Part shown: positions 1 to 42,801 of the stretch, in pieces
How positions within the stretch are numbered: the stretch's first letter is position 1
Layout: every line of letters starts with the position of its first letter
Assembly (NCBI GenBank): GCA_029932675.1
Contig: JAOZPP010000019.1
Span: forward strand, 1 to 42,801
DNA: 42,801 nt
Reading direction: 5' to 3'
Source of the DNA: a bacterium
GTDB lineage: Bacteria; SM23-81; DAOVCL01
The notes under the pieces: model-generated
What the model saw: only the letters and a program-made list of their open reading frames with translations
The model's database searches: none
Told to the model about the DNA's origin: nothing
Position numbers and translations under genes: made by a program

Positions 1-274
1 CAACGGCCACAAAGTCCGCATTGGGCGCAGGCACCCCGCACTGGCCATAGTAGTTGTCACCCCAGGCCACGATGGTCCCATCAGATTTCAGGCCCAGGCT
101 GTGCCCCCCGCCCGCGGCAACAGCCACGATACCCTCGAGAATTGCTGGCTCAACAACAACCTGCCTACCCCAACCTATGATGGATCCGGTCGGCTGACTG
201 CGGGCGACACCTGTCCCAAACACGAACGCAACCCAAAAGGCCATACCCAAAATCACTGAAAAGCGCTTCATCAT
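1..274 (-). CDS. RCC1-repeat secreted protein, N-terminal part (runs off the window)
   Basis: The reading frame starts at 274 (two consecutive ATG codons, 269-274) behind an AGGAGGGG Shine-Dalgarno and runs off the left edge, so only about 91 residues are visible. The N-terminus is a signal peptide: basic MMKR, then a hydrophobic stretch ending near ARSQ. It is followed by an RCC1/BNR-type repeat with the typical GGGHSLGLKSDGTIVAWG signature and then GDNYYGQCGVP. RCC1 repeats build seven-bladed propellers, and in bacteria such proteins are usually exported and of unknown role. No substrate can be inferred. The family call is firm because the repeat is diagnostic; the full length is unknown. 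Confidence 0.8.
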   Translation of the reverse strand, partial: MMKRFSVILGMAFWVAFVFGTGVARSQPTGSIIGWGRQVVVEPAILEGIVAVAAGGGHSLGLKSDGTIVAWGDNYYGQCGVPAPNADFVAV

Positions 275-492
275 CTATCCCCTCCTTTCAAAATAGGGAC
301 ACTTCCTATTTTTTAGGCATCCCCCCTTGGCAAGCCGCAGCCTCGCCCCCCCTACCTCCCCGATTATCGGCATCAGGAGATGTCCCCAATACCAACCTTT
401 CGCAGCTTTGAAACCCACGGGATGTTGACTTTGCATATGCCATTAGGACTCCTGCCTGACAGAAGGAACCCTAATAAGAAAGCATGATTACT
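275..492. other. Intergenic region with an AATAGG hairpin
   Basis: There is no convincing gene. A short perfect inverted repeat, AAAATAGG / CCTATTTT with a 7-nt spacer (290-312), sits just upstream of the RCC1-like gene. The same palindrome recurs at 5545-5563. The rest shows nothing I can name. Confidence 0.6.
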
Positions 493-676
493 CTACCGTC
501 GAAAGTAATAGAGCGGTATATCCTTAAAGGGCTCCCATGTGTCTACAGTCCATATGCGGACTTTTGCCATAGTTTTTGAAGCTAAATACCTTCCATCGGG
601 ACTAAAGGCAACTGAAATGATAGAATTAATATGGCCCTTTAGTTCTTGCACGATTCCCCATTCACTTGCTGTAAAG
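493..676 (-). pseudogene. Out-of-frame C-terminal WD40 blade of the preceding gene
   Basis: The frame reads FFFTASEWGIVQELKGH and continues into a WD40 blade (AFSPDGRYLAS, then VRIWTVDTW) before stopping at 493. It is the natural continuation of the WD40 gene at 662-1606 in the other frame. The first blade-forming residues match the point where the upstream frame derails, at the T5 homopolymer. No ribosome binding site or sensible start precedes it, so it is unlikely to be translated on its own. Confidence 0.75.
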
Positions 677-1606
677 AAAAAGCTCTCCGTTATCTCCTCC
701 AGAAGCCAGATAATGCCCATCGGGGCTAAATGTCACACATAAACAACGGATACTGTGTTCAGAAAAAGTCTTTTCAATATTCCACTTCTTAACATCCCAT
801 ATATAAACCTCTCCATCGTGGTCCCCTGAAGCAAGGTATTTGCCATCCGGGCTAAAAGTTACAGATGAAATCCAGTTTTCACCACCCTTGAGAGATTTGA
901 TGTTCTTCCAAGTATCAGTACTCCAAATCCGAATAATTCTATCGTTCCCACCAGTTGCCAAAAGCTCACCGTTTGGGCTGAAATCAATAGAACGAACTTG
1001 CGATTGAACAGATCGGAAAATCGTATATTTTTTGGGTATATCTTTAGAGGGCTCGGAATTTTTAAATCTCTTCAGCTCTTTCCAATTTTCCGCCAACCAA
1101 ATATCAATTCGATTATCCCAATCGCCTGTCGCTAGTAACTTTCCGTCGGGGCTGAATGCAACAGAAGGAACCGAGCCAGTGCTAAGCGTCCAGGCCATTC
1201 CCCAAGGGGCCATCACATTACCCCAAGTTTTTGTAGACCAAATAAAAACTTCACCCGATTTATGCCCAGATAAAAGATATTTCCCATTTGGGCTAAATGC
1301 AACAGAGGTAACATCCCCAGCAGAGATGTCACTTATTTGGCCACGCAATTCTTCCAAAACTTTAAAATTTTTGTGATCAAGAATGTAAATTTTATCTTTT
1401 TTAGAAACGGCTAAGTAAGACCCATCAGTAGACCAGGCTATGGTATTACCACTTGCTAATGCTGAACTTTCTGACTCACGAAAAACTTTTAGATTGTGAC
1501 GCAGAATTTCGCCTGGTATTTGGGAATTTACACCCCTGGGAACGATGTAAATTAAAACACAAACTACAGCCACAAAGTGTAGAATATTGACCTTCATCGT
1601 TTTCAT
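662..1606 (-). CDS. Exported WD40-repeat protein (six blades before a frameshift)
   Basis: The 314-residue frame begins with a signal peptide (MKTMK, then a hydrophobic run, ending around GVNSQ). WD40 repeats follow, with repeated SVAFSPDGKYLASG-type strands and IW at the blade ends. I count six blades in this frame, the last ending abruptly in GELFLYSK. The missing seventh blade (SVAFSPDGRYLAS, then VRIWTVDTW) lies directly downstream in another frame at 493-676. Removing one base from the A5 run at 677-681 (T5 on the coding strand) joins the two into a complete seven-bladed propeller, so the natural product is probably encoded by 493-1606. WD40 propellers are interaction scaffolds, and nothing here shows the partner. 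The frameshift may be a sequencing error, a recent mutation or slippage. Confidence 0.8.
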   Translation of the reverse strand: MKTMKVNILHFVAVVCVLIYIVPRGVNSQIPGEILRHNLKVFRESESSALASGNTIAWSTDGSYLAVSKKDKIYILDHKNFKVLEELRGQISDISAGDVTSVAFSPNGKYLLSGHKSGEVFIWSTKTWGNVMAPWGMAWTLSTGSVPSVAFSPDGKLLATGDWDNRIDIWLAENWKELKRFKNSEPSKDIPKKYTIFRSVQSQVRSIDFSPNGELLATGGNDRIIRIWSTDTWKNIKSLKGGENWISSVTFSPDGKYLASGDHDGEVYIWDVKKWNIEKTFSEHSIRCLCVTFSPDGHYLASGGDNGELFLYSK

Positions 1607-1897
1607 CTCCTTTACTATAAATTAACTTAGGGTTTTTCCAAAGAAACATATCAAATTAGAGACATAACCATATGACTGTTGTAATTACTGGTAAAATAGT
1701 TTGGTCTCCTTTTTTTCTTTTAACGGGGTTAAGAAAAGAGGTTACATCTCTACTTTTAACTTTCATAGCTTAAGTTATAGTAAGCGTCAACCGGCTTTTC
1801 GCTTACAAAAAATCGAAAATAAAGATGTAACTTCTTTCCAATCTATCTGGAGACTCTTTAGGCAATGGGTACTGCATGTGAGTAGTAGTATTAACTT
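1607..1897. other. Intergenic region with a structured repeat element
   Basis: No gene is supported. It contains an imperfect long inverted repeat (1741-1831) that recurs in diverged form at 4116-4207 (see those entries). Both lie upstream of co-oriented exported-protein genes. Confidence 0.55.
1741..1831. repeat. Nested inverted repeat, copy 1
   Basis: The outer arms are GTTACATCT (1741-1749) and AGATGTAAC (1823-1831), with imperfect pairing continuing inward for about 20 bp. Nested inside are GTAAGCG and CGCTTAC (about 1780-1806). A related sequence sits at 4116-4207, sharing the AGTAAGC-TCAA core and the AAAATCGAAAA-AAAGATGT right arm. On the minus strand it lies about 135 bp upstream of the WD40 gene start. 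Confidence 0.6.
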
Positions 1898-2728
1898 CTA
1901 CAAAATGTTTCCTAGTTCCTCTAATCTTTCTCCAGCAGACCGAACACTGGTTGGAGCTATTGCATTGTAAATGACCATACCAGCTAATGTTGTCAATACT
2001 CCAGTAACTCCCACTGTTGTATTCTTACTAGCAACTCCGATTACGGTGGTAGTTATACCCACACCTTGGAGGCCCCAACCCCAATAAGTCTGCTTCTTAT
2101 AAGCCTGTAACCTTTTCCCAGCTTTTTCCATAAGTATGCGCTGAGTATCTGTTGGAAAAGCGCCAGAGATTTCTTCTAATCTTTCCCCGGCAGATCCCAT
2201 ATGGCGGGGCGCTAAGAATCCTACACCCCATCCCGCCAGCATAGCTGAGCCGCCAGCAGCAATCACAGCCTTTTCATTAGCACCAAGTAGGGCAGTAATA
2301 AGTCCACCCCAAAAAAGGCCGGCATTCCAATAACCAAGTTTTCGGTAAGTTCTGAGTTCTTCCCCAGCCTTTTCCATCAAGGGTGCTTTTTCTGGTAAGA
2401 GCACTGTAGACGCCCCAATGAGCTGTTCCCCAGCTTCCCCAACATGATATGGCCCCTTAAGGCCTTTAGAAAATATCCCAAAAGTCCAATTGAGGCACCC
2501 CCACGTAAGTTGCTGTCCAGATGATGATTCCGCGGACTCATACAAGGGCTTATAAGCTCTCTTTAAATGATTACCTGCCTCCAACAGATACTCCCCCAGG
2601 ACATACGGTTTCGCAGTTAAGACCTGCTGTGTATCTGCCTTAGCCGGAGTCTCAATTTGGGCGAAACTTACATTTACGGTAATGGTAATATATATTACCA
2701 GCCCCGAAACAGAAGCGAATATCTTCAC
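1898..2728 (-). CDS. Exported protein of internal repeats, function unknown
   Basis: This is a 276-residue protein with an N-terminal signal peptide (MKIFASVSG, hydrophobic, cleavage near SFAQ). The mature part is an internal duplication or triplication. A unit with LMEKAGEELRTYRKLGYW, a glycine-rich hydrophobic stretch and AGERLEE is seen around residues 115-190, and again as ILMEKAGKRLQAYKKQTYW to AGERLEELGNIL at 195-276. A more diverged first copy lies near residues 45-110. Each unit carries one or two candidate membrane-associating hydrophobic segments (for example WGGLITALLG and LTTLAGMVIY). It starts 27 bp downstream of the CsgG-like lipoprotein gene on the same strand, so the two are probably co-transcribed. 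I do not recognise a family. Confidence 0.7.
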   Translation of the reverse strand: MKIFASVSGLVIYITITVNVSFAQIETPAKADTQQVLTAKPYVLGEYLLEAGNHLKRAYKPLYESAESSSGQQLTWGCLNWTFGIFSKGLKGPYHVGEAGEQLIGASTVLLPEKAPLMEKAGEELRTYRKLGYWNAGLFWGGLITALLGANEKAVIAAGGSAMLAGWGVGFLAPRHMGSAGERLEEISGAFPTDTQRILMEKAGKRLQAYKKQTYWGWGLQGVGITTTVIGVASKNTTVGVTGVLTTLAGMVIYNAIAPTSVRSAGERLEELGNIL

Positions 2729-2755
2729 TTTTACCTCCTCTATTATTTGCTTATT

Positions 2756-4027
2756 TTATCTCAGATAAGGGGTAAGTTCTTGCAAAACCGATGCACTAAA
2801 GTTTCGAGCAGCCTGCGTGACGAGTTCTTTTTCTGAAAAAGTTATTAGCCTCCCTTTCTGGGTCAACTCTTTATCCTTGCTCGTTAACGCTCTTTCATCA
2901 CCGTCATAAGTAGCCCACTGATATTTAAAATGCGCTTCACCCTTCAAAGAAGAACTCTTTACCAATCCGCCTGTATTCACGTTTATGAGCTTGCAAGAAC
3001 CCATAACAGAAGCGTTCGCTTCCTTGGTATAAACTTTTACTGTAGCTGACACTGTCTTATATGTCTTCTTGCGAACCTTCTTGCTCCTCTCCTCACTAAC
3101 TACTACTTGAGTCTGCCGCTTCAATCGGTTTATAGTTGCTCTGGGAGGTGAATAATTGATGAGCTCGATCTCCCCCAGGAGAATCTCGTGGGCTCCCAAG
3201 TGTTTTCCCACCTTAACTGCAGTCTGTTCGTCTACCAAGTCTGACATCTGCAGGTTCTGCTCTCTTAAGACATTCCTTAGCTCTTCACGGGAGACAAGTT
3301 TCAAAAATTCTGCAACTGTGGAATCTCCCATAATGCCCGTCCTGATTTCGTCGGTTATCATTTCCGAAATGGCTCCATATTTGTCCTCCTTTCCGCTTTT
3401 GTCCTTAAAAGGAATAATAACCATCCTCTTTGTAGCTTCCTTTCTGCACTCTTCATATTTGGATGATGCATCCTTATAATCGGGGACGAAATGTAAAGCT
3501 GACTTGAATTCCTTCGCTGCTTGTTTCTTAAAGTCCATACCCTCTTTTTGTGAGAGGTCAATTCCGGCCTGGTAGTGAACCTCCGCAGCATTTGTTTTTG
3601 CTTCTGTCAAGTTCTTCGAGTAATCTGTAAGCTCAAAGCGGATAATCTCTCCCGTTTTTTTGCCCCTGAGGACAGGCAGACTCTCTATAGTTCGGTTAAG
3701 CTCACTCAGCGCCTCATACTCAGAAACGATTTTATCCCACCTATACTCTGCCGACAAACCCCTCAACTCCTTGATTTTAGCTAGATGTGTGTTGACTGCG
3801 GCCCTCAAGGCATCTTGAATCAACGTTTGAGCTTTACCATATTCAGGATTTAGCCTGAGTGATTCAGCGCACTTGAATACAGCTTGGTCATAATCTCCGC
3901 GCTGATAGGATCGGCGTGCGTTTTTCTCAAGTTTCCCATACTCATGGACTGCAGCACAGCCAACCAAGATTTGGACAATGCAAATACTCCAAATCACAGT
4001 CGAAGTTATTCCCTTTGACCTTCTCAT
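2756..4027 (-). CDS. TPR/CsgG-like outer-membrane lipoprotein
   Basis: The 423-residue protein begins with a lipoprotein signal whose lipobox is LVGC (Cys near residue 24). Residues about 30-200 hold TPR-like helices (YQRGDYDQAVFKCAESLRL; later AAKEFKSALHFVPDYKDA). From about residue 200 there is a CsgG/GNA1162-like domain: the RMVIIPFKDKSG strand, then ITDEIRTGIM, VSREELRNVLREQ and GAHEILLGEI. CsgG-type proteins form or assist outer-membrane export channels, and many bacterial homologues with TPRs have unknown cargo. Downstream on the same strand lie two further exported proteins, which suggests an envelope or surface assembly function. The CsgG-like assignment is strong, the biological role is inference. 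Confidence 0.8.
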   Translation of the reverse strand: MRRSKGITSTVIWSICIVQILVGCAAVHEYGKLEKNARRSYQRGDYDQAVFKCAESLRLNPEYGKAQTLIQDALRAAVNTHLAKIKELRGLSAEYRWDKIVSEYEALSELNRTIESLPVLRGKKTGEIIRFELTDYSKNLTEAKTNAAEVHYQAGIDLSQKEGMDFKKQAAKEFKSALHFVPDYKDASSKYEECRKEATKRMVIIPFKDKSGKEDKYGAISEMITDEIRTGIMGDSTVAEFLKLVSREELRNVLREQNLQMSDLVDEQTAVKVGKHLGAHEILLGEIELINYSPPRATINRLKRQTQVVVSEERSKKVRKKTYKTVSATVKVYTKEANASVMGSCKLINVNTGGLVKSSSLKGEAHFKYQWATYDGDERALTSKDKELTQKGRLITFSEKELVTQAARNFSASVLQELTPYLR

Positions 4028-4482
4028 CTTAAATTTCCTCCAGGTTACGCAAGATCAATTGATAGAAATGGACCCTCAAATATATGTGTCTTTACCGTGA
4101 TGCCGATAAGAGCTCATTACTTTACTCTTAACTTACAAACAATTGATGTTTTAGTAAGCATCAAACAACCTCTCCCGCTGCACCAAAATCGAAAAGAAAG
4201 ATGTGATTCCTCTTTTGCTGCTGGAGAAAGATCTCGACTCATACTAACTAATCACCTCTTCGTCTATGCCTCCCAAACCAATGATTTGGGAATAGAGCAA
4301 GCTACTGTTGGGATGTTGGGAAAAAAGTTCATACCTCTTTCCCTTAAGCTCTCTATCTGAAAAATATGGTGGATGTCCCTCTATTTTCCTACAAATGGAC
4401 GGAGAATCCCGCCCTTTTCTCCTGAAGTTCAAAATATGTTTTAAACTTTTAGAAAAACGGACTATACATTCCAATGTTGCGA
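4028..4482. other. Intergenic region, no gene
   Basis: This is a 455-bp gap between two minus-strand genes. Short frames here have no ribosome binding site or recognisable product. Its one notable component is the repeat at 4116-4207, upstream of the CsgG-like gene. Confidence 0.5.
4116..4207. repeat. Nested inverted repeat, copy 2 (diverged)
   Basis: It aligns along its length with 1741-1831: TTAAC near the left arm, TAGTAAGC-TCAA in the middle, and AAAATCGAAAAGAAAGATGT on the right. The left arm is less complementary than in copy 1, so the stem has decayed. On the minus strand it is about 90 bp upstream of the CsgG-like lipoprotein start. Confidence 0.5.
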
Positions 4483-5148
4483 TTACTTCTCCTTCAGAGT
4501 TTGCTCAATAGATCCAAGGATATCGTGGATACTAAAGACCAGGATCCATCCCTCACAAATAATACGCCAAACTAAATTGCCAAAGATGATTGCTCCCAGA
4601 CCGATGAGAGCATTTTCCCCACCTTGGAAAAGCATTACTATTCCACCAATTGTCAGAACAATCACGCCCAGGATGTAAAAGAACTTGATGAGTGCTGTGC
4701 TCACCATCTGACGAAAACCGAAAAAGCCCTTCATCTTTTGCCTCCTCTCGTTGAAGATTACAGGTGAAAATTTAGCTCTGTTTTTAATACTGTTCCTCCC
4801 ATCCATTGCCACCATTTCCATTTGTGCACGTTCCCGTCTCTCTTCCATTTTGATTTGCTTTATTTCTTTGATCTTAGCATTTAATTCGTCTAATTTCGTT
4901 TCGAGGTCTCCGAGCTCAACAACGAGTTCTGAAACGGTATGGTCATCACCAGGATTTTTCATCTTTTCAACAGCCATCACGTAATAGACGCGAGCACCAA
5001 GATTCTTTCTCTTTTCATTTTGCACTCGTCTCAAATTCAAAATCCTCACTTTTACTTGAAGAATTTTGAAGAATTCGTCCATTTTGTTTGTAAGCTTCGC
5101 TAGATTATATTTGATCCTCTTGATGATGTAATCAACAGAAGCGCTCAT
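4483..5148 (-). CDS. Coiled-coil membrane protein with C-terminal DUF4282-like domain
   Basis: The 221-residue protein has a charged, helical N-terminal half with coiled-coil character (about residues 75-105: LVVELGDLETKLDELNAK, continuing into KIKEIKQ). A DUF4282-like domain follows from about residue 148, with two transmembrane helices (FFYILGVIVLTIGGIVMLF and ALIGLGAIIFGNLVW) and the characteristic ending (RIICEGWILVFSIHDIL). DUF4282 proteins are small inner-membrane proteins of unknown function. The start at 5148 is supported by AGAGG eight bases upstream; that segment is tandemly duplicated (5147-5178). It lies upstream of the CsgG-like gene but 455 bp away, so co-transcription is uncertain. 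Confidence 0.75.
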   Translation of the reverse strand: MSASVDYIIKRIKYNLAKLTNKMDEFFKILQVKVRILNLRRVQNEKRKNLGARVYYVMAVEKMKNPGDDHTVSELVVELGDLETKLDELNAKIKEIKQIKMEERRERAQMEMVAMDGRNSIKNRAKFSPVIFNERRQKMKGFFGFRQMVSTALIKFFYILGVIVLTIGGIVMLFQGGENALIGLGAIIFGNLVWRIICEGWILVFSIHDILGSIEQTLKEK

Positions 5149-5178
5149 TATTCTACCTCTAAATTATTCTACCTCTAA
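5147..5178 (-). repeat. 16-bp tandem duplication containing the ribosome binding site
   Basis: ATTATTCTACCTCTAA occurs twice head to tail (5147-5162 and 5163-5178). Read on the minus strand it supplies AGAGGTAGAATAAT twice, the proximal copy being the Shine-Dalgarno of the DUF4282 gene and overlapping its ATG. Confidence 0.85.
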
Positions 5179-5231
5179 ATAATGTAAATTGGGACAAACC
5201 TCCCAATTGCTAATTCAAACCTTTTCCTTTA

Positions 5232-5255
5232 CCGTCAGAATCGGGGTTCTGACGG
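5232..5255. repeat. Dispersed palindrome CCGTCAGAA-N6-TTCTGACGG
   Basis: This is a perfect 9-bp stem with a 6-nt loop. The same palindrome is the core of the composite repeats at 19367, 24311 and 25767, and a variant is at 30851-30876. It is followed by other palindrome remnants (GGCGGTAGAACC, and a partial AGAGCCCTGACG). Confidence 0.8.
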
Positions 5256-5544
5256 CTCAGGCGGTAGAACCATTGCCTGGTAGGGTAGAGCCCTGACGAC
5301 ACTGAGTAATGCCCTCACCTATAAACAAAAAGCCCACCTGCCTACATTAGATATACCTTGGCAAATCGGCTGTTTCCTCCTATTGACTCCAGCTTTGAAT
5401 ATGCTGAAGAGCCCTTGTTTTCGCTTCCCGACTCTCCCTCACCCAACCCTATCCTCATCGAAAGGTAAGGTAATCTCGTCATCGGGAGTCTCTTGTCCAA
5501 AAATAGCCCTTTAAGTCAGTTCTGTCAATATTTTTTTGGGGGGG

Positions 5545-5606
5545 AATAGGGACACTTCCTATTTTTTCTTCCGCTACCAGGGATGGTCAGATCAGGGGAT
5601 CTGACC
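5545..5606. repeat. Pair of short hairpins (AATAGG/CCTATT and GGTCAGATC/GATCTGACC)
   Basis: AATAGGGACACTTCCTATT (5545-5563) repeats the palindrome seen at 290-312. The second hairpin, 5585-5606, is a perfect 9-bp stem with a 4-nt loop. The same genome carries a RAYT transposase, whose relatives are associated with dispersed palindromes of this type. Confidence 0.65.
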
Positions 5607-5704
5607 GCTCAGCGATACAGGAACACATTCAAGGGGGCGGAGCTTGTTTTTGCTATCTGAGGCTACTCTGCCCGAGGGTCGGAGTCCAAAACTGCCGAGA
5701 AAGC

Positions 5705-5733
5705 TTGACAGACTAAAAAGCATTTATTATTAT
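5705..5733 (+). promoter_or_regulatory. Sigma70-type promoter of the purine operon
   Basis: TTGACA at 5705-5710 is a perfect -35. After exactly 17 bp comes TATTAT at 5728-5733 (5 of 6 to TATAAT). Transcription would start near 5740, leaving a leader of about 40 nt before the first gene, which itself has GGAGGAG as ribosome binding site. Confidence 0.75.
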
Positions 5734-5781
5734 AGGCCAGTTGAAGAGGATAGGTTGAAGGTCTAAAATGGAGGAGCAAAG

Positions 5782-6456
5782 ATGAGGAAAGAGCTTGGAA
5801 GAGGGCGGGACCTGTTTCTCGGCATTCTGCTATTCGGTTCCATCTGGGGGGTATTCGAAGTTGTACTGGGAGCTGGGCTGCAGGCGGTTAATTTTCCCCT
5901 GCGGGCGGGTTCCCTCTTAGGGATGGGGATGTTTACCATGGGGGTAGCCTTAGCCCTTTACCGAAGGCCGCTTATGCTGATCGGCATAGGTATAGTGACT
6001 GGATTAGTTAAGCTCCTCTCCATTCCCCTCTTACACCTCTCCTTGACCTGTAAGGCGAACTCCTCCCTCGCCGTTGGCCTGGAGGCCCTTGCCCTCACCC
6101 TTGTTGTGGGGGGGCTGAGGGAGAGAGTGGAGGGGGGGCTATCCATGCGGATGGGAGCTGGGGCCCTCGGTGCCCTCCTCGGTGCGGGCGGTTTTTACCT
6201 TGTAGGGATGAGGGTAGCCCCTTGCTCCTATCTATTATCCCTCAGCCCGTTGGGGTTTATGGTCCGGGAGGGCCTGAGCTGGGCTCTCTTCTCCGCTATC
6301 CTTTTTCCTGTGGGATATCTGATGGGGAGGCGACTCCAACCTACCCTATCCCTTCTGCTGGGGGAGAAGCCATCCTTGGGCTATGCCACCTGCATTGGAA
6401 TATCAGCAGTCTGTTGGGGCTTCAGTGCCCTCACCATAGTCGCCATTGGCCCTTGA
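5782..6456 (+). CDS. Polytopic membrane protein of unknown function, first gene of the purine operon
   Basis: The 224-residue protein has six to seven predicted transmembrane segments, glycine-rich and interrupted by short basic loops (YRRP, GRRLQ). The first helix carries GSIWGVFEVVLG. The start has a strong ribosome binding site (GGAGGAG, 5 nt spacing). Its stop overlaps the start of the following NTPase gene by one base (TGATG), implying translational coupling. Size and topology are like an ECF-transporter substrate-binding (S) component, but I see no diagnostic S-component motif. A purine transporter or a membrane partner of the NTPase are both possible readings. Function is not established. 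Confidence 0.8.
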   Translation: MRKELGRGRDLFLGILLFGSIWGVFEVVLGAGLQAVNFPLRAGSLLGMGMFTMGVALALYRRPLMLIGIGIVTGLVKLLSIPLLHLSLTCKANSSLAVGLEALALTLVVGGLRERVEGGLSMRMGAGALGALLGAGGFYLVGMRVAPCSYLLSLSPLGFMVREGLSWALFSAILFPVGYLMGRRLQPTLSLLLGEKPSLGYATCIGISAVCWGFSALTIVAIGP

Positions 6457-6956
6457 TGTCCGGTTCTATCCTTAACCTATTTCTCACTGGAAACGTAGGG
6501 GTGGGCAAGAGCACTGCAATCCGGTCCTTCCTCCAAAAAGCTAACTTCTCCTATGGGGGGTTTGAGACCAAATTAGAGGCTGACCGGGTTATAATCCGAG
6601 ATTTAACCTCTGATAAAACCGAGGTAGTAGCCAGAAGAGAGGGGTCAAATTGGAAGGTCAGAAGAGAAGGCTTTGAAGGACTTGGTAAATCTGCTATAGA
6701 ACATGCCTTGTTAACAAAGGATATAGTCGTAATGGATGAGTTGGGAAGGTTTGAGCTTGGGTGCAAGGGTTTTCAGAAAGCGGTCTTCCTGGCAATCAGT
6801 AGCGATACCAATGTATTAGGTGTCCTAAAGGCTGAGTCCAATCCGTTTTTGGACAGAATTAGGGGGCTGAAAGAGGTAATCGTAATAGAAGTTACTGAGG
6901 AAAACAGGAAATTCATTCCCAATCTAATAGAGGAGAAGATAGGATCGACAGAATAG
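6456..6956 (+). CDS. THEP1-family P-loop NTPase
   Basis: This 166-residue protein has a Walker A GNVGVGKST near residues 12-20, a Walker B VVMDELGRFE near residue 91, and the family tail VIEVTEENRKFIPNLIEEK. This is the layout of nucleoside-triphosphatase THEP1 (NTPase_1), roughly 170-190 residues. I place the start at 6456 because the ATG overlaps the upstream stop (TGATG) and gives Walker A its usual distance from the N-terminus; a longer frame reaching upstream to 6222 overlaps the membrane-protein gene and has no homology there. Position ahead of mocA and the molybdenum hydroxylases suggests a role in cofactor handling or uptake, but this is inference. Confidence 0.85.
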   Translation: MSGSILNLFLTGNVGVGKSTAIRSFLQKANFSYGGFETKLEADRVIIRDLTSDKTEVVARREGSNWKVRREGFEGLGKSAIEHALLTKDIVVMDELGRFELGCKGFQKAVFLAISSDTNVLGVLKAESNPFLDRIRGLKEVIVIEVTEENRKFIPNLIEEKIGSTE

Positions 6957-7050
6957 CAGATCGAACAAGCCCAGGATTGCGGAACGGGAGAGGCAAACCC
7001 CCTGCAAAACTGAGCACTAAGGGTAATTGATTTCCAATTTGAAGGAAAAG

Positions 7051-7647
7051 ATGGGAGTTGCGGCAATAGTTTTGGCCGCAGGGAAGTCGGAGAGGATGGG
7101 CACACTGAAACCCCTTCTCCCCGTGGGGACCTCCAACTTCTTAGGGACAATAATGGAGAACCTCAGAAGAGCCGGCACAGAGGAGATCATAGTAGTCCTG
7201 GGCTACGAAGCGGAGAGGATTAAACCCCACCTACCACCAGAAGCGAAATGGGTGGTAAACCAGCATTATAAGAGGGGACAGCTCTCCTCCCTAAAAGCGG
7301 GATTAAAGCTCCTCCCTCCCGATGTAGGAGCCTTTCTAATGGTTCTTGTTGACCATCCTTTGGTTTCCGTGGCCACCTATAAAGCAATCATTAACCTACT
7401 CACCAGAGGGGCACCCATAGTGCTCCCCAAATATAGGGGGAAGAGGGGGCATCCAGTTGGTTTTAGCTCCAAGTACATAAAGGAGCTGCTCGATGCACCG
7501 GAAGATATTGGAGCTCGATTTGTCATAAAGAAGAATCAACAAAGTATCGTTGAGCTTCCTGTAGAAGATGAATATGTCATCTGCAACATTAACACAAGGG
7601 AAGATTACGAAGGATACATAAACAAGGATATCAAAGGACAGGGATGA
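7051..7647 (+). CDS. mocA: MocA-type molybdenum cofactor cytidylyltransferase
   Basis: The 198-residue enzyme is of the NTP-transferase (MobA-like) fold. The nucleotide-binding signature VLAAGKSERMGTLKPLLP is at the N-terminus, the metal-binding LVDHPLVS near residue 107, and GKRGHPVGFSS further on. MocA converts molybdopterin to the cytosine dinucleotide form used by xanthine-dehydrogenase-family enzymes, and its gene commonly sits beside them. The ATG at 7051 with AAGGA upstream is preferred over a TTG at 7027. The stop overlaps the start of the Mo-subunit gene (ATGA, 7644-7647), so cofactor enzyme and apo-enzyme are translationally coupled. Confidence 0.92.
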   Translation: MGVAAIVLAAGKSERMGTLKPLLPVGTSNFLGTIMENLRRAGTEEIIVVLGYEAERIKPHLPPEAKWVVNQHYKRGQLSSLKAGLKLLPPDVGAFLMVLVDHPLVSVATYKAIINLLTRGAPIVLPKYRGKRGHPVGFSSKYIKELLDAPEDIGARFVIKKNQQSIVELPVEDEYVICNINTREDYEGYINKDIKGQG

Positions 7648-9920
7648 GCGTCATTGGGAAAAGTGAAATTAGAAAAGATGTGCGGTTAAAGGTTACCGGA
7701 AAGGCGGTATATATCGATGACCTCTCCTTTCCAGAGATGCTCTGGGTCAAGGTGGTGCGGAGCCCCTTACCTCATGGCTTGATCAAGAGATTTAACCCCT
7801 CCTCTGCGCTGGCTGTTCAGGGGATAGTCTCCGTTCTCACCTATAAGGACATTCCCGGAACTAATGTAGTTCCCATAGTCCTTATGGATCAACCCCTTCT
7901 GGCAGAAAAGGTAGTAAGGTATATCGGTGAGCCAATTGCCCTAATAGCCGGGGAAGACCGTCAGGCTATCGAAGAAGGGGCGCGGGAGATAGATATCGAA
8001 TTTGAGAAACTTCCACCAATTTTAGACCCACTGATGGCGATGAAGGAGGATTCACCAAAGATTTATGGAAAGGACAATATCTTCTCCCATCATCGGATAA
8101 GGAGGGGCAATATCCGGCAGGGGTTTGAGGAATGCGATCTGGTCGTGGAAAACAGATATACCACCTCATATCAAGAGCATGCCTATATAGAAACCCAGGG
8201 AGTGATCGCTGTCCCTTACGAGGGGAGGATGAAGATCTACGGCTCCCTGCAATGTCCTTTTTACGTGCAACACGCCGTCTCCTCCGTGTTGGGACTTCCT
8301 TATAGCCAGATCGAGGTAATTCAAACCACTACTGGTGGAGCATTTGGGGGCAAAGAGGATGTTCCCTCTTTGGTCGCCTCCCAGGCTGCTTTGGTTGCTT
8401 TCCACACTAAGAGACCGGCCAAACTCATTTATACCAGAGAAGAGGACGTTGAGTCTATGAGCAAGCGCCATCCAGCGGTGATCGATTATAAATCCGGGGT
8501 AACCAAGGAGGGCTATTTAAAGGCTGTCCAAGTGAAATATGTGCTTAATGCCGGTGCCTACAGCACCTTAAGCCCTATTGTCCTTTGGAGGGGAACAGTC
8601 CATGCGGTAGGTCCATACAAATGTCCAAATGTCAAGGTAGATTCCTATGCAGTAGCGACAAATACAGTCCCTTGCGGGGCGTTTAGGGGATTTGGTATGC
8701 CCCAGATCACCTTTGCCATTGAATCTCAGATGGATGAATTGGCCAACAGGTTGCATATCGACCCAATTGAGTTCAGACTGAGGAACATCCTCAGAAAAGG
8801 CGATAGAACCGTTACCGGCCACCTTATAAAGGAGAGTATGGAGTTGGAGAAAACCCTCAAAAAAGCTTCTCAAATCGGATGGAAGAGGGAAAGGGAGATA
8901 TCAAATGGTTATAAAAAAAGGGGAATGGGTATTGCCTGTAACTATTATGGCGTCGGATTGGGAGCAGGGGGGAGACACTTAGCCAAAGCGGGAGCATGGG
9001 TCAGCGTCCTCTCCGATGGTTCGGTAAACTTCGCTGTAGGCACAACTGAGATGGGCCAAGGTATGGAAACTGTCCTCTCCCAGATCTTAGCCAATGAGTT
9101 AGGGGTTAAATATGAAAGGGTCTCTATGGTGCCTACCGCCACGACCCAGGTCCCAGATAGCGGCCCGACAGTAGCCTCACGGGCTACAGTAATGTCAGGA
9201 AACGCTCTGATAAAGGCGGCAAGACCAATAAAAAAGAGCATCATGGAGGTTGCCTCTAAGATGTTAAAGTCTCCCATATCAAAGGTTAAATTGGCAGATG
9301 GCTATGCTACCAGTGGAACTAAAAGGATAGGGTTGGATGAGGTAATAGATAAATGTTTTCAGCAGAGGAAGATCATGTCCTCTCAGGGGTGGTACAAGGC
9401 ACCATATACCTCCTGGAACAAAGCCACCGGTCAAGGGAAGCCATACTTTGTATATTCCACAGGGACAAACTTAGCAGAAGTTGAAGTGAACACCCTCACC
9501 GGGGAGGTCACCGTCAAAAGGATCATCGCCGTTCATGATGTGGGAAAGGTAATCAACCCTCAAACGGCAGCAGGACAGGTAGAGGGTGGGGTGTTACAAG
9601 GGATTGGCTATGCCCTCTTTGAGGATATGGCCCCCGCGGGGGGCAAGATCCTGAATACTAACTTCTCCACCTATATCCTTCCCACTGCAAAAGATGCCCC
9701 AGAGATAGTCTCTAACTTCATAGAGGACCCCTACCCTCAGGGACCGTTTGGGGCAAAAGGTTTAGGGGAACAACCCATCATTGGAGTAGCACCGGCTGTG
9801 ATCAATGCCATATTTGATGCCACTGGTGTGAGAATAAGGGATCTACCAGCAACCCCAGAGAAGATCATAGCTGAGTTAAACAGCCACCATCCGACTTTTA
9901 TACCATTAGGACGCAGATAA
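7644..9920 (+). CDS. xdhA: Xanthine dehydrogenase-type molybdenum-binding subunit (first enzyme)
   Basis: The 758-residue protein has the complete two-domain architecture of molybdenum hydroxylase large subunits. Visible cofactor motifs are GGAFGGKED (about residue 235), GAFRGFGMPQ (about 350) and GPFGAKGLGEQP with the catalytic Glu near residue 709. QEHAYIETQ and the Arg of AFRGFG correspond to the substrate-contacting Glu and Arg of true xanthine dehydrogenases, so this paralogue is the better candidate for a xanthine/hypoxanthine hydroxylase. The ATG overlaps the mocA stop. The matching [2Fe-2S] subunit follows after a 136-bp gap, and FAD subunits lie further downstream. Substrate is inferred from motifs and context. 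Confidence 0.9.
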   Translation: MSVIGKSEIRKDVRLKVTGKAVYIDDLSFPEMLWVKVVRSPLPHGLIKRFNPSSALAVQGIVSVLTYKDIPGTNVVPIVLMDQPLLAEKVVRYIGEPIALIAGEDRQAIEEGAREIDIEFEKLPPILDPLMAMKEDSPKIYGKDNIFSHHRIRRGNIRQGFEECDLVVENRYTTSYQEHAYIETQGVIAVPYEGRMKIYGSLQCPFYVQHAVSSVLGLPYSQIEVIQTTTGGAFGGKEDVPSLVASQAALVAFHTKRPAKLIYTREEDVESMSKRHPAVIDYKSGVTKEGYLKAVQVKYVLNAGAYSTLSPIVLWRGTVHAVGPYKCPNVKVDSYAVATNTVPCGAFRGFGMPQITFAIESQMDELANRLHIDPIEFRLRNILRKGDRTVTGHLIKESMELEKTLKKASQIGWKREREISNGYKKRGMGIACNYYGVGLGAGGRHLAKAGAWVSVLSDGSVNFAVGTTEMGQGMETVLSQILANELGVKYERVSMVPTATTQVPDSGPTVASRATVMSGNALIKAARPIKKSIMEVASKMLKSPISKVKLADGYATSGTKRIGLDEVIDKCFQQRKIMSSQGWYKAPYTSWNKATGQGKPYFVYSTGTNLAEVEVNTLTGEVTVKRIIAVHDVGKVINPQTAAGQVEGGVLQGIGYALFEDMAPAGGKILNTNFSTYILPTAKDAPEIVSNFIEDPYPQGPFGAKGLGEQPIIGVAPAVINAIFDATGVRIRDLPATPEKIIAELNSHHPTFIPLGRR

Positions 9921-10056
9921 ACAGGACAAAGAGTTCAAGCATAAAGAACTGACGGCGAAACTTTCTATAGGCTCTATAACAAATTGTGACCGCAGAAAAA
10001 AGAACTTGAAAAACCTTGATAATCTGCGAAGATCTGTGTCCTAAAAATAATACCGC

Positions 10057-10572
10057 ATGATCAAGGTAAAGTTCAAAGTCAATACAGAGGAAAGGGAGAT
10101 AGTCACCGAGCCCACCAAGACCCTCCTGGAGATCTTGAGAGATGATCTGGGGCTAAGGGGGACAAAGGAGGGATGTGGTAAGGGTGAATGTGGTGCCTGC
10201 ACAGTCATTATGGATGGCAAACCAGTAGTCTCCTGTCTTGTCCTTGCCTGCCAGCTCGCTGGCTGCCAGATAACCACGATCGAAGGGCTCTCCCGGGATG
10301 GAAAGCTTGACCCCGTTCAGGAGGCATTCATTGAGGAGGGCGCGGTGCAATGTGGGTTCTGCACACCGGGGATGATCCTCTCCGCAAAGGCATTGTTAAT
10401 GGGGAATCAAAATCCAACCGATGAGGAGATAAAGGAGGCCATATCAGGCAACCTCTGCAGATGCACGGGTTACATCAAAATCATAAAGGCCATCCAGAAG
10501 GCAGCAAAAGCCCAAAGGGCAGCCCTTGCTCCGAATACCTCTGGAGGAACCCGGAAAAACAGGGATCAGTAA
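10057..10572 (+). CDS. Molybdenum hydroxylase [2Fe-2S] subunit (first enzyme)
   Basis: The 171-residue protein has the two iron-sulfur domains of the family. The plant-ferredoxin-like domain shows GCGKGECGACT and a fourth Cys in VVSC; the helical domain shows CGFCTPGM and CRCTGY. All eight cluster cysteines are present. It transfers electrons from the molybdenum centre to FAD. A hydrophilic tail of about 20 residues after the helical domain is unusual compared with the second copy (155 residues). No clear ribosome binding site precedes the ATG. Confidence 0.93.
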   Translation: MIKVKFKVNTEEREIVTEPTKTLLEILRDDLGLRGTKEGCGKGECGACTVIMDGKPVVSCLVLACQLAGCQITTIEGLSRDGKLDPVQEAFIEEGAVQCGFCTPGMILSAKALLMGNQNPTDEEIKEAISGNLCRCTGYIKIIKAIQKAAKAQRAALAPNTSGGTRKNRDQ

Positions 10573-10598
10573 GCATAAGGTGAAATAACCAAGCATAG

Positions 10599-11381
10599 AT
10601 GGCGAAGATATACAAGGAAATATTAAACCTCTCTGATCGGGGGGAAGCCATTGCCCTGGCCACAGTGGTGGAGTCCTTAGGCTCCAGCCCGCAGAAGGCG
10701 GGGGCAAAGATGATAATAAAGGATGACGGGAGTACAATTGGGACAGTGGGAGGTGGTCAGGTAGAATTCACGGCCATCCGGGAGGGAGTGGAAGCGATTA
10801 AAACAGGGACTCCCAAACTCCTGGAATTTGAACTGAAAGAAAGTGAGGGTTTACTCTGTGGGGGAAGGATGAAGATATTTATCGAACCGATCTTAACCGA
10901 TCCCCACCTCTACATCTTCGGCGGAGGCCACGTTGGTCAGGCTTTATCAAAAATCGCTTCCACAGCAGGATTTGAGGTAACGGTAATTGAGGAAAGGGAA
11001 AAGTTTATTACCAGCGAAAGGTTCCCCGAAGCTAAGGAACTCATCTTAGGCCCCTATGAAAAGATTATACCCAACCTACCCCTAAATCAGAATTCCTACA
11101 TTGTAATTGCCACTCATAGCCATAAGTTGGATGAAATAGTGCTCAAGGGCTGCTTGAAAAGGGACTACAACTATATTGGGATGGTGGCCAGCAAGGAGAA
11201 GGCAAAAACCATCTTTCATAGGTTAATGGAGGAGGGCGTTTCTCAGGAACGATTGAAGGAAGTCCATGCGCCAATTGGCTTAGCGATTGGTTCCCAAACA
11301 CCTGGGGAGATTGCCATAAGCATAATGGCAGAGATAATCTCTTTTAGAAATTCAAGGGGGGGAAACAGAACCAAGGGGTGA
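10599..11381 (+). CDS. XdhC/CoxI-family molybdenum hydroxylase maturation factor
   Basis: The 260-residue protein has an N-terminal XdhC/CoxI domain with TVVESLGSSPQKAGAKM and GTVGGGQVE (the XdhC form; CoxI relatives carry GGCVE), then LLCGGRMKIFIEP. The Rossmann domain follows from about residue 100, with IFGGGHVGQAL and the C-terminal PIGLAIGSQTPGEIAISIMAEI signature. Family members bind molybdenum cofactor, support its sulfuration and insert it into xanthine dehydrogenase. Its place between the subunits of two hydroxylases suggests it serves both. In some naming schemes it is called XdhC, not to be confused with the iron-sulfur subunit. Confidence 0.92.
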   Translation: MAKIYKEILNLSDRGEAIALATVVESLGSSPQKAGAKMIIKDDGSTIGTVGGGQVEFTAIREGVEAIKTGTPKLLEFELKESEGLLCGGRMKIFIEPILTDPHLYIFGGGHVGQALSKIASTAGFEVTVIEEREKFITSERFPEAKELILGPYEKIIPNLPLNQNSYIVIATHSHKLDEIVLKGCLKRDYNYIGMVASKEKAKTIFHRLMEEGVSQERLKEVHAPIGLAIGSQTPGEIAISIMAEIISFRNSRGGNRTKG

Positions 11382-11471
11382 GGGAGGGATAATCCGACTA
11401 GGTGCTTCGCACAGGGGGCAAGACTGCCAGTACTCTCTGGAGAAGTTAGCGACTGCAAGGGGCTAAGTGGG

Positions 11472-12326
11472 ATGAAGGTATATTCACCGGAAACTATAGA
11501 GGAAACCACGAAAATCCTTGGCAAGCTGAAGGGGAATGTTCACCTTTTGGCCGGGGGAACAGACTTAGTGGTCAAGGTAAAAGAGGGAACCGTTCTCCCT
11601 GAGAACCTTATCAACATCAGGAAACTTCCCCTTGATTACATCAAAGAGGAGGGAAACCAGCTAAGGATAGGTGCACTAACTTCCATAGAGACAATCCATA
11701 GGTCAAAGCCAATTAGAACTTATGCCCCAATACTTTCTGACGCCGCAGGGAAGATGGGATCCCCCCAGATAAGAAACCTGGCCACCATAGGGGGGAATAT
11801 AGCCAATGCCTCTCCGGCTGCTGATACTGTTCCCCCTCTTTTCGTTTTGAATGCCCAAATTGTTTTAAAAGACCAAAAGGGCAGTCGGGTTATCCCCATC
11901 GAAAAATTTTTTTCGGGGCCTGGGGAGAACGTGATGCGGAGGGATGAGATACTCATGGAGATAACCTTTAGGAAATGTGCCCAGAGCGATGAGTGGTTCT
12001 TTAGCAAGCTTGGCCAAAGGAAGGCGTTGGCTATCTCCAAAGTATCCTTGGCCTTTAGGGGAAAAGTTAACCAGAACAGACTAACTGATGTATCCATAGC
12101 GTTGGGGGCTGTAGCTCCCACTGTCATCTATGCGCAGAGGACAGCAAGGTTCTTAGAGTCAAAAACATTTGATTCCGCACTCATCGACGAGGCAAGCAGA
12201 ATCATCCAAGAGGAAGCATCCCCCATTTCAGACATCCGCTCTACCTCCGAATATCGAAGAAGAATGGTCGGAGCCCTTCTTAAGCAGGGACTATGGGAGC
12301 TAAAAGCAGGAGTTTCTCCGGATTGA
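11472..12326 (+). CDS. Molybdenum hydroxylase FAD-binding subunit 1
   Basis: The 284-residue protein is of the CO dehydrogenase/xanthine dehydrogenase medium-subunit family. FAD-pyrophosphate motifs are LLAGGTDLVV (about residue 26) and NLATIGGNIANASPAAD (about residue 100). The CO-dehydrogenase C-terminal domain follows, with KLGQRKALAIS and SEYRRRMVGALL near the end. It passes electrons from the [2Fe-2S] subunit to NAD or another acceptor. It is followed four bases later by a second FAD subunit. This full-length copy most resembles partners of xanthine dehydrogenase, but which Mo subunit it serves cannot be read from sequence. Confidence 0.92.
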   Translation: MKVYSPETIEETTKILGKLKGNVHLLAGGTDLVVKVKEGTVLPENLINIRKLPLDYIKEEGNQLRIGALTSIETIHRSKPIRTYAPILSDAAGKMGSPQIRNLATIGGNIANASPAADTVPPLFVLNAQIVLKDQKGSRVIPIEKFFSGPGENVMRRDEILMEITFRKCAQSDEWFFSKLGQRKALAISKVSLAFRGKVNQNRLTDVSIALGAVAPTVIYAQRTARFLESKTFDSALIDEASRIIQEEASPISDIRSTSEYRRRMVGALLKQGLWELKAGVSPD

Positions 12327-12330
12327 CCTT

Positions 12331-13137
12331 ATGAGAAGAATCAAAAACTATTTAAGACCAAAATCAATCAAAGAGGCATATAGGGCCTACCAAGAAGGGA
12401 AGGCCGTCTTCCTCGCTGGAGGAACATTGTTGACTCAGAAGAGAAACATCGAAATCGATAGCTTGATCGACCTTCAAGATCTAAAACTTAATTATATCAA
12501 AGTAAAGGATGAGACCATCCACATTGGCGCAATGACCACAATCACTGAGGTTGCCGAATCAACAATCCTTACCCGTTCAGCATCGGGGATATTGAGCAAG
12601 GCGGCCAAACGGTTGGGTTCCCCTGCAGTAAGGAACTTTTCCACCATTGGAGGCAATATAATGTCGAGGGTTTACTGGAGCGATATCGTCCCAGTCCTCT
12701 TAGCTGTGGAGGCCAATCTCTTCCTCTTTGATGGGAGCACCCATAGAGTGGGGATCGGTTCCTTTTTGCAAGCCCCCCGATTTAGGGGGATGCTCTTAGT
12801 AGAGATAACCGTACCTATGGAGGGAAGGGGGTTCTACCGGAGGTTTTCCAGAACTGAGGTGGACATCCCCCAAGTTGTCTGTGTTCTTACCCAATTGAGG
12901 GGGGTTCACGCTGTGGTGGGTGGGCTCTGGAAGATCCCTCAGAGGATAGAAGGCCTGGAGGGGGAAATAGAAAAAGGAGGGGCAAAGGAGGATAAGATAA
13001 AGGAATTGATCAAAAGGGAGGTAAAGGCATTCTCTGACCTCAGGGGGGATGCGGAATTCAAAAAAGAAGTTGCTTCCACCTTATTTATTGACATTATCTT
13101 AAAAGAATCAAAAAATACCCCTGAATTCCCCGCTTAG
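12331..13137 (+). CDS. Molybdenum hydroxylase FAD-binding subunit 2
   Basis: The 268-residue protein is a diverged relative of the preceding FAD subunit. FAD motifs are VFLAGGTLLTQ near residue 26 and NFSTIGGNIMSRVYWSD near residue 107. The C-terminal domain is shorter and less conserved; the family's usual KLGxRxAxxIS stretch appears as FYRRFSRTEVDIPQVV. The start lies four bases after the previous stop with no separate ribosome binding site, so it probably relies on coupling. The low conservation resembles E. coli YgfM, the FAD-subunit homologue of the ssnA/xdhD region, but I cannot decide orthology by eye. Confidence 0.85.
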   Translation: MRRIKNYLRPKSIKEAYRAYQEGKAVFLAGGTLLTQKRNIEIDSLIDLQDLKLNYIKVKDETIHIGAMTTITEVAESTILTRSASGILSKAAKRLGSPAVRNFSTIGGNIMSRVYWSDIVPVLLAVEANLFLFDGSTHRVGIGSFLQAPRFRGMLLVEITVPMEGRGFYRRFSRTEVDIPQVVCVLTQLRGVHAVVGGLWKIPQRIEGLEGEIEKGGAKEDKIKELIKREVKAFSDLRGDAEFKKEVASTLFIDIILKESKNTPEFPA

Positions 13138-13326
13138 CGCACCTGCGGTGTGAGCTTGCTGGGACAGGGATGGACGGGGATATGCCGTAACCAAACAAGG
13201 GCCGTCGATTTCACTTCCCAAAAACTACCCAGTCCTCAGACAAGGCCCTGACCTATACTGCAGAGCACAAGAGGCTTTCCCCGCAAGGCAAATGAGTAAA
13301 AGAGGAAATTCAGAAAAATTAAATTA

Positions 13327-13340
13327 ATGGTTTAAACCAT
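13327..13340. promoter_or_regulatory. Perfect 14-bp palindrome abutting a start codon
   Basis: ATGGTTTAAACCAT is its own reverse complement and ends one base before the ATG of the second iron-sulfur subunit gene. It occupies the place where a Shine-Dalgarno would be, and none is visible. It could be an operator site of an internal promoter in the 203-bp gap, or chance. Confidence 0.35.
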
Positions 13341-13808
13341 ATGCTAATCGAAGTCACTATAAACGGTATTCTCAAGAGTTTTGAAACCTCCCCGGGAGAG
13401 ATACTTCTCGACCTATTGAGAAGGGAGGGGTATAAAAGCGTAAAAAGAGGGTGTGAAACGGGTGAATGTGGAGCCTGCTCCATAATCTTGGATGGCAAAC
13501 TGGCAAAATCTTGTCTCCTCTTTGCCCCGCAGGTCTCAGGCCACGAGATCGTCACCCTGGAAGGAATGGAAAGTTTCAGCAAGCTCCATCCCATTCAGAG
13601 GGCATTTCTTGATGAGGGTGCGGTGCAATGTGGATTTTGCACCCCGGGGATGATATTGGCAGCAAAAACCCTTCTGGAGGGAAACCCCCATCCCATGGAG
13701 GAGGAGATAAAAGAGGCCATCTCTGGCAACCTCTGCAGATGCACAGGATATATAAAGATTATCAGGGCAATAAAAAAGGCAGGAGAGATCCTGAAGGGAA
13801 ATGTTTAA
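13341..13808 (+). CDS. Molybdenum hydroxylase [2Fe-2S] subunit (second enzyme)
   Basis: The 155-residue protein has all eight cluster cysteines: GCETGECGACS plus KSC in the first domain, CGFCTPGM and CRCTGY in the second. It has the standard length for the family and lacks the hydrophilic tail of the first copy. It follows a 203-bp gap after the FAD subunit and overlaps the next Mo-subunit gene by 8 bp, so these two form one translational unit. A second enzyme alongside the first suggests two purine hydroxylases of different specificity. Confidence 0.93.
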   Translation: MLIEVTINGILKSFETSPGEILLDLLRREGYKSVKRGCETGECGACSIILDGKLAKSCLLFAPQVSGHEIVTLEGMESFSKLHPIQRAFLDEGAVQCGFCTPGMILAAKTLLEGNPHPMEEEIKEAISGNLCRCTGYIKIIRAIKKAGEILKGNV

Positions 13809-16107
13809 GGAAGTAGGAAGAAATGTCCCCCGGGTCGATGGATACGCTTTAGTTAGGGGGAAACCGGTGTTTACCGACGATATAGACCTTAAGGATATGC
13901 TCTTTATCAAATTCCTGCGCAGCCCTCACCCCCACGCCATAATCAAAAGCATTGACACCAGCCAAGCAGAGAAGATGGAAGGAGTTGCGCTTGTCCTCTC
14001 CTATGAGAATGCCCCCCGGGTTCCCCACACGACCGCTGGGCAGGGGTATCCGGAGCCCTCTCCTTACGATACCGTTATGTTTGACAGGAAGGTGAGGTTC
14101 GTGGGCGATAGGGTAGCCTGCGTGGCAGCCACATCCCCGGAGGTAGCCGAGGAGGCCACAAAGAAGTTATCTGTTGAATATGAAGTGCTTCCTCCAGTAT
14201 TCGATCCGGAATGGGCAATGAGGGATGGAGCACCAATCATCCACGATGAAAAGGATTCCCAGGGGATCCTTGACCCCCAACACAACTTAGTGGGAGAGGT
14301 GGAAGTAAAAGTGGGAAGCCTGGAAAAGGGGTTCAAGGAGGCAGATGTGATCCTGGAAAGAAGATATGAGGTTCACTACGCCCAGCATACGCCCATCGAG
14401 CCGCACATCGTTATCACTTGGCTTGACGAGAATGGACGGCTGGTGATTAGATCGGCAACCCAAGTTCCCTTCCATACCCGCCGCATATGCGCAAATGTCT
14501 TGGGAATTCCAATTCAGAGGATAAGGGTAGTCAAGCCAAGGATAGGAGGCGGTTTCGGCGTCAAACAGGAGGTTTACCTTGACTATGTAGCGGGCTGGAT
14601 TACCTTGCAGACTGGCAGACCGGCTAAGATCGAACTTACCCGAGAGGAGGAGTTTATCTCCAGGACGAGACATCCCATAATTACCCTCCTCAAGGCCGGA
14701 GCAAAGAGGGATGGCACACTCACCGCCTTAGATATGCGGATTCTGTCTAACACTGGTGCTTATGGTTCACACGCTACCACGGTGATGTATAACACTGGGA
14801 GTAAGGTCCTGCCCCTTTATCGATGCCCCAATGTCAGGTTTCAGGGGAGGGTGGTCTATACCAACCTCCCGGTGGCCGGTGCCTATCGGGGATATGGGGC
14901 CACCCAGGGATATTTCGCCACGGAATCTATGCTCGACGAACTGGCCGAAGAGATCGGGATGGATCCAGTTGAACTGAGAAAAGAAGTCCATATCAAAGAG
15001 GGGGAAACATCGCCCATATTTCAAGCCCTTGGTGAAGGCAGAGAGGGGATTTCCCAAGTGATAAGCTCCTGTAAACTTCCCCAATGCATAGAGGAAGGCC
15101 TTAAACTCATTGGATGGAAGAAGAAGCCTAAAGAAGAGGGACGGATGAGTAGGGGATATGGGTGTGCAATTATGATGCAGGGCTCAGGTATTCCAGCAAT
15201 AGATATGGGAGCGGCCCTGATCAAGATGAACGAAGACGGTTCCTTTAATCTCCTTGTCGGAGCAACCGACTTGGGCACCGGTTCGGACACCATCCTGGCC
15301 CAAATAGCCGCAGAAGCTCTCAAGGTCCCCACGAAAAAAATTATCGTCTATTCATCGGATACAGACCTCACCCCCTTCGATGTCGGGGCATACGCCTCCT
15401 CGACGACTTACATCTCTGGGGGGGCTGTTCTGAAGACGGCCGAAAGGGTCCTTGAGGAGATCATCCGCATTGGAGGGGAAATGCTAAACGAAGCCGAGGG
15501 AGAGCTCATTGCCAAAGATGCTCAAGTGATAAGCAAGAGGACAGGGAGATCGGTCACCTATGAGGAAATAGCCAAAAATTCCTTATACGAAAGGGATCAA
15601 CACCAGATAATTGGCTCTATGTCCCATATCTCCTCCCAGTCCCCCCCTCCCTTTGCCGCCCATTTTGTGGAGCTCCTTGTAGACCGGGGAACGGGAAAGG
15701 TAAAAGTAGAGAGATATGTGGCCTGTGTTGATTGTGGCACCCCGATCAATCCCAAACTCGCCGAGGGGCAAGTTGAGGGATCGATAATAAATGGAATCAG
15801 CTATGCCCTCACCGAGCAATTTATCTTTGACAAAAACGGAAGGATGATGAATGCATCGTTCCAAGATTACAAGATATTTTCGGCAATGGATATCCCGGAG
15901 CTAAAGGTCGTTTTAATCCCCTCCCATGAACCATCGGGTCCTTTTGGGGCAAAGAGCGTGGGAGAGGTAAACATAAATGGGCCTTGCCCAGCAATTGCCA
16001 ATGCAATCTGGGATGCTATTGGGATTAGGTTTAGAGAGACACCTTTCACACCAGAAAGAATCCTCAGGGCACTAACCTTAGGAGGGAGCAGTGGGGCTAG
16101 AACTTGA
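13801..16107 (+). CDS. Molybdenum hydroxylase Mo-binding subunit (second enzyme)
   Basis: The 768-residue protein has the cofactor motifs GGGFGVKQE (about residue 250), GAYRGYGATQG (about 360) and GPFGAKSVGEVN with the catalytic Glu near residue 722. Compared with the first paralogue, the substrate-pocket segments differ: QHTPIEPH replaces QEHAYIETQ, and AYRGYG replaces AFRGFG. This is nearer to aldehyde-oxidoreductase or other purine-hydroxylase types than to classical xanthine dehydrogenase. It overlaps the iron-sulfur gene upstream by 8 bp and adenine deaminase downstream by 17 bp, tying it to purine metabolism. The actual substrate is open. Confidence 0.88.
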   Translation: MFKEVGRNVPRVDGYALVRGKPVFTDDIDLKDMLFIKFLRSPHPHAIIKSIDTSQAEKMEGVALVLSYENAPRVPHTTAGQGYPEPSPYDTVMFDRKVRFVGDRVACVAATSPEVAEEATKKLSVEYEVLPPVFDPEWAMRDGAPIIHDEKDSQGILDPQHNLVGEVEVKVGSLEKGFKEADVILERRYEVHYAQHTPIEPHIVITWLDENGRLVIRSATQVPFHTRRICANVLGIPIQRIRVVKPRIGGGFGVKQEVYLDYVAGWITLQTGRPAKIELTREEEFISRTRHPIITLLKAGAKRDGTLTALDMRILSNTGAYGSHATTVMYNTGSKVLPLYRCPNVRFQGRVVYTNLPVAGAYRGYGATQGYFATESMLDELAEEIGMDPVELRKEVHIKEGETSPIFQALGEGREGISQVISSCKLPQCIEEGLKLIGWKKKPKEEGRMSRGYGCAIMMQGSGIPAIDMGAALIKMNEDGSFNLLVGATDLGTGSDTILAQIAAEALKVPTKKIIVYSSDTDLTPFDVGAYASSTTYISGGAVLKTAERVLEEIIRIGGEMLNEAEGELIAKDAQVISKRTGRSVTYEEIAKNSLYERDQHQIIGSMSHISSQSPPPFAAHFVELLVDRGTGKVKVERYVACVDCGTPINPKLAEGQVEGSIINGISYALTEQFIFDKNGRMMNASFQDYKIFSAMDIPELKVVLIPSHEPSGPFGAKSVGEVNINGPCPAIANAIWDAIGIRFRETPFTPERILRALTLGGSSGART

Positions 16108-17815
16108 AGAGATGATAGAAGTGGCCAGAGGGGAAAAGCCCTGTGATCTCCTGTTAAAAAACGGTAAAATCGTCAACGTCTTTGCCGGGGAGATCCACGA
16201 CGGCAATGTGGCCATCTATAAGGGGAAGATAGCGGGAATTGGTGACTACAAAGCAAGGAAAAACATAGACTTAAAGGGAAAATATATTTGTCCAGGCTTC
16301 CTCGATGGCCATGTCCATATAGAGAGCGCGATGGTCACTCCACCGGAATATGCCCGTGCGGTTGTCCCCTTGGGAACAACCACAGTGGTCATAGATCCAC
16401 ACGAAATCGCCAACGTATTGGGGCTGGAAGGGATTAAATATATGCTGGAGACGAGCGATAACCTCCCACTCAACGTCTTTGTTATGCTCTCTTCCTGTGT
16501 TCCGGCAACCGATATGGAAACTTCCGGGGCCAGGCTTTCCGCCTTTGACCTCAGACTTCTCCTTGATGAACCACGTATCCTTGGACTTGGGGAACTGATG
16601 AATTACCCCGGTGTAGTGCATAGGGCCCCAGAAGTTATGGACAAGATAAGGGCAGCACGGGGTAAGCTCATCGACGGACACGCCCCCAAATTAGGTGGTA
16701 AGGATCTCAATGCCTACATCGCTGCGGGGATTAAGTCCGATCACGAGTCCACTACTTTAGAGGAAGCCCGGGAGAAGCTGAGGATGGGAATGTACATTAT
16801 GATCAGGGAAGGGACGACTACAAAGAACTTGCAGTCCCTTCTTCCTTTGGTGAAACCAGGAAGGAACTCATCCCGCAAATTGTTCTTTGTCACGGACGAC
16901 CGACATCCCTATGACCTCCTCCAAGAAGGACATATCAATTTTATGATCAAGATGGCTATTAAGTCGGGGATAAATCCAGTAACTGCCATTCAGATGGCGA
17001 CAGTAAACGGCGCAGAATATTTTAAACTCAAGGACTTAGGTGCTGTGGTTCCAGGATATAGGGCCGATATAATTGTCCTCGATAACCTAAAGGATTTTAA
17101 CATCCTCTCCGTATTTAAAGATGGCAAACTCGTTGCCTCAGAGGGGGAAATACACCCGGGGGTAATAAAACCGATATCTGTTCCCTTAAGGAGCACTATT
17201 AACACCGCCTGGATAGAAAAGGAACATTTTAAAATTAAGGCAAGGGGGAAACTGGTAAAGGTAATCGAGATTGTTCCAAACCAACTTATTACCAGGAAGA
17301 GGATTGAGGAAATCAAGATAATCGATGGGCAGGCTGTTTCTGATCCAGAGAGGGACGTCTTGAAAGTAGCTGTCATTGAACGGCACCTGGCATCAGGAAA
17401 CACAGGTTTAGGATTTGTGAGGGGAATAGGGCTTAAAAGAGGGGCAATTGCCTCATCAGTAGCCCATGATTCACACAATATCGTGGTCGTGGGGACCAAC
17501 GACGAGGATATGTACACGGCAGCGGTGAAGATCGTGAAGCTGCAAGGAGGGCTGGTTGTAGTGGAAAACGGAAAAATCATCGAGGAGCTACCCCTCCCCA
17601 TTGCTGGATTGATGACCGGAAGGAAACTTGAGGAGGTAGAGGATAAAATCCAAGCCTTGAATGCGGCTTGCCGGAGATTAGGGGCCAAGGTTAAAGATGC
17701 ATTTATGGTCCTCTCCTTCCTCGCCTTACCAGTAATTCCGGAAATTAGGGTAAGCGATAAGGGGATAATAGATGTGGTAAAATTCCAACTCGTCCCCCTC
17801 TTTGGAGAAAATTAA
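16091..17815 (+). CDS. ade: Adenine deaminase
   Basis: The 574-residue enzyme belongs to the amidohydrolase superfamily and converts adenine to hypoxanthine and ammonia. Metal-site motifs are PGFLDGHVHIESA (about residue 70), IDGHAPKLGG (about 195), KSDHES (about 217) and FVTDDRHP (about 275). The C-terminal adenine-deaminase domain contains VAHDSHNIVVVGTND near residue 460. Length agrees with bacterial Ade (about 580). The start is GTG at 16091, with AGGAGGG six bases upstream, inside the end of the Mo-subunit gene, so translation is likely coupled. Together with the hydroxylases it supplies an adenine to hypoxanthine to oxidised-purine route. Confidence 0.95.
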   Translation: MGLELEEMIEVARGEKPCDLLLKNGKIVNVFAGEIHDGNVAIYKGKIAGIGDYKARKNIDLKGKYICPGFLDGHVHIESAMVTPPEYARAVVPLGTTTVVIDPHEIANVLGLEGIKYMLETSDNLPLNVFVMLSSCVPATDMETSGARLSAFDLRLLLDEPRILGLGELMNYPGVVHRAPEVMDKIRAARGKLIDGHAPKLGGKDLNAYIAAGIKSDHESTTLEEAREKLRMGMYIMIREGTTTKNLQSLLPLVKPGRNSSRKLFFVTDDRHPYDLLQEGHINFMIKMAIKSGINPVTAIQMATVNGAEYFKLKDLGAVVPGYRADIIVLDNLKDFNILSVFKDGKLVASEGEIHPGVIKPISVPLRSTINTAWIEKEHFKIKARGKLVKVIEIVPNQLITRKRIEEIKIIDGQAVSDPERDVLKVAVIERHLASGNTGLGFVRGIGLKRGAIASSVAHDSHNIVVVGTNDEDMYTAAVKIVKLQGGLVVVENGKIIEELPLPIAGLMTGRKLEEVEDKIQALNAACRRLGAKVKDAFMVLSFLALPVIPEIRVSDKGIIDVVKFQLVPLFGEN

Positions 17816-17818
17816 TTA

Positions 17819-18038
17819 GACAGGATTTACAGGATTGAGAAGATAAAATAATTTAGTCAAAACTTTTCTTAATCCAGCCTATCCTGTTATCCTGTCAGAA
17901 ATTATTTTAGACGGGATTTACGAGATTGACAGGATGGATGTTTAACTGAAGTAAAAAGTAAGGCCCTGTTTACTGGGACGGGAGGTAATTTCTCACCCCT
18001 AATCCCTAACAACTGTTTTAATCCCGTCCATCCTGTCT
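17819..18038. repeat. Array of GACAGGATT-type repeats in inverted orientation
   Basis: Forward units (GACAGGATTTACAGGATTGA at 17819-17838; a variant at 17910-17939) alternate with reverse units (17872-17897, ending TCCTGTTATCCTGTC; 18021-18038). Each forward unit is itself a 9-nt tandem repeat. The array begins three bases after the adenine deaminase stop. The arms could fold into long hairpins and serve as a transcript end. Confidence 0.75.
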
Positions 18039-18059
18039 AAGAACTTGATTGAGGGAGGT

Positions 18060-19361
18060 ATGGATTTAAGCTTTAAGGAAACAAAAGGGGCGATGACTGA
18101 AACCCAGGCCGTTCTTGAAGCATCAAGATGCCTATTATGTGAGGATGCACCCTGCAACAGGGGCTGCCCAGCAGGTATTGATGTAAAGAAATTCATCCGG
18201 GCAATCAGGTTTGAGAACTTCCGCAGAGCAATAAACCTGATCAGGGAGAAGAATATTCTGGCTGGCGTTTGCGGGATAGTATGTCCGAGGGAAGTGCTCT
18301 GTGAAAGGGAATGCTCAACAACTAAACTCTCTACTCCAATAAAAATCGGAGACCTGCAGAGGTTTGTTGCAGAAAAGGATTATACGGCAAGGTTTAAATC
18401 TTTACCCCAGATCAAGAAAAACAAGATAGGGGTAGCTGTAATTGGTGCGGGTCCAGCCGGTCTTTCCTGTGCGGCTGAGCTGGCCACCCAGGGATTTGAG
18501 GTGACAATCTTTGAGAAAAGGGATAAATTGGGTGGAGTTCTCACCTATGGAATTCCCCTCTATCGGCTTCCCAGGCAAATGCTCAGACACGAACTCGACT
18601 ATGTTAAGAAATTAGGGGTAAAAATCAAGAGAAATAAGGCAGTTGATAACCTTGACGAGATATTTGATGCTGGATTCAGGGCAGCATTCATTGGGGTGGG
18701 GCTGGGGAAACCGTTGTCCTGTGGGATCCCGGGTGAGGAGCTAAAGGGTGTTGTAGCTGCGTTAGAATTCTTGAGAAATTTCAACGAGAATTCCGAGAGA
18801 ATAGAGATTGGTAAGCGGATAATTGTGATCGGCGGGGGGAGCGTAGCAATGGATTGTGCCTGCTCTGCATTGAGGGTGGGAGCCAAACATGTCGACCTGG
18901 TCTGTCTGGAAGGGCCAGATGAACTGCCAGCCTTTAAGCAAGAGATAGAGCAGGCGGAGAGCGAAGGAGTAAACATCCACCCCAGGTTTATGCCCTTAAA
19001 AATCTTGAGCAAGAATGGAAAAGTTAGTGGATTAGAAGCAGTGAAGATTGAGTGGAAGATCCCCGGTAGGTTTGTTCCTGAGAACGCAGTTGAAATAAGG
19101 GGAAGCACTCTAACTTTAATCGGGGATACAATAATTGAGGCAGTGGGTCAGGCCCCTGAGGAGAATCCACTGCTAAGGGGATTAAAGAGGGATAGAGGAT
19201 ACTTAGTGGTCAATGAACAAATGATGACCTCCAAGACGGGAGTCTTTGCTGGAGGGGATATAATTGCCTCGAAAGTCCCCAGAACTGTAGTCCAATCAGT
19301 CGCCGAAGGCAAAAAGGCTGCCCAGGCAATCACCGCCTATTTAAAAAATTCCAATGCATAA
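18060..19361 (+). CDS. preT: PreT-type dihydropyrimidine dehydrogenase subunit (glutamate synthase small-subunit-like)
   Basis: The 433-residue protein has an N-terminal [4Fe-4S] region with cysteine clusters [19 protein letters not shown] and [16 protein letters not shown] (about residues 25-90). An FAD-binding [16 protein letters not shown] follows near residue 130, an NAD(P)-binding [13 protein letters not shown] near 260, and the closing FAGGDI motif near 395. It matches E. coli PreT in length and order; PreT and PreA form an NAD-dependent dihydropyrimidine dehydrogenase. The start at 18060 gives the N-terminus expected from PreT, although GGGAGG lies only one base before it; TTG 18045 is an alternative. 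Its partner preA is 6.6 kb away rather than adjacent. Confidence 0.9.
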
Positions 19362-19366
19362 ATTTA

Positions 19367-19527
19367 GACAGGATTTACTGGATTGACAGGATAGCCAAAC
19401 CTGAGGTGGCAGAACCCCGATTCTGCCACTCACCCCTTGGACCGTCAGAATTGGGATTCTGACGGCTCGGTTGGTTTTGGATACCCAGCCTGGGGCAGGG
19501 AGGTTCACTTTATCCTGTTATCCTGTC
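19367..19527. repeat. Composite palindromic repeat, copy A
   Basis: It starts six bases after the preT stop. The left arm is GACAGGATTTACTGGATT followed by GACAGGATA; the right arm is TATCCTGTTATCCTGTC in inverted orientation. Between them lie two perfect hairpins, GTGGCAGAA/TTCTGCCAC (19406-19429) and CCGTCAGAA/TTCTGACGG (19442-19465), and a conserved spacer GGATACCCAGCCTGGGGCAG. Copies B (24311) and C (25767) are nearly identical. Confidence 0.9.
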
Positions 19528-19540
19528 AAAAACTCCTACA

Positions 19541-19597
19541 TGGTAGCCGCAACCTTTAGGTTGCGAACTCACGCAGGCTAAAGCCTGCGGCTACCAG
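19541..19597. repeat. REP-type double palindrome, left of the RAYT gene
   Basis: The outer arms are TGGTAGCCGC and GCGGCTACCA. Inside are two hairpins, GCAACCTTTAGGTTGC and CGCAGGCTAAAGCCTGCG. An almost identical copy in the same orientation lies just after the transposase gene (20131-20187), the expected arrangement for a REP-associated transposase and its substrate. Confidence 0.9.
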
Positions 19598-19619
19598 GGG
19601 AAACCCAACGCAAAAAAAG

Positions 19620-20117
19620 ATGAATAGGAATGTCTCCATTAGAGAGAAAAAGCATCGGTTACCCAGGGAACTTTATCGAGGGCAAATTGCTGCTGCTTTC
19701 ACTCTTTGCGTGAAAGGTAAATTCTCGTTCCTCGAAAATCTGCAAACAGCAAAGATATGCATCAAAATTTTGGGAGAGACCGCATCCCTCTTTGGATGTA
19801 TTGTGGCAGTATATTGTCTTATGCCTGATCATCTTCATTTTATTCTTCTCGGTACGAAAGACAGTGCTGACCTATGGGAAGCAGTGGTGCGTTTTAAACA
19901 AAAGACAGGATTCCATTTGAAGAAACGGTGTGATCAATTTCAGTGGCAAAAGGATTTTTACGACCATATCATTCGTCAAAACGAGAATTTAATAACGCAG
20001 ATTAGATATATCCTGGATAACCCTGTGCGGAAAGGATTAGTTGATAATTGGAACGATTATCCCCTTAAGGGGAGTGTAGGCGTTAAGTTAGAGGAAGTAT
20101 TGCAGGGATGTCTATAA
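19620..20117 (+). mobile_element. REP-associated tyrosine transposase (RAYT, IS200-like)
   Basis: The 165-residue protein has the IS200/Y1 transposase fold signature YCLMPDHLHFILLG, with the HUH metal ligands at His71 and His73. The RAYT-typical WQKDFYDHIIR and RYILDNPVRKGL segments follow; candidate catalytic tyrosines are Tyr114 and Tyr130. Such single-strand endonucleases act on REP hairpins, and here the gene is flanked by two copies of a matching double palindrome (19541-19597 and 20131-20187). The frame is intact, and length is at the short end of the usual range. It may be responsible for spreading palindromes in this genome, but it is not shown to be active. Confidence 0.92.
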
Positions 20118-20130
20118 CCGAGTATTGTAC

Positions 20131-20187
20131 TGGTAGCCGCAACCTTTAGGTTGCGAAAATACGCAGATTGAAGTCTGCGGCTACCAG
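20131..20187. repeat. REP-type double palindrome, right of the RAYT gene
   Basis: It has the same outer arms and same first hairpin as the left copy. The second hairpin is diverged but compensated: CGCAGATTGAAGTCTGCG keeps the stem while changing sequence relative to the left copy (AGGC/GCCT becomes AGAT or AGACT-type pairing). That conserved pairing suggests the structure, not only the sequence, is selected. Confidence 0.85.
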
Positions 20188-20463
20188 AGGGGAGCATAGA
20201 CAGAGACAAAATGGTTAAACATCTCATTGAGGCAACGGAGAAATACTCTCAAACCCAATGTAAATTTGAAATTTGAGGACCTGCCCCGATCCCATGAACT
20301 TTTTTGAAAGAGCGAGAGATAAACGGAAAGCCCTTGTCTTTTATAGTTTTGGGGCTTATATTTTAAGCCCAAATACCCTCCGTTAGTTGCTAGGTAATTC
20401 AACTTTATTCCAAAGAGTAGGATATTGACAGGTTAGACAACATTTTGCCTAAGAGGAGAAGTT
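20188..20463. promoter_or_regulatory. Leader region with alternative hairpins upstream of a small gene
   Basis: AACGGA (20322-20327) pairs with TCCGTT (20379-20384), enclosing AAGCCC (20328-20333), GGGCTT (20352-20357) and TAAGCCC (20364-20370). GGGCTT can pair with either flanking AAGCCC, giving two mutually exclusive hairpins, which is how attenuators and riboswitches are built. It does not match any riboswitch consensus I know. A ribosome binding site AGGAG for the next gene follows at about 20455. Confidence 0.3.
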
Positions 20464-20826
20464 ATGATTAATATCGAATTATTAGCAAAATTGTGTAAAA
20501 CAGCTTTTGCTGCTGGAAGCAAAGCGGTCGAAACTTATAGGAAAAAGAAACTTTCTAAGGAAGAGAAGGAATTGCTGATTGCCGCAGTTCAGACAGGTGA
20601 ATTCTTATTACTTTCTGTAGAGCAACTGCCCGGAACTTGGGTTAGGACAGGCAGCAAAGATTTCCTTAATCATAATGACCCTGCCTACGCTGCTACATAC
20701 CTTGAAGCATTTCGGTCCCTTTGTGAACGCGGCTATATCATTTACGAGGGTGGGAAGCTTTTTATGCTAACTGGTTCTGGGTTCAAGAAAAGCAGACAAT
20801 TAGCCAAAAATGTTGAGAAAAAATAA
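20464..20826 (+). CDS. Small conserved-looking protein of unknown function, possibly winged-helix
   Basis: This is a 120-residue soluble protein with a clear ribosome binding site (AGAGGAG). The N-terminal half is helical and lysine-rich ([18 protein letters not shown]). The C-terminal half, with [11 protein letters not shown]-like [19 protein letters not shown] followed by [15 protein letters not shown], resembles the helix plus beta-wing of winged-helix domains. No membrane segment or signal peptide is present. It could be a small regulator or the remnant of a larger accessory system. It lies inside the accessory block between preT and preA. I do not recognise the family. Confidence 0.65.
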
Positions 20827-20857
20827 GCGTTTGATCTTTAAAAGGCAGGAAAAGAAA

Positions 20858-23800
20858 ATGAGCAAGATGAGAAAGGTGGAAGTAAGTTTATTGGCAATGG
20901 TGTTTTTGTTTAGTTTTGGCCTTCAATCAGTCCTAGCTCAAACCTGGGTGAGCGGTATTATCACTTCCGATACCACTTGGTCGGTTACTGGTAGCCCTTA
21001 TGTTGTTGTGGGTGATGTGACCGTCGATTCTGGAGTAACTTTGACCATTGAGCCTGGTGTAACTGTGAAATTCAATGAAAGCTTATCCTTGAATATTTAC
21101 GGTAAATTCGTAACCAAAGGGACCGTAACAGACAGTATTCTTTTCACTTCAAACAGCCTAATCCCACACCCGGGTGATTGGGGAAGTATAAGGTTTGGTG
21201 ACACCAGTGTTGATGCCGTTTTTGACTCTCTGGGCAATTATATCAGTGGGTGTATTATTGAGTATTGTAGGATTGAGTATGGAGGAGACATTACCGGGAC
21301 GGATGATGACGGTGCAATTCATTGTGATCACGCATCGCCATTCATCAGTAATAATACCATAGTTGGGAATGCCTCTTCTTGGAACGGTTGTAGCGGTGGT
21401 ATTTACTGCGATGGCTCCTCTCCCAATATTACCAACAATACCATAACCGGGAATTCTGCTGGCTATGGCAGTGGTATTTACTGTCGAGATCATTCATCCC
21501 CAACCATCGCCAACAACACCATAACTGGGAACTCTACTGACAATTGGGGTGGTGGTATTTACTGCTCTGATTCCTCTCCCACCATTACCGGCAACACCAT
21601 AACCGGGAATTCTGCTGGCTATGGCGGTGGTATCTGCTGCCGAGATTATTCATCTCCTGCTATCACCAACAACATCATAGCTGGGAATTCTGCTGAATTT
21701 GGTGGCGGCATTTATTGCTATTACACACCTCCCCATCTCCCCACGATTGCTGGCAACACCATAACTGCCAATTCCGCTAACTATGGCGGTGGCGTTTTCT
21801 GCTCTAACTCCTCTCCTACGATTACCTTTAACAACTTAGTTAATAATGATGGGTATGAAATTTATATTTGGGAAGGGAGTAATGATGTTGAGGCCATAAA
21901 CAACTGGTGGGGAACCATAAATATGGATTCAATTGACGCCAAGATTTATGAGTACTATTTCTCAGGGGAAGTTCTTTATAACCCGATTCTTACCTCTCCG
22001 GTAATGGGTGAACCAGACTCGGTTTATTTGGTTGTTCTGAAGTCAGATGAGAGCTACACGAGTGATCTAATCACCGATCTATGGATTGGGGCGAGGATGT
22101 ATATACAGCTTGAAGGTCGAGACAGTGATTCCATCTGCGTCGATCAGACTACAGTTACTATAACCAGTGACTTCACTACTCAATATATTCGTGTTGCTCT
22201 TACGGAGACTGATTCCATCTCAGGCATATTCAGGGGGACGGCTTTGATAGATACCGTGAGTGTGGAAGGTGCATCTATTGGGGCTATGGTTGGGGAAACT
22301 ATCACCATAACATCTGTTGTGGATTCTACAAAGTTTACTACCGTCCTGGTAGGTGAAAACCCACATCCATCCATTTCCTATCTGAACATTGGGGGATCGG
22401 AAGATATAGAACATCTGGTTACTCACCACCCGCTTATCACCTGGTCATATTCCGACCCACAAAGCTTGCTTCAAGATGCTTTTCAGGTTCAGGTGGGAAC
22501 TGATGATGACTGGACGGTGGCTGAGATGTGGGACAGCGGAGAGGTGAGCAGTGCGGACACTTTTGTAACTTATGCTGGGGATTCCTTGATTGATGGCGAA
22601 ACTTACTACTTGAGGACCAGGGTAAAGAATACCCAAGATTTGTGGTCAAGTTGGGCCAGCCTTTCCTTCAGGATGAACAGTCTTCCCACCACCCCTGTGG
22701 CTTTAAGCCCCCAAGATGGAAAGGTAATCAGCGATAGCACGGTGGCTTTGGTCATTTCCAATAGCACTGATACCGAAGGCGATAGCCTTACCTATGGTTT
22801 TGAAGTTTACAGCGATAGCCTTTTGGGCAATTTACTCACATCAGCTACTGGGGTAGCGGGGGGAACTGATTCCACGATTTGGCTGATTGATGTGCCTCTG
22901 GAGGATAATTACCAGTATTGGTGGAGGGCAAGGGCTGATGATGGCTTTGAAAACGGGGAATGGATGGCCTTAAGTTCCTTTATCGTCAACTCAGAAAATG
23001 ATCCACCAGGTAGCTTCCATCTTTTGACCCCCCCTAATGGAGGTGAGGTGACCACCCTCAAGCCCATACTGGATTGGGAAACCTCCATTGACCCTGATCC
23101 TGGGGATGTGGTTAGCTATACCCTCCTCTATGGAAAGGACATCCCCTCTCAGGTACAGGTGGAGGTGGGAGGTGAGAGCGTCTATCAGATCAAGACCCCC
23201 TTAGAGGACAATCAGCTCTATTACTGGAAGGTAGTGGCTAAAGATCTTGCTGGTGCAACGGTGGAGAATGAAGAGGGCTATCAGACCTTTATCGCCAACA
23301 CGGCCAATGAAGATCCCAATAGCTTCAACCTGGTTACCCCCACCCAGAACAGCGTAGAGGTTGACCTTACCCCTATCTTCTACTGGGAGAATGCTACAGA
23401 CAACGATATTGCCGACTCTATCCATTATCTCCTTTATGTGGATCAGGATAGCAACTTTAGCCAGACTGTTCCAACGGTTGTGGACAGCAATTGCTATATA
23501 CCAACAGAGGAGCTATCCGACAACTCCCAATACTTCTGGAAGGTGGTGGCCGTAGATAAGGAGAGTTTAACTACCTCTACGGATACCTGGAGGTTCTTCA
23601 CCAATGTAGCCCTGGAGCCTCCTAATCCGTTTTCCCTCATAGAGCCAAAATTGGGCATAGATTCCGTCTCCACAACTCCCACTTTCATCTGGCACAAGGC
23701 CACGGACAATGACCTGTGGGACTATGCCACCTATACCCTTTACCTTAGCCCGGATAGCACATTCTCTCAGGAGGTGATGGTTATTCATCCTGCCGATACT

Positions 23801-24238
23801 CACTTCACTGTTCCACCGGGTATTCCCTTAGATAACAACACCAGATACTATTGGAAGGTAGTAGCTATGGACACGGATAGCCTGACTACCTGGGGATCAA
23901 ATAGCGATGTTTTCCCCTGGTGGTTTGTGGTAGGGAAAGAGGGGGTTAGGGAGAGGGAAGGATTTGGTATTCCGCAAGTCTTCTCCCTTTCCCAGAACTT
24001 CCCCAACCCATTCAATTCCACTACGGAAATCAGGTATGCTCTGCCCAGGGATGCTCAGGTTAGGCTGGAGATATATAACCTGCTTGGACAGAAGGTAGCG
24101 ACATTGGTGGATGAGTATCAGCGGGCAGGTTATAGGTCGGTTAGGTGGGATGCCAGAGGATTGGCCAGCGGGGTCTATCTCTACCGGCTGCAGGCGGGCA
24201 AATTCACTGCCGTCAAGAAGTTAGTGGTGATAAAATAG
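20858..24238 (+). CDS. Giant secreted beta-helix/Fn3-like protein with Por (T9SS) sorting domain
   Basis: This 1126-residue protein starts with a signal peptide (MSKMRK, hydrophobic core, cleavage near VLAQT). A parallel beta-helix follows (about residues 130-340), built from repeats of the [16 protein letters not shown] type, as in right-handed beta-helix carbohydrate-binding or surface proteins. Residues about 510-1020 hold at least four Fn3/Ig-like repeats, each with a YYWKVVAKD-type ending. The C-terminus (about 1040 onward) is a Por secretion-system sorting domain: [19 protein letters not shown], then [11 protein letters not shown] and [11 protein letters not shown]. This implies export by a type IX system encoded elsewhere. 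The start at 20858 is preferred (AGGA 8 nt upstream, good signal peptide) over an upstream ATG at 20810. The cargo role is likely adhesion or polymer binding, by analogy. Confidence 0.88.
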
Positions 24239-24654
24239 GATAGTTCCAGTTCACAGAGGTCAGTTGTCAGTCCACGGTCATTTCCCCCGACTACTGACAA
24301 CTGCCTTTTAGACAGGATTTACTGGATGGACAGGATAGCCAAGCCTGAGGTGGTAGAACCCCGATTCTGCCACTCACCCCTTGGACCGTCAGAATTGGGA
24401 TTCTGACGGCTCGGTTGGTTTTTTTCAGGGGGAGGAGATTGTTTTAGATACCCAGCCTGGGGCAGAGAGGTTCACTTTATCCAGTCCATCCTGTTATCCT
24501 GTCAGAAAAAGAGGTTCTCGCTGTCAGGGCAGAGCCCTGACAGCACGGGGCTTCGGAAGTCATTCCCGACTACTGACAACTGTCTTAACCCTGTTATCCT
24601 ATCCAAAAGGGACTTAGACAGGATTTACAGGATAAATAAAGTGGGGAATTTCAA
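24239..24654. other. Repeat-filled intergenic region
   Basis: No gene is supported. It contains an inverted repeat CAGTTGTCAGT/ACTGACAACTG (24261-24303), composite repeat copy B (24311-24503), a palindrome CTGTCAGGG/CCCTGACAG (about 24523-24544), and another piece matching CCCGACTACTGACAACTG (about 24564). Single GACAGGATT-type units face each other at 24589-24602 and 24616-24636. Confidence 0.75.
24311..24503. repeat. Composite palindromic repeat, copy B
   Basis: It has the same structure as copy A, with arms GACAGGATTTACTGGATG and, inverted, ATCCAGTCCATCCTGTTATC. It carries an extra stretch of about 25 bp (TTTTTCAGGGGGAGGAGATT) between the second hairpin and the ATACCCAGCCTGGGGCAG spacer that copies A and C lack. 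The first hairpin has one mismatch (GGTAGAA against TTCTGCC). Confidence 0.9.
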
Positions 24655-25014
24655 ATGGACGAGAGAATAATCCAAGGATGGAAAAAAAAGTTTAAGGAGG
24701 AGAGGGAGAGGGAAAGGGAAAGATACAAAAAGGCAAGAAAAACCATACCCTCCATAGTGGCCACGTTAAAAAAATACGGGGCAAAAAAGATAATATTGTT
24801 CGGTTCCATCTGCGAGGCCGATAAATTTGAAGCCAGATCGGATATTGACATCGCCGTAGAGGGAATAAAGGAAGAAGAATTCCTGCAGGTCTATGCCGAC
24901 TGTATGATGGAGTTTGATTTTGAAATAGATTTGAAACCATTGGAGAAATTAAAGGGTCTATTTAAGAAAATGGTCTTAGAGAAAGGGGAAATAATCTATG
25001 AAAGGGAAAAGTAG
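24655..25014 (+). CDS. MNT-type nucleotidyltransferase (antitoxin-like)
   Basis: The 119-residue protein is of the minimal nucleotidyltransferase family. The catalytic signature is LFGSICEADKFEARSDIDIAV, with the paired Asp at about 63 and 65; the third Asp (EFDFEIDL) is near 92. The N-terminus is a highly charged helix of ERERERER type, longer than usual. The downstream partner overlaps by 17 bp and is a HEPN-like protein. In characterised MntA/HepT pairs the transferase inactivates the toxin by adding AMP to a tyrosine near the HEPN active site. The motif is intact, so activity is plausible. Confidence 0.88.
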   Translation: MDERIIQGWKKKFKEERERERERYKKARKTIPSIVATLKKYGAKKIILFGSICEADKFEARSDIDIAVEGIKEEEFLQVYADCMMEFDFEIDLKPLEKLKGLFKKMVLEKGEIIYEREK

Positions 25015-25480
25015 CATCCCAGTTTTAATAGCAGAAATTAAGGATGAAATTACCAAGTTAAGACGATTACAGGATAAACTGGAAAAACTACCAAAGATTG
25101 ATCCTCAAAAAGAGGAAATAGTAGAAAGTGCGGCTCTGAAACTCCATAATTTCTACACCGGATGTGAGCGTATCTTCCAACTTATTGCCAGAGAAGTAAA
25201 TGGAGGAATTCCTGAAGGCTACGACTGGCACAAGAGACTGCTTACTCAAATGTCTTTGGAAATTGAAGGTGTAAGGCTAAAGGTTATTTCACAGCAAACA
25301 GGCCAGGATTTAGAGCCATTACTTGCCTTCAGACATATTGTGAGAAGCATTTATGGATACGAACTCGATGCAGGAAGAGTGAGTCTGCTTGTTAAAAAGG
25401 CCATTAGCTTATATCCTACTTTGCAAGCGGAAATTGAAAAGTTCTGCGATTTCCTCCATCAGTTATATGAACACCTGTAG
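24998..25480 (+). CDS. HEPN-like (HepT-type) partner of the nucleotidyltransferase
   Basis: This 160-residue, all-helical protein overlaps the nucleotidyltransferase gene by 17 bp. Near residues 111-124 it has FRHIVRSIYGYELD, the position of the HEPN R-x4-6-H motif and of the tyrosine (Tyr119) that MntA-type enzymes modify. In this protein R112-x4 leads to Ser117, not His, so the canonical RX4HXY becomes RX4SXY, although His113 is adjacent. Known HepT toxins are RNases; this one may have altered or lost activity. Other members with RHxxR-x2-Y are familiar to me, so it may be a subfamily trait. The pair is best read as toxin-antitoxin. Confidence 0.75.
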   Translation: MKGKSSIPVLIAEIKDEITKLRRLQDKLEKLPKIDPQKEEIVESAALKLHNFYTGCERIFQLIAREVNGGIPEGYDWHKRLLTQMSLEIEGVRLKVISQQTGQDLEPLLAFRHIVRSIYGYELDAGRVSLLVKKAISLYPTLQAEIEKFCDFLHQLYEHL

Positions 25481-25766
25481 CTTGTTCCTCGATATTGTTT
25501 ACTCGAAATCTTTACGGGATTAGAACTATTTTCTGTCTTCTGGTAACCGAGGACTGCTGTTCAAAGAGGATCAACAGAGTTGACAGGATAAATATTACTG
25601 AAATTGGAGGGGGAAGATTAGGGTGAGGGAGGCAGTGAATTGCTTTTCTCCCCTTCTCTTTAGTCCTTCCCTGTCGAGGGGGAGGGGATTGGTTAAAATG
25701 CATCATTAGGGTGGGGTGGCTTACTTAATCCCATTCATCCTGTTATCCTGTCCAGAAAAGATTTAA
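25481..25766. other. Repeat-containing intergenic region
   Basis: No gene is supported. It contains partial GACAGGATA units (about 25580-25590) and an inverted unit TCCTGTTATCCTGTCC (about 25738-25753), then leads directly into composite repeat copy C. Confidence 0.6.
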
Positions 25767-25990
25767 ACAGGATTTACTGGATTGACAGGATAGCCAGGCC
25801 TGAGGTGGCAGAACCCCGATTCTGCCATTCACCCCTTGGACCGTCAGAATTGGGATTCTGACGGCTCAGTTGGTTTTGGATACCCAGCCTGGGGCAGGGA
25901 GGTTTACTTTATCCAGTCCATCCTGTTATCCTGTCCAGAAAAGATTTAGACAGGATTTACTGGATTGGCAGGATAAAGAAATCCTGTCCA
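25767..25990. repeat. Composite palindromic repeat, copy C, with extra arm
   Basis: Positions 25767-25935 match copies A and B: left arm ACAGGATTTACTGGATTG, hairpins GGCAGAA/TTCTGCC and CCGTCAGAA/TTCTGACGG (25841-25864), and an inverted right arm ending TCCTGTTATCCTGTCC. A further forward arm (25948-25975) and a short inverted unit (25981-25990) follow immediately. The repeat ends about 25 bp before preA, and its reading frame makes a spurious N-terminal extension of that gene. Confidence 0.9.
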
Positions 25991-26016
25991 AAATGCCTTT
26001 AATTCAGAGGAGAGGA

Positions 26017-27240
26017 ATGAAGTATCACGAAATTGAACTTGGAGTGGATTTCTGTGGGCTAAAGCTCGAAAACCCTTTCATCTTAGCGGCAGCTCCCCCA
26101 ACTGATGATCTCGATATGGTCAGACGTGGCTTTGAAGCTGGTTGGGCTGGAGCGGTCTTAAAGACTACGTCTGTAGAGGGAACACCCGTTGACCTTGTCT
26201 ATCCCATGATCTCATCCCTGAATTTTGAAGGGAAGAGGATAGTCGGCCTGGGAAACATAGACCTGATTTCCGAGCATCATATCGATGAAATAGAAGAAAG
26301 GGTAAGGACCCTTAAAAAAGAGTTTCCCCAGAAAATCGTAGGAGCATCGATAATGGGGGCAGCGAAAAAGGATTGGCAAGATCTGGTAAAGAAATTAGAA
26401 GGGGCCGGGGTTGACCTTATAGAGTGCTCATTTTCCTGCCCGCAGGGGAGTATGGGGGAGGAACCTGGGGCTATGCTTGCCCAATCTATTACCGCCACTG
26501 AAAAGGTTACCAGATGGGTAAAGGAAGCAGCAGAGAGGGTTCCAGTAGTCATCAAGATCACCCCCCAGGTCACTGATATAGTAAGTGTAGCCAGAGCAGT
26601 AAAGAGAGGGGGAGGGGATGCCATCTGTGCCTCCAACACCATCCCCTCCTTGATGGGAATTAACCTCGAGTCCCTTGCCCCCTACCCAAATGTGCGGGGA
26701 AAGTCCTCCTATAGTGGGCTAAGCGGACCGGCAATCAAGCCAATAACCTTAAGGATTATATCAGAGATAGCCAAAAACGTGAACATTCCCATCACCGGAA
26801 CAGGGGGACCTACCACCTGGAAGGATACAGTTGAATTCTTCCTCGTGGGGGCAAGGACTGTCCAATTTGCCACCGCCGTGATGCACTATGGGTATGACAT
26901 AATTGAAGATCTCATCGATGGTTTAGCCTTTTATTTGGAAGAGAGGGGATTCAACGGGGTCGAGGAGATTATCGGGAGAAGCCTCCCTCATATCGTCACC
27001 CACGGCGAGCTAGAAAGGAAATCCGTTATTTCCCAAATTGATGAAGAACTATGTGTCAGATGTGATGCCTGTTATATCGCCTGCCAGGACGGAGGACATC
27101 AGGCGATAAAGCTGGAGAGGGAGGATAGGCTTCCAGAGGTTGATGAGGAAAAATGTGTGGGATGCGGGCTGTGTGCCAGCGTCTGTCCAGTGGAGGCCAT
27201 TACCCTGAAAGAGACAAATAACTTCGGACGGGATAGATAG
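26017..27240 (+). CDS. preA: PreA-type dihydropyrimidine dehydrogenase catalytic subunit
   Basis: The 407-residue protein has an FMN-binding dihydroorotate-dehydrogenase-like barrel: LENPFILAAAPPTDD at about residue 16, then ECSFSCPQGSMGE with the active-site Cys near 135. The barrel's phosphate-binding glycine stretches TGTGGPTTWKD and GARTVQFATAVMHYG follow. The C-terminus has two [4Fe-4S] ferredoxin motifs, CVRCDACYIAC and CVGCGLCASVCP. Length agrees with E. coli PreA (411). The start at 26017 has AGAGGAGAGGA upstream; an upstream in-frame extension to 25870 is encoded by repeat copy C. The role is reduction of uracil/thymine or the reverse, together with PreT. Confidence 0.93.
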   Translation: MKYHEIELGVDFCGLKLENPFILAAAPPTDDLDMVRRGFEAGWAGAVLKTTSVEGTPVDLVYPMISSLNFEGKRIVGLGNIDLISEHHIDEIEERVRTLKKEFPQKIVGASIMGAAKKDWQDLVKKLEGAGVDLIECSFSCPQGSMGEEPGAMLAQSITATEKVTRWVKEAAERVPVVIKITPQVTDIVSVARAVKRGGGDAICASNTIPSLMGINLESLAPYPNVRGKSSYSGLSGPAIKPITLRIISEIAKNVNIPITGTGGPTTWKDTVEFFLVGARTVQFATAVMHYGYDIIEDLIDGLAFYLEERGFNGVEEIIGRSLPHIVTHGELERKSVISQIDEELCVRCDACYIACQDGGHQAIKLEREDRLPEVDEEKCVGCGLCASVCPVEAITLKETNNFGRDR

Positions 27241-27399
27241 GATGATCAGGATAGCCAACTTAATTCATTTAACACCGAAAACCTTTGAAACAACAGGAAA
27301 TCCTGAGTGTGGATTATAGTCCTTGGGGGTCATTGGGGATTTCCGTGGAGGCATTGGGATAAAATCCAATAAATCCTGTTATCCTGTCTAAAAAGAAAG
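27241..27399. repeat. Intergenic region with an inverted GACAGGAT unit
   Basis: TCCTGTTATCCTGTCTA (27374-27390) is the inverted form of the dispersed unit and stands just before the ssnA ribosome binding site. No gene is seen. Confidence 0.6.
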
Positions 27400-28725
27400 A
27401 TGGCGATCTTAATTAAAAACGGAATTCTCATCACCCTGGGGGAAAGGGCTCAAGTCCTGGAAAATGGGGCCCTCCTGATTGAGGGGGAGAAAATCAAGGA
27501 ATTCGGACCGACTAATAAGGTCAGAAAACCGGCCGGAGCAGAGGAGATCGATGCCTCTGGTAAGGTCATCATGCCTGGCCTGATCTGTGCTCATCATCAT
27601 CTATATTCCGCCTTTGCGCGGGGGATGAAGCCCCCCAGAGAGCCAGCAAAAGACTTCAAAGAGATACTGGAGAAGATCTGGTGGAGGTTAGATGGGGAAC
27701 TAACTGCTGAGGACATCTATTACAGCTCCTTGGTTTCCCTGATTGAATGTGTAAAAAAAGGGACAACAACGGTCTTTGACCACCATGAGTCCCAAGCCTA
27801 TCAACTGGGAAGCTTAGATGAGATCCAAAGGGCCACCGAGGAGGTAGGGGTGAGAACTTGCCTCTGCTTAGGGGCCTCAGACAGGTATGGAAGAGGCCAC
27901 CAAGGGGTTGAGGAGAACAAAAGGTTCCTTAAAAAATTAGGAAAGGAGAGGGGATTGGTCAGTGGCATGGTGGGGTTGCATGCCTCCTTTACGGTGGGAG
28001 ATGAGACTCTGGATCGATCAGTAGAGGTAGCGCAAAAATATGATTGTGGAATTCACCTCCACATCGCTGAGGACAGGATCGATGAGGATGATAGTTTAAG
28101 AAAATATGGATTAAGGGTAGTAGAGAGACTGGCGAAACACAGCGCCTTAGGGGAGAAATCGATTGCCGTTCATTGCGTAAATATCGATGAAAGGGAACAA
28201 GATATATTGATGGAGACTGGGACAAATGTGGTGAATAACCCGGAATCAAATATGAACAATGCCGTGGGCTGTGCTGATGTCTTGGGGATGATCGGCAAAA
28301 GGATCTTGGTCGGATTGGGAACAGATGGCATGTCTGCAGATATGTTGTCCCAGATGAGGGTCGCCTACATGATTTACCGGCATAGCGCTGGTGATCCCCG
28401 GGTGGGATTCTCCGAAGCTGGGGAGATGCTCTTCAAGAACAACCCGGAAATAACCAAAAGGATCACCGGCTGGAAGGTAGGGAGAATTGAGCAGGGTTGG
28501 CTGGCTGATATAATCTTAATTGACTACTCCCCCCCTACCCCACTCCACCCCCAAAATCTCCTCGGCCATTTAGCCTTTGGCATGGTCAACTCTTCGGTCG
28601 ATACAACAATCTGTAACGGAAAGATACTGATGAGGAATAAAAGGTTAGTGGGAATGGACGAAGAGAGAATAACTCAGAAATCGAAGGAACTGAGCAGGAA
28701 ATTATGGGAAAGGTTAAGCTGTTAA
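27400..28725 (+). CDS. ssnA: SsnA-type aminohydrolase
   Basis: The 441-residue amidohydrolase has the usual metal motif PGLICAHHHLYSAFARGM near residue 59. It continues with HLHIAED near 219, VHCVN near 255 and GLGTDGMSAD near 308. Length and order agree with E. coli SsnA (442), which lies in the purine-degradation region with mocA and xdhD homologues. SsnA is thought to deaminate a purine breakdown intermediate, and its exact substrate is still not settled. A ribosome binding site AAAGAAAG precedes the ATG. The gene overlaps the next one by 22 bp. Confidence 0.9.
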   Translation: MAILIKNGILITLGERAQVLENGALLIEGEKIKEFGPTNKVRKPAGAEEIDASGKVIMPGLICAHHHLYSAFARGMKPPREPAKDFKEILEKIWWRLDGELTAEDIYYSSLVSLIECVKKGTTTVFDHHESQAYQLGSLDEIQRATEEVGVRTCLCLGASDRYGRGHQGVEENKRFLKKLGKERGLVSGMVGLHASFTVGDETLDRSVEVAQKYDCGIHLHIAEDRIDEDDSLRKYGLRVVERLAKHSALGEKSIAVHCVNIDEREQDILMETGTNVVNNPESNMNNAVGCADVLGMIGKRILVGLGTDGMSADMLSQMRVAYMIYRHSAGDPRVGFSEAGEMLFKNNPEITKRITGWKVGRIEQGWLADIILIDYSPPTPLHPQNLLGHLAFGMVNSSVDTTICNGKILMRNKRLVGMDEERITQKSKELSRKLWERLSC

Positions 28726-29945
28726 GATGCGTAAGCTGTGGCAGAGAATATCTGCCAGAGGATGTTCATTATACCTGTCCCCATTGTGGTGACCTCTTGG
28801 GAACTCTGGATGTAATCTATGACTATGAATCAATTTGCCAAGAGCTCACCAGGGAGTCCCTTAGTTCTACGGAAGATTTCTCTATCTGGCGGTACCTTCC
28901 CATTCTACCTGTGGAGAGGGAGGACTATATCCAACCCCTGCATACCGGTTGGACCCCCCTATCCAGATTCGCTCGCCTGGAAACTGAACTGAAATTAAAA
29001 AGGTTATGGGTAAAGGATGATACTCGGAATCCCACTGCTTCGTTGAAGGATAGGGCAAGCTCAGTAGCAATAGCAAAGGCATTAGAGCAGGGGGCTGAGG
29101 TGGTCACCGCCGCATCCAGTGGCAACGCCGGCTGTTCTATGGCCGCATTTGCCGCCTGTGCGGGGATAAGATCATACATATTTGTCCCCGCCACTGCCCC
29201 CAGGGCAAAGCTTGCTCAGCTCATTGTGTTCGGGGCAAATGTGCTCCTGGTTAAGGGCACCTATGACCAAGCTTTTGAACTTTGCCTAAAAGCATCTAAA
29301 AGGTGGGGGTGGTATAGTCGGAATACGGCCTACAATCCTTACTTAGGAGAAGGGAAGAAGACGGTTGCTTTAGAGATAGCAGAGCAACTCGGCTGGAAGG
29401 TCCCTGATAAGGTCTTTGTCCCTGTAGGTGATGGGTGTATCATCAGCGGGGTATGGAAAGGATTCTTTGACCTACAGAAATTGGGGCTAATCGAGGGATT
29501 ACCTTCTCTTATTGGAGTCCAAGCCGAGGGAAGCGCCCCCTTGGTGCATGCATTTGAGGAGGGTAAAACCCTTGTGGAACCCATAATTCCCCATACGATG
29601 GCCGATAGCATATCAGTGGGTAACCCCAGAGATCAGCTAAAGGCATTGAGGGCGGTAAGGGATACTGGAGGTAGATTCATCTCTGTCTCCGATGATCAAA
29701 TCAGAACCGCAATGAAGCTTTTGGCCAAATCAACCGGTATATTTGCTGAACCGGCAGGGGCCACTGCTTTAGCTGGACTAGCCAGGGCAATTGGTGAGGG
29801 TTGGGTTGATCCCGCCGAAGAGATAGTTATCCTGGTAACGGGAAGCGGATTAAAGGATATAGAAGCCCTAAATTACAAAATAGAAGAGGAAGCAATATTA
29901 GTTGAGCCTTGCATAGAAGCAGTAGAAAGGGCATTAACTCGATAG
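28704..29945 (+). CDS. Threonine-synthase-like PLP enzyme coupled to ssnA
   Basis: The 413-residue fold-type II PLP enzyme has an N-terminal zinc ribbon (Cys9, Cys12, Cys25, Cys28), the PLP lysine in NPTASLKDRASS (Lys115), a phosphate-binding SSGNAG near 140, and VPVGDGCIISG near 240. This is the domain arrangement of threonine synthases. The gene begins inside ssnA, 22 bp before its stop, with AGGA at a good distance, so it is translated with the purine enzymes. In the comparable E. coli region the PLP enzyme is diaminopropionate ammonia-lyase (YgeX), another fold-type II enzyme. It may be a genuine ThrC or a paralogue doing an ammonia-lyase step. Fold assignment is firm, the reaction is not. 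Confidence 0.85.
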   Translation: MGKVKLLRCVSCGREYLPEDVHYTCPHCGDLLGTLDVIYDYESICQELTRESLSSTEDFSIWRYLPILPVEREDYIQPLHTGWTPLSRFARLETELKLKRLWVKDDTRNPTASLKDRASSVAIAKALEQGAEVVTAASSGNAGCSMAAFAACAGIRSYIFVPATAPRAKLAQLIVFGANVLLVKGTYDQAFELCLKASKRWGWYSRNTAYNPYLGEGKKTVALEIAEQLGWKVPDKVFVPVGDGCIISGVWKGFFDLQKLGLIEGLPSLIGVQAEGSAPLVHAFEEGKTLVEPIIPHTMADSISVGNPRDQLKALRAVRDTGGRFISVSDDQIRTAMKLLAKSTGIFAEPAGATALAGLARAIGEGWVDPAEEIVILVTGSGLKDIEALNYKIEEEAILVEPCIEAVERALTR

Positions 29946-30332
29946 TATACCAAATACCTTAGACTGGATTAACAGGACAACAGCATTGATTAAACACTGA
30001 AAATCACGGAAGCAGTTATTCTCCATTTACTTTTTTCAGTAGCTTCGGTGTGGTTCGGTGTTCGAAACGTTAACTTAGTCCCTTTGTAGTTTCTAACTCC
30101 TCCATTCTGCATCTTTGCATAGGCAGGGGATTTCAAACTTCCCTCCTGACTTTAACACCCATCTCATAAAGCCCACCTCTAAAGGCGCGTTAATCCTCGG
30201 ACGAAATGTTTTGCAAACTTCCCTCATCTTTTCAAAATGCCAACCTTAACAATCCCTTATAAATCTTCCTATTAAGAAGGGGCAGACAGCTAATCTAAAC
30301 ATTATCAGCATATTACCAATGTCCGCAAATTT
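29946..30332. promoter_or_regulatory. Upstream region of the first pilin gene with a 12-bp direct repeat
   Basis: No gene is seen. CAAACTTCCCTC occurs twice in the same orientation (30134-30145 and 30214-30225), 80 bp apart and about 190 and 110 bp upstream of a sigma54 promoter. That is the distance range where enhancer-binding activators such as PilR bind. The repeat is an exact 12-mer. Confidence 0.45.
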
Positions 30333-30348
30333 TGGCATACCATTTGCA
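30333..30348 (+). promoter_or_regulatory. Sigma54 (-24/-12) promoter of pilin gene 1
   Basis: TTGGCATACCATTTGCA has GG (30334-30335) and GC (30346-30347) separated by exactly 10 bp and matches TGGCAY-N5-TTGCA. Transcription would start near 30359, leaving about 43 nt before the TTG start. Pilin genes in other bacteria use sigma54 with PilR. Confidence 0.82.
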
Positions 30349-30401
30349 TTTTGAATTGCAGTCAAAGCTTCCTTCGTTCAAATCTTATAAGGAGGGTAGC
30401 C

Positions 30402-30824
30402 TTGGGTTTGAGAAAAAATTCCAGATGCCAATCCGGTTTCACCCTCATTGAGTTGATGATCGTGGTGGTGATCATCGGCATCCTCTCGGCTATGGCCTTG
30501 CCCAGGTATATGAAAGCTTCTGGCCATGCAAAAAAGGCTGAGGCGAAGGGGGTGTTGAGGCAATTAATTATCCTTGAGCGGGCATATTTTCAGGAGCATG
30601 ACACCTATGTGGCTTCCCTTGCTCCCAACAATATCCCCCTCTTGGAGTGGGATATTCCCTCCGGAACCCCAAGGTATGATTATACTGTGAGAGCAGGGGC
30701 AACCGGGGATATTGCCACCAGTTGTGAGGCAGTAGCGACAGAAAAAGCTGATGCCGATGGGGATGGAATCCCCAACGAAACCTTGAGCATGTTTGATGAT
30801 GGGACGACGGCTGGGGATTGGTAG
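30402..30824 (+). CDS. Type IV pilin 1
   Basis: The 140-residue pilin has a short class III leader (12 residues) cleaved at G/FTLIELMIVVVIIGI, with Glu5 present for methylation and assembly. The N-terminal alpha helix continues to LPRYMKASGHAKKAEAKGVL. The globular part is short, without a clear disulfide pair (a single Cys near residue 108). The start is taken as TTG at 30402, with GGAGGG 5 nt upstream; it lies 55 bp after the -12 element, the same geometry as pilin 2. An upstream TTG at 30351 would precede the predicted transcript start. It is probably a major or minor fibre subunit. Confidence 0.9.
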   Translation: MGLRKNSRCQSGFTLIELMIVVVIIGILSAMALPRYMKASGHAKKAEAKGVLRQLIILERAYFQEHDTYVASLAPNNIPLLEWDIPSGTPRYDYTVRAGATGDIATSCEAVATEKADADGDGIPNETLSMFDDGTTAGDW

Positions 30825-31163
30825 TCACGAAGCTTCACCTCCTCTACCGAACCGTCAGATACCCTCATCTGACGGTAAAACAGGGGGATGGAAAATTAAG
30901 AAAGTAGAGTTGAGAATGGAAGAAACCCTCTACCGAGCCGTCATTTGCTCTCACCTGACAGCAGAAGAAGTAGGACAAAAGGTGGGTCTTGATAATACTT
31001 AAACCCCGTTTGCCTCCCCTGGCCTCTGTGAACTCTCTTTAAGTTGCTTTTTGCAAATTGTCTGGGGTTTTACTTCTCTGGAGAGAACCCAATAGTTTAG
31101 CCTTAATTTAGGATCTGGCTTTAATCCCTTGATAATACAGAAGTTAAAATCCAACGCTTAAAC
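30825..31163. other. Intergenic region with a perfect palindrome
   Basis: There is no credible gene. The hairpin ACCGTCAGAT/ATCTGACGGT (30851-30876, 10-bp stem) follows the pilin 1 stop by 26 bp and could terminate its transcript. It is also a member of the dispersed CCGTCAGA palindrome family. Confidence 0.65.
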
Positions 31164-31179
31164 TGGCACAGGAGTTGCA
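31164..31179 (+). promoter_or_regulatory. Sigma54 (-24/-12) promoter of pilin gene 2
   Basis: TGGCACAGGAGTTGCA carries GG at 31165-31166 and GC at 31177-31178, with N10 between, a near-perfect match to the sigma54 consensus. It stands 57 bp before the pilin 2 ATG, mirroring pilin 1. Confidence 0.88.
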
Positions 31180-31234
31180 TTATAGAATTGGAACTCAAAA
31201 TAGCAGATGAAACTAAATGAAAGGAGGTGAAAAA

Positions 31235-31657
31235 ATGCTTTCTAAATTCCACAAAAATGAGAAGGGCTTCACACTCATCGAGTTGATGATCGTGGTAGTG
31301 ATCATTGGCATCCTGGCTGCCCTGGCCATCCCGCGGTTTATGAGAGCCACAACAAAGTCCAAACAGTCTGAGGCAAAGGCGGTCTTGAAGCAGATCTATG
31401 TACTGGAGAGGGCATACTTTCAGGAGAACGACCAATATGTTGCTGCGGCCAACACCGCTGCTCTCGCCGCCGCCTTACCCGGATTCCAGGTGCCTTCAGG
31501 TTCGCCACGGTATACATATGCGGTGACCTGCAATGATCCAACCCAAGATTTCACCGCCACGGCGACGGGTAACATCGACGACGACGCCACAAATGATGTC
31601 TGGCAGATAGACCAGACTGGAACCCTCACGAACACCACGAATGATGTGACCCAGTAA
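31235..31657 (+). CDS. Type IV pilin 2
   Basis: The 140-residue pilin has an 11-residue leader ending in KG, cleaved before FTLIELMIVVVIIGILA, with Glu5 present. The helix runs on to AIPRFMRATTKSKQSEAKAVL and aligns closely with pilin 1 (both share LERAYFQEHDTYVA-type residues after the helix). The globular domain is alanine/threonine-rich and has one visible Cys. The start at 31235 has AAAGGAGGTG as a perfect ribosome binding site; a nearer-upstream ATG (31217) is inside that site. The second pilin probably replaces or mixes with pilin 1. The last residues, NTTNDVTQ, are hydrophilic. Confidence 0.93.
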   Translation: MLSKFHKNEKGFTLIELMIVVVIIGILAALAIPRFMRATTKSKQSEAKAVLKQIYVLERAYFQENDQYVAAANTAALAAALPGFQVPSGSPRYTYAVTCNDPTQDFTATATGNIDDDATNDVWQIDQTGTLTNTTNDVTQ

Positions 31658-31671
31658 AGCTGGATAGCCCA

Positions 31672-31710
31672 TTTGTCCTGGCAGGGGATCCACTCCTCTG
31701 CCAGGACAAA
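31672..31710 (+). terminator. Strong hairpin after pilin 2
   Basis: TTTGTCCTGGCAG (31672-31684) pairs perfectly with CTGCCAGGACAAA (31698-31710). It lies 15 bp after the stop codon. There is no U-tract, so it may stabilise the 3' end or act as a Rho-independent terminator with weak tail. Confidence 0.7.
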
Positions 31711-31976
31711 CCCATTTGCTTGAGGGTAATTAAGTTACTAACTAAAAATTTTATCTTGGCTCCAGGGGTTCCCCAAGAGTATATTTGAAAATTAACGGAA
31801 ATCGATCACCTCATTTTGAGGTGTGAAAGCACCGAATGACACTGAAATATTAGGAGAAGTATAACCAGGCTCATCTGAGGATTTGAAAGCTTATAGAGGT
31901 GGGTTTTCACCTTTCCGCGAGAGCGTTATCGGGATATCTAACTGTTGATAGGGTGAAGTTCTTATACGATTTTTAA
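31711..31976. other. Intergenic region between pilin 2 and the VapC gene
   Basis: It contains two small hairpins, CACCTCA/TGAGGTG (31807-31823) and AGGTG/CACCT (31897-31912). The TGAAAGC motif occurs twice. Nothing else is recognised. Confidence 0.4.
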
Positions 31977-32411
31977 TTAAGGGACAACAACCATTCTGGA
32001 GAGAGAAGGGTAAACTTTGCGGAAATCTTTCTCATTGAACGTTACGAGTTGGTCGACCCCTGCCTTTGATGCAGCATGTGCAATGAGGGCATCATAGGTA
32101 GCGCCACCGGCAAGGTTCTGTTGGGATAAATGTTCTAACACAGCTTTGTAGTCCTCTTGTGATAAGTTGACTACCTCAACAGTAGAGAGGATATTCTCTT
32201 TGATAAGATGCCAGGCTGTAGATGGAGAGATGCGGGGCTGCAACGGCAGAGAGGTAAGCACCGAGTATAATTCTGCTAAGGTATGAGAGACAACAATTGC
32301 TGTTATCTTTCCTTGTTTGGTCTGTTGGAGCCAAGGTAAAGCTCGCAGGTGGCCCGGATGTGCTTCAACCATTGCAGCTACAAGGACGGAGGTATCAAGG
32401 AGAACCTTCAT
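31977..32411 (-). CDS. VapC-like PIN-domain toxin
   Basis: The 144-residue protein has a PIN domain. Acidic catalytic residues are visible at Asp6 (LLDTSVLVA), Glu47 (TLAELYSVL), Asp107 (ATYDALIAHAA) and Asp129 (FNEKDFRKV). VapC family toxins are RNases that cut tRNA or rRNA. Its start overlaps the stop of the AbrB-type antitoxin gene (4 bp), the typical arrangement. It is on the opposite strand to the pilus genes, between pilin 2 and prepilin peptidase. Full-length and intact. Confidence 0.9.
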   Translation of the reverse strand: MKVLLDTSVLVAAMVEAHPGHLRALPWLQQTKQGKITAIVVSHTLAELYSVLTSLPLQPRISPSTAWHLIKENILSTVEVVNLSQEDYKAVLEHLSQQNLAGGATYDALIAHAASKAGVDQLVTFNEKDFRKVYPSLSRMVVVP

Positions 32412-32686
32412 AACCCTGTTTTCCGAACTAAATCAGAGATCCGCCTCTTTCGTTCTTGCTTCTCCACCTCCTCGGCCTTTCCAACTGCGCGGGATTGTAC
32501 TACCAGCACGCCTCCCTTGTTTACCAATGGGGATTTCTGAATGGGTAAGCGCAAGAGTATCTCCTTGTTGTCCCTCTCTTCCAAAACGAGCTTGGTTCCA
32601 GGAGAAAGCCCCAAATGGGAACGGATCGCTTTAGGGATAACTATTCGCCCAAATTGATCTATAGTTATTTCATCTTGCTTGCTCAT
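32408..32686 (-). CDS. AbrB/MazE-type antitoxin
   Basis: The 92-residue protein has an N-terminal swapped-hairpin AbrB domain (EITIDQFGRIVIPKAIR, then LGLSPGTKLVLEE). The C-terminal tail is basic and disordered (VEKQERKRRISDL), as in antitoxins that wrap the toxin. It overlaps VapC by 4 bp (ATGA), and it would autoregulate the pair by binding its own promoter. No operator is clear in the 90 bp upstream. Confidence 0.88.
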   Translation of the reverse strand: MSKQDEITIDQFGRIVIPKAIRSHLGLSPGTKLVLEERDNKEILLRLPIQKSPLVNKGGVLVVQSRAVGKAEEVEKQERKRRISDLVRKTGL

Positions 32687-32798
32687 AATGAAGGCTTCAT
32701 ACAGTTGGCTGATTCCTTTTACAGAATAACATAGCGAAGAGAGAAGACTAAGTCAAGCTAAATCTTTTCTGAAGCACTTGCGTGGAGCGATTTGTGAA

Positions 32799-33596
32799 AT
32801 GCTCCTAACAGGGGGGGTGGAAGCATTGTTCAGCTTGGTGTACATATTTTTCTTTCTTTTGGGTTTGATTATTGGCAGTTTTCTCAATGTCTGTATTTGG
32901 AGGCTCCCCAGAGGGGAATCCATCGCCTATCCTGGTTCACATTGTCCCCTTTGTGGTGCACCCATAAGATGGTTTGACAACATACCTCTATTGAGCTTCC
33001 TCCTGTTGAAAGGTAGATGTCGTAGCTGTGGGAAGAGGATTTCACCTCGTTATCCTTTGGTAGAGCTCCTCACTGGTTCTCTTTTTCTTGCCACTTATTG
33101 GTCTTTTGGCCTCACTCCCCAAACGGCAATTTATCTCCTCCTCGCCTCTTCCCTGATAACGGTTGGGTTCATTGACTTAGATAAAAAGATAATCCCTAAT
33201 CTTATCACCTTACCCGGGATAGTCCTGGGATTGGCCCTTGCCCTCTTTCTTCCCTATTTAAGCCTGTGGAGTTCCCTCCTGGGAGCAATTTTAGGGGGGG
33301 GGACATTGTTTTTGGTGGGAATCTTTGGCAGAGCTTTATTCAAAAAGGCAGCAATGGGAGGGGGAGATATAAAGCTGGCGGCAATGATCGGAGCCTTCTT
33401 CGGGTGGCAACAGATCCTTTTAGTCCTCTTCCTCTCCTTCCTCTTAGGAGCGATTATTGGAACGACAATAGAGTTTGTGAAGGGAACCCTATCTACCAGG
33501 AGACAAATACCCTTTGGGCCCTATATAGCCCTTAGTGGAATCATAGCCATTTTCTTTGGCCAGGACTTGATAAAGCTTTATCTCAGCCTTTTTTAA
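32799..33596 (+). CDS. pilD: Type IV prepilin peptidase
   Basis: The 265-residue inner-membrane aspartic peptidase and N-methyltransferase has about eight transmembrane segments. An N-terminal GSFLNVCIWRLPRGESI is followed by the zinc-binding CPLCGAPIRWFDNIPLLSF and CRSCGKRISPRYPLVE (tetracysteine). The catalytic aspartates are in GFIDLDKKIIPN and MGGGDIKLAA. All motifs of a bifunctional PilD/GspO are present, so it can process the pilins and pseudopilins around it. The start is uncertain: ATG at 32799 (chosen), or upstream TTG at 32778. Confidence 0.95.
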   Translation: MLLTGGVEALFSLVYIFFFLLGLIIGSFLNVCIWRLPRGESIAYPGSHCPLCGAPIRWFDNIPLLSFLLLKGRCRSCGKRISPRYPLVELLTGSLFLATYWSFGLTPQTAIYLLLASSLITVGFIDLDKKIIPNLITLPGIVLGLALALFLPYLSLWSSLLGAILGGGTLFLVGIFGRALFKKAAMGGGDIKLAAMIGAFFGWQQILLVLFLSFLLGAIIGTTIEFVKGTLSTRRQIPFGPYIALSGIIAIFFGQDLIKLYLSLF

Positions 33597-33722
33597 TCCT
33601 CAGGCAATATCTGCCTTCTCCATAGCCTGACCGATGGAAGGGCCAATCCCGTTTTCGCCTACTAAGTTCGTGATTATCAAAGGTGAAAACCCCAGAGGGT
33701 AAATGACAAAACCAAAAATCTG

Positions 33723-34205
33723 ATGAAAAGGATGAAAAAAGAAAAAGGCGTAACCCTTATTGAACTTTTGACCGTAGTGGTCATAATAGGGATAATGGCC
33801 TCCATAGCTGTCCCCCGGTTTGCCAAGACCATCCCGAGGTTGAGGTTGAAGAGCGACACCAAGGGGATAGCCTCTACGATGAGACTGGCCAGAATGCGGG
33901 CTGTGGCTGAGAGGCACATTTACGGCTTATACTTCGACGACACATCTTCCCCCCAGAGGTTTATCCTCTTCAAGGATCTGGATTCAGATCAGGTATACAA
34001 CGCTAGTCAAGATTCAACGATCTTTACCTGGAATTTCTATAAGACAACCAATTACGAATATATTGGTCCTTCCAATAAGGTAATTGTCTTCTCTCCAAAT
34101 GGAAGCTCCAATGGCGGAAGAGTTACCCTTACCGCACAGTCAAGCTCGGACACAATGGCAGTGGATGTCCTCCCCAGCACCGGCCGGGTGAAGGTATTCA
34201 AATAG
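33723..34205 (+). CDS. GspH/FimT-like pseudopilin
   Basis: The 160-residue pseudopilin has a nine-residue leader ending in KG, processed before VTLIELLTVVVIIGIMA, so the first residue is Val rather than Phe. The globular domain shows the GspH/FimT hallmarks: a segment around MRLARMRAVAERHIYGLYF and a glycine-containing end TGRVKVFK. FimT-type minor pilins help initiate pilus assembly or bind DNA in other species. It is the first of four minor-pilin-type genes in a row, and its stop lies 11 bp before the next start. Confidence 0.85.
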   Translation: MKRMKKEKGVTLIELLTVVVIIGIMASIAVPRFAKTIPRLRLKSDTKGIASTMRLARMRAVAERHIYGLYFDDTSSPQRFILFKDLDSDQVYNASQDSTIFTWNFYKTTNYEYIGPSNKVIVFSPNGSSNGGRVTLTAQSSSDTMAVDVLPSTGRVKVFK

Positions 34206-34216
34206 GAAGGTAAGTT

Positions 34217-34585
34217 ATGATAACAAGGAAACTTGTCCACCAAGATGGTTTTACCCTAATTGAGGTCTTGGCCTCAATGGTAATCTTGGCCATTGGTGTG
34301 CTGGGCCTTGCCCCGATGATCATCTCCGCAATTCAAGGCAACAGCTTCGGAAACGATATGACCAGGGCCAATACCCTTGCACAAGACAAGATGGAAGAGC
34401 TAAAGACGATGAGTTACACCCTTATGTCTTCCGGTCAAGATACGGTAGGAAGTGTGGAAAGGACCTGGACGGTAAACAGAGATGATCCCATCCCTGGAGT
34501 AAGTAGATTAACAGTAATCACTAAATGGTATGACGAAGGGGGAAATTCTCGTCAAGTAAGATTGATGACCTTAAGGGCACAGTAA
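34217..34585 (+). CDS. PilV-like minor pilin, cassette 1
   Basis: The 122-residue protein has an 11-residue leader and cleavage before FTLIEVLASMVILAIGVLG. A short globular domain follows (MSSGQDTVGSVERTWTVNRD, ending in TLRAQ). It matches the PilV/GspI-type family, 120-170 residues. The second-cassette copy (37324) is the same length and highly similar, for example IQGNSFGNDMTRA against IQGNSFGDDMTRA. The gene starts 11 bp after the GspH/FimT gene and is followed closely by PilW. Confidence 0.85.
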   Translation: MITRKLVHQDGFTLIEVLASMVILAIGVLGLAPMIISAIQGNSFGNDMTRANTLAQDKMEELKTMSYTLMSSGQDTVGSVERTWTVNRDDPIPGVSRLTVITKWYDEGGNSRQVRLMTLRAQ

Positions 34586-34606
34586 TCGAAAGGTGTGGTT
34601 AGAACA

Positions 34607-35443
34607 ATGAAATCGCTTTCCAGTGGTCAAGGTGGATTTACCCTCCTCGAATTGATGATCTCCCTGGTTATGATTGGGGTCATCACCACAGCAGCCTTCT
34701 CCTTCTACCTTAACCAACACAAACAGTGGCTAATTCAGGAGCAGATCTCAGATATGCAGCAAAATGCGCGGGCGAGTATAGATGAATTGGTGCAACATAT
34801 AAGGATGGCTGGCGGTGGCCCTTTGCCTGACTTTCTGCCTGCTATTTGGGGAGCGGATACCAATCCAGACACGATAATAATCAGATATAATTGGGCCAAC
34901 TGTTCTGCCCCTATTGGGAAGAAGGTTCAACCCACAAGCAAGCCGCTACATTTTGAGGAGATTATGCCCTGCTTCTCCGACACCGGCCGGATATTCATCT
35001 CCGTTCCCCCTGACGACCCCGCCTACCCTTACGGAGAATGGACGACGGTTTACAAGATCTCCCTTAATCAAGGTCAAGGTTGGGAAGAGCTTCTTCATAT
35101 CGAGGACCTCTCCTATGAATATCCCGTAGGGAGTGAGGTCTTCCGGATGGAGGAGTATAAGTACTTCATCGATAAAACCACGGATTCCCTTCACCCAACG
35201 CTAATGCGGGCGAGAAATGGAAAGGCTCCAGAAGTATTTGCTGAAGACATCGAAGACCTGAATTTCTCTTATATCTTGACTACTGGGGATACGCTCCCCA
35301 CCCCCAGCAACTTAAGCAAGCTAAGAAGCATAACTATCAGCCTGGTAGCCAGAACTGAACTGAAGGACCCCGATTTCCTTGGAGATGGCTATAGAAGAAG
35401 AAGCCTAAATACCACAGTAAGAATGCGGAATTTTGGCCTCTGA
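34607..35443 (+). CDS. PilW-like minor pilin, cassette 1
   Basis: The 278-residue protein has a 10-residue leader, cleavage before FTLLELMISLVMIGVI, then SFYLNQHKQWLIQEQISDMQ and an extended beta-rich domain, as in PilW. Residues 95-230 include YGEWTTVYKISLNQGQGWEELL. The second-cassette copy (37778) shares SFYLNQHKQW, INQGQGWEEL and the TARTE-x-PDP ending. ATG at 34607 is chosen, since it gives the leader the usual length; GTG at 34595 is possible. Confidence 0.85.
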   Translation: MKSLSSGQGGFTLLELMISLVMIGVITTAAFSFYLNQHKQWLIQEQISDMQQNARASIDELVQHIRMAGGGPLPDFLPAIWGADTNPDTIIIRYNWANCSAPIGKKVQPTSKPLHFEEIMPCFSDTGRIFISVPPDDPAYPYGEWTTVYKISLNQGQGWEELLHIEDLSYEYPVGSEVFRMEEYKYFIDKTTDSLHPTLMRARNGKAPEVFAEDIEDLNFSYILTTGDTLPTPSNLSKLRSITISLVARTELKDPDFLGDGYRRRSLNTTVRMRNFGL

Positions 35444-35455
35444 GAGGAGGTAAAT

Positions 35456-37099
35456 ATGAATACAAGGTCAATATTGTTCCTGAGGGAGGAGAAAGGATTA
35501 GCTCTCATTGTCGTCCTCTCCATTATGATTATGATCGCCCTCTTAGGCACGGCGGCTGTGATGACCTCCAAGACGGAGGTAGAGATCTCTGGGGCAGAGA
35601 AGAACAACTCAGCCGCTTTCTATGCAGCAGAAGCCGGGGTGGAAAAAGCCGTGGAAATAATAAAATCGAGCTTTACCACCACCGGACTTCCCCCATCACC
35701 TCTCCCAGCGGAGAGTTTTTCTTTTAATGGGTTTCAGGTAACTTACAACACGGTAAAGGAGGGGACCACCCAGTTCAAGCTCTTGGATCACGGAACCTAC
35801 AAGGGGTTATATGCCACCGTGGAGGACTTTCGCATCACCTCTCAAGCGGAAGGACGAGGGGCAAGGGCCCGGGTCTCACAGGTAGTGGAAGATGCACTGG
35901 TGCCTGTCTTTCAGTTTGCTGTCTTCTATGAGCACGATTTGGAGATTCACCCTGGTCCACCGATGACCTTGGGGGGGAGGGTGCATACAAATAGCGATAT
36001 GTATCTGGGGGCCGGCGATAACGGACAGTTGGACATCGATTCTTACACCACGGCAGCGGGAGGCATTTACCATGGACGAAAACCAGGTTCCGGATTGAGC
36101 GCGGGCACCGGTGATGTGCGAATAAAGGACAGGAGTGGGGATTACCAGAGCATGAAGAATGGCGATGGGAGCTGGCTTGACCACTCCGCCGAAAACTGGG
36201 TGGCCAATTCCCTGGACAAATGGGACGGGTTGGTGGAGGATGAAGCCCATGGGATTACCGAGCTCTATATGCCTGTGGTAACCTCCGGTGAACCAATCGA
36301 CCTGATCAAGAGGGGAGACAATAACCCAGACAGCTTTGAGCACAAAGCTGGGCTTAAGATAGTGGATGGGAGGGCTCTTTTCTATGACGAGGACGGCAAC
36401 TGGGAGGATGTAACGGAGCAGATAAGGGATGAAGGAATCCTCAATGAAGCCACCTTCTATAACTACAGGGAAGGGGAATGGGTCCTCTCCTATGATCTGG
36501 ATATCTCCAAGCTCAATACAAGTGGGTACTACCCTCGGAATGGCATAATCTATGTTGCCCATCCAAATGATGACCGGGGAGTAGTGAGATTGGTAAATGG
36601 TTCGCAATTGGCCGCTCCCCTTACTGTGGCCACGCAAAACCCCCTTTACATAAAGGGAGACTTCAACACCGAAGATAAGAAACCGGCATCAGTTCTCACT
36701 GATGCCCTAAACATCCTCTCCAACAGTTGGGATGATGAAAACAGCGATAATCCATTAGAGGATAGGATTGCCTCCAACACCACGGTCAATGTAGCCTTTC
36801 TCACCGGGAACACCAATAGCGAGAACGAAAACTACAGCGGAGGGCTGGAAAACCTACCCCGGTTCTTGGAGGATTGGAAAGGGAAAACTTTTACCTATCG
36901 CGGTTCGATGATAGACCTCTGGTTTAGCCAACAGGCCACCGGCTTATGGCATTACGGTGGCAACTACTATAAGGCGCCGAATAGGGATTGGGCCTTTGAC
37001 CCTGACCTCTTGGATCCGAGCAACCTTCCCCCTGGGACCCCGCAAGTGAATGTGGTCCAGAGGGGGATCTGGACTCAGGACTTAGCTTCCACAGAGTAG
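35456..37099 (+). CDS. PilX-like large minor pilin or tip protein, cassette 1
   Basis: The 547-residue protein starts with a PilX-type N-terminus: a 14-residue leader ending in EKG, then LALIVVLSIMIMIALLG and SAAFYAAEAGVEKAVE. The family lacks Glu5, as seen here. The rest is a large globular region with GGRVHTNSDMYLGAGD near residue 175 and a C-terminal domain rich in Gly, Asn and Asp. PilX-type proteins occupy the pilus tip and tune adhesion. It begins 12 bp after PilW. The second copy (38635) shares only the N-terminal region strongly. Confidence 0.85.
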   Translation: MNTRSILFLREEKGLALIVVLSIMIMIALLGTAAVMTSKTEVEISGAEKNNSAAFYAAEAGVEKAVEIIKSSFTTTGLPPSPLPAESFSFNGFQVTYNTVKEGTTQFKLLDHGTYKGLYATVEDFRITSQAEGRGARARVSQVVEDALVPVFQFAVFYEHDLEIHPGPPMTLGGRVHTNSDMYLGAGDNGQLDIDSYTTAAGGIYHGRKPGSGLSAGTGDVRIKDRSGDYQSMKNGDGSWLDHSAENWVANSLDKWDGLVEDEAHGITELYMPVVTSGEPIDLIKRGDNNPDSFEHKAGLKIVDGRALFYDEDGNWEDVTEQIRDEGILNEATFYNYREGEWVLSYDLDISKLNTSGYYPRNGIIYVAHPNDDRGVVRLVNGSQLAAPLTVATQNPLYIKGDFNTEDKKPASVLTDALNILSNSWDDENSDNPLEDRIASNTTVNVAFLTGNTNSENENYSGGLENLPRFLEDWKGKTFTYRGSMIDLWFSQQATGLWHYGGNYYKAPNRDWAFDPDLLDPSNLPPGTPQVNVVQRGIWTQDLASTE

Positions 37100-37323
37100 C
37101 ACCTTGACACTGTTGAGGAAAGGCAGAGAGGTAAAGTCAGATCAAACAGAGGATTGCAGAGCCACCAGAGGGGCAAAAAAGCCCCTCTGGTAGGTTTGGA
37201 GAGGGGGCAAATGTAAGGAATCGATCAACGGAGATAAGGTAATTCTGCCTCCTTGTCTCTATTTTCACTGTTGGAAGATAAGCCCCTTCCCCTCAAGTTG
37301 GAAATAACAGACGAAGGTAGATT
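37100..37323. terminator. Gap between the pilin cassettes with a strong hairpin
   Basis: ACCAGAGGGGC and GCCCCTCTGGT (37164-37191) form an 11-bp stem with an A6 loop 65 bp after the PilX stop. No U-tract follows. It could end or attenuate the first cassette's transcript. No new sigma54-type promoter is visible in the remaining 130 bp. Confidence 0.6.
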
Positions 37324-37692
37324 ATGATCCTGAAAAGGTTAATATCTAAGGAAGGTTTTACCTTAATTGAAGTCCTTACCTCTATGGTGATCTTCTCCAT
37401 TGGTGTGCTGGGCCTTGCTCCGCTGATCATTGCCACAATTCAAGGCAACAGCTTCGGGGATGATATGACCAGGGCCACCCTTTTAGCCCAGGGTAAAATC
37501 GAGGAATTAAGAAATGTCAATTATGACCTAATGAGCTCTGGCCAAGATACCGTAGGCACCGTTCAGAGGCAATGGACGGTGCAGAAGGATGTCCCCTCCA
37601 TTGGGATAAGCCAGATCACCGTCCAGACCTCCTGGGTGGACGAAGAAGGCAACACCCATCTGGTAACTTTGACCACCCTAAGGGCAGAATAG
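37324..37692 (+). CDS. PilV-like minor pilin, cassette 2
   Basis: The 122-residue protein is processed after an 11-residue leader before FTLIEVLTSMVIFSIGVLG. It is colinear with the cassette 1 PilV and has the same length. Shared blocks are IQGNSFGDDMTRA, MSSGQDTVGTVQRQWTV and TTLRAE at the end. It is translated from a start without a strong ribosome binding site (GGTAGATT just upstream). Confidence 0.88.
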   Translation: MILKRLISKEGFTLIEVLTSMVIFSIGVLGLAPLIIATIQGNSFGDDMTRATLLAQGKIEELRNVNYDLMSSGQDTVGTVQRQWTVQKDVPSIGISQITVQTSWVDEEGNTHLVTLTTLRAE

Positions 37693-37777
37693 CTTGGCGA
37701 GCGAAGTGGGTGACGGTTCCATTTTCCAGTAGCCACCTGAAAAGCCATTTTAGGAAGCTCAGCGAAGGAGCATAAGG

Positions 37778-38611
37778 ATGAAAATTTCCCTCATCAATCA
37801 CAATGGTTATACCCTTATCGAACTAATGATCTCCCTGGTAATAATTGGGGTTATAACCACCGCAGCTTATTCCTTCTACCTTAACCAGCACAAGCAGTGG
37901 ATAGTGCAGGAGCAAATCACCAATATGCAACAGAACGCCAGGACGAGTATGGAAGAACTGGTGAGCAAATTGAGGATGGCCGGCTATGTAGACCTCCCCC
38001 AGGGGATAGACCCAATTGTGGCCGTTGATGCTAACCCGGATACAATAGCCATAAGATTCAACTCCCGGGATTGTAGCGCGGCAATTGGCAAGGATATGCC
38101 CCTTCCCAGCAAGCCTCTGCACTTTGACCAGGTGGAATGTTTCCAGGAAAGCACCTGGGTCTATATAATGGTCCCAGAGAGTGATTCACTCTACCCTTAT
38201 GGGGAGTGGTTTTACATTACGAAAATATCCATTAATCAGGGCCAAGGTTGGGAGGAGCTCATCCATGGCTTGGGACCTCTGTCTATGGCCTATCCCGAAG
38301 GGAGTCTTGTTCTCCAATTAGAGGAATACAAATACTATATTGACCAAACAGATCCCTCTCACCCTAAGCTTATGAGACAGGTGGACGATCAACCCCCCCA
38401 GACCTTTGCCGAGGATATAGAGGATATGCAATTTGTATATACTATGGCAGATGGTAGCACAACCTCTGCTCCAGCAAATCCAAGGGAGATAAGAGTTGTA
38501 GAGGTGCGTATAACGGCCCGCACGGAGAGGCCTGATCCGGACTACCCCGGTGACCATTACCGGAGGAGGACATTCAGCTCCCAGGTCCAAGTGAGGAACT
38601 TGGGCCTCTAA
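37778..38611 (+). CDS. PilW-like minor pilin, cassette 2
   Basis: The 277-residue protein has a 10-residue leader, cleavage before YTLIELMISLVIIGVI (Tyr as first residue), then SFYLNQHKQWIVQEQITNMQ. It aligns along its whole length with the cassette 1 PilW (shared ISINQGQGWEELI and ITARTERPDPDYPGD). The ribosome binding site AAGGAG is weakly placed, ahead of GCATAAGG. It precedes the second PilX by 23 bp. Confidence 0.88.
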   Translation: MKISLINHNGYTLIELMISLVIIGVITTAAYSFYLNQHKQWIVQEQITNMQQNARTSMEELVSKLRMAGYVDLPQGIDPIVAVDANPDTIAIRFNSRDCSAAIGKDMPLPSKPLHFDQVECFQESTWVYIMVPESDSLYPYGEWFYITKISINQGQGWEELIHGLGPLSMAYPEGSLVLQLEEYKYYIDQTDPSHPKLMRQVDDQPPQTFAEDIEDMQFVYTMADGSTTSAPANPREIRVVEVRITARTERPDPDYPGDHYRRRTFSSQVQVRNLGL

Positions 38612-38634
38612 AAGACCTTTTGTTGGAGGAAAAA

Positions 38635-40551
38635 ATGAGCTGGACAAGGGAGATTTTCAAGAAAGAGGAAGGGATTGCCCTTATCGTTGTCCTCTCCATT
38701 ATAATAATGCTTGCCCTCTTGGGCACTGCGGCAGTGATGACTTCCAAGACAGAGGTCGATATTACTGGGAGTCAGCGGAGGACAGTCTCTGCTTTCTATA
38801 TTGCCGAGGCGGGGATCGAAAGGGCAATGAACAGCTACTTATGGAGTGGGTTCTTCGATGAAAACCTCTCACCGATGAATGACCTCTTTGGCTGGCTGGA
38901 CTCTCAGGAGGACAGCGTCCTTTACCAGGATGTGCCTTTGGGGGAAGGAATATACACGGTAAGGGTATTGGATGTAAGCAACCCCGGTGCAGTCCCCCCC
39001 TTCATAGAGGCCAGGGATGTGATAATTGAGTCAATCGGTCAGATAACCCAAACTGGGGAGGAGAAAAGGATCACCTACCAGGTGAGGTTTGGCATTCGCC
39101 CTTCGTGGGTCTTTGACTACTCATATTTTATGAACCACTTTGGCTGGTGGGCGGGATTTGGCGCGGGGAATGCAGTAATAAATGGGAACACCCGGGCCAA
39201 CTCACATTACGATCTCTTATCCGGCCAACTCACTGTAAACGGAAGTCCCCATTGGAACATCTTCGACGGCTCTATGCTGGACAACGGTGGAGTGTATGCA
39301 GGCGGGTATGTCTTTCCCACATCGGGGGCAGGTTACAATGGTATGGCCCAATATGATGCCAACAGGCATAGTTATGGAGGAGTGGATAAGAGCTTGGCCG
39401 ACCCGGCGATCATCCCTATGCCTAACCTCAACGACCCTTCGGATGCGGACAACGATGGAAACGTGCAAGAGCTCAATCCTTATTATGAGAAGCTGGCCAG
39501 AGGGGAGTTTGGCAATTCTCCGGGGAAGATTGGCATCGATGCAAACAATAATGGCGTATTGGAGTCTGGGGAAATCCTCTTCACCGGGGTCTATGGGGAT
39601 GAAGTAGGGGAGACAGGGAATATAGTCTTAGAGGGGGAAAGTGATCAACCCATCCTCATTGATGGGCCAGTTGTGGTAACTAACAACCTGATTATTAAAG
39701 GCACGATTAGCGGGAAAGGGACCATTTACTCCGGCAGAAACACCTATATCGCTGGCGACCTCGTCTATAAAGACCCACCCTCTTCACCTCCTGTCTTTAA
39801 CTATGGAGCCGAAACCCCGGAGGAATTCCAGGAAAGGGTCGATGAGTGGAAGGCGGATAACGCGGATAAGGATATCGTGGGCCTGGCTACCCGGGAGAAC
39901 ATCGTCGTTGCCGACTACACCGACAATGGCTTCTCCTACGCGATGAGCTGGCTTGAGGACTACCGCAACAATGGCAAGGAGGATGTGGGCATAGATGGTG
40001 TTTTCGGACGACTCGACGATCCATCAAACCCCTATGGGGCCAGTGAAAAGGAGAACGACGGCAAATGGACTGTCCAGTGCAGGAACACCTCTACTGGAAG
40101 GGTGGAATGGAAGGATCTACCTATTAGCGGAGGGTCTGCTGTAGTTCCCCCAGGTTGGAAGGTTGTGCCAGGCACTGGGGAGGATGTCGACGGTGACGGC
40201 CAGTATGACTCGGAATACGACTACAACCGGGATATCCAACTTGATGTCCCCTTAGACGATGCCCATTTTGCTAACCTCCCACCTGGGGTGTCAAATTTCG
40301 GTGACATTGCCGCCGATCGAGTAAACCAGATAAATGCCTGTATGTATACCAATCATGCCCTTGCTGGGTTATATGGTGGAAATGCTCAGGTAATGGGGGC
40401 AGAGGTGGCCCGTAACGAGGCCCAGGTGATCTTTGGCACCAGTATAACCCTCACCTATGACGCCAGGCTTACCGGTGGAGGGATAGACTTCGGCCTCCAT
40501 CTGCCCCGGGTAAAGGGAAAGAGAAGGATAGGATGGAAAGAGGAGACATAA
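38635..40551 (+). CDS. PilX-like large minor pilin or tip protein, cassette 2
   Basis: The 638-residue protein has a 13-residue leader ending in EEG, followed by IALIVVLSIIIMLALLGTA and SAFYIAEAGIERAM. The N-terminal 60 residues are nearly the same as in cassette 1, while the remainder diverges (NTRANSHYDLLSG near 185; acidic EDVDGDGQYDSEYDYN near 525, a possible calcium-binding segment). The start at 38635 has GGAGGAAAAA ahead. The divergence of the large domain after duplication suggests a different surface ligand. The C-terminus ends in a basic stretch (KGKRRIGWKEE). Confidence 0.85.
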   Translation: MSWTREIFKKEEGIALIVVLSIIIMLALLGTAAVMTSKTEVDITGSQRRTVSAFYIAEAGIERAMNSYLWSGFFDENLSPMNDLFGWLDSQEDSVLYQDVPLGEGIYTVRVLDVSNPGAVPPFIEARDVIIESIGQITQTGEEKRITYQVRFGIRPSWVFDYSYFMNHFGWWAGFGAGNAVINGNTRANSHYDLLSGQLTVNGSPHWNIFDGSMLDNGGVYAGGYVFPTSGAGYNGMAQYDANRHSYGGVDKSLADPAIIPMPNLNDPSDADNDGNVQELNPYYEKLARGEFGNSPGKIGIDANNNGVLESGEILFTGVYGDEVGETGNIVLEGESDQPILIDGPVVVTNNLIIKGTISGKGTIYSGRNTYIAGDLVYKDPPSSPPVFNYGAETPEEFQERVDEWKADNADKDIVGLATRENIVVADYTDNGFSYAMSWLEDYRNNGKEDVGIDGVFGRLDDPSNPYGASEKENDGKWTVQCRNTSTGRVEWKDLPISGGSAVVPPGWKVVPGTGEDVDGDGQYDSEYDYNRDIQLDVPLDDAHFANLPPGVSNFGDIAADRVNQINACMYTNHALAGLYGGNAQVMGAEVARNEAQVIFGTSITLTYDARLTGGGIDFGLHLPRVKGKRRIGWKEET

Positions 40552-40559
40552 GGAGTAAA

Positions 40560-41129
40560 ATGATGAAAAGAAGTTACCTTATAATTGGTGCTCTGCTTCT
40601 CTCCCTTCTTCTCTGTAACTCGGCGCTTGCCCCTTTGACGGTAACCAAGAGTAGATCAGGAAAACCGGTATTCCACCTCCCCCCACCTACCCCTTATAAA
40701 AATCAAAGGAATCCAGTAACCACTCCTCCTCCACCACCTCTGGTAATTCATCTACCGGTAAGGTTCGCTATGGCTGGGGAACCGCTCCCCATTAGGGTTA
40801 AGGTGAAAAATCACCAGGATGGAATGAAGCTTCTCCTCCACTATCGACTGAAGGGGGAAGGTATATATTTCTCATTACCCATGGAGGGAAACCCAGAAGA
40901 AGGGTATGAAGCCATCATCCCCAGATATATGGTTGACCCAAGGGGGCTGGAATACTATATTGAGGCAATAAGTGAAAGAGGGGATGTTTTGGCTACTTCC
41001 CAGAATGAGGACAATCCCTATCTGGTTGAGGTCAAGGGAAGGAAAGCAAAGCTGTCCCCTTTGCTCCTGGGATTGGTAATTCTGATAGTATTGGCAATTC
41101 CCTTCACCTTCAGGAGAAAAAAGAGATAG
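40560..41129 (+). CDS. Exported membrane-anchored protein with Ig-like fold, function unknown
   Basis: The 189-residue protein begins with a signal peptide (MMKRSYLI, hydrophobic, cleavage near SALAP), followed by a proline-rich linker (HLPPPTPYK, TTPPPPPLV). A compact beta domain follows (about residues 65-150), with VRFAMAGEPLPIRVKVKN. The C-terminus is a single transmembrane helix followed by RRKKR, so the domain faces outward. The start at 40560 has AAGGAG 5 nt upstream; it overlaps no coding sequence apart from the last bases' spacing after PilX. It may be a chaperone or stalk protein of the pilus operon, but I do not recognise a family. Confidence 0.72.
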   Translation: MMKRSYLIIGALLLSLLLCNSALAPLTVTKSRSGKPVFHLPPPTPYKNQRNPVTTPPPPPLVIHLPVRFAMAGEPLPIRVKVKNHQDGMKLLLHYRLKGEGIYFSLPMEGNPEEGYEAIIPRYMVDPRGLEYYIEAISERGDVLATSQNEDNPYLVEVKGRKAKLSPLLLGLVILIVLAIPFTFRRKKR

Positions 41130-41213
41130 GTTGGTATATCTTCCAGCTATCGTATCCCCAGGAGCCTATGATTTATGAACAACAGTAAAACATCTAAAAG
41201 GGGGCTAATAGTA

Positions 41214-42014
41214 ATGAAGAAGAGAGCGTGCCTGATGACTCTCCTTATTCCATTCCTCCTTTGGGCGGGTTGTTCCAAGAAGTCCACCCCACCGGAGGGA
41301 AATGGAGTCCTCAGGTTATACCTCACAGATTCTGTAGGTTCCATTGAGCAGGTCAATCTCATCATCTCCCAGGTGAGCGTGCATACCTCAGCGGGGGAAG
41401 ATAGCGCGGGGTGGATAGTGGTAAATGACAGCTTGGCCACCTATGACCTTATGCAATTGGCCAATGGAGCCACTGCGCTCTTAGGGGAGGCTGGGCTTGT
41501 CCCTGGCCATTATACCCAAATAAGGCTTCTTTTGATTGATAGTTGTCAGGTGGTGTCCGAGGGAGAGAGTTATCCTTTGCATATCCCCAGTGGCTCTGAA
41601 TCTGGGATAAAGCTCAACCATCAATTCGAGATAGAGGCAGGGAAGTTGTATGAGCTACTGCTGGATTTTGATGCGCAGAAGTCAATTATCTCCACCGATG
41701 ATGGCTATCTGCTCAAACCGGTGATCCGGGTAGTCCCCCTAATTGTTTCCGGGACAATTTCGGGAACAGTTCACCCCTTAAAGGCATCCCCCTATATTTT
41801 AGCCACCTCTGATGGGGATACAATTCAAACTACACATGTTGATTCCACCGATGGGAATTTTTCCCTCATCGGCCTGCCTGAGGGCTATTATGATGTTCAT
41901 ATTGAACCGACGGCAGGCCAGTATGTCGATACCACCCTGACAGGGGTCAAGGTCTCTGCTGGGGAGGATACCGATTTAGGTGTCATAGTCCTGAGGCATA
42001 TTCTGGCCAGATGA
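41214..42014 (+). CDS. DUF4382-like lipoprotein with C-terminal carboxypeptidase-regulatory-like domain
   Basis: The 266-residue protein starts with a lipoprotein signal whose lipobox is LLWAGC (Cys near residue 20). A DUF4382-like domain follows (GVLRLYLTDSVGSIEQVNL, then LVPGHYTQIRLLL). The C-terminal part (about residues 195-260) has the CarboxypepD_reg-like pattern SGTVHPLKASPYI, then GNFSLIGLPEGYYDV. DUF4382 lipoproteins are surface-exposed and uncharacterised. ATG at 41214 is chosen because it gives a standard signal; 41175 is an alternative. It is the last gene of this direction, followed by a strong terminator. Confidence 0.85.
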   Translation: MKKRACLMTLLIPFLLWAGCSKKSTPPEGNGVLRLYLTDSVGSIEQVNLIISQVSVHTSAGEDSAGWIVVNDSLATYDLMQLANGATALLGEAGLVPGHYTQIRLLLIDSCQVVSEGESYPLHIPSGSESGIKLNHQFEIEAGKLYELLLDFDAQKSIISTDDGYLLKPVIRVVPLIVSGTISGTVHPLKASPYILATSDGDTIQTTHVDSTDGNFSLIGLPEGYYDVHIEPTAGQYVDTTLTGVKVSAGEDTDLGVIVLRHILAR

Positions 42015-42055
42015 AAGGGCAATAGCCCCCTTTCCCTCATGCATGATGGGATGGT

Positions 42056-42093
42056 AAGGCCCTCCTGATAAACATCAGGAGGGCCTTGTTTTT
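42056..42093 (+). terminator. Rho-independent terminator
   Basis: A perfect 14-bp stem, AAGGCCCTCCTGAT (42056-42069) and ATCAGGAGGGCCTT (42074-42087) with an AAAC loop, is followed by GTTTTT. It ends the transcript of the exported-protein genes. Confidence 0.95.
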
Positions 42094-42294
42094 GGGCCTT
42101 AAACTGAGATTAAGCATGCTCTATAATTGCTCAATCAATGCCATACTGCTAATGGCTGACCAGTCCTTTCATATCTGCAAATCTCTTACATAAACCAAAG
42201 GAGGGAGTAAGTGGAATCCTCTTTTCTTCAGGGCCATTCCCTTTAGCAGATGATAATCCTGTGGGTTCCTCAGTCACAAAGACCAAAATTTTTC
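42094..42294. other. Intergenic region before the tRNA genes
   Basis: A strong ribosome binding site (AGGAGGG, about 42202) followed by GTG opens an 11-codon frame that I do not consider a gene. Nothing else is recognised. Confidence 0.4.
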
Positions 42295-42323
42295 TTGACA
42301 GAAGAGGGGAGACTTCCGATATT
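42295..42323 (+). promoter_or_regulatory. Sigma70-type promoter of the tRNA genes
   Basis: TTGACA (42295-42300) and GATATT (42318-42323) are separated by 17 bp, and the tRNA-Phe starts 13 bp after the -10. The -10 matches 4 of 6 consensus bases. Confidence 0.6.
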
Positions 42324-42335
42324 TAGTAAGCCTTT

Positions 42336-42408
<73 letters not shown>

Positions 42409-42461
42409 TTAAAAAATTCTAAATTTTCTCCCTCTTTTATCCGATAATAAAAAAGGGACCT

Positions 42462-42534
42462 GCCACCGTAGCTCAGTTGGTAGAGCAATGGTTTCGTAAA
42501 CCATAGGTCCTCGGTTCAAATCCGGGCGGTGGCT
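42462..42534 (+). tRNA. tRNA-Thr (anticodon CGT)
   Basis: The 73-nt cloverleaf has acceptor GCCACCG/CGGTGGC, anticodon stem ATGGT/ACCAT with loop TTCGTAA (CGT), T-arm CTCGG/CCGGG with one G-U pair, and TTCAAAT. Discriminator T; CCA is not encoded. It reads the Thr codon ACG. Confidence 0.95.
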
Positions 42535-42555
42535 TCATGGCAATCTAAGCTCTAA

Positions 42556-42595
42556 CTCTACCTTTCGGATTCCTTAGAAACTCCGAAAGGTAGAG
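42556..42595 (+). terminator. Hairpin downstream of the tRNA genes
   Basis: CTCTACCTTTCGGA (42556-42569) pairs perfectly over 14 bp with TCCGAAAGGTAGAG (42582-42595), 22 bp after tRNA-Thr. No U-tract follows. It is probably the end of the tRNA transcript. Confidence 0.75.
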
Positions 42596-42801
42596 GGATG
42601 TTTGAAGAGAATATACCTCCCTGCAAAGGTGAGCGCGGAGCAGTCCAACCAGAGGGGGGTATTGAAAAGTGATTCAAGAGGGGGAATAGCCTAACCTATT
42701 GTTCTCTAAGGTAAATTCAAACCGCAAATTTTTTTCTACTATTCTAAAAAATGGTACTGGGAAGGCAGATGGTAACCAGGGTGGGGGGGGCGGGGGTCCA
42801 A

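Follow-up and report, generated by a model that had tools for sequence, protein, structure and literature searches.

The reductive uric acid pathway of E. coli and C. difficile was solved in 2025 (PMC12507026). There, E. coli YgeX is described as equally active on L- and D-diaminopropionate, and E606 of E. coli XdhD is singled out in the study of urate reduction. In the accompanying survey a PF00291 protein near SsnA was taken to be YgeX, and the legend of Figure 3 states that every PF00291 neighbour was coloured as YgeX. As far as that legend describes it, the survey could thus not separate YgeX from the proteins that are the subject of this work, here termed U-type. The word 'threonine' is absent from the main text of the paper, and among CC-licensed PMC texts, a scope that leaves subscription journals and preprints outside, we found no title or abstract linking threonine synthase to the reductive uric acid pathway.

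The window (the whole 42,801-nucleotide contig analysed here) belongs to a bacterial genome (G000) of 3.03 Mb and 97% completeness, and its relevant genes are listed in Table 1. The presence together of XdhD-like, YgfM-like and [2Fe-2S] subunits, adenine deaminase, a PreT-like oxidoreductase, a UacX-like reductase and ssnA suggests that the window encodes the upper part of the reductive uric acid pathway, in which urate would be converted to yanthine, yanthine would be reduced and its ring would be opened by SsnA. Of the proteins by which membership of the pathway was assessed, SsnA, UacX or YgfK, and XdhD are present in the window. The ssnA product scored above both SsnA models (NF005540, 541.5 bits, cut-off 444; TIGR03314, 512.5 bits, cut-off 455.5), and the XdhD-like protein carries a glutamate equivalent to E606 of E. 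coli XdhD within a matching local motif. The UacX/PreA-like gene directly precedes ssnA on the same strand; its open reading frame opens at 25870, homology begins near the in-frame ATG given in Table 1, and the product is 66% identical to the protein adjoining ssnA in another genome of the same phylum (G002). The PreT/GltD-like oxidoreductase is likely to be the electron partner of UacX. A previous sequence-only reading had reported that a PLP enzyme gene begins 22 bp inside ssnA and that the window lacks hydantoinase, YgeY and YgeW; the open reading frames indeed overlap by 22 bp, and a blastp comparison of window ORFs with the E. coli cluster agreed on the three absences.

Table 1. Purine-related genes of the window, in order of position
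Feature	Coordinates	Strand	Details
Second molybdenum hydroxylase set, xanthine dehydrogenase-like	7644..12326	+	Mo, [2Fe-2S], XdhC/CoxI-type accessory protein and FAD subunits
YgfM-like FAD subunit	12331..13137	+	Profile search; blastp against E. coli cluster
[2Fe-2S] subunit of molybdenum hydroxylase	13341..13808	+	Profile search; blastp against E. coli cluster
XdhD-like molybdenum subunit	13801..16107	+	40.5% to E. coli XdhD, 35.1% to XdhA; XdhD E606 motif
Adenine deaminase	16091..17815	+	TIGR01178, 659.4 bits (cut-off 472.5)
PreT/GltD-like NAD(P)H oxidoreductase	18045..19361	+	Profile matches; PreT-UacX-SsnA order kept in L013
UacX/PreA-like FMN and 4Fe-4S reductase	26017..27240	+	NF006183, 462.6 bits (cut-off 335)
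ssnA	27400..28725	+	ATG start, 441 aa; amidohydrolase, ring opening of reduced yanthine; 22-bp overlap with PLP gene
U-type ThrC-family PLP enzyme gene	28704..29945	+	ATG start, 413 aa; zinc-ribbon N-terminus, PLP lysine K115, substrate-site A142, A209, L214, D243

The product of the gene overlapping ssnA had been taken for a fold-type II enzyme with a zinc ribbon, and this was borne out by a PF00291 match of 262.8 bits and by cysteines C9, C12, C25 and C28, of which each of the first three is conserved in 73 of 75 U-type proteins and the last in 31 of 75. The protein passes the cut-offs of TIGR00260 thrC (238.2 bits, cut-off 167.1) and of NF006050 'threonine synthase' (338.6 bits, cut-off 303). 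Its predicted structure (mean pLDDT 92.8) finds threonine synthases as the best solved matches, with the same fold as ThrC of Thermus thermophilus (1UIM), Aquifex (2ZSJ) and B. subtilis (6NMX), about 32-39% identity, a common PLP lysine and a Foldseek best match to 2zsj (E 6e-33); the zinc-ribbon N-terminus is shared with part of canonical ThrC. What sets it apart from ThrC is its separate clade, its replaced substrate-phosphate ligands, its linkage to uric acid genes and a genome without hom or evident thrB. As 32 of 35 U-type proteins lie above the curated NCBIfam thrC cut-off, automatic naming as threonine synthase is likely, and that label would conceal, in environmental phyla, another way of completing a pathway that was solved only recently.

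Two other identities were tried and rejected. The window enzyme resembles YgeX in being a fold-type II PLP enzyme with the same place in the pathway gene set, but it is only 22.6% identical to it over 310 aa, lacks the TTDGNH motif and scored 67.7 bits with NF006058 against a cut-off of 276, so that it is not a YgeX orthologue. Cysteate synthase is, like the window enzyme, a ThrC relative, and acts on a C3 amino acid; with its model, TIGR03844, the window enzyme scored 102.2 bits against a cut-off of 324.9.

Relatives were gathered from 52 named loci, from three of four genomes of the window's phylum (the window's included), from paralogues in a panel of 38 genomes and from 40 Chloroflexota loci; the fragments L059, L060, L061, L149 and L150 were omitted from all trees. 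A 78-row tree was built without E. coli-type ThrC, YgeX and other long branches, and took in 10 of the 40 new Chloroflexota U-type rows, 11 of 21 NNRY-type rows and 7 of 27 'other' rows. It resolved four single groups, namely U-type (45 rows, 100/99), canonical ThrC (15 rows, 100/99), NNRY-type (11 rows, 100/100) and SLKEPYR-type (7 rows, 100/100). The same four groups were recovered in a 44-row tree, smaller than the 78-row tree, from which the seven diagnostic columns had been removed, and constraining the window enzyme to canonical ThrC was rejected (p-AU 0.00024). A preliminary fast tree of 103 rows, covering all types, gave a 35-row U-type group an SH-aLRT of 93, not starred. The tree proposed in the sequence-only reading thus places the window enzyme apart from housekeeping ThrC, as a member of a distinct U-type clade (100/99) of the threonine synthase family.

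The active site was compared using the residue numbering of T. thermophilus (Tt) ThrC, the window equivalents being K115, A142, A209, L214 and D243. The roles of the ThrC active-site residues are said to have been set out by Omi in 2003, and T88, S155, R160 and N188 are what we take to be the ligands of the O-phosphohomoserine phosphate. All four are present in 24 of 24 canonical ThrC proteins; K61 and N154 are likewise the canonical residues. The 75 U-type proteins all have T88 replaced by A, S155 by A or G, R160 by L, M or T and N188 by D, while keeping K at 61 and, in 69 of 75, N at 154. T88, R160 and N188 form part of both class definitions and S155 of the canonical one only, so that the uniformity of these positions (S155 in the canonical class) is by construction. 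Outside the U-type definition and nevertheless found in 75 of 75 U-type proteins are A or G at 155, Q164 to K, F134 to Y and A194 to G. The window enzyme accordingly misses the phosphate-ligand set of ThrC, having A142, A209, L214 and D243 instead. Loss of the arginine and gain of an invariant aspartate, at a site that would have accommodated a phosphate in ThrC, would fit a neutral or positive side group, as in albizziin or diaminopropionate. In window numbering, the signature A142, L/M/T214 and D243 can be used to correct annotations.

The threonine pathway of the window genome was then considered, with homoserine dehydrogenase searched by PF00742 and GHMP kinases by PF00288. No PF00742 match was found in G000, while 14 of 14 control genomes were positive, and no ThrB was evident in its two GHMP kinases, which resemble IspE and a sugar kinase as judged by eye; there is therefore no evident O-phosphohomoserine. 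Six PF00291 proteins are encoded in G000, and only the window enzyme matches TIGR00260 at 1e-30. That the window enzyme could be the threonine synthase of the organism, lying beside ssnA by chance or for co-regulation, would agree with the TIGR00260 and NF006050 cut-offs it passes, with threonine synthases as its closest solved structures and with its kind being the sole TIGR00260 match in G000, G002 and G003, the latter two of which have a hom-like gene. Against this stand the missing hom and evident thrB in G000, the loss of the equivalents of R160, N188, T88 and S155, the separate clade and the canonical ThrC found by signature in 20 of 35 U-type genomes as well, which together make an ordinary threonine synthase highly improbable. 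Of the findings that the sequence-only reading had named as speaking for a housekeeping enzyme, one was made, the protein being the only thrC in the genome; it does not group tightly with housekeeping ThrC, and no thrB is evident elsewhere. Housekeeping ThrC was thus rejected as an identity on the tree, the ligand loss and the missing hom and evident thrB. Homoserine dehydrogenase is present in 25 of the 38 panel genomes.

We consider it very likely that the window enzyme is not an ordinary threonine synthase and that it belongs to reductive purine breakdown. Judged from sequence, it is probably a diaminopropionate/albizziin beta-lyase of reductive uric acid breakdown in the place of YgeX, a more specific proposal which we hold with less assurance. 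The sequence-only reading had left a choice between a replaced ammonia-lyase step and a recruited threonine synthase; what has stood is a ThrC-family protein recruited in YgeX's place, given a clade apart from ThrC, no hom or evident thrB, wide association with SsnA and the rarity of YgeX in the panel. Accounts of the mechanism of YgeX reportedly go back to Bisht in 2012. By our proposal, a ThrC-family paralogue would have been recruited to reductive uric acid/purine degradation in the place usually held by YgeX. PLP bound to K115 would form an aldimine with 2,3-diaminopropionate through its free alpha-amino group (or likewise with albizziin, if the 3-ureido group is retained), and the beta-nitrogen would be expelled to give aminoacrylate and then pyruvate and ammonia. 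We infer this reaction, its substrate and the division of labour with a CysK-like companion enzyme described below. Two observations on threonine biosynthesis were counted against a beta-lyase role: 15 of 35 U-type genomes lack canonical ThrC by signature, and G002 and G003 have a hom-like gene with the U-type protein as their only ThrC.

Gene neighbourhoods were compared across phyla, taking as core genes SsnA, YgeY, carbamoyltransferase, carbamate kinase, HyuA, YgfK and the CysK-like PLP enzyme within 10 kb; neighbouring ORFs were started at the first start codon, and some lengths are too long. An Acidobacteriota locus (L028) has the order xdh-ygfK-ssnA-[CysK-like]-ygeY-carbamoyltransferase-U-type-carbamate kinase, which is kept from ygfK onward in L035 and L037 of the same phylum, is similar in Gemmatimonadota (L039, L042, L063) and has most of its genes beside the U-type gene in SAR324 (L056). 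On one contig of G002, from the window's phylum (L013), the order is PreT-UacX-SsnA-[CysK-like]-YgeW-like-YgeW-like-carbamate kinase-U-type, and UacX-like proteins were found at L013, L038, L051, L052 and L185. Leaving the window aside, one or more core genes occur in 49 of 74 U-type loci and two or more in 37; carbamoyltransferase occurs in 39, CysK-like PLP in 34, carbamate kinase in 29, YgeY in 20, SsnA in 15, HyuA in 11 and YgfK in 9, with thrA nearby in one. Canonical ThrC loci, the flanks of which are shorter than those for U-type, have core genes in 0 of 22, thrA in 8 and thrB in 6. SsnA or YgeY lies near the U-type gene in Acidobacteriota, Gemmatimonadota, Chloroflexota, Actinomycetota, SAR324 and the window's phylum, and further U-type proteins come from Pseudomonadota, Myxococcota and Cyanobacteriota. 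The U-type gene thus occupies the position of YgeX among the genes for reductive uric acid breakdown. The 10-kb surroundings of 14 of 40 Chloroflexota U-type loci contain no core gene and no molybdenum hydroxylase, which was counted against a beta-lyase role.

Genome-wide co-occurrence was analysed in 301 Chloroflexota genomes, a phylum surveyed evenly, with thresholds of E <= 1e-100 for U-type, 1e-80 for SsnA and 1e-40 for YgeX; six of 47 matches (38-41% identity) were excluded from the U-type count, and all 40 U-type loci with DNA examined carry the U-type signature. U-type was found in 41 of the 301 genomes and SsnA in 51, with both in 38, so that U-type occurs in 38 of 51 genomes with SsnA versus 3 of 250 others. 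Conversely, SsnA is present in 38 of 41 U-type genomes versus 13 of 260 without U-type (Fisher p 1.7e-33, a value overstated because the genomes are related and not independent). The three U-type genomes without SsnA are G048, G190 and G221. YgeX was found in 16 of the 301 genomes and is rare among those with SsnA (7 of 51): the 51 comprise 34 with U-type only, four with both U-type and YgeX, three with YgeX only and ten with neither. The 38-genome panel includes 34 of the 52 named loci, and all but four of its genomes were selected because they carry the protein or a relative, so that its co-occurrence counts are biased. Of the panel genomes, 37 lack YgeX, and SsnA-family matches occur in 35, of which 16 lie above the curated cut-off. 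The one panel genome with YgeX (G011) also has U-type; this genome, the four Chloroflexota genomes with both enzymes and the ten SsnA genomes with neither were counted against a beta-lyase role.

The lower part of the pathway was sought elsewhere in the window genome. On contig C48, genes in the same orientation encode a PPC-like domain protein (so named by eye), a CysK-like PLP protein of 490 aa, two carbamoyltransferases, a carbamate kinase above its cut-off and a HyuA-like hydantoinase (TIGR02033, 495 bits, cut-off 393). The carbamoyltransferases are homologues of YgeW (34% and 30%) falling below the NCBIfam YgeW cut-offs, and their best NCBIfam matches, to N-acetylornithine carbamoyltransferase, are below cut-off as well. 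Absence of these genes from the window is therefore not absence from the organism. The suggestion in the sequence-only reading that the downstream route may differ holds in part: with HyuA and YgeW-like proteins present, the steps as far as diaminopropionate resemble those already known, except that there are two carbamoyltransferases. The window genome thus resembles the E. coli and C. difficile pathway (PMC12507026) in having XdhD/YgfM-like proteins, UacX, SsnA, HyuA, YgeW-like proteins and carbamate kinase, and differs from it in having ThrC-family and CysK-like PLP enzymes instead of YgeX, with the genes on two contigs.

YgeY was found neither in the window nor on the stretch of C48 that was read. 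This would suit an enzyme acting one step earlier, on albizziin (3-ureidoalanine), with urea expelled and YgeY unnecessary, and YgeW yields albizziin with a free alpha-amino group according to the pathway paper (PMC12507026). As YgeY lies close to U-type in 20 of the 74 loci, and as the two carbamoyltransferases of the window genome could remove both ureido groups, we regard such an earlier step as improbable.

The CysK-like protein of C48 belongs to a family of fold-type II enzymes of about 490-520 aa found in 31 of 38 panel genomes, and the AlphaFold model for a relative from L028 (mean pLDDT 79.8) finds O-acetylserine sulfhydrylases as its matches. YgeX thus seems to be replaced by a pair of PLP proteins and not by one, and this companion is the main uncertainty for a U-type beta-lyase. 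Its position within the HyuA/YgeW/carbamate kinase operon of the window genome, where it could be the lyase, was counted against a beta-lyase role for the U-type enzyme. The latter would then catalyse a neighbouring PLP step: it might racemise the D-isomer, or replace the 3-amino/ureido group at the beta position, for instance with water to yield serine. In favour of such a step we count the addition of water to a PLP-bound intermediate in the ThrC reaction and the recurrence of the two PLP enzymes together. The R (D) configuration proposed for the ureido intermediates (PMC12990295) is counted in its favour as well. On the other hand, E. coli YgeX alone performs the whole step on both isomers (PMC12507026), and the CysK-like protein is missing from seven of 38 panel genomes. 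Of these seven, G012 and G026 have a U-type contig that breaks off nearby, and G002 and G007 have a smaller CysK-like protein in place of the larger one, which in G002 is 377 aa long. We therefore consider a CysK-like lyase rather unlikely. Under the U-type beta-lyase proposal, the U-type and CysK-like enzymes together may cover the D and L isomers handled by YgeX alone; one enzyme for each isomer, or a racemase acting with a lyase, could account for the PLP pair. More tentatively, in many phyla the last step of anaerobic uric acid breakdown might be carried out, instead of by YgeX, by a pair of so far unrecognised PLP enzymes, a ThrC-derived and a CysK-like one, each specific for one isomer or acting as racemase and lyase, with some lineages using two carbamoyltransferases to save both ureido groups as carbamoyl phosphate and hence ATP.

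A further link to diaminopropionate came from Symploca sp. SIO1C2 (L017), in which the U-type gene overlaps sbnB and sbnB overlaps sbnA, with two carbamoyltransferases divergent from these genes. Its sbnA and sbnB pass the models for 2,3-diaminopropionate biosynthesis (TIGR03944, 405.5, cut-off 326.9; TIGR03945, 404.4, cut-off 349.95). In a near relative (L019), no ORF of that size lies between the same genes. U-type occurs without SsnA in both Symploca genomes, which was counted against a beta-lyase role in uric acid breakdown. The overlapping genes of L017 thus tie the U-type family to diaminopropionate in an organism without SsnA, and show that uric acid breakdown is not the only setting of the family.

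The substrate-phosphate ligands are altered in the NNRY-type clade, a separate group of the ThrC-family tree, as they are in the U-type clade to which the window enzyme belongs, and read L88, N155, Y160 and S/G188 (T. thermophilus numbering). Its loci in Acidimicrobiia and relatives were L030-L034, L036, L040, L043-L045, L047-L049 and L058; two NNRY-type members at other loci adjoin thrB. Since these members lie beside thrB despite their changed ligands, the ThrC ligand set may vary more widely than assumed.

In G002 and G003, which have a hom-like gene and only a U-type ThrC, neither thrB nor thrC was found beside the hom-like gene at L196 and L197, where the neighbours were named by eye. A recurrent neighbour of the U-type enzyme is a CysK-like PLP protein; the 490-aa protein on contig C48 of the window genome is well conserved (51-63% identity in most relatives), and no NCBIfam family passed the cut-off for it.

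Features of the window and of related loci
Locus	Position	Strand	Feature	Context
L101 (G019)	3578-8834		two ThrC-family genes, one NNRY-type, one canonical	flanking thrB and thrA
L154 (C48)	6588-8060	-	CysK-like fold-type II PLP protein, 490 aa	
L196, L197 (G002, G003)			hom-like gene	adjoins ketol-acid reductoisomerase-like, IorB-like and aldehyde dehydrogenase-like ORFs
window	19620-20117		REP-associated tyrosine transposase-like ORF	inside the CCTGTTATCCTGTC span
window	20810-24238		repeat protein, 1142 aa	within purine gene region
window	24655-25480		two overlapping ORFs	between PreT-like and UacX-like genes

The repeat protein displayed, by eye, a signal-like N-terminal stretch and a sorting-like C-terminal end, and the first of the overlapping ORFs resembled an MntA-type antitoxin nucleotidyltransferase with a score under the cut-off. 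Seven copies of CCTGTTATCCTGTC, one of them mismatched, were found between 17883 and 27388 of the window, on the forward strand only, against a chance expectation of none.
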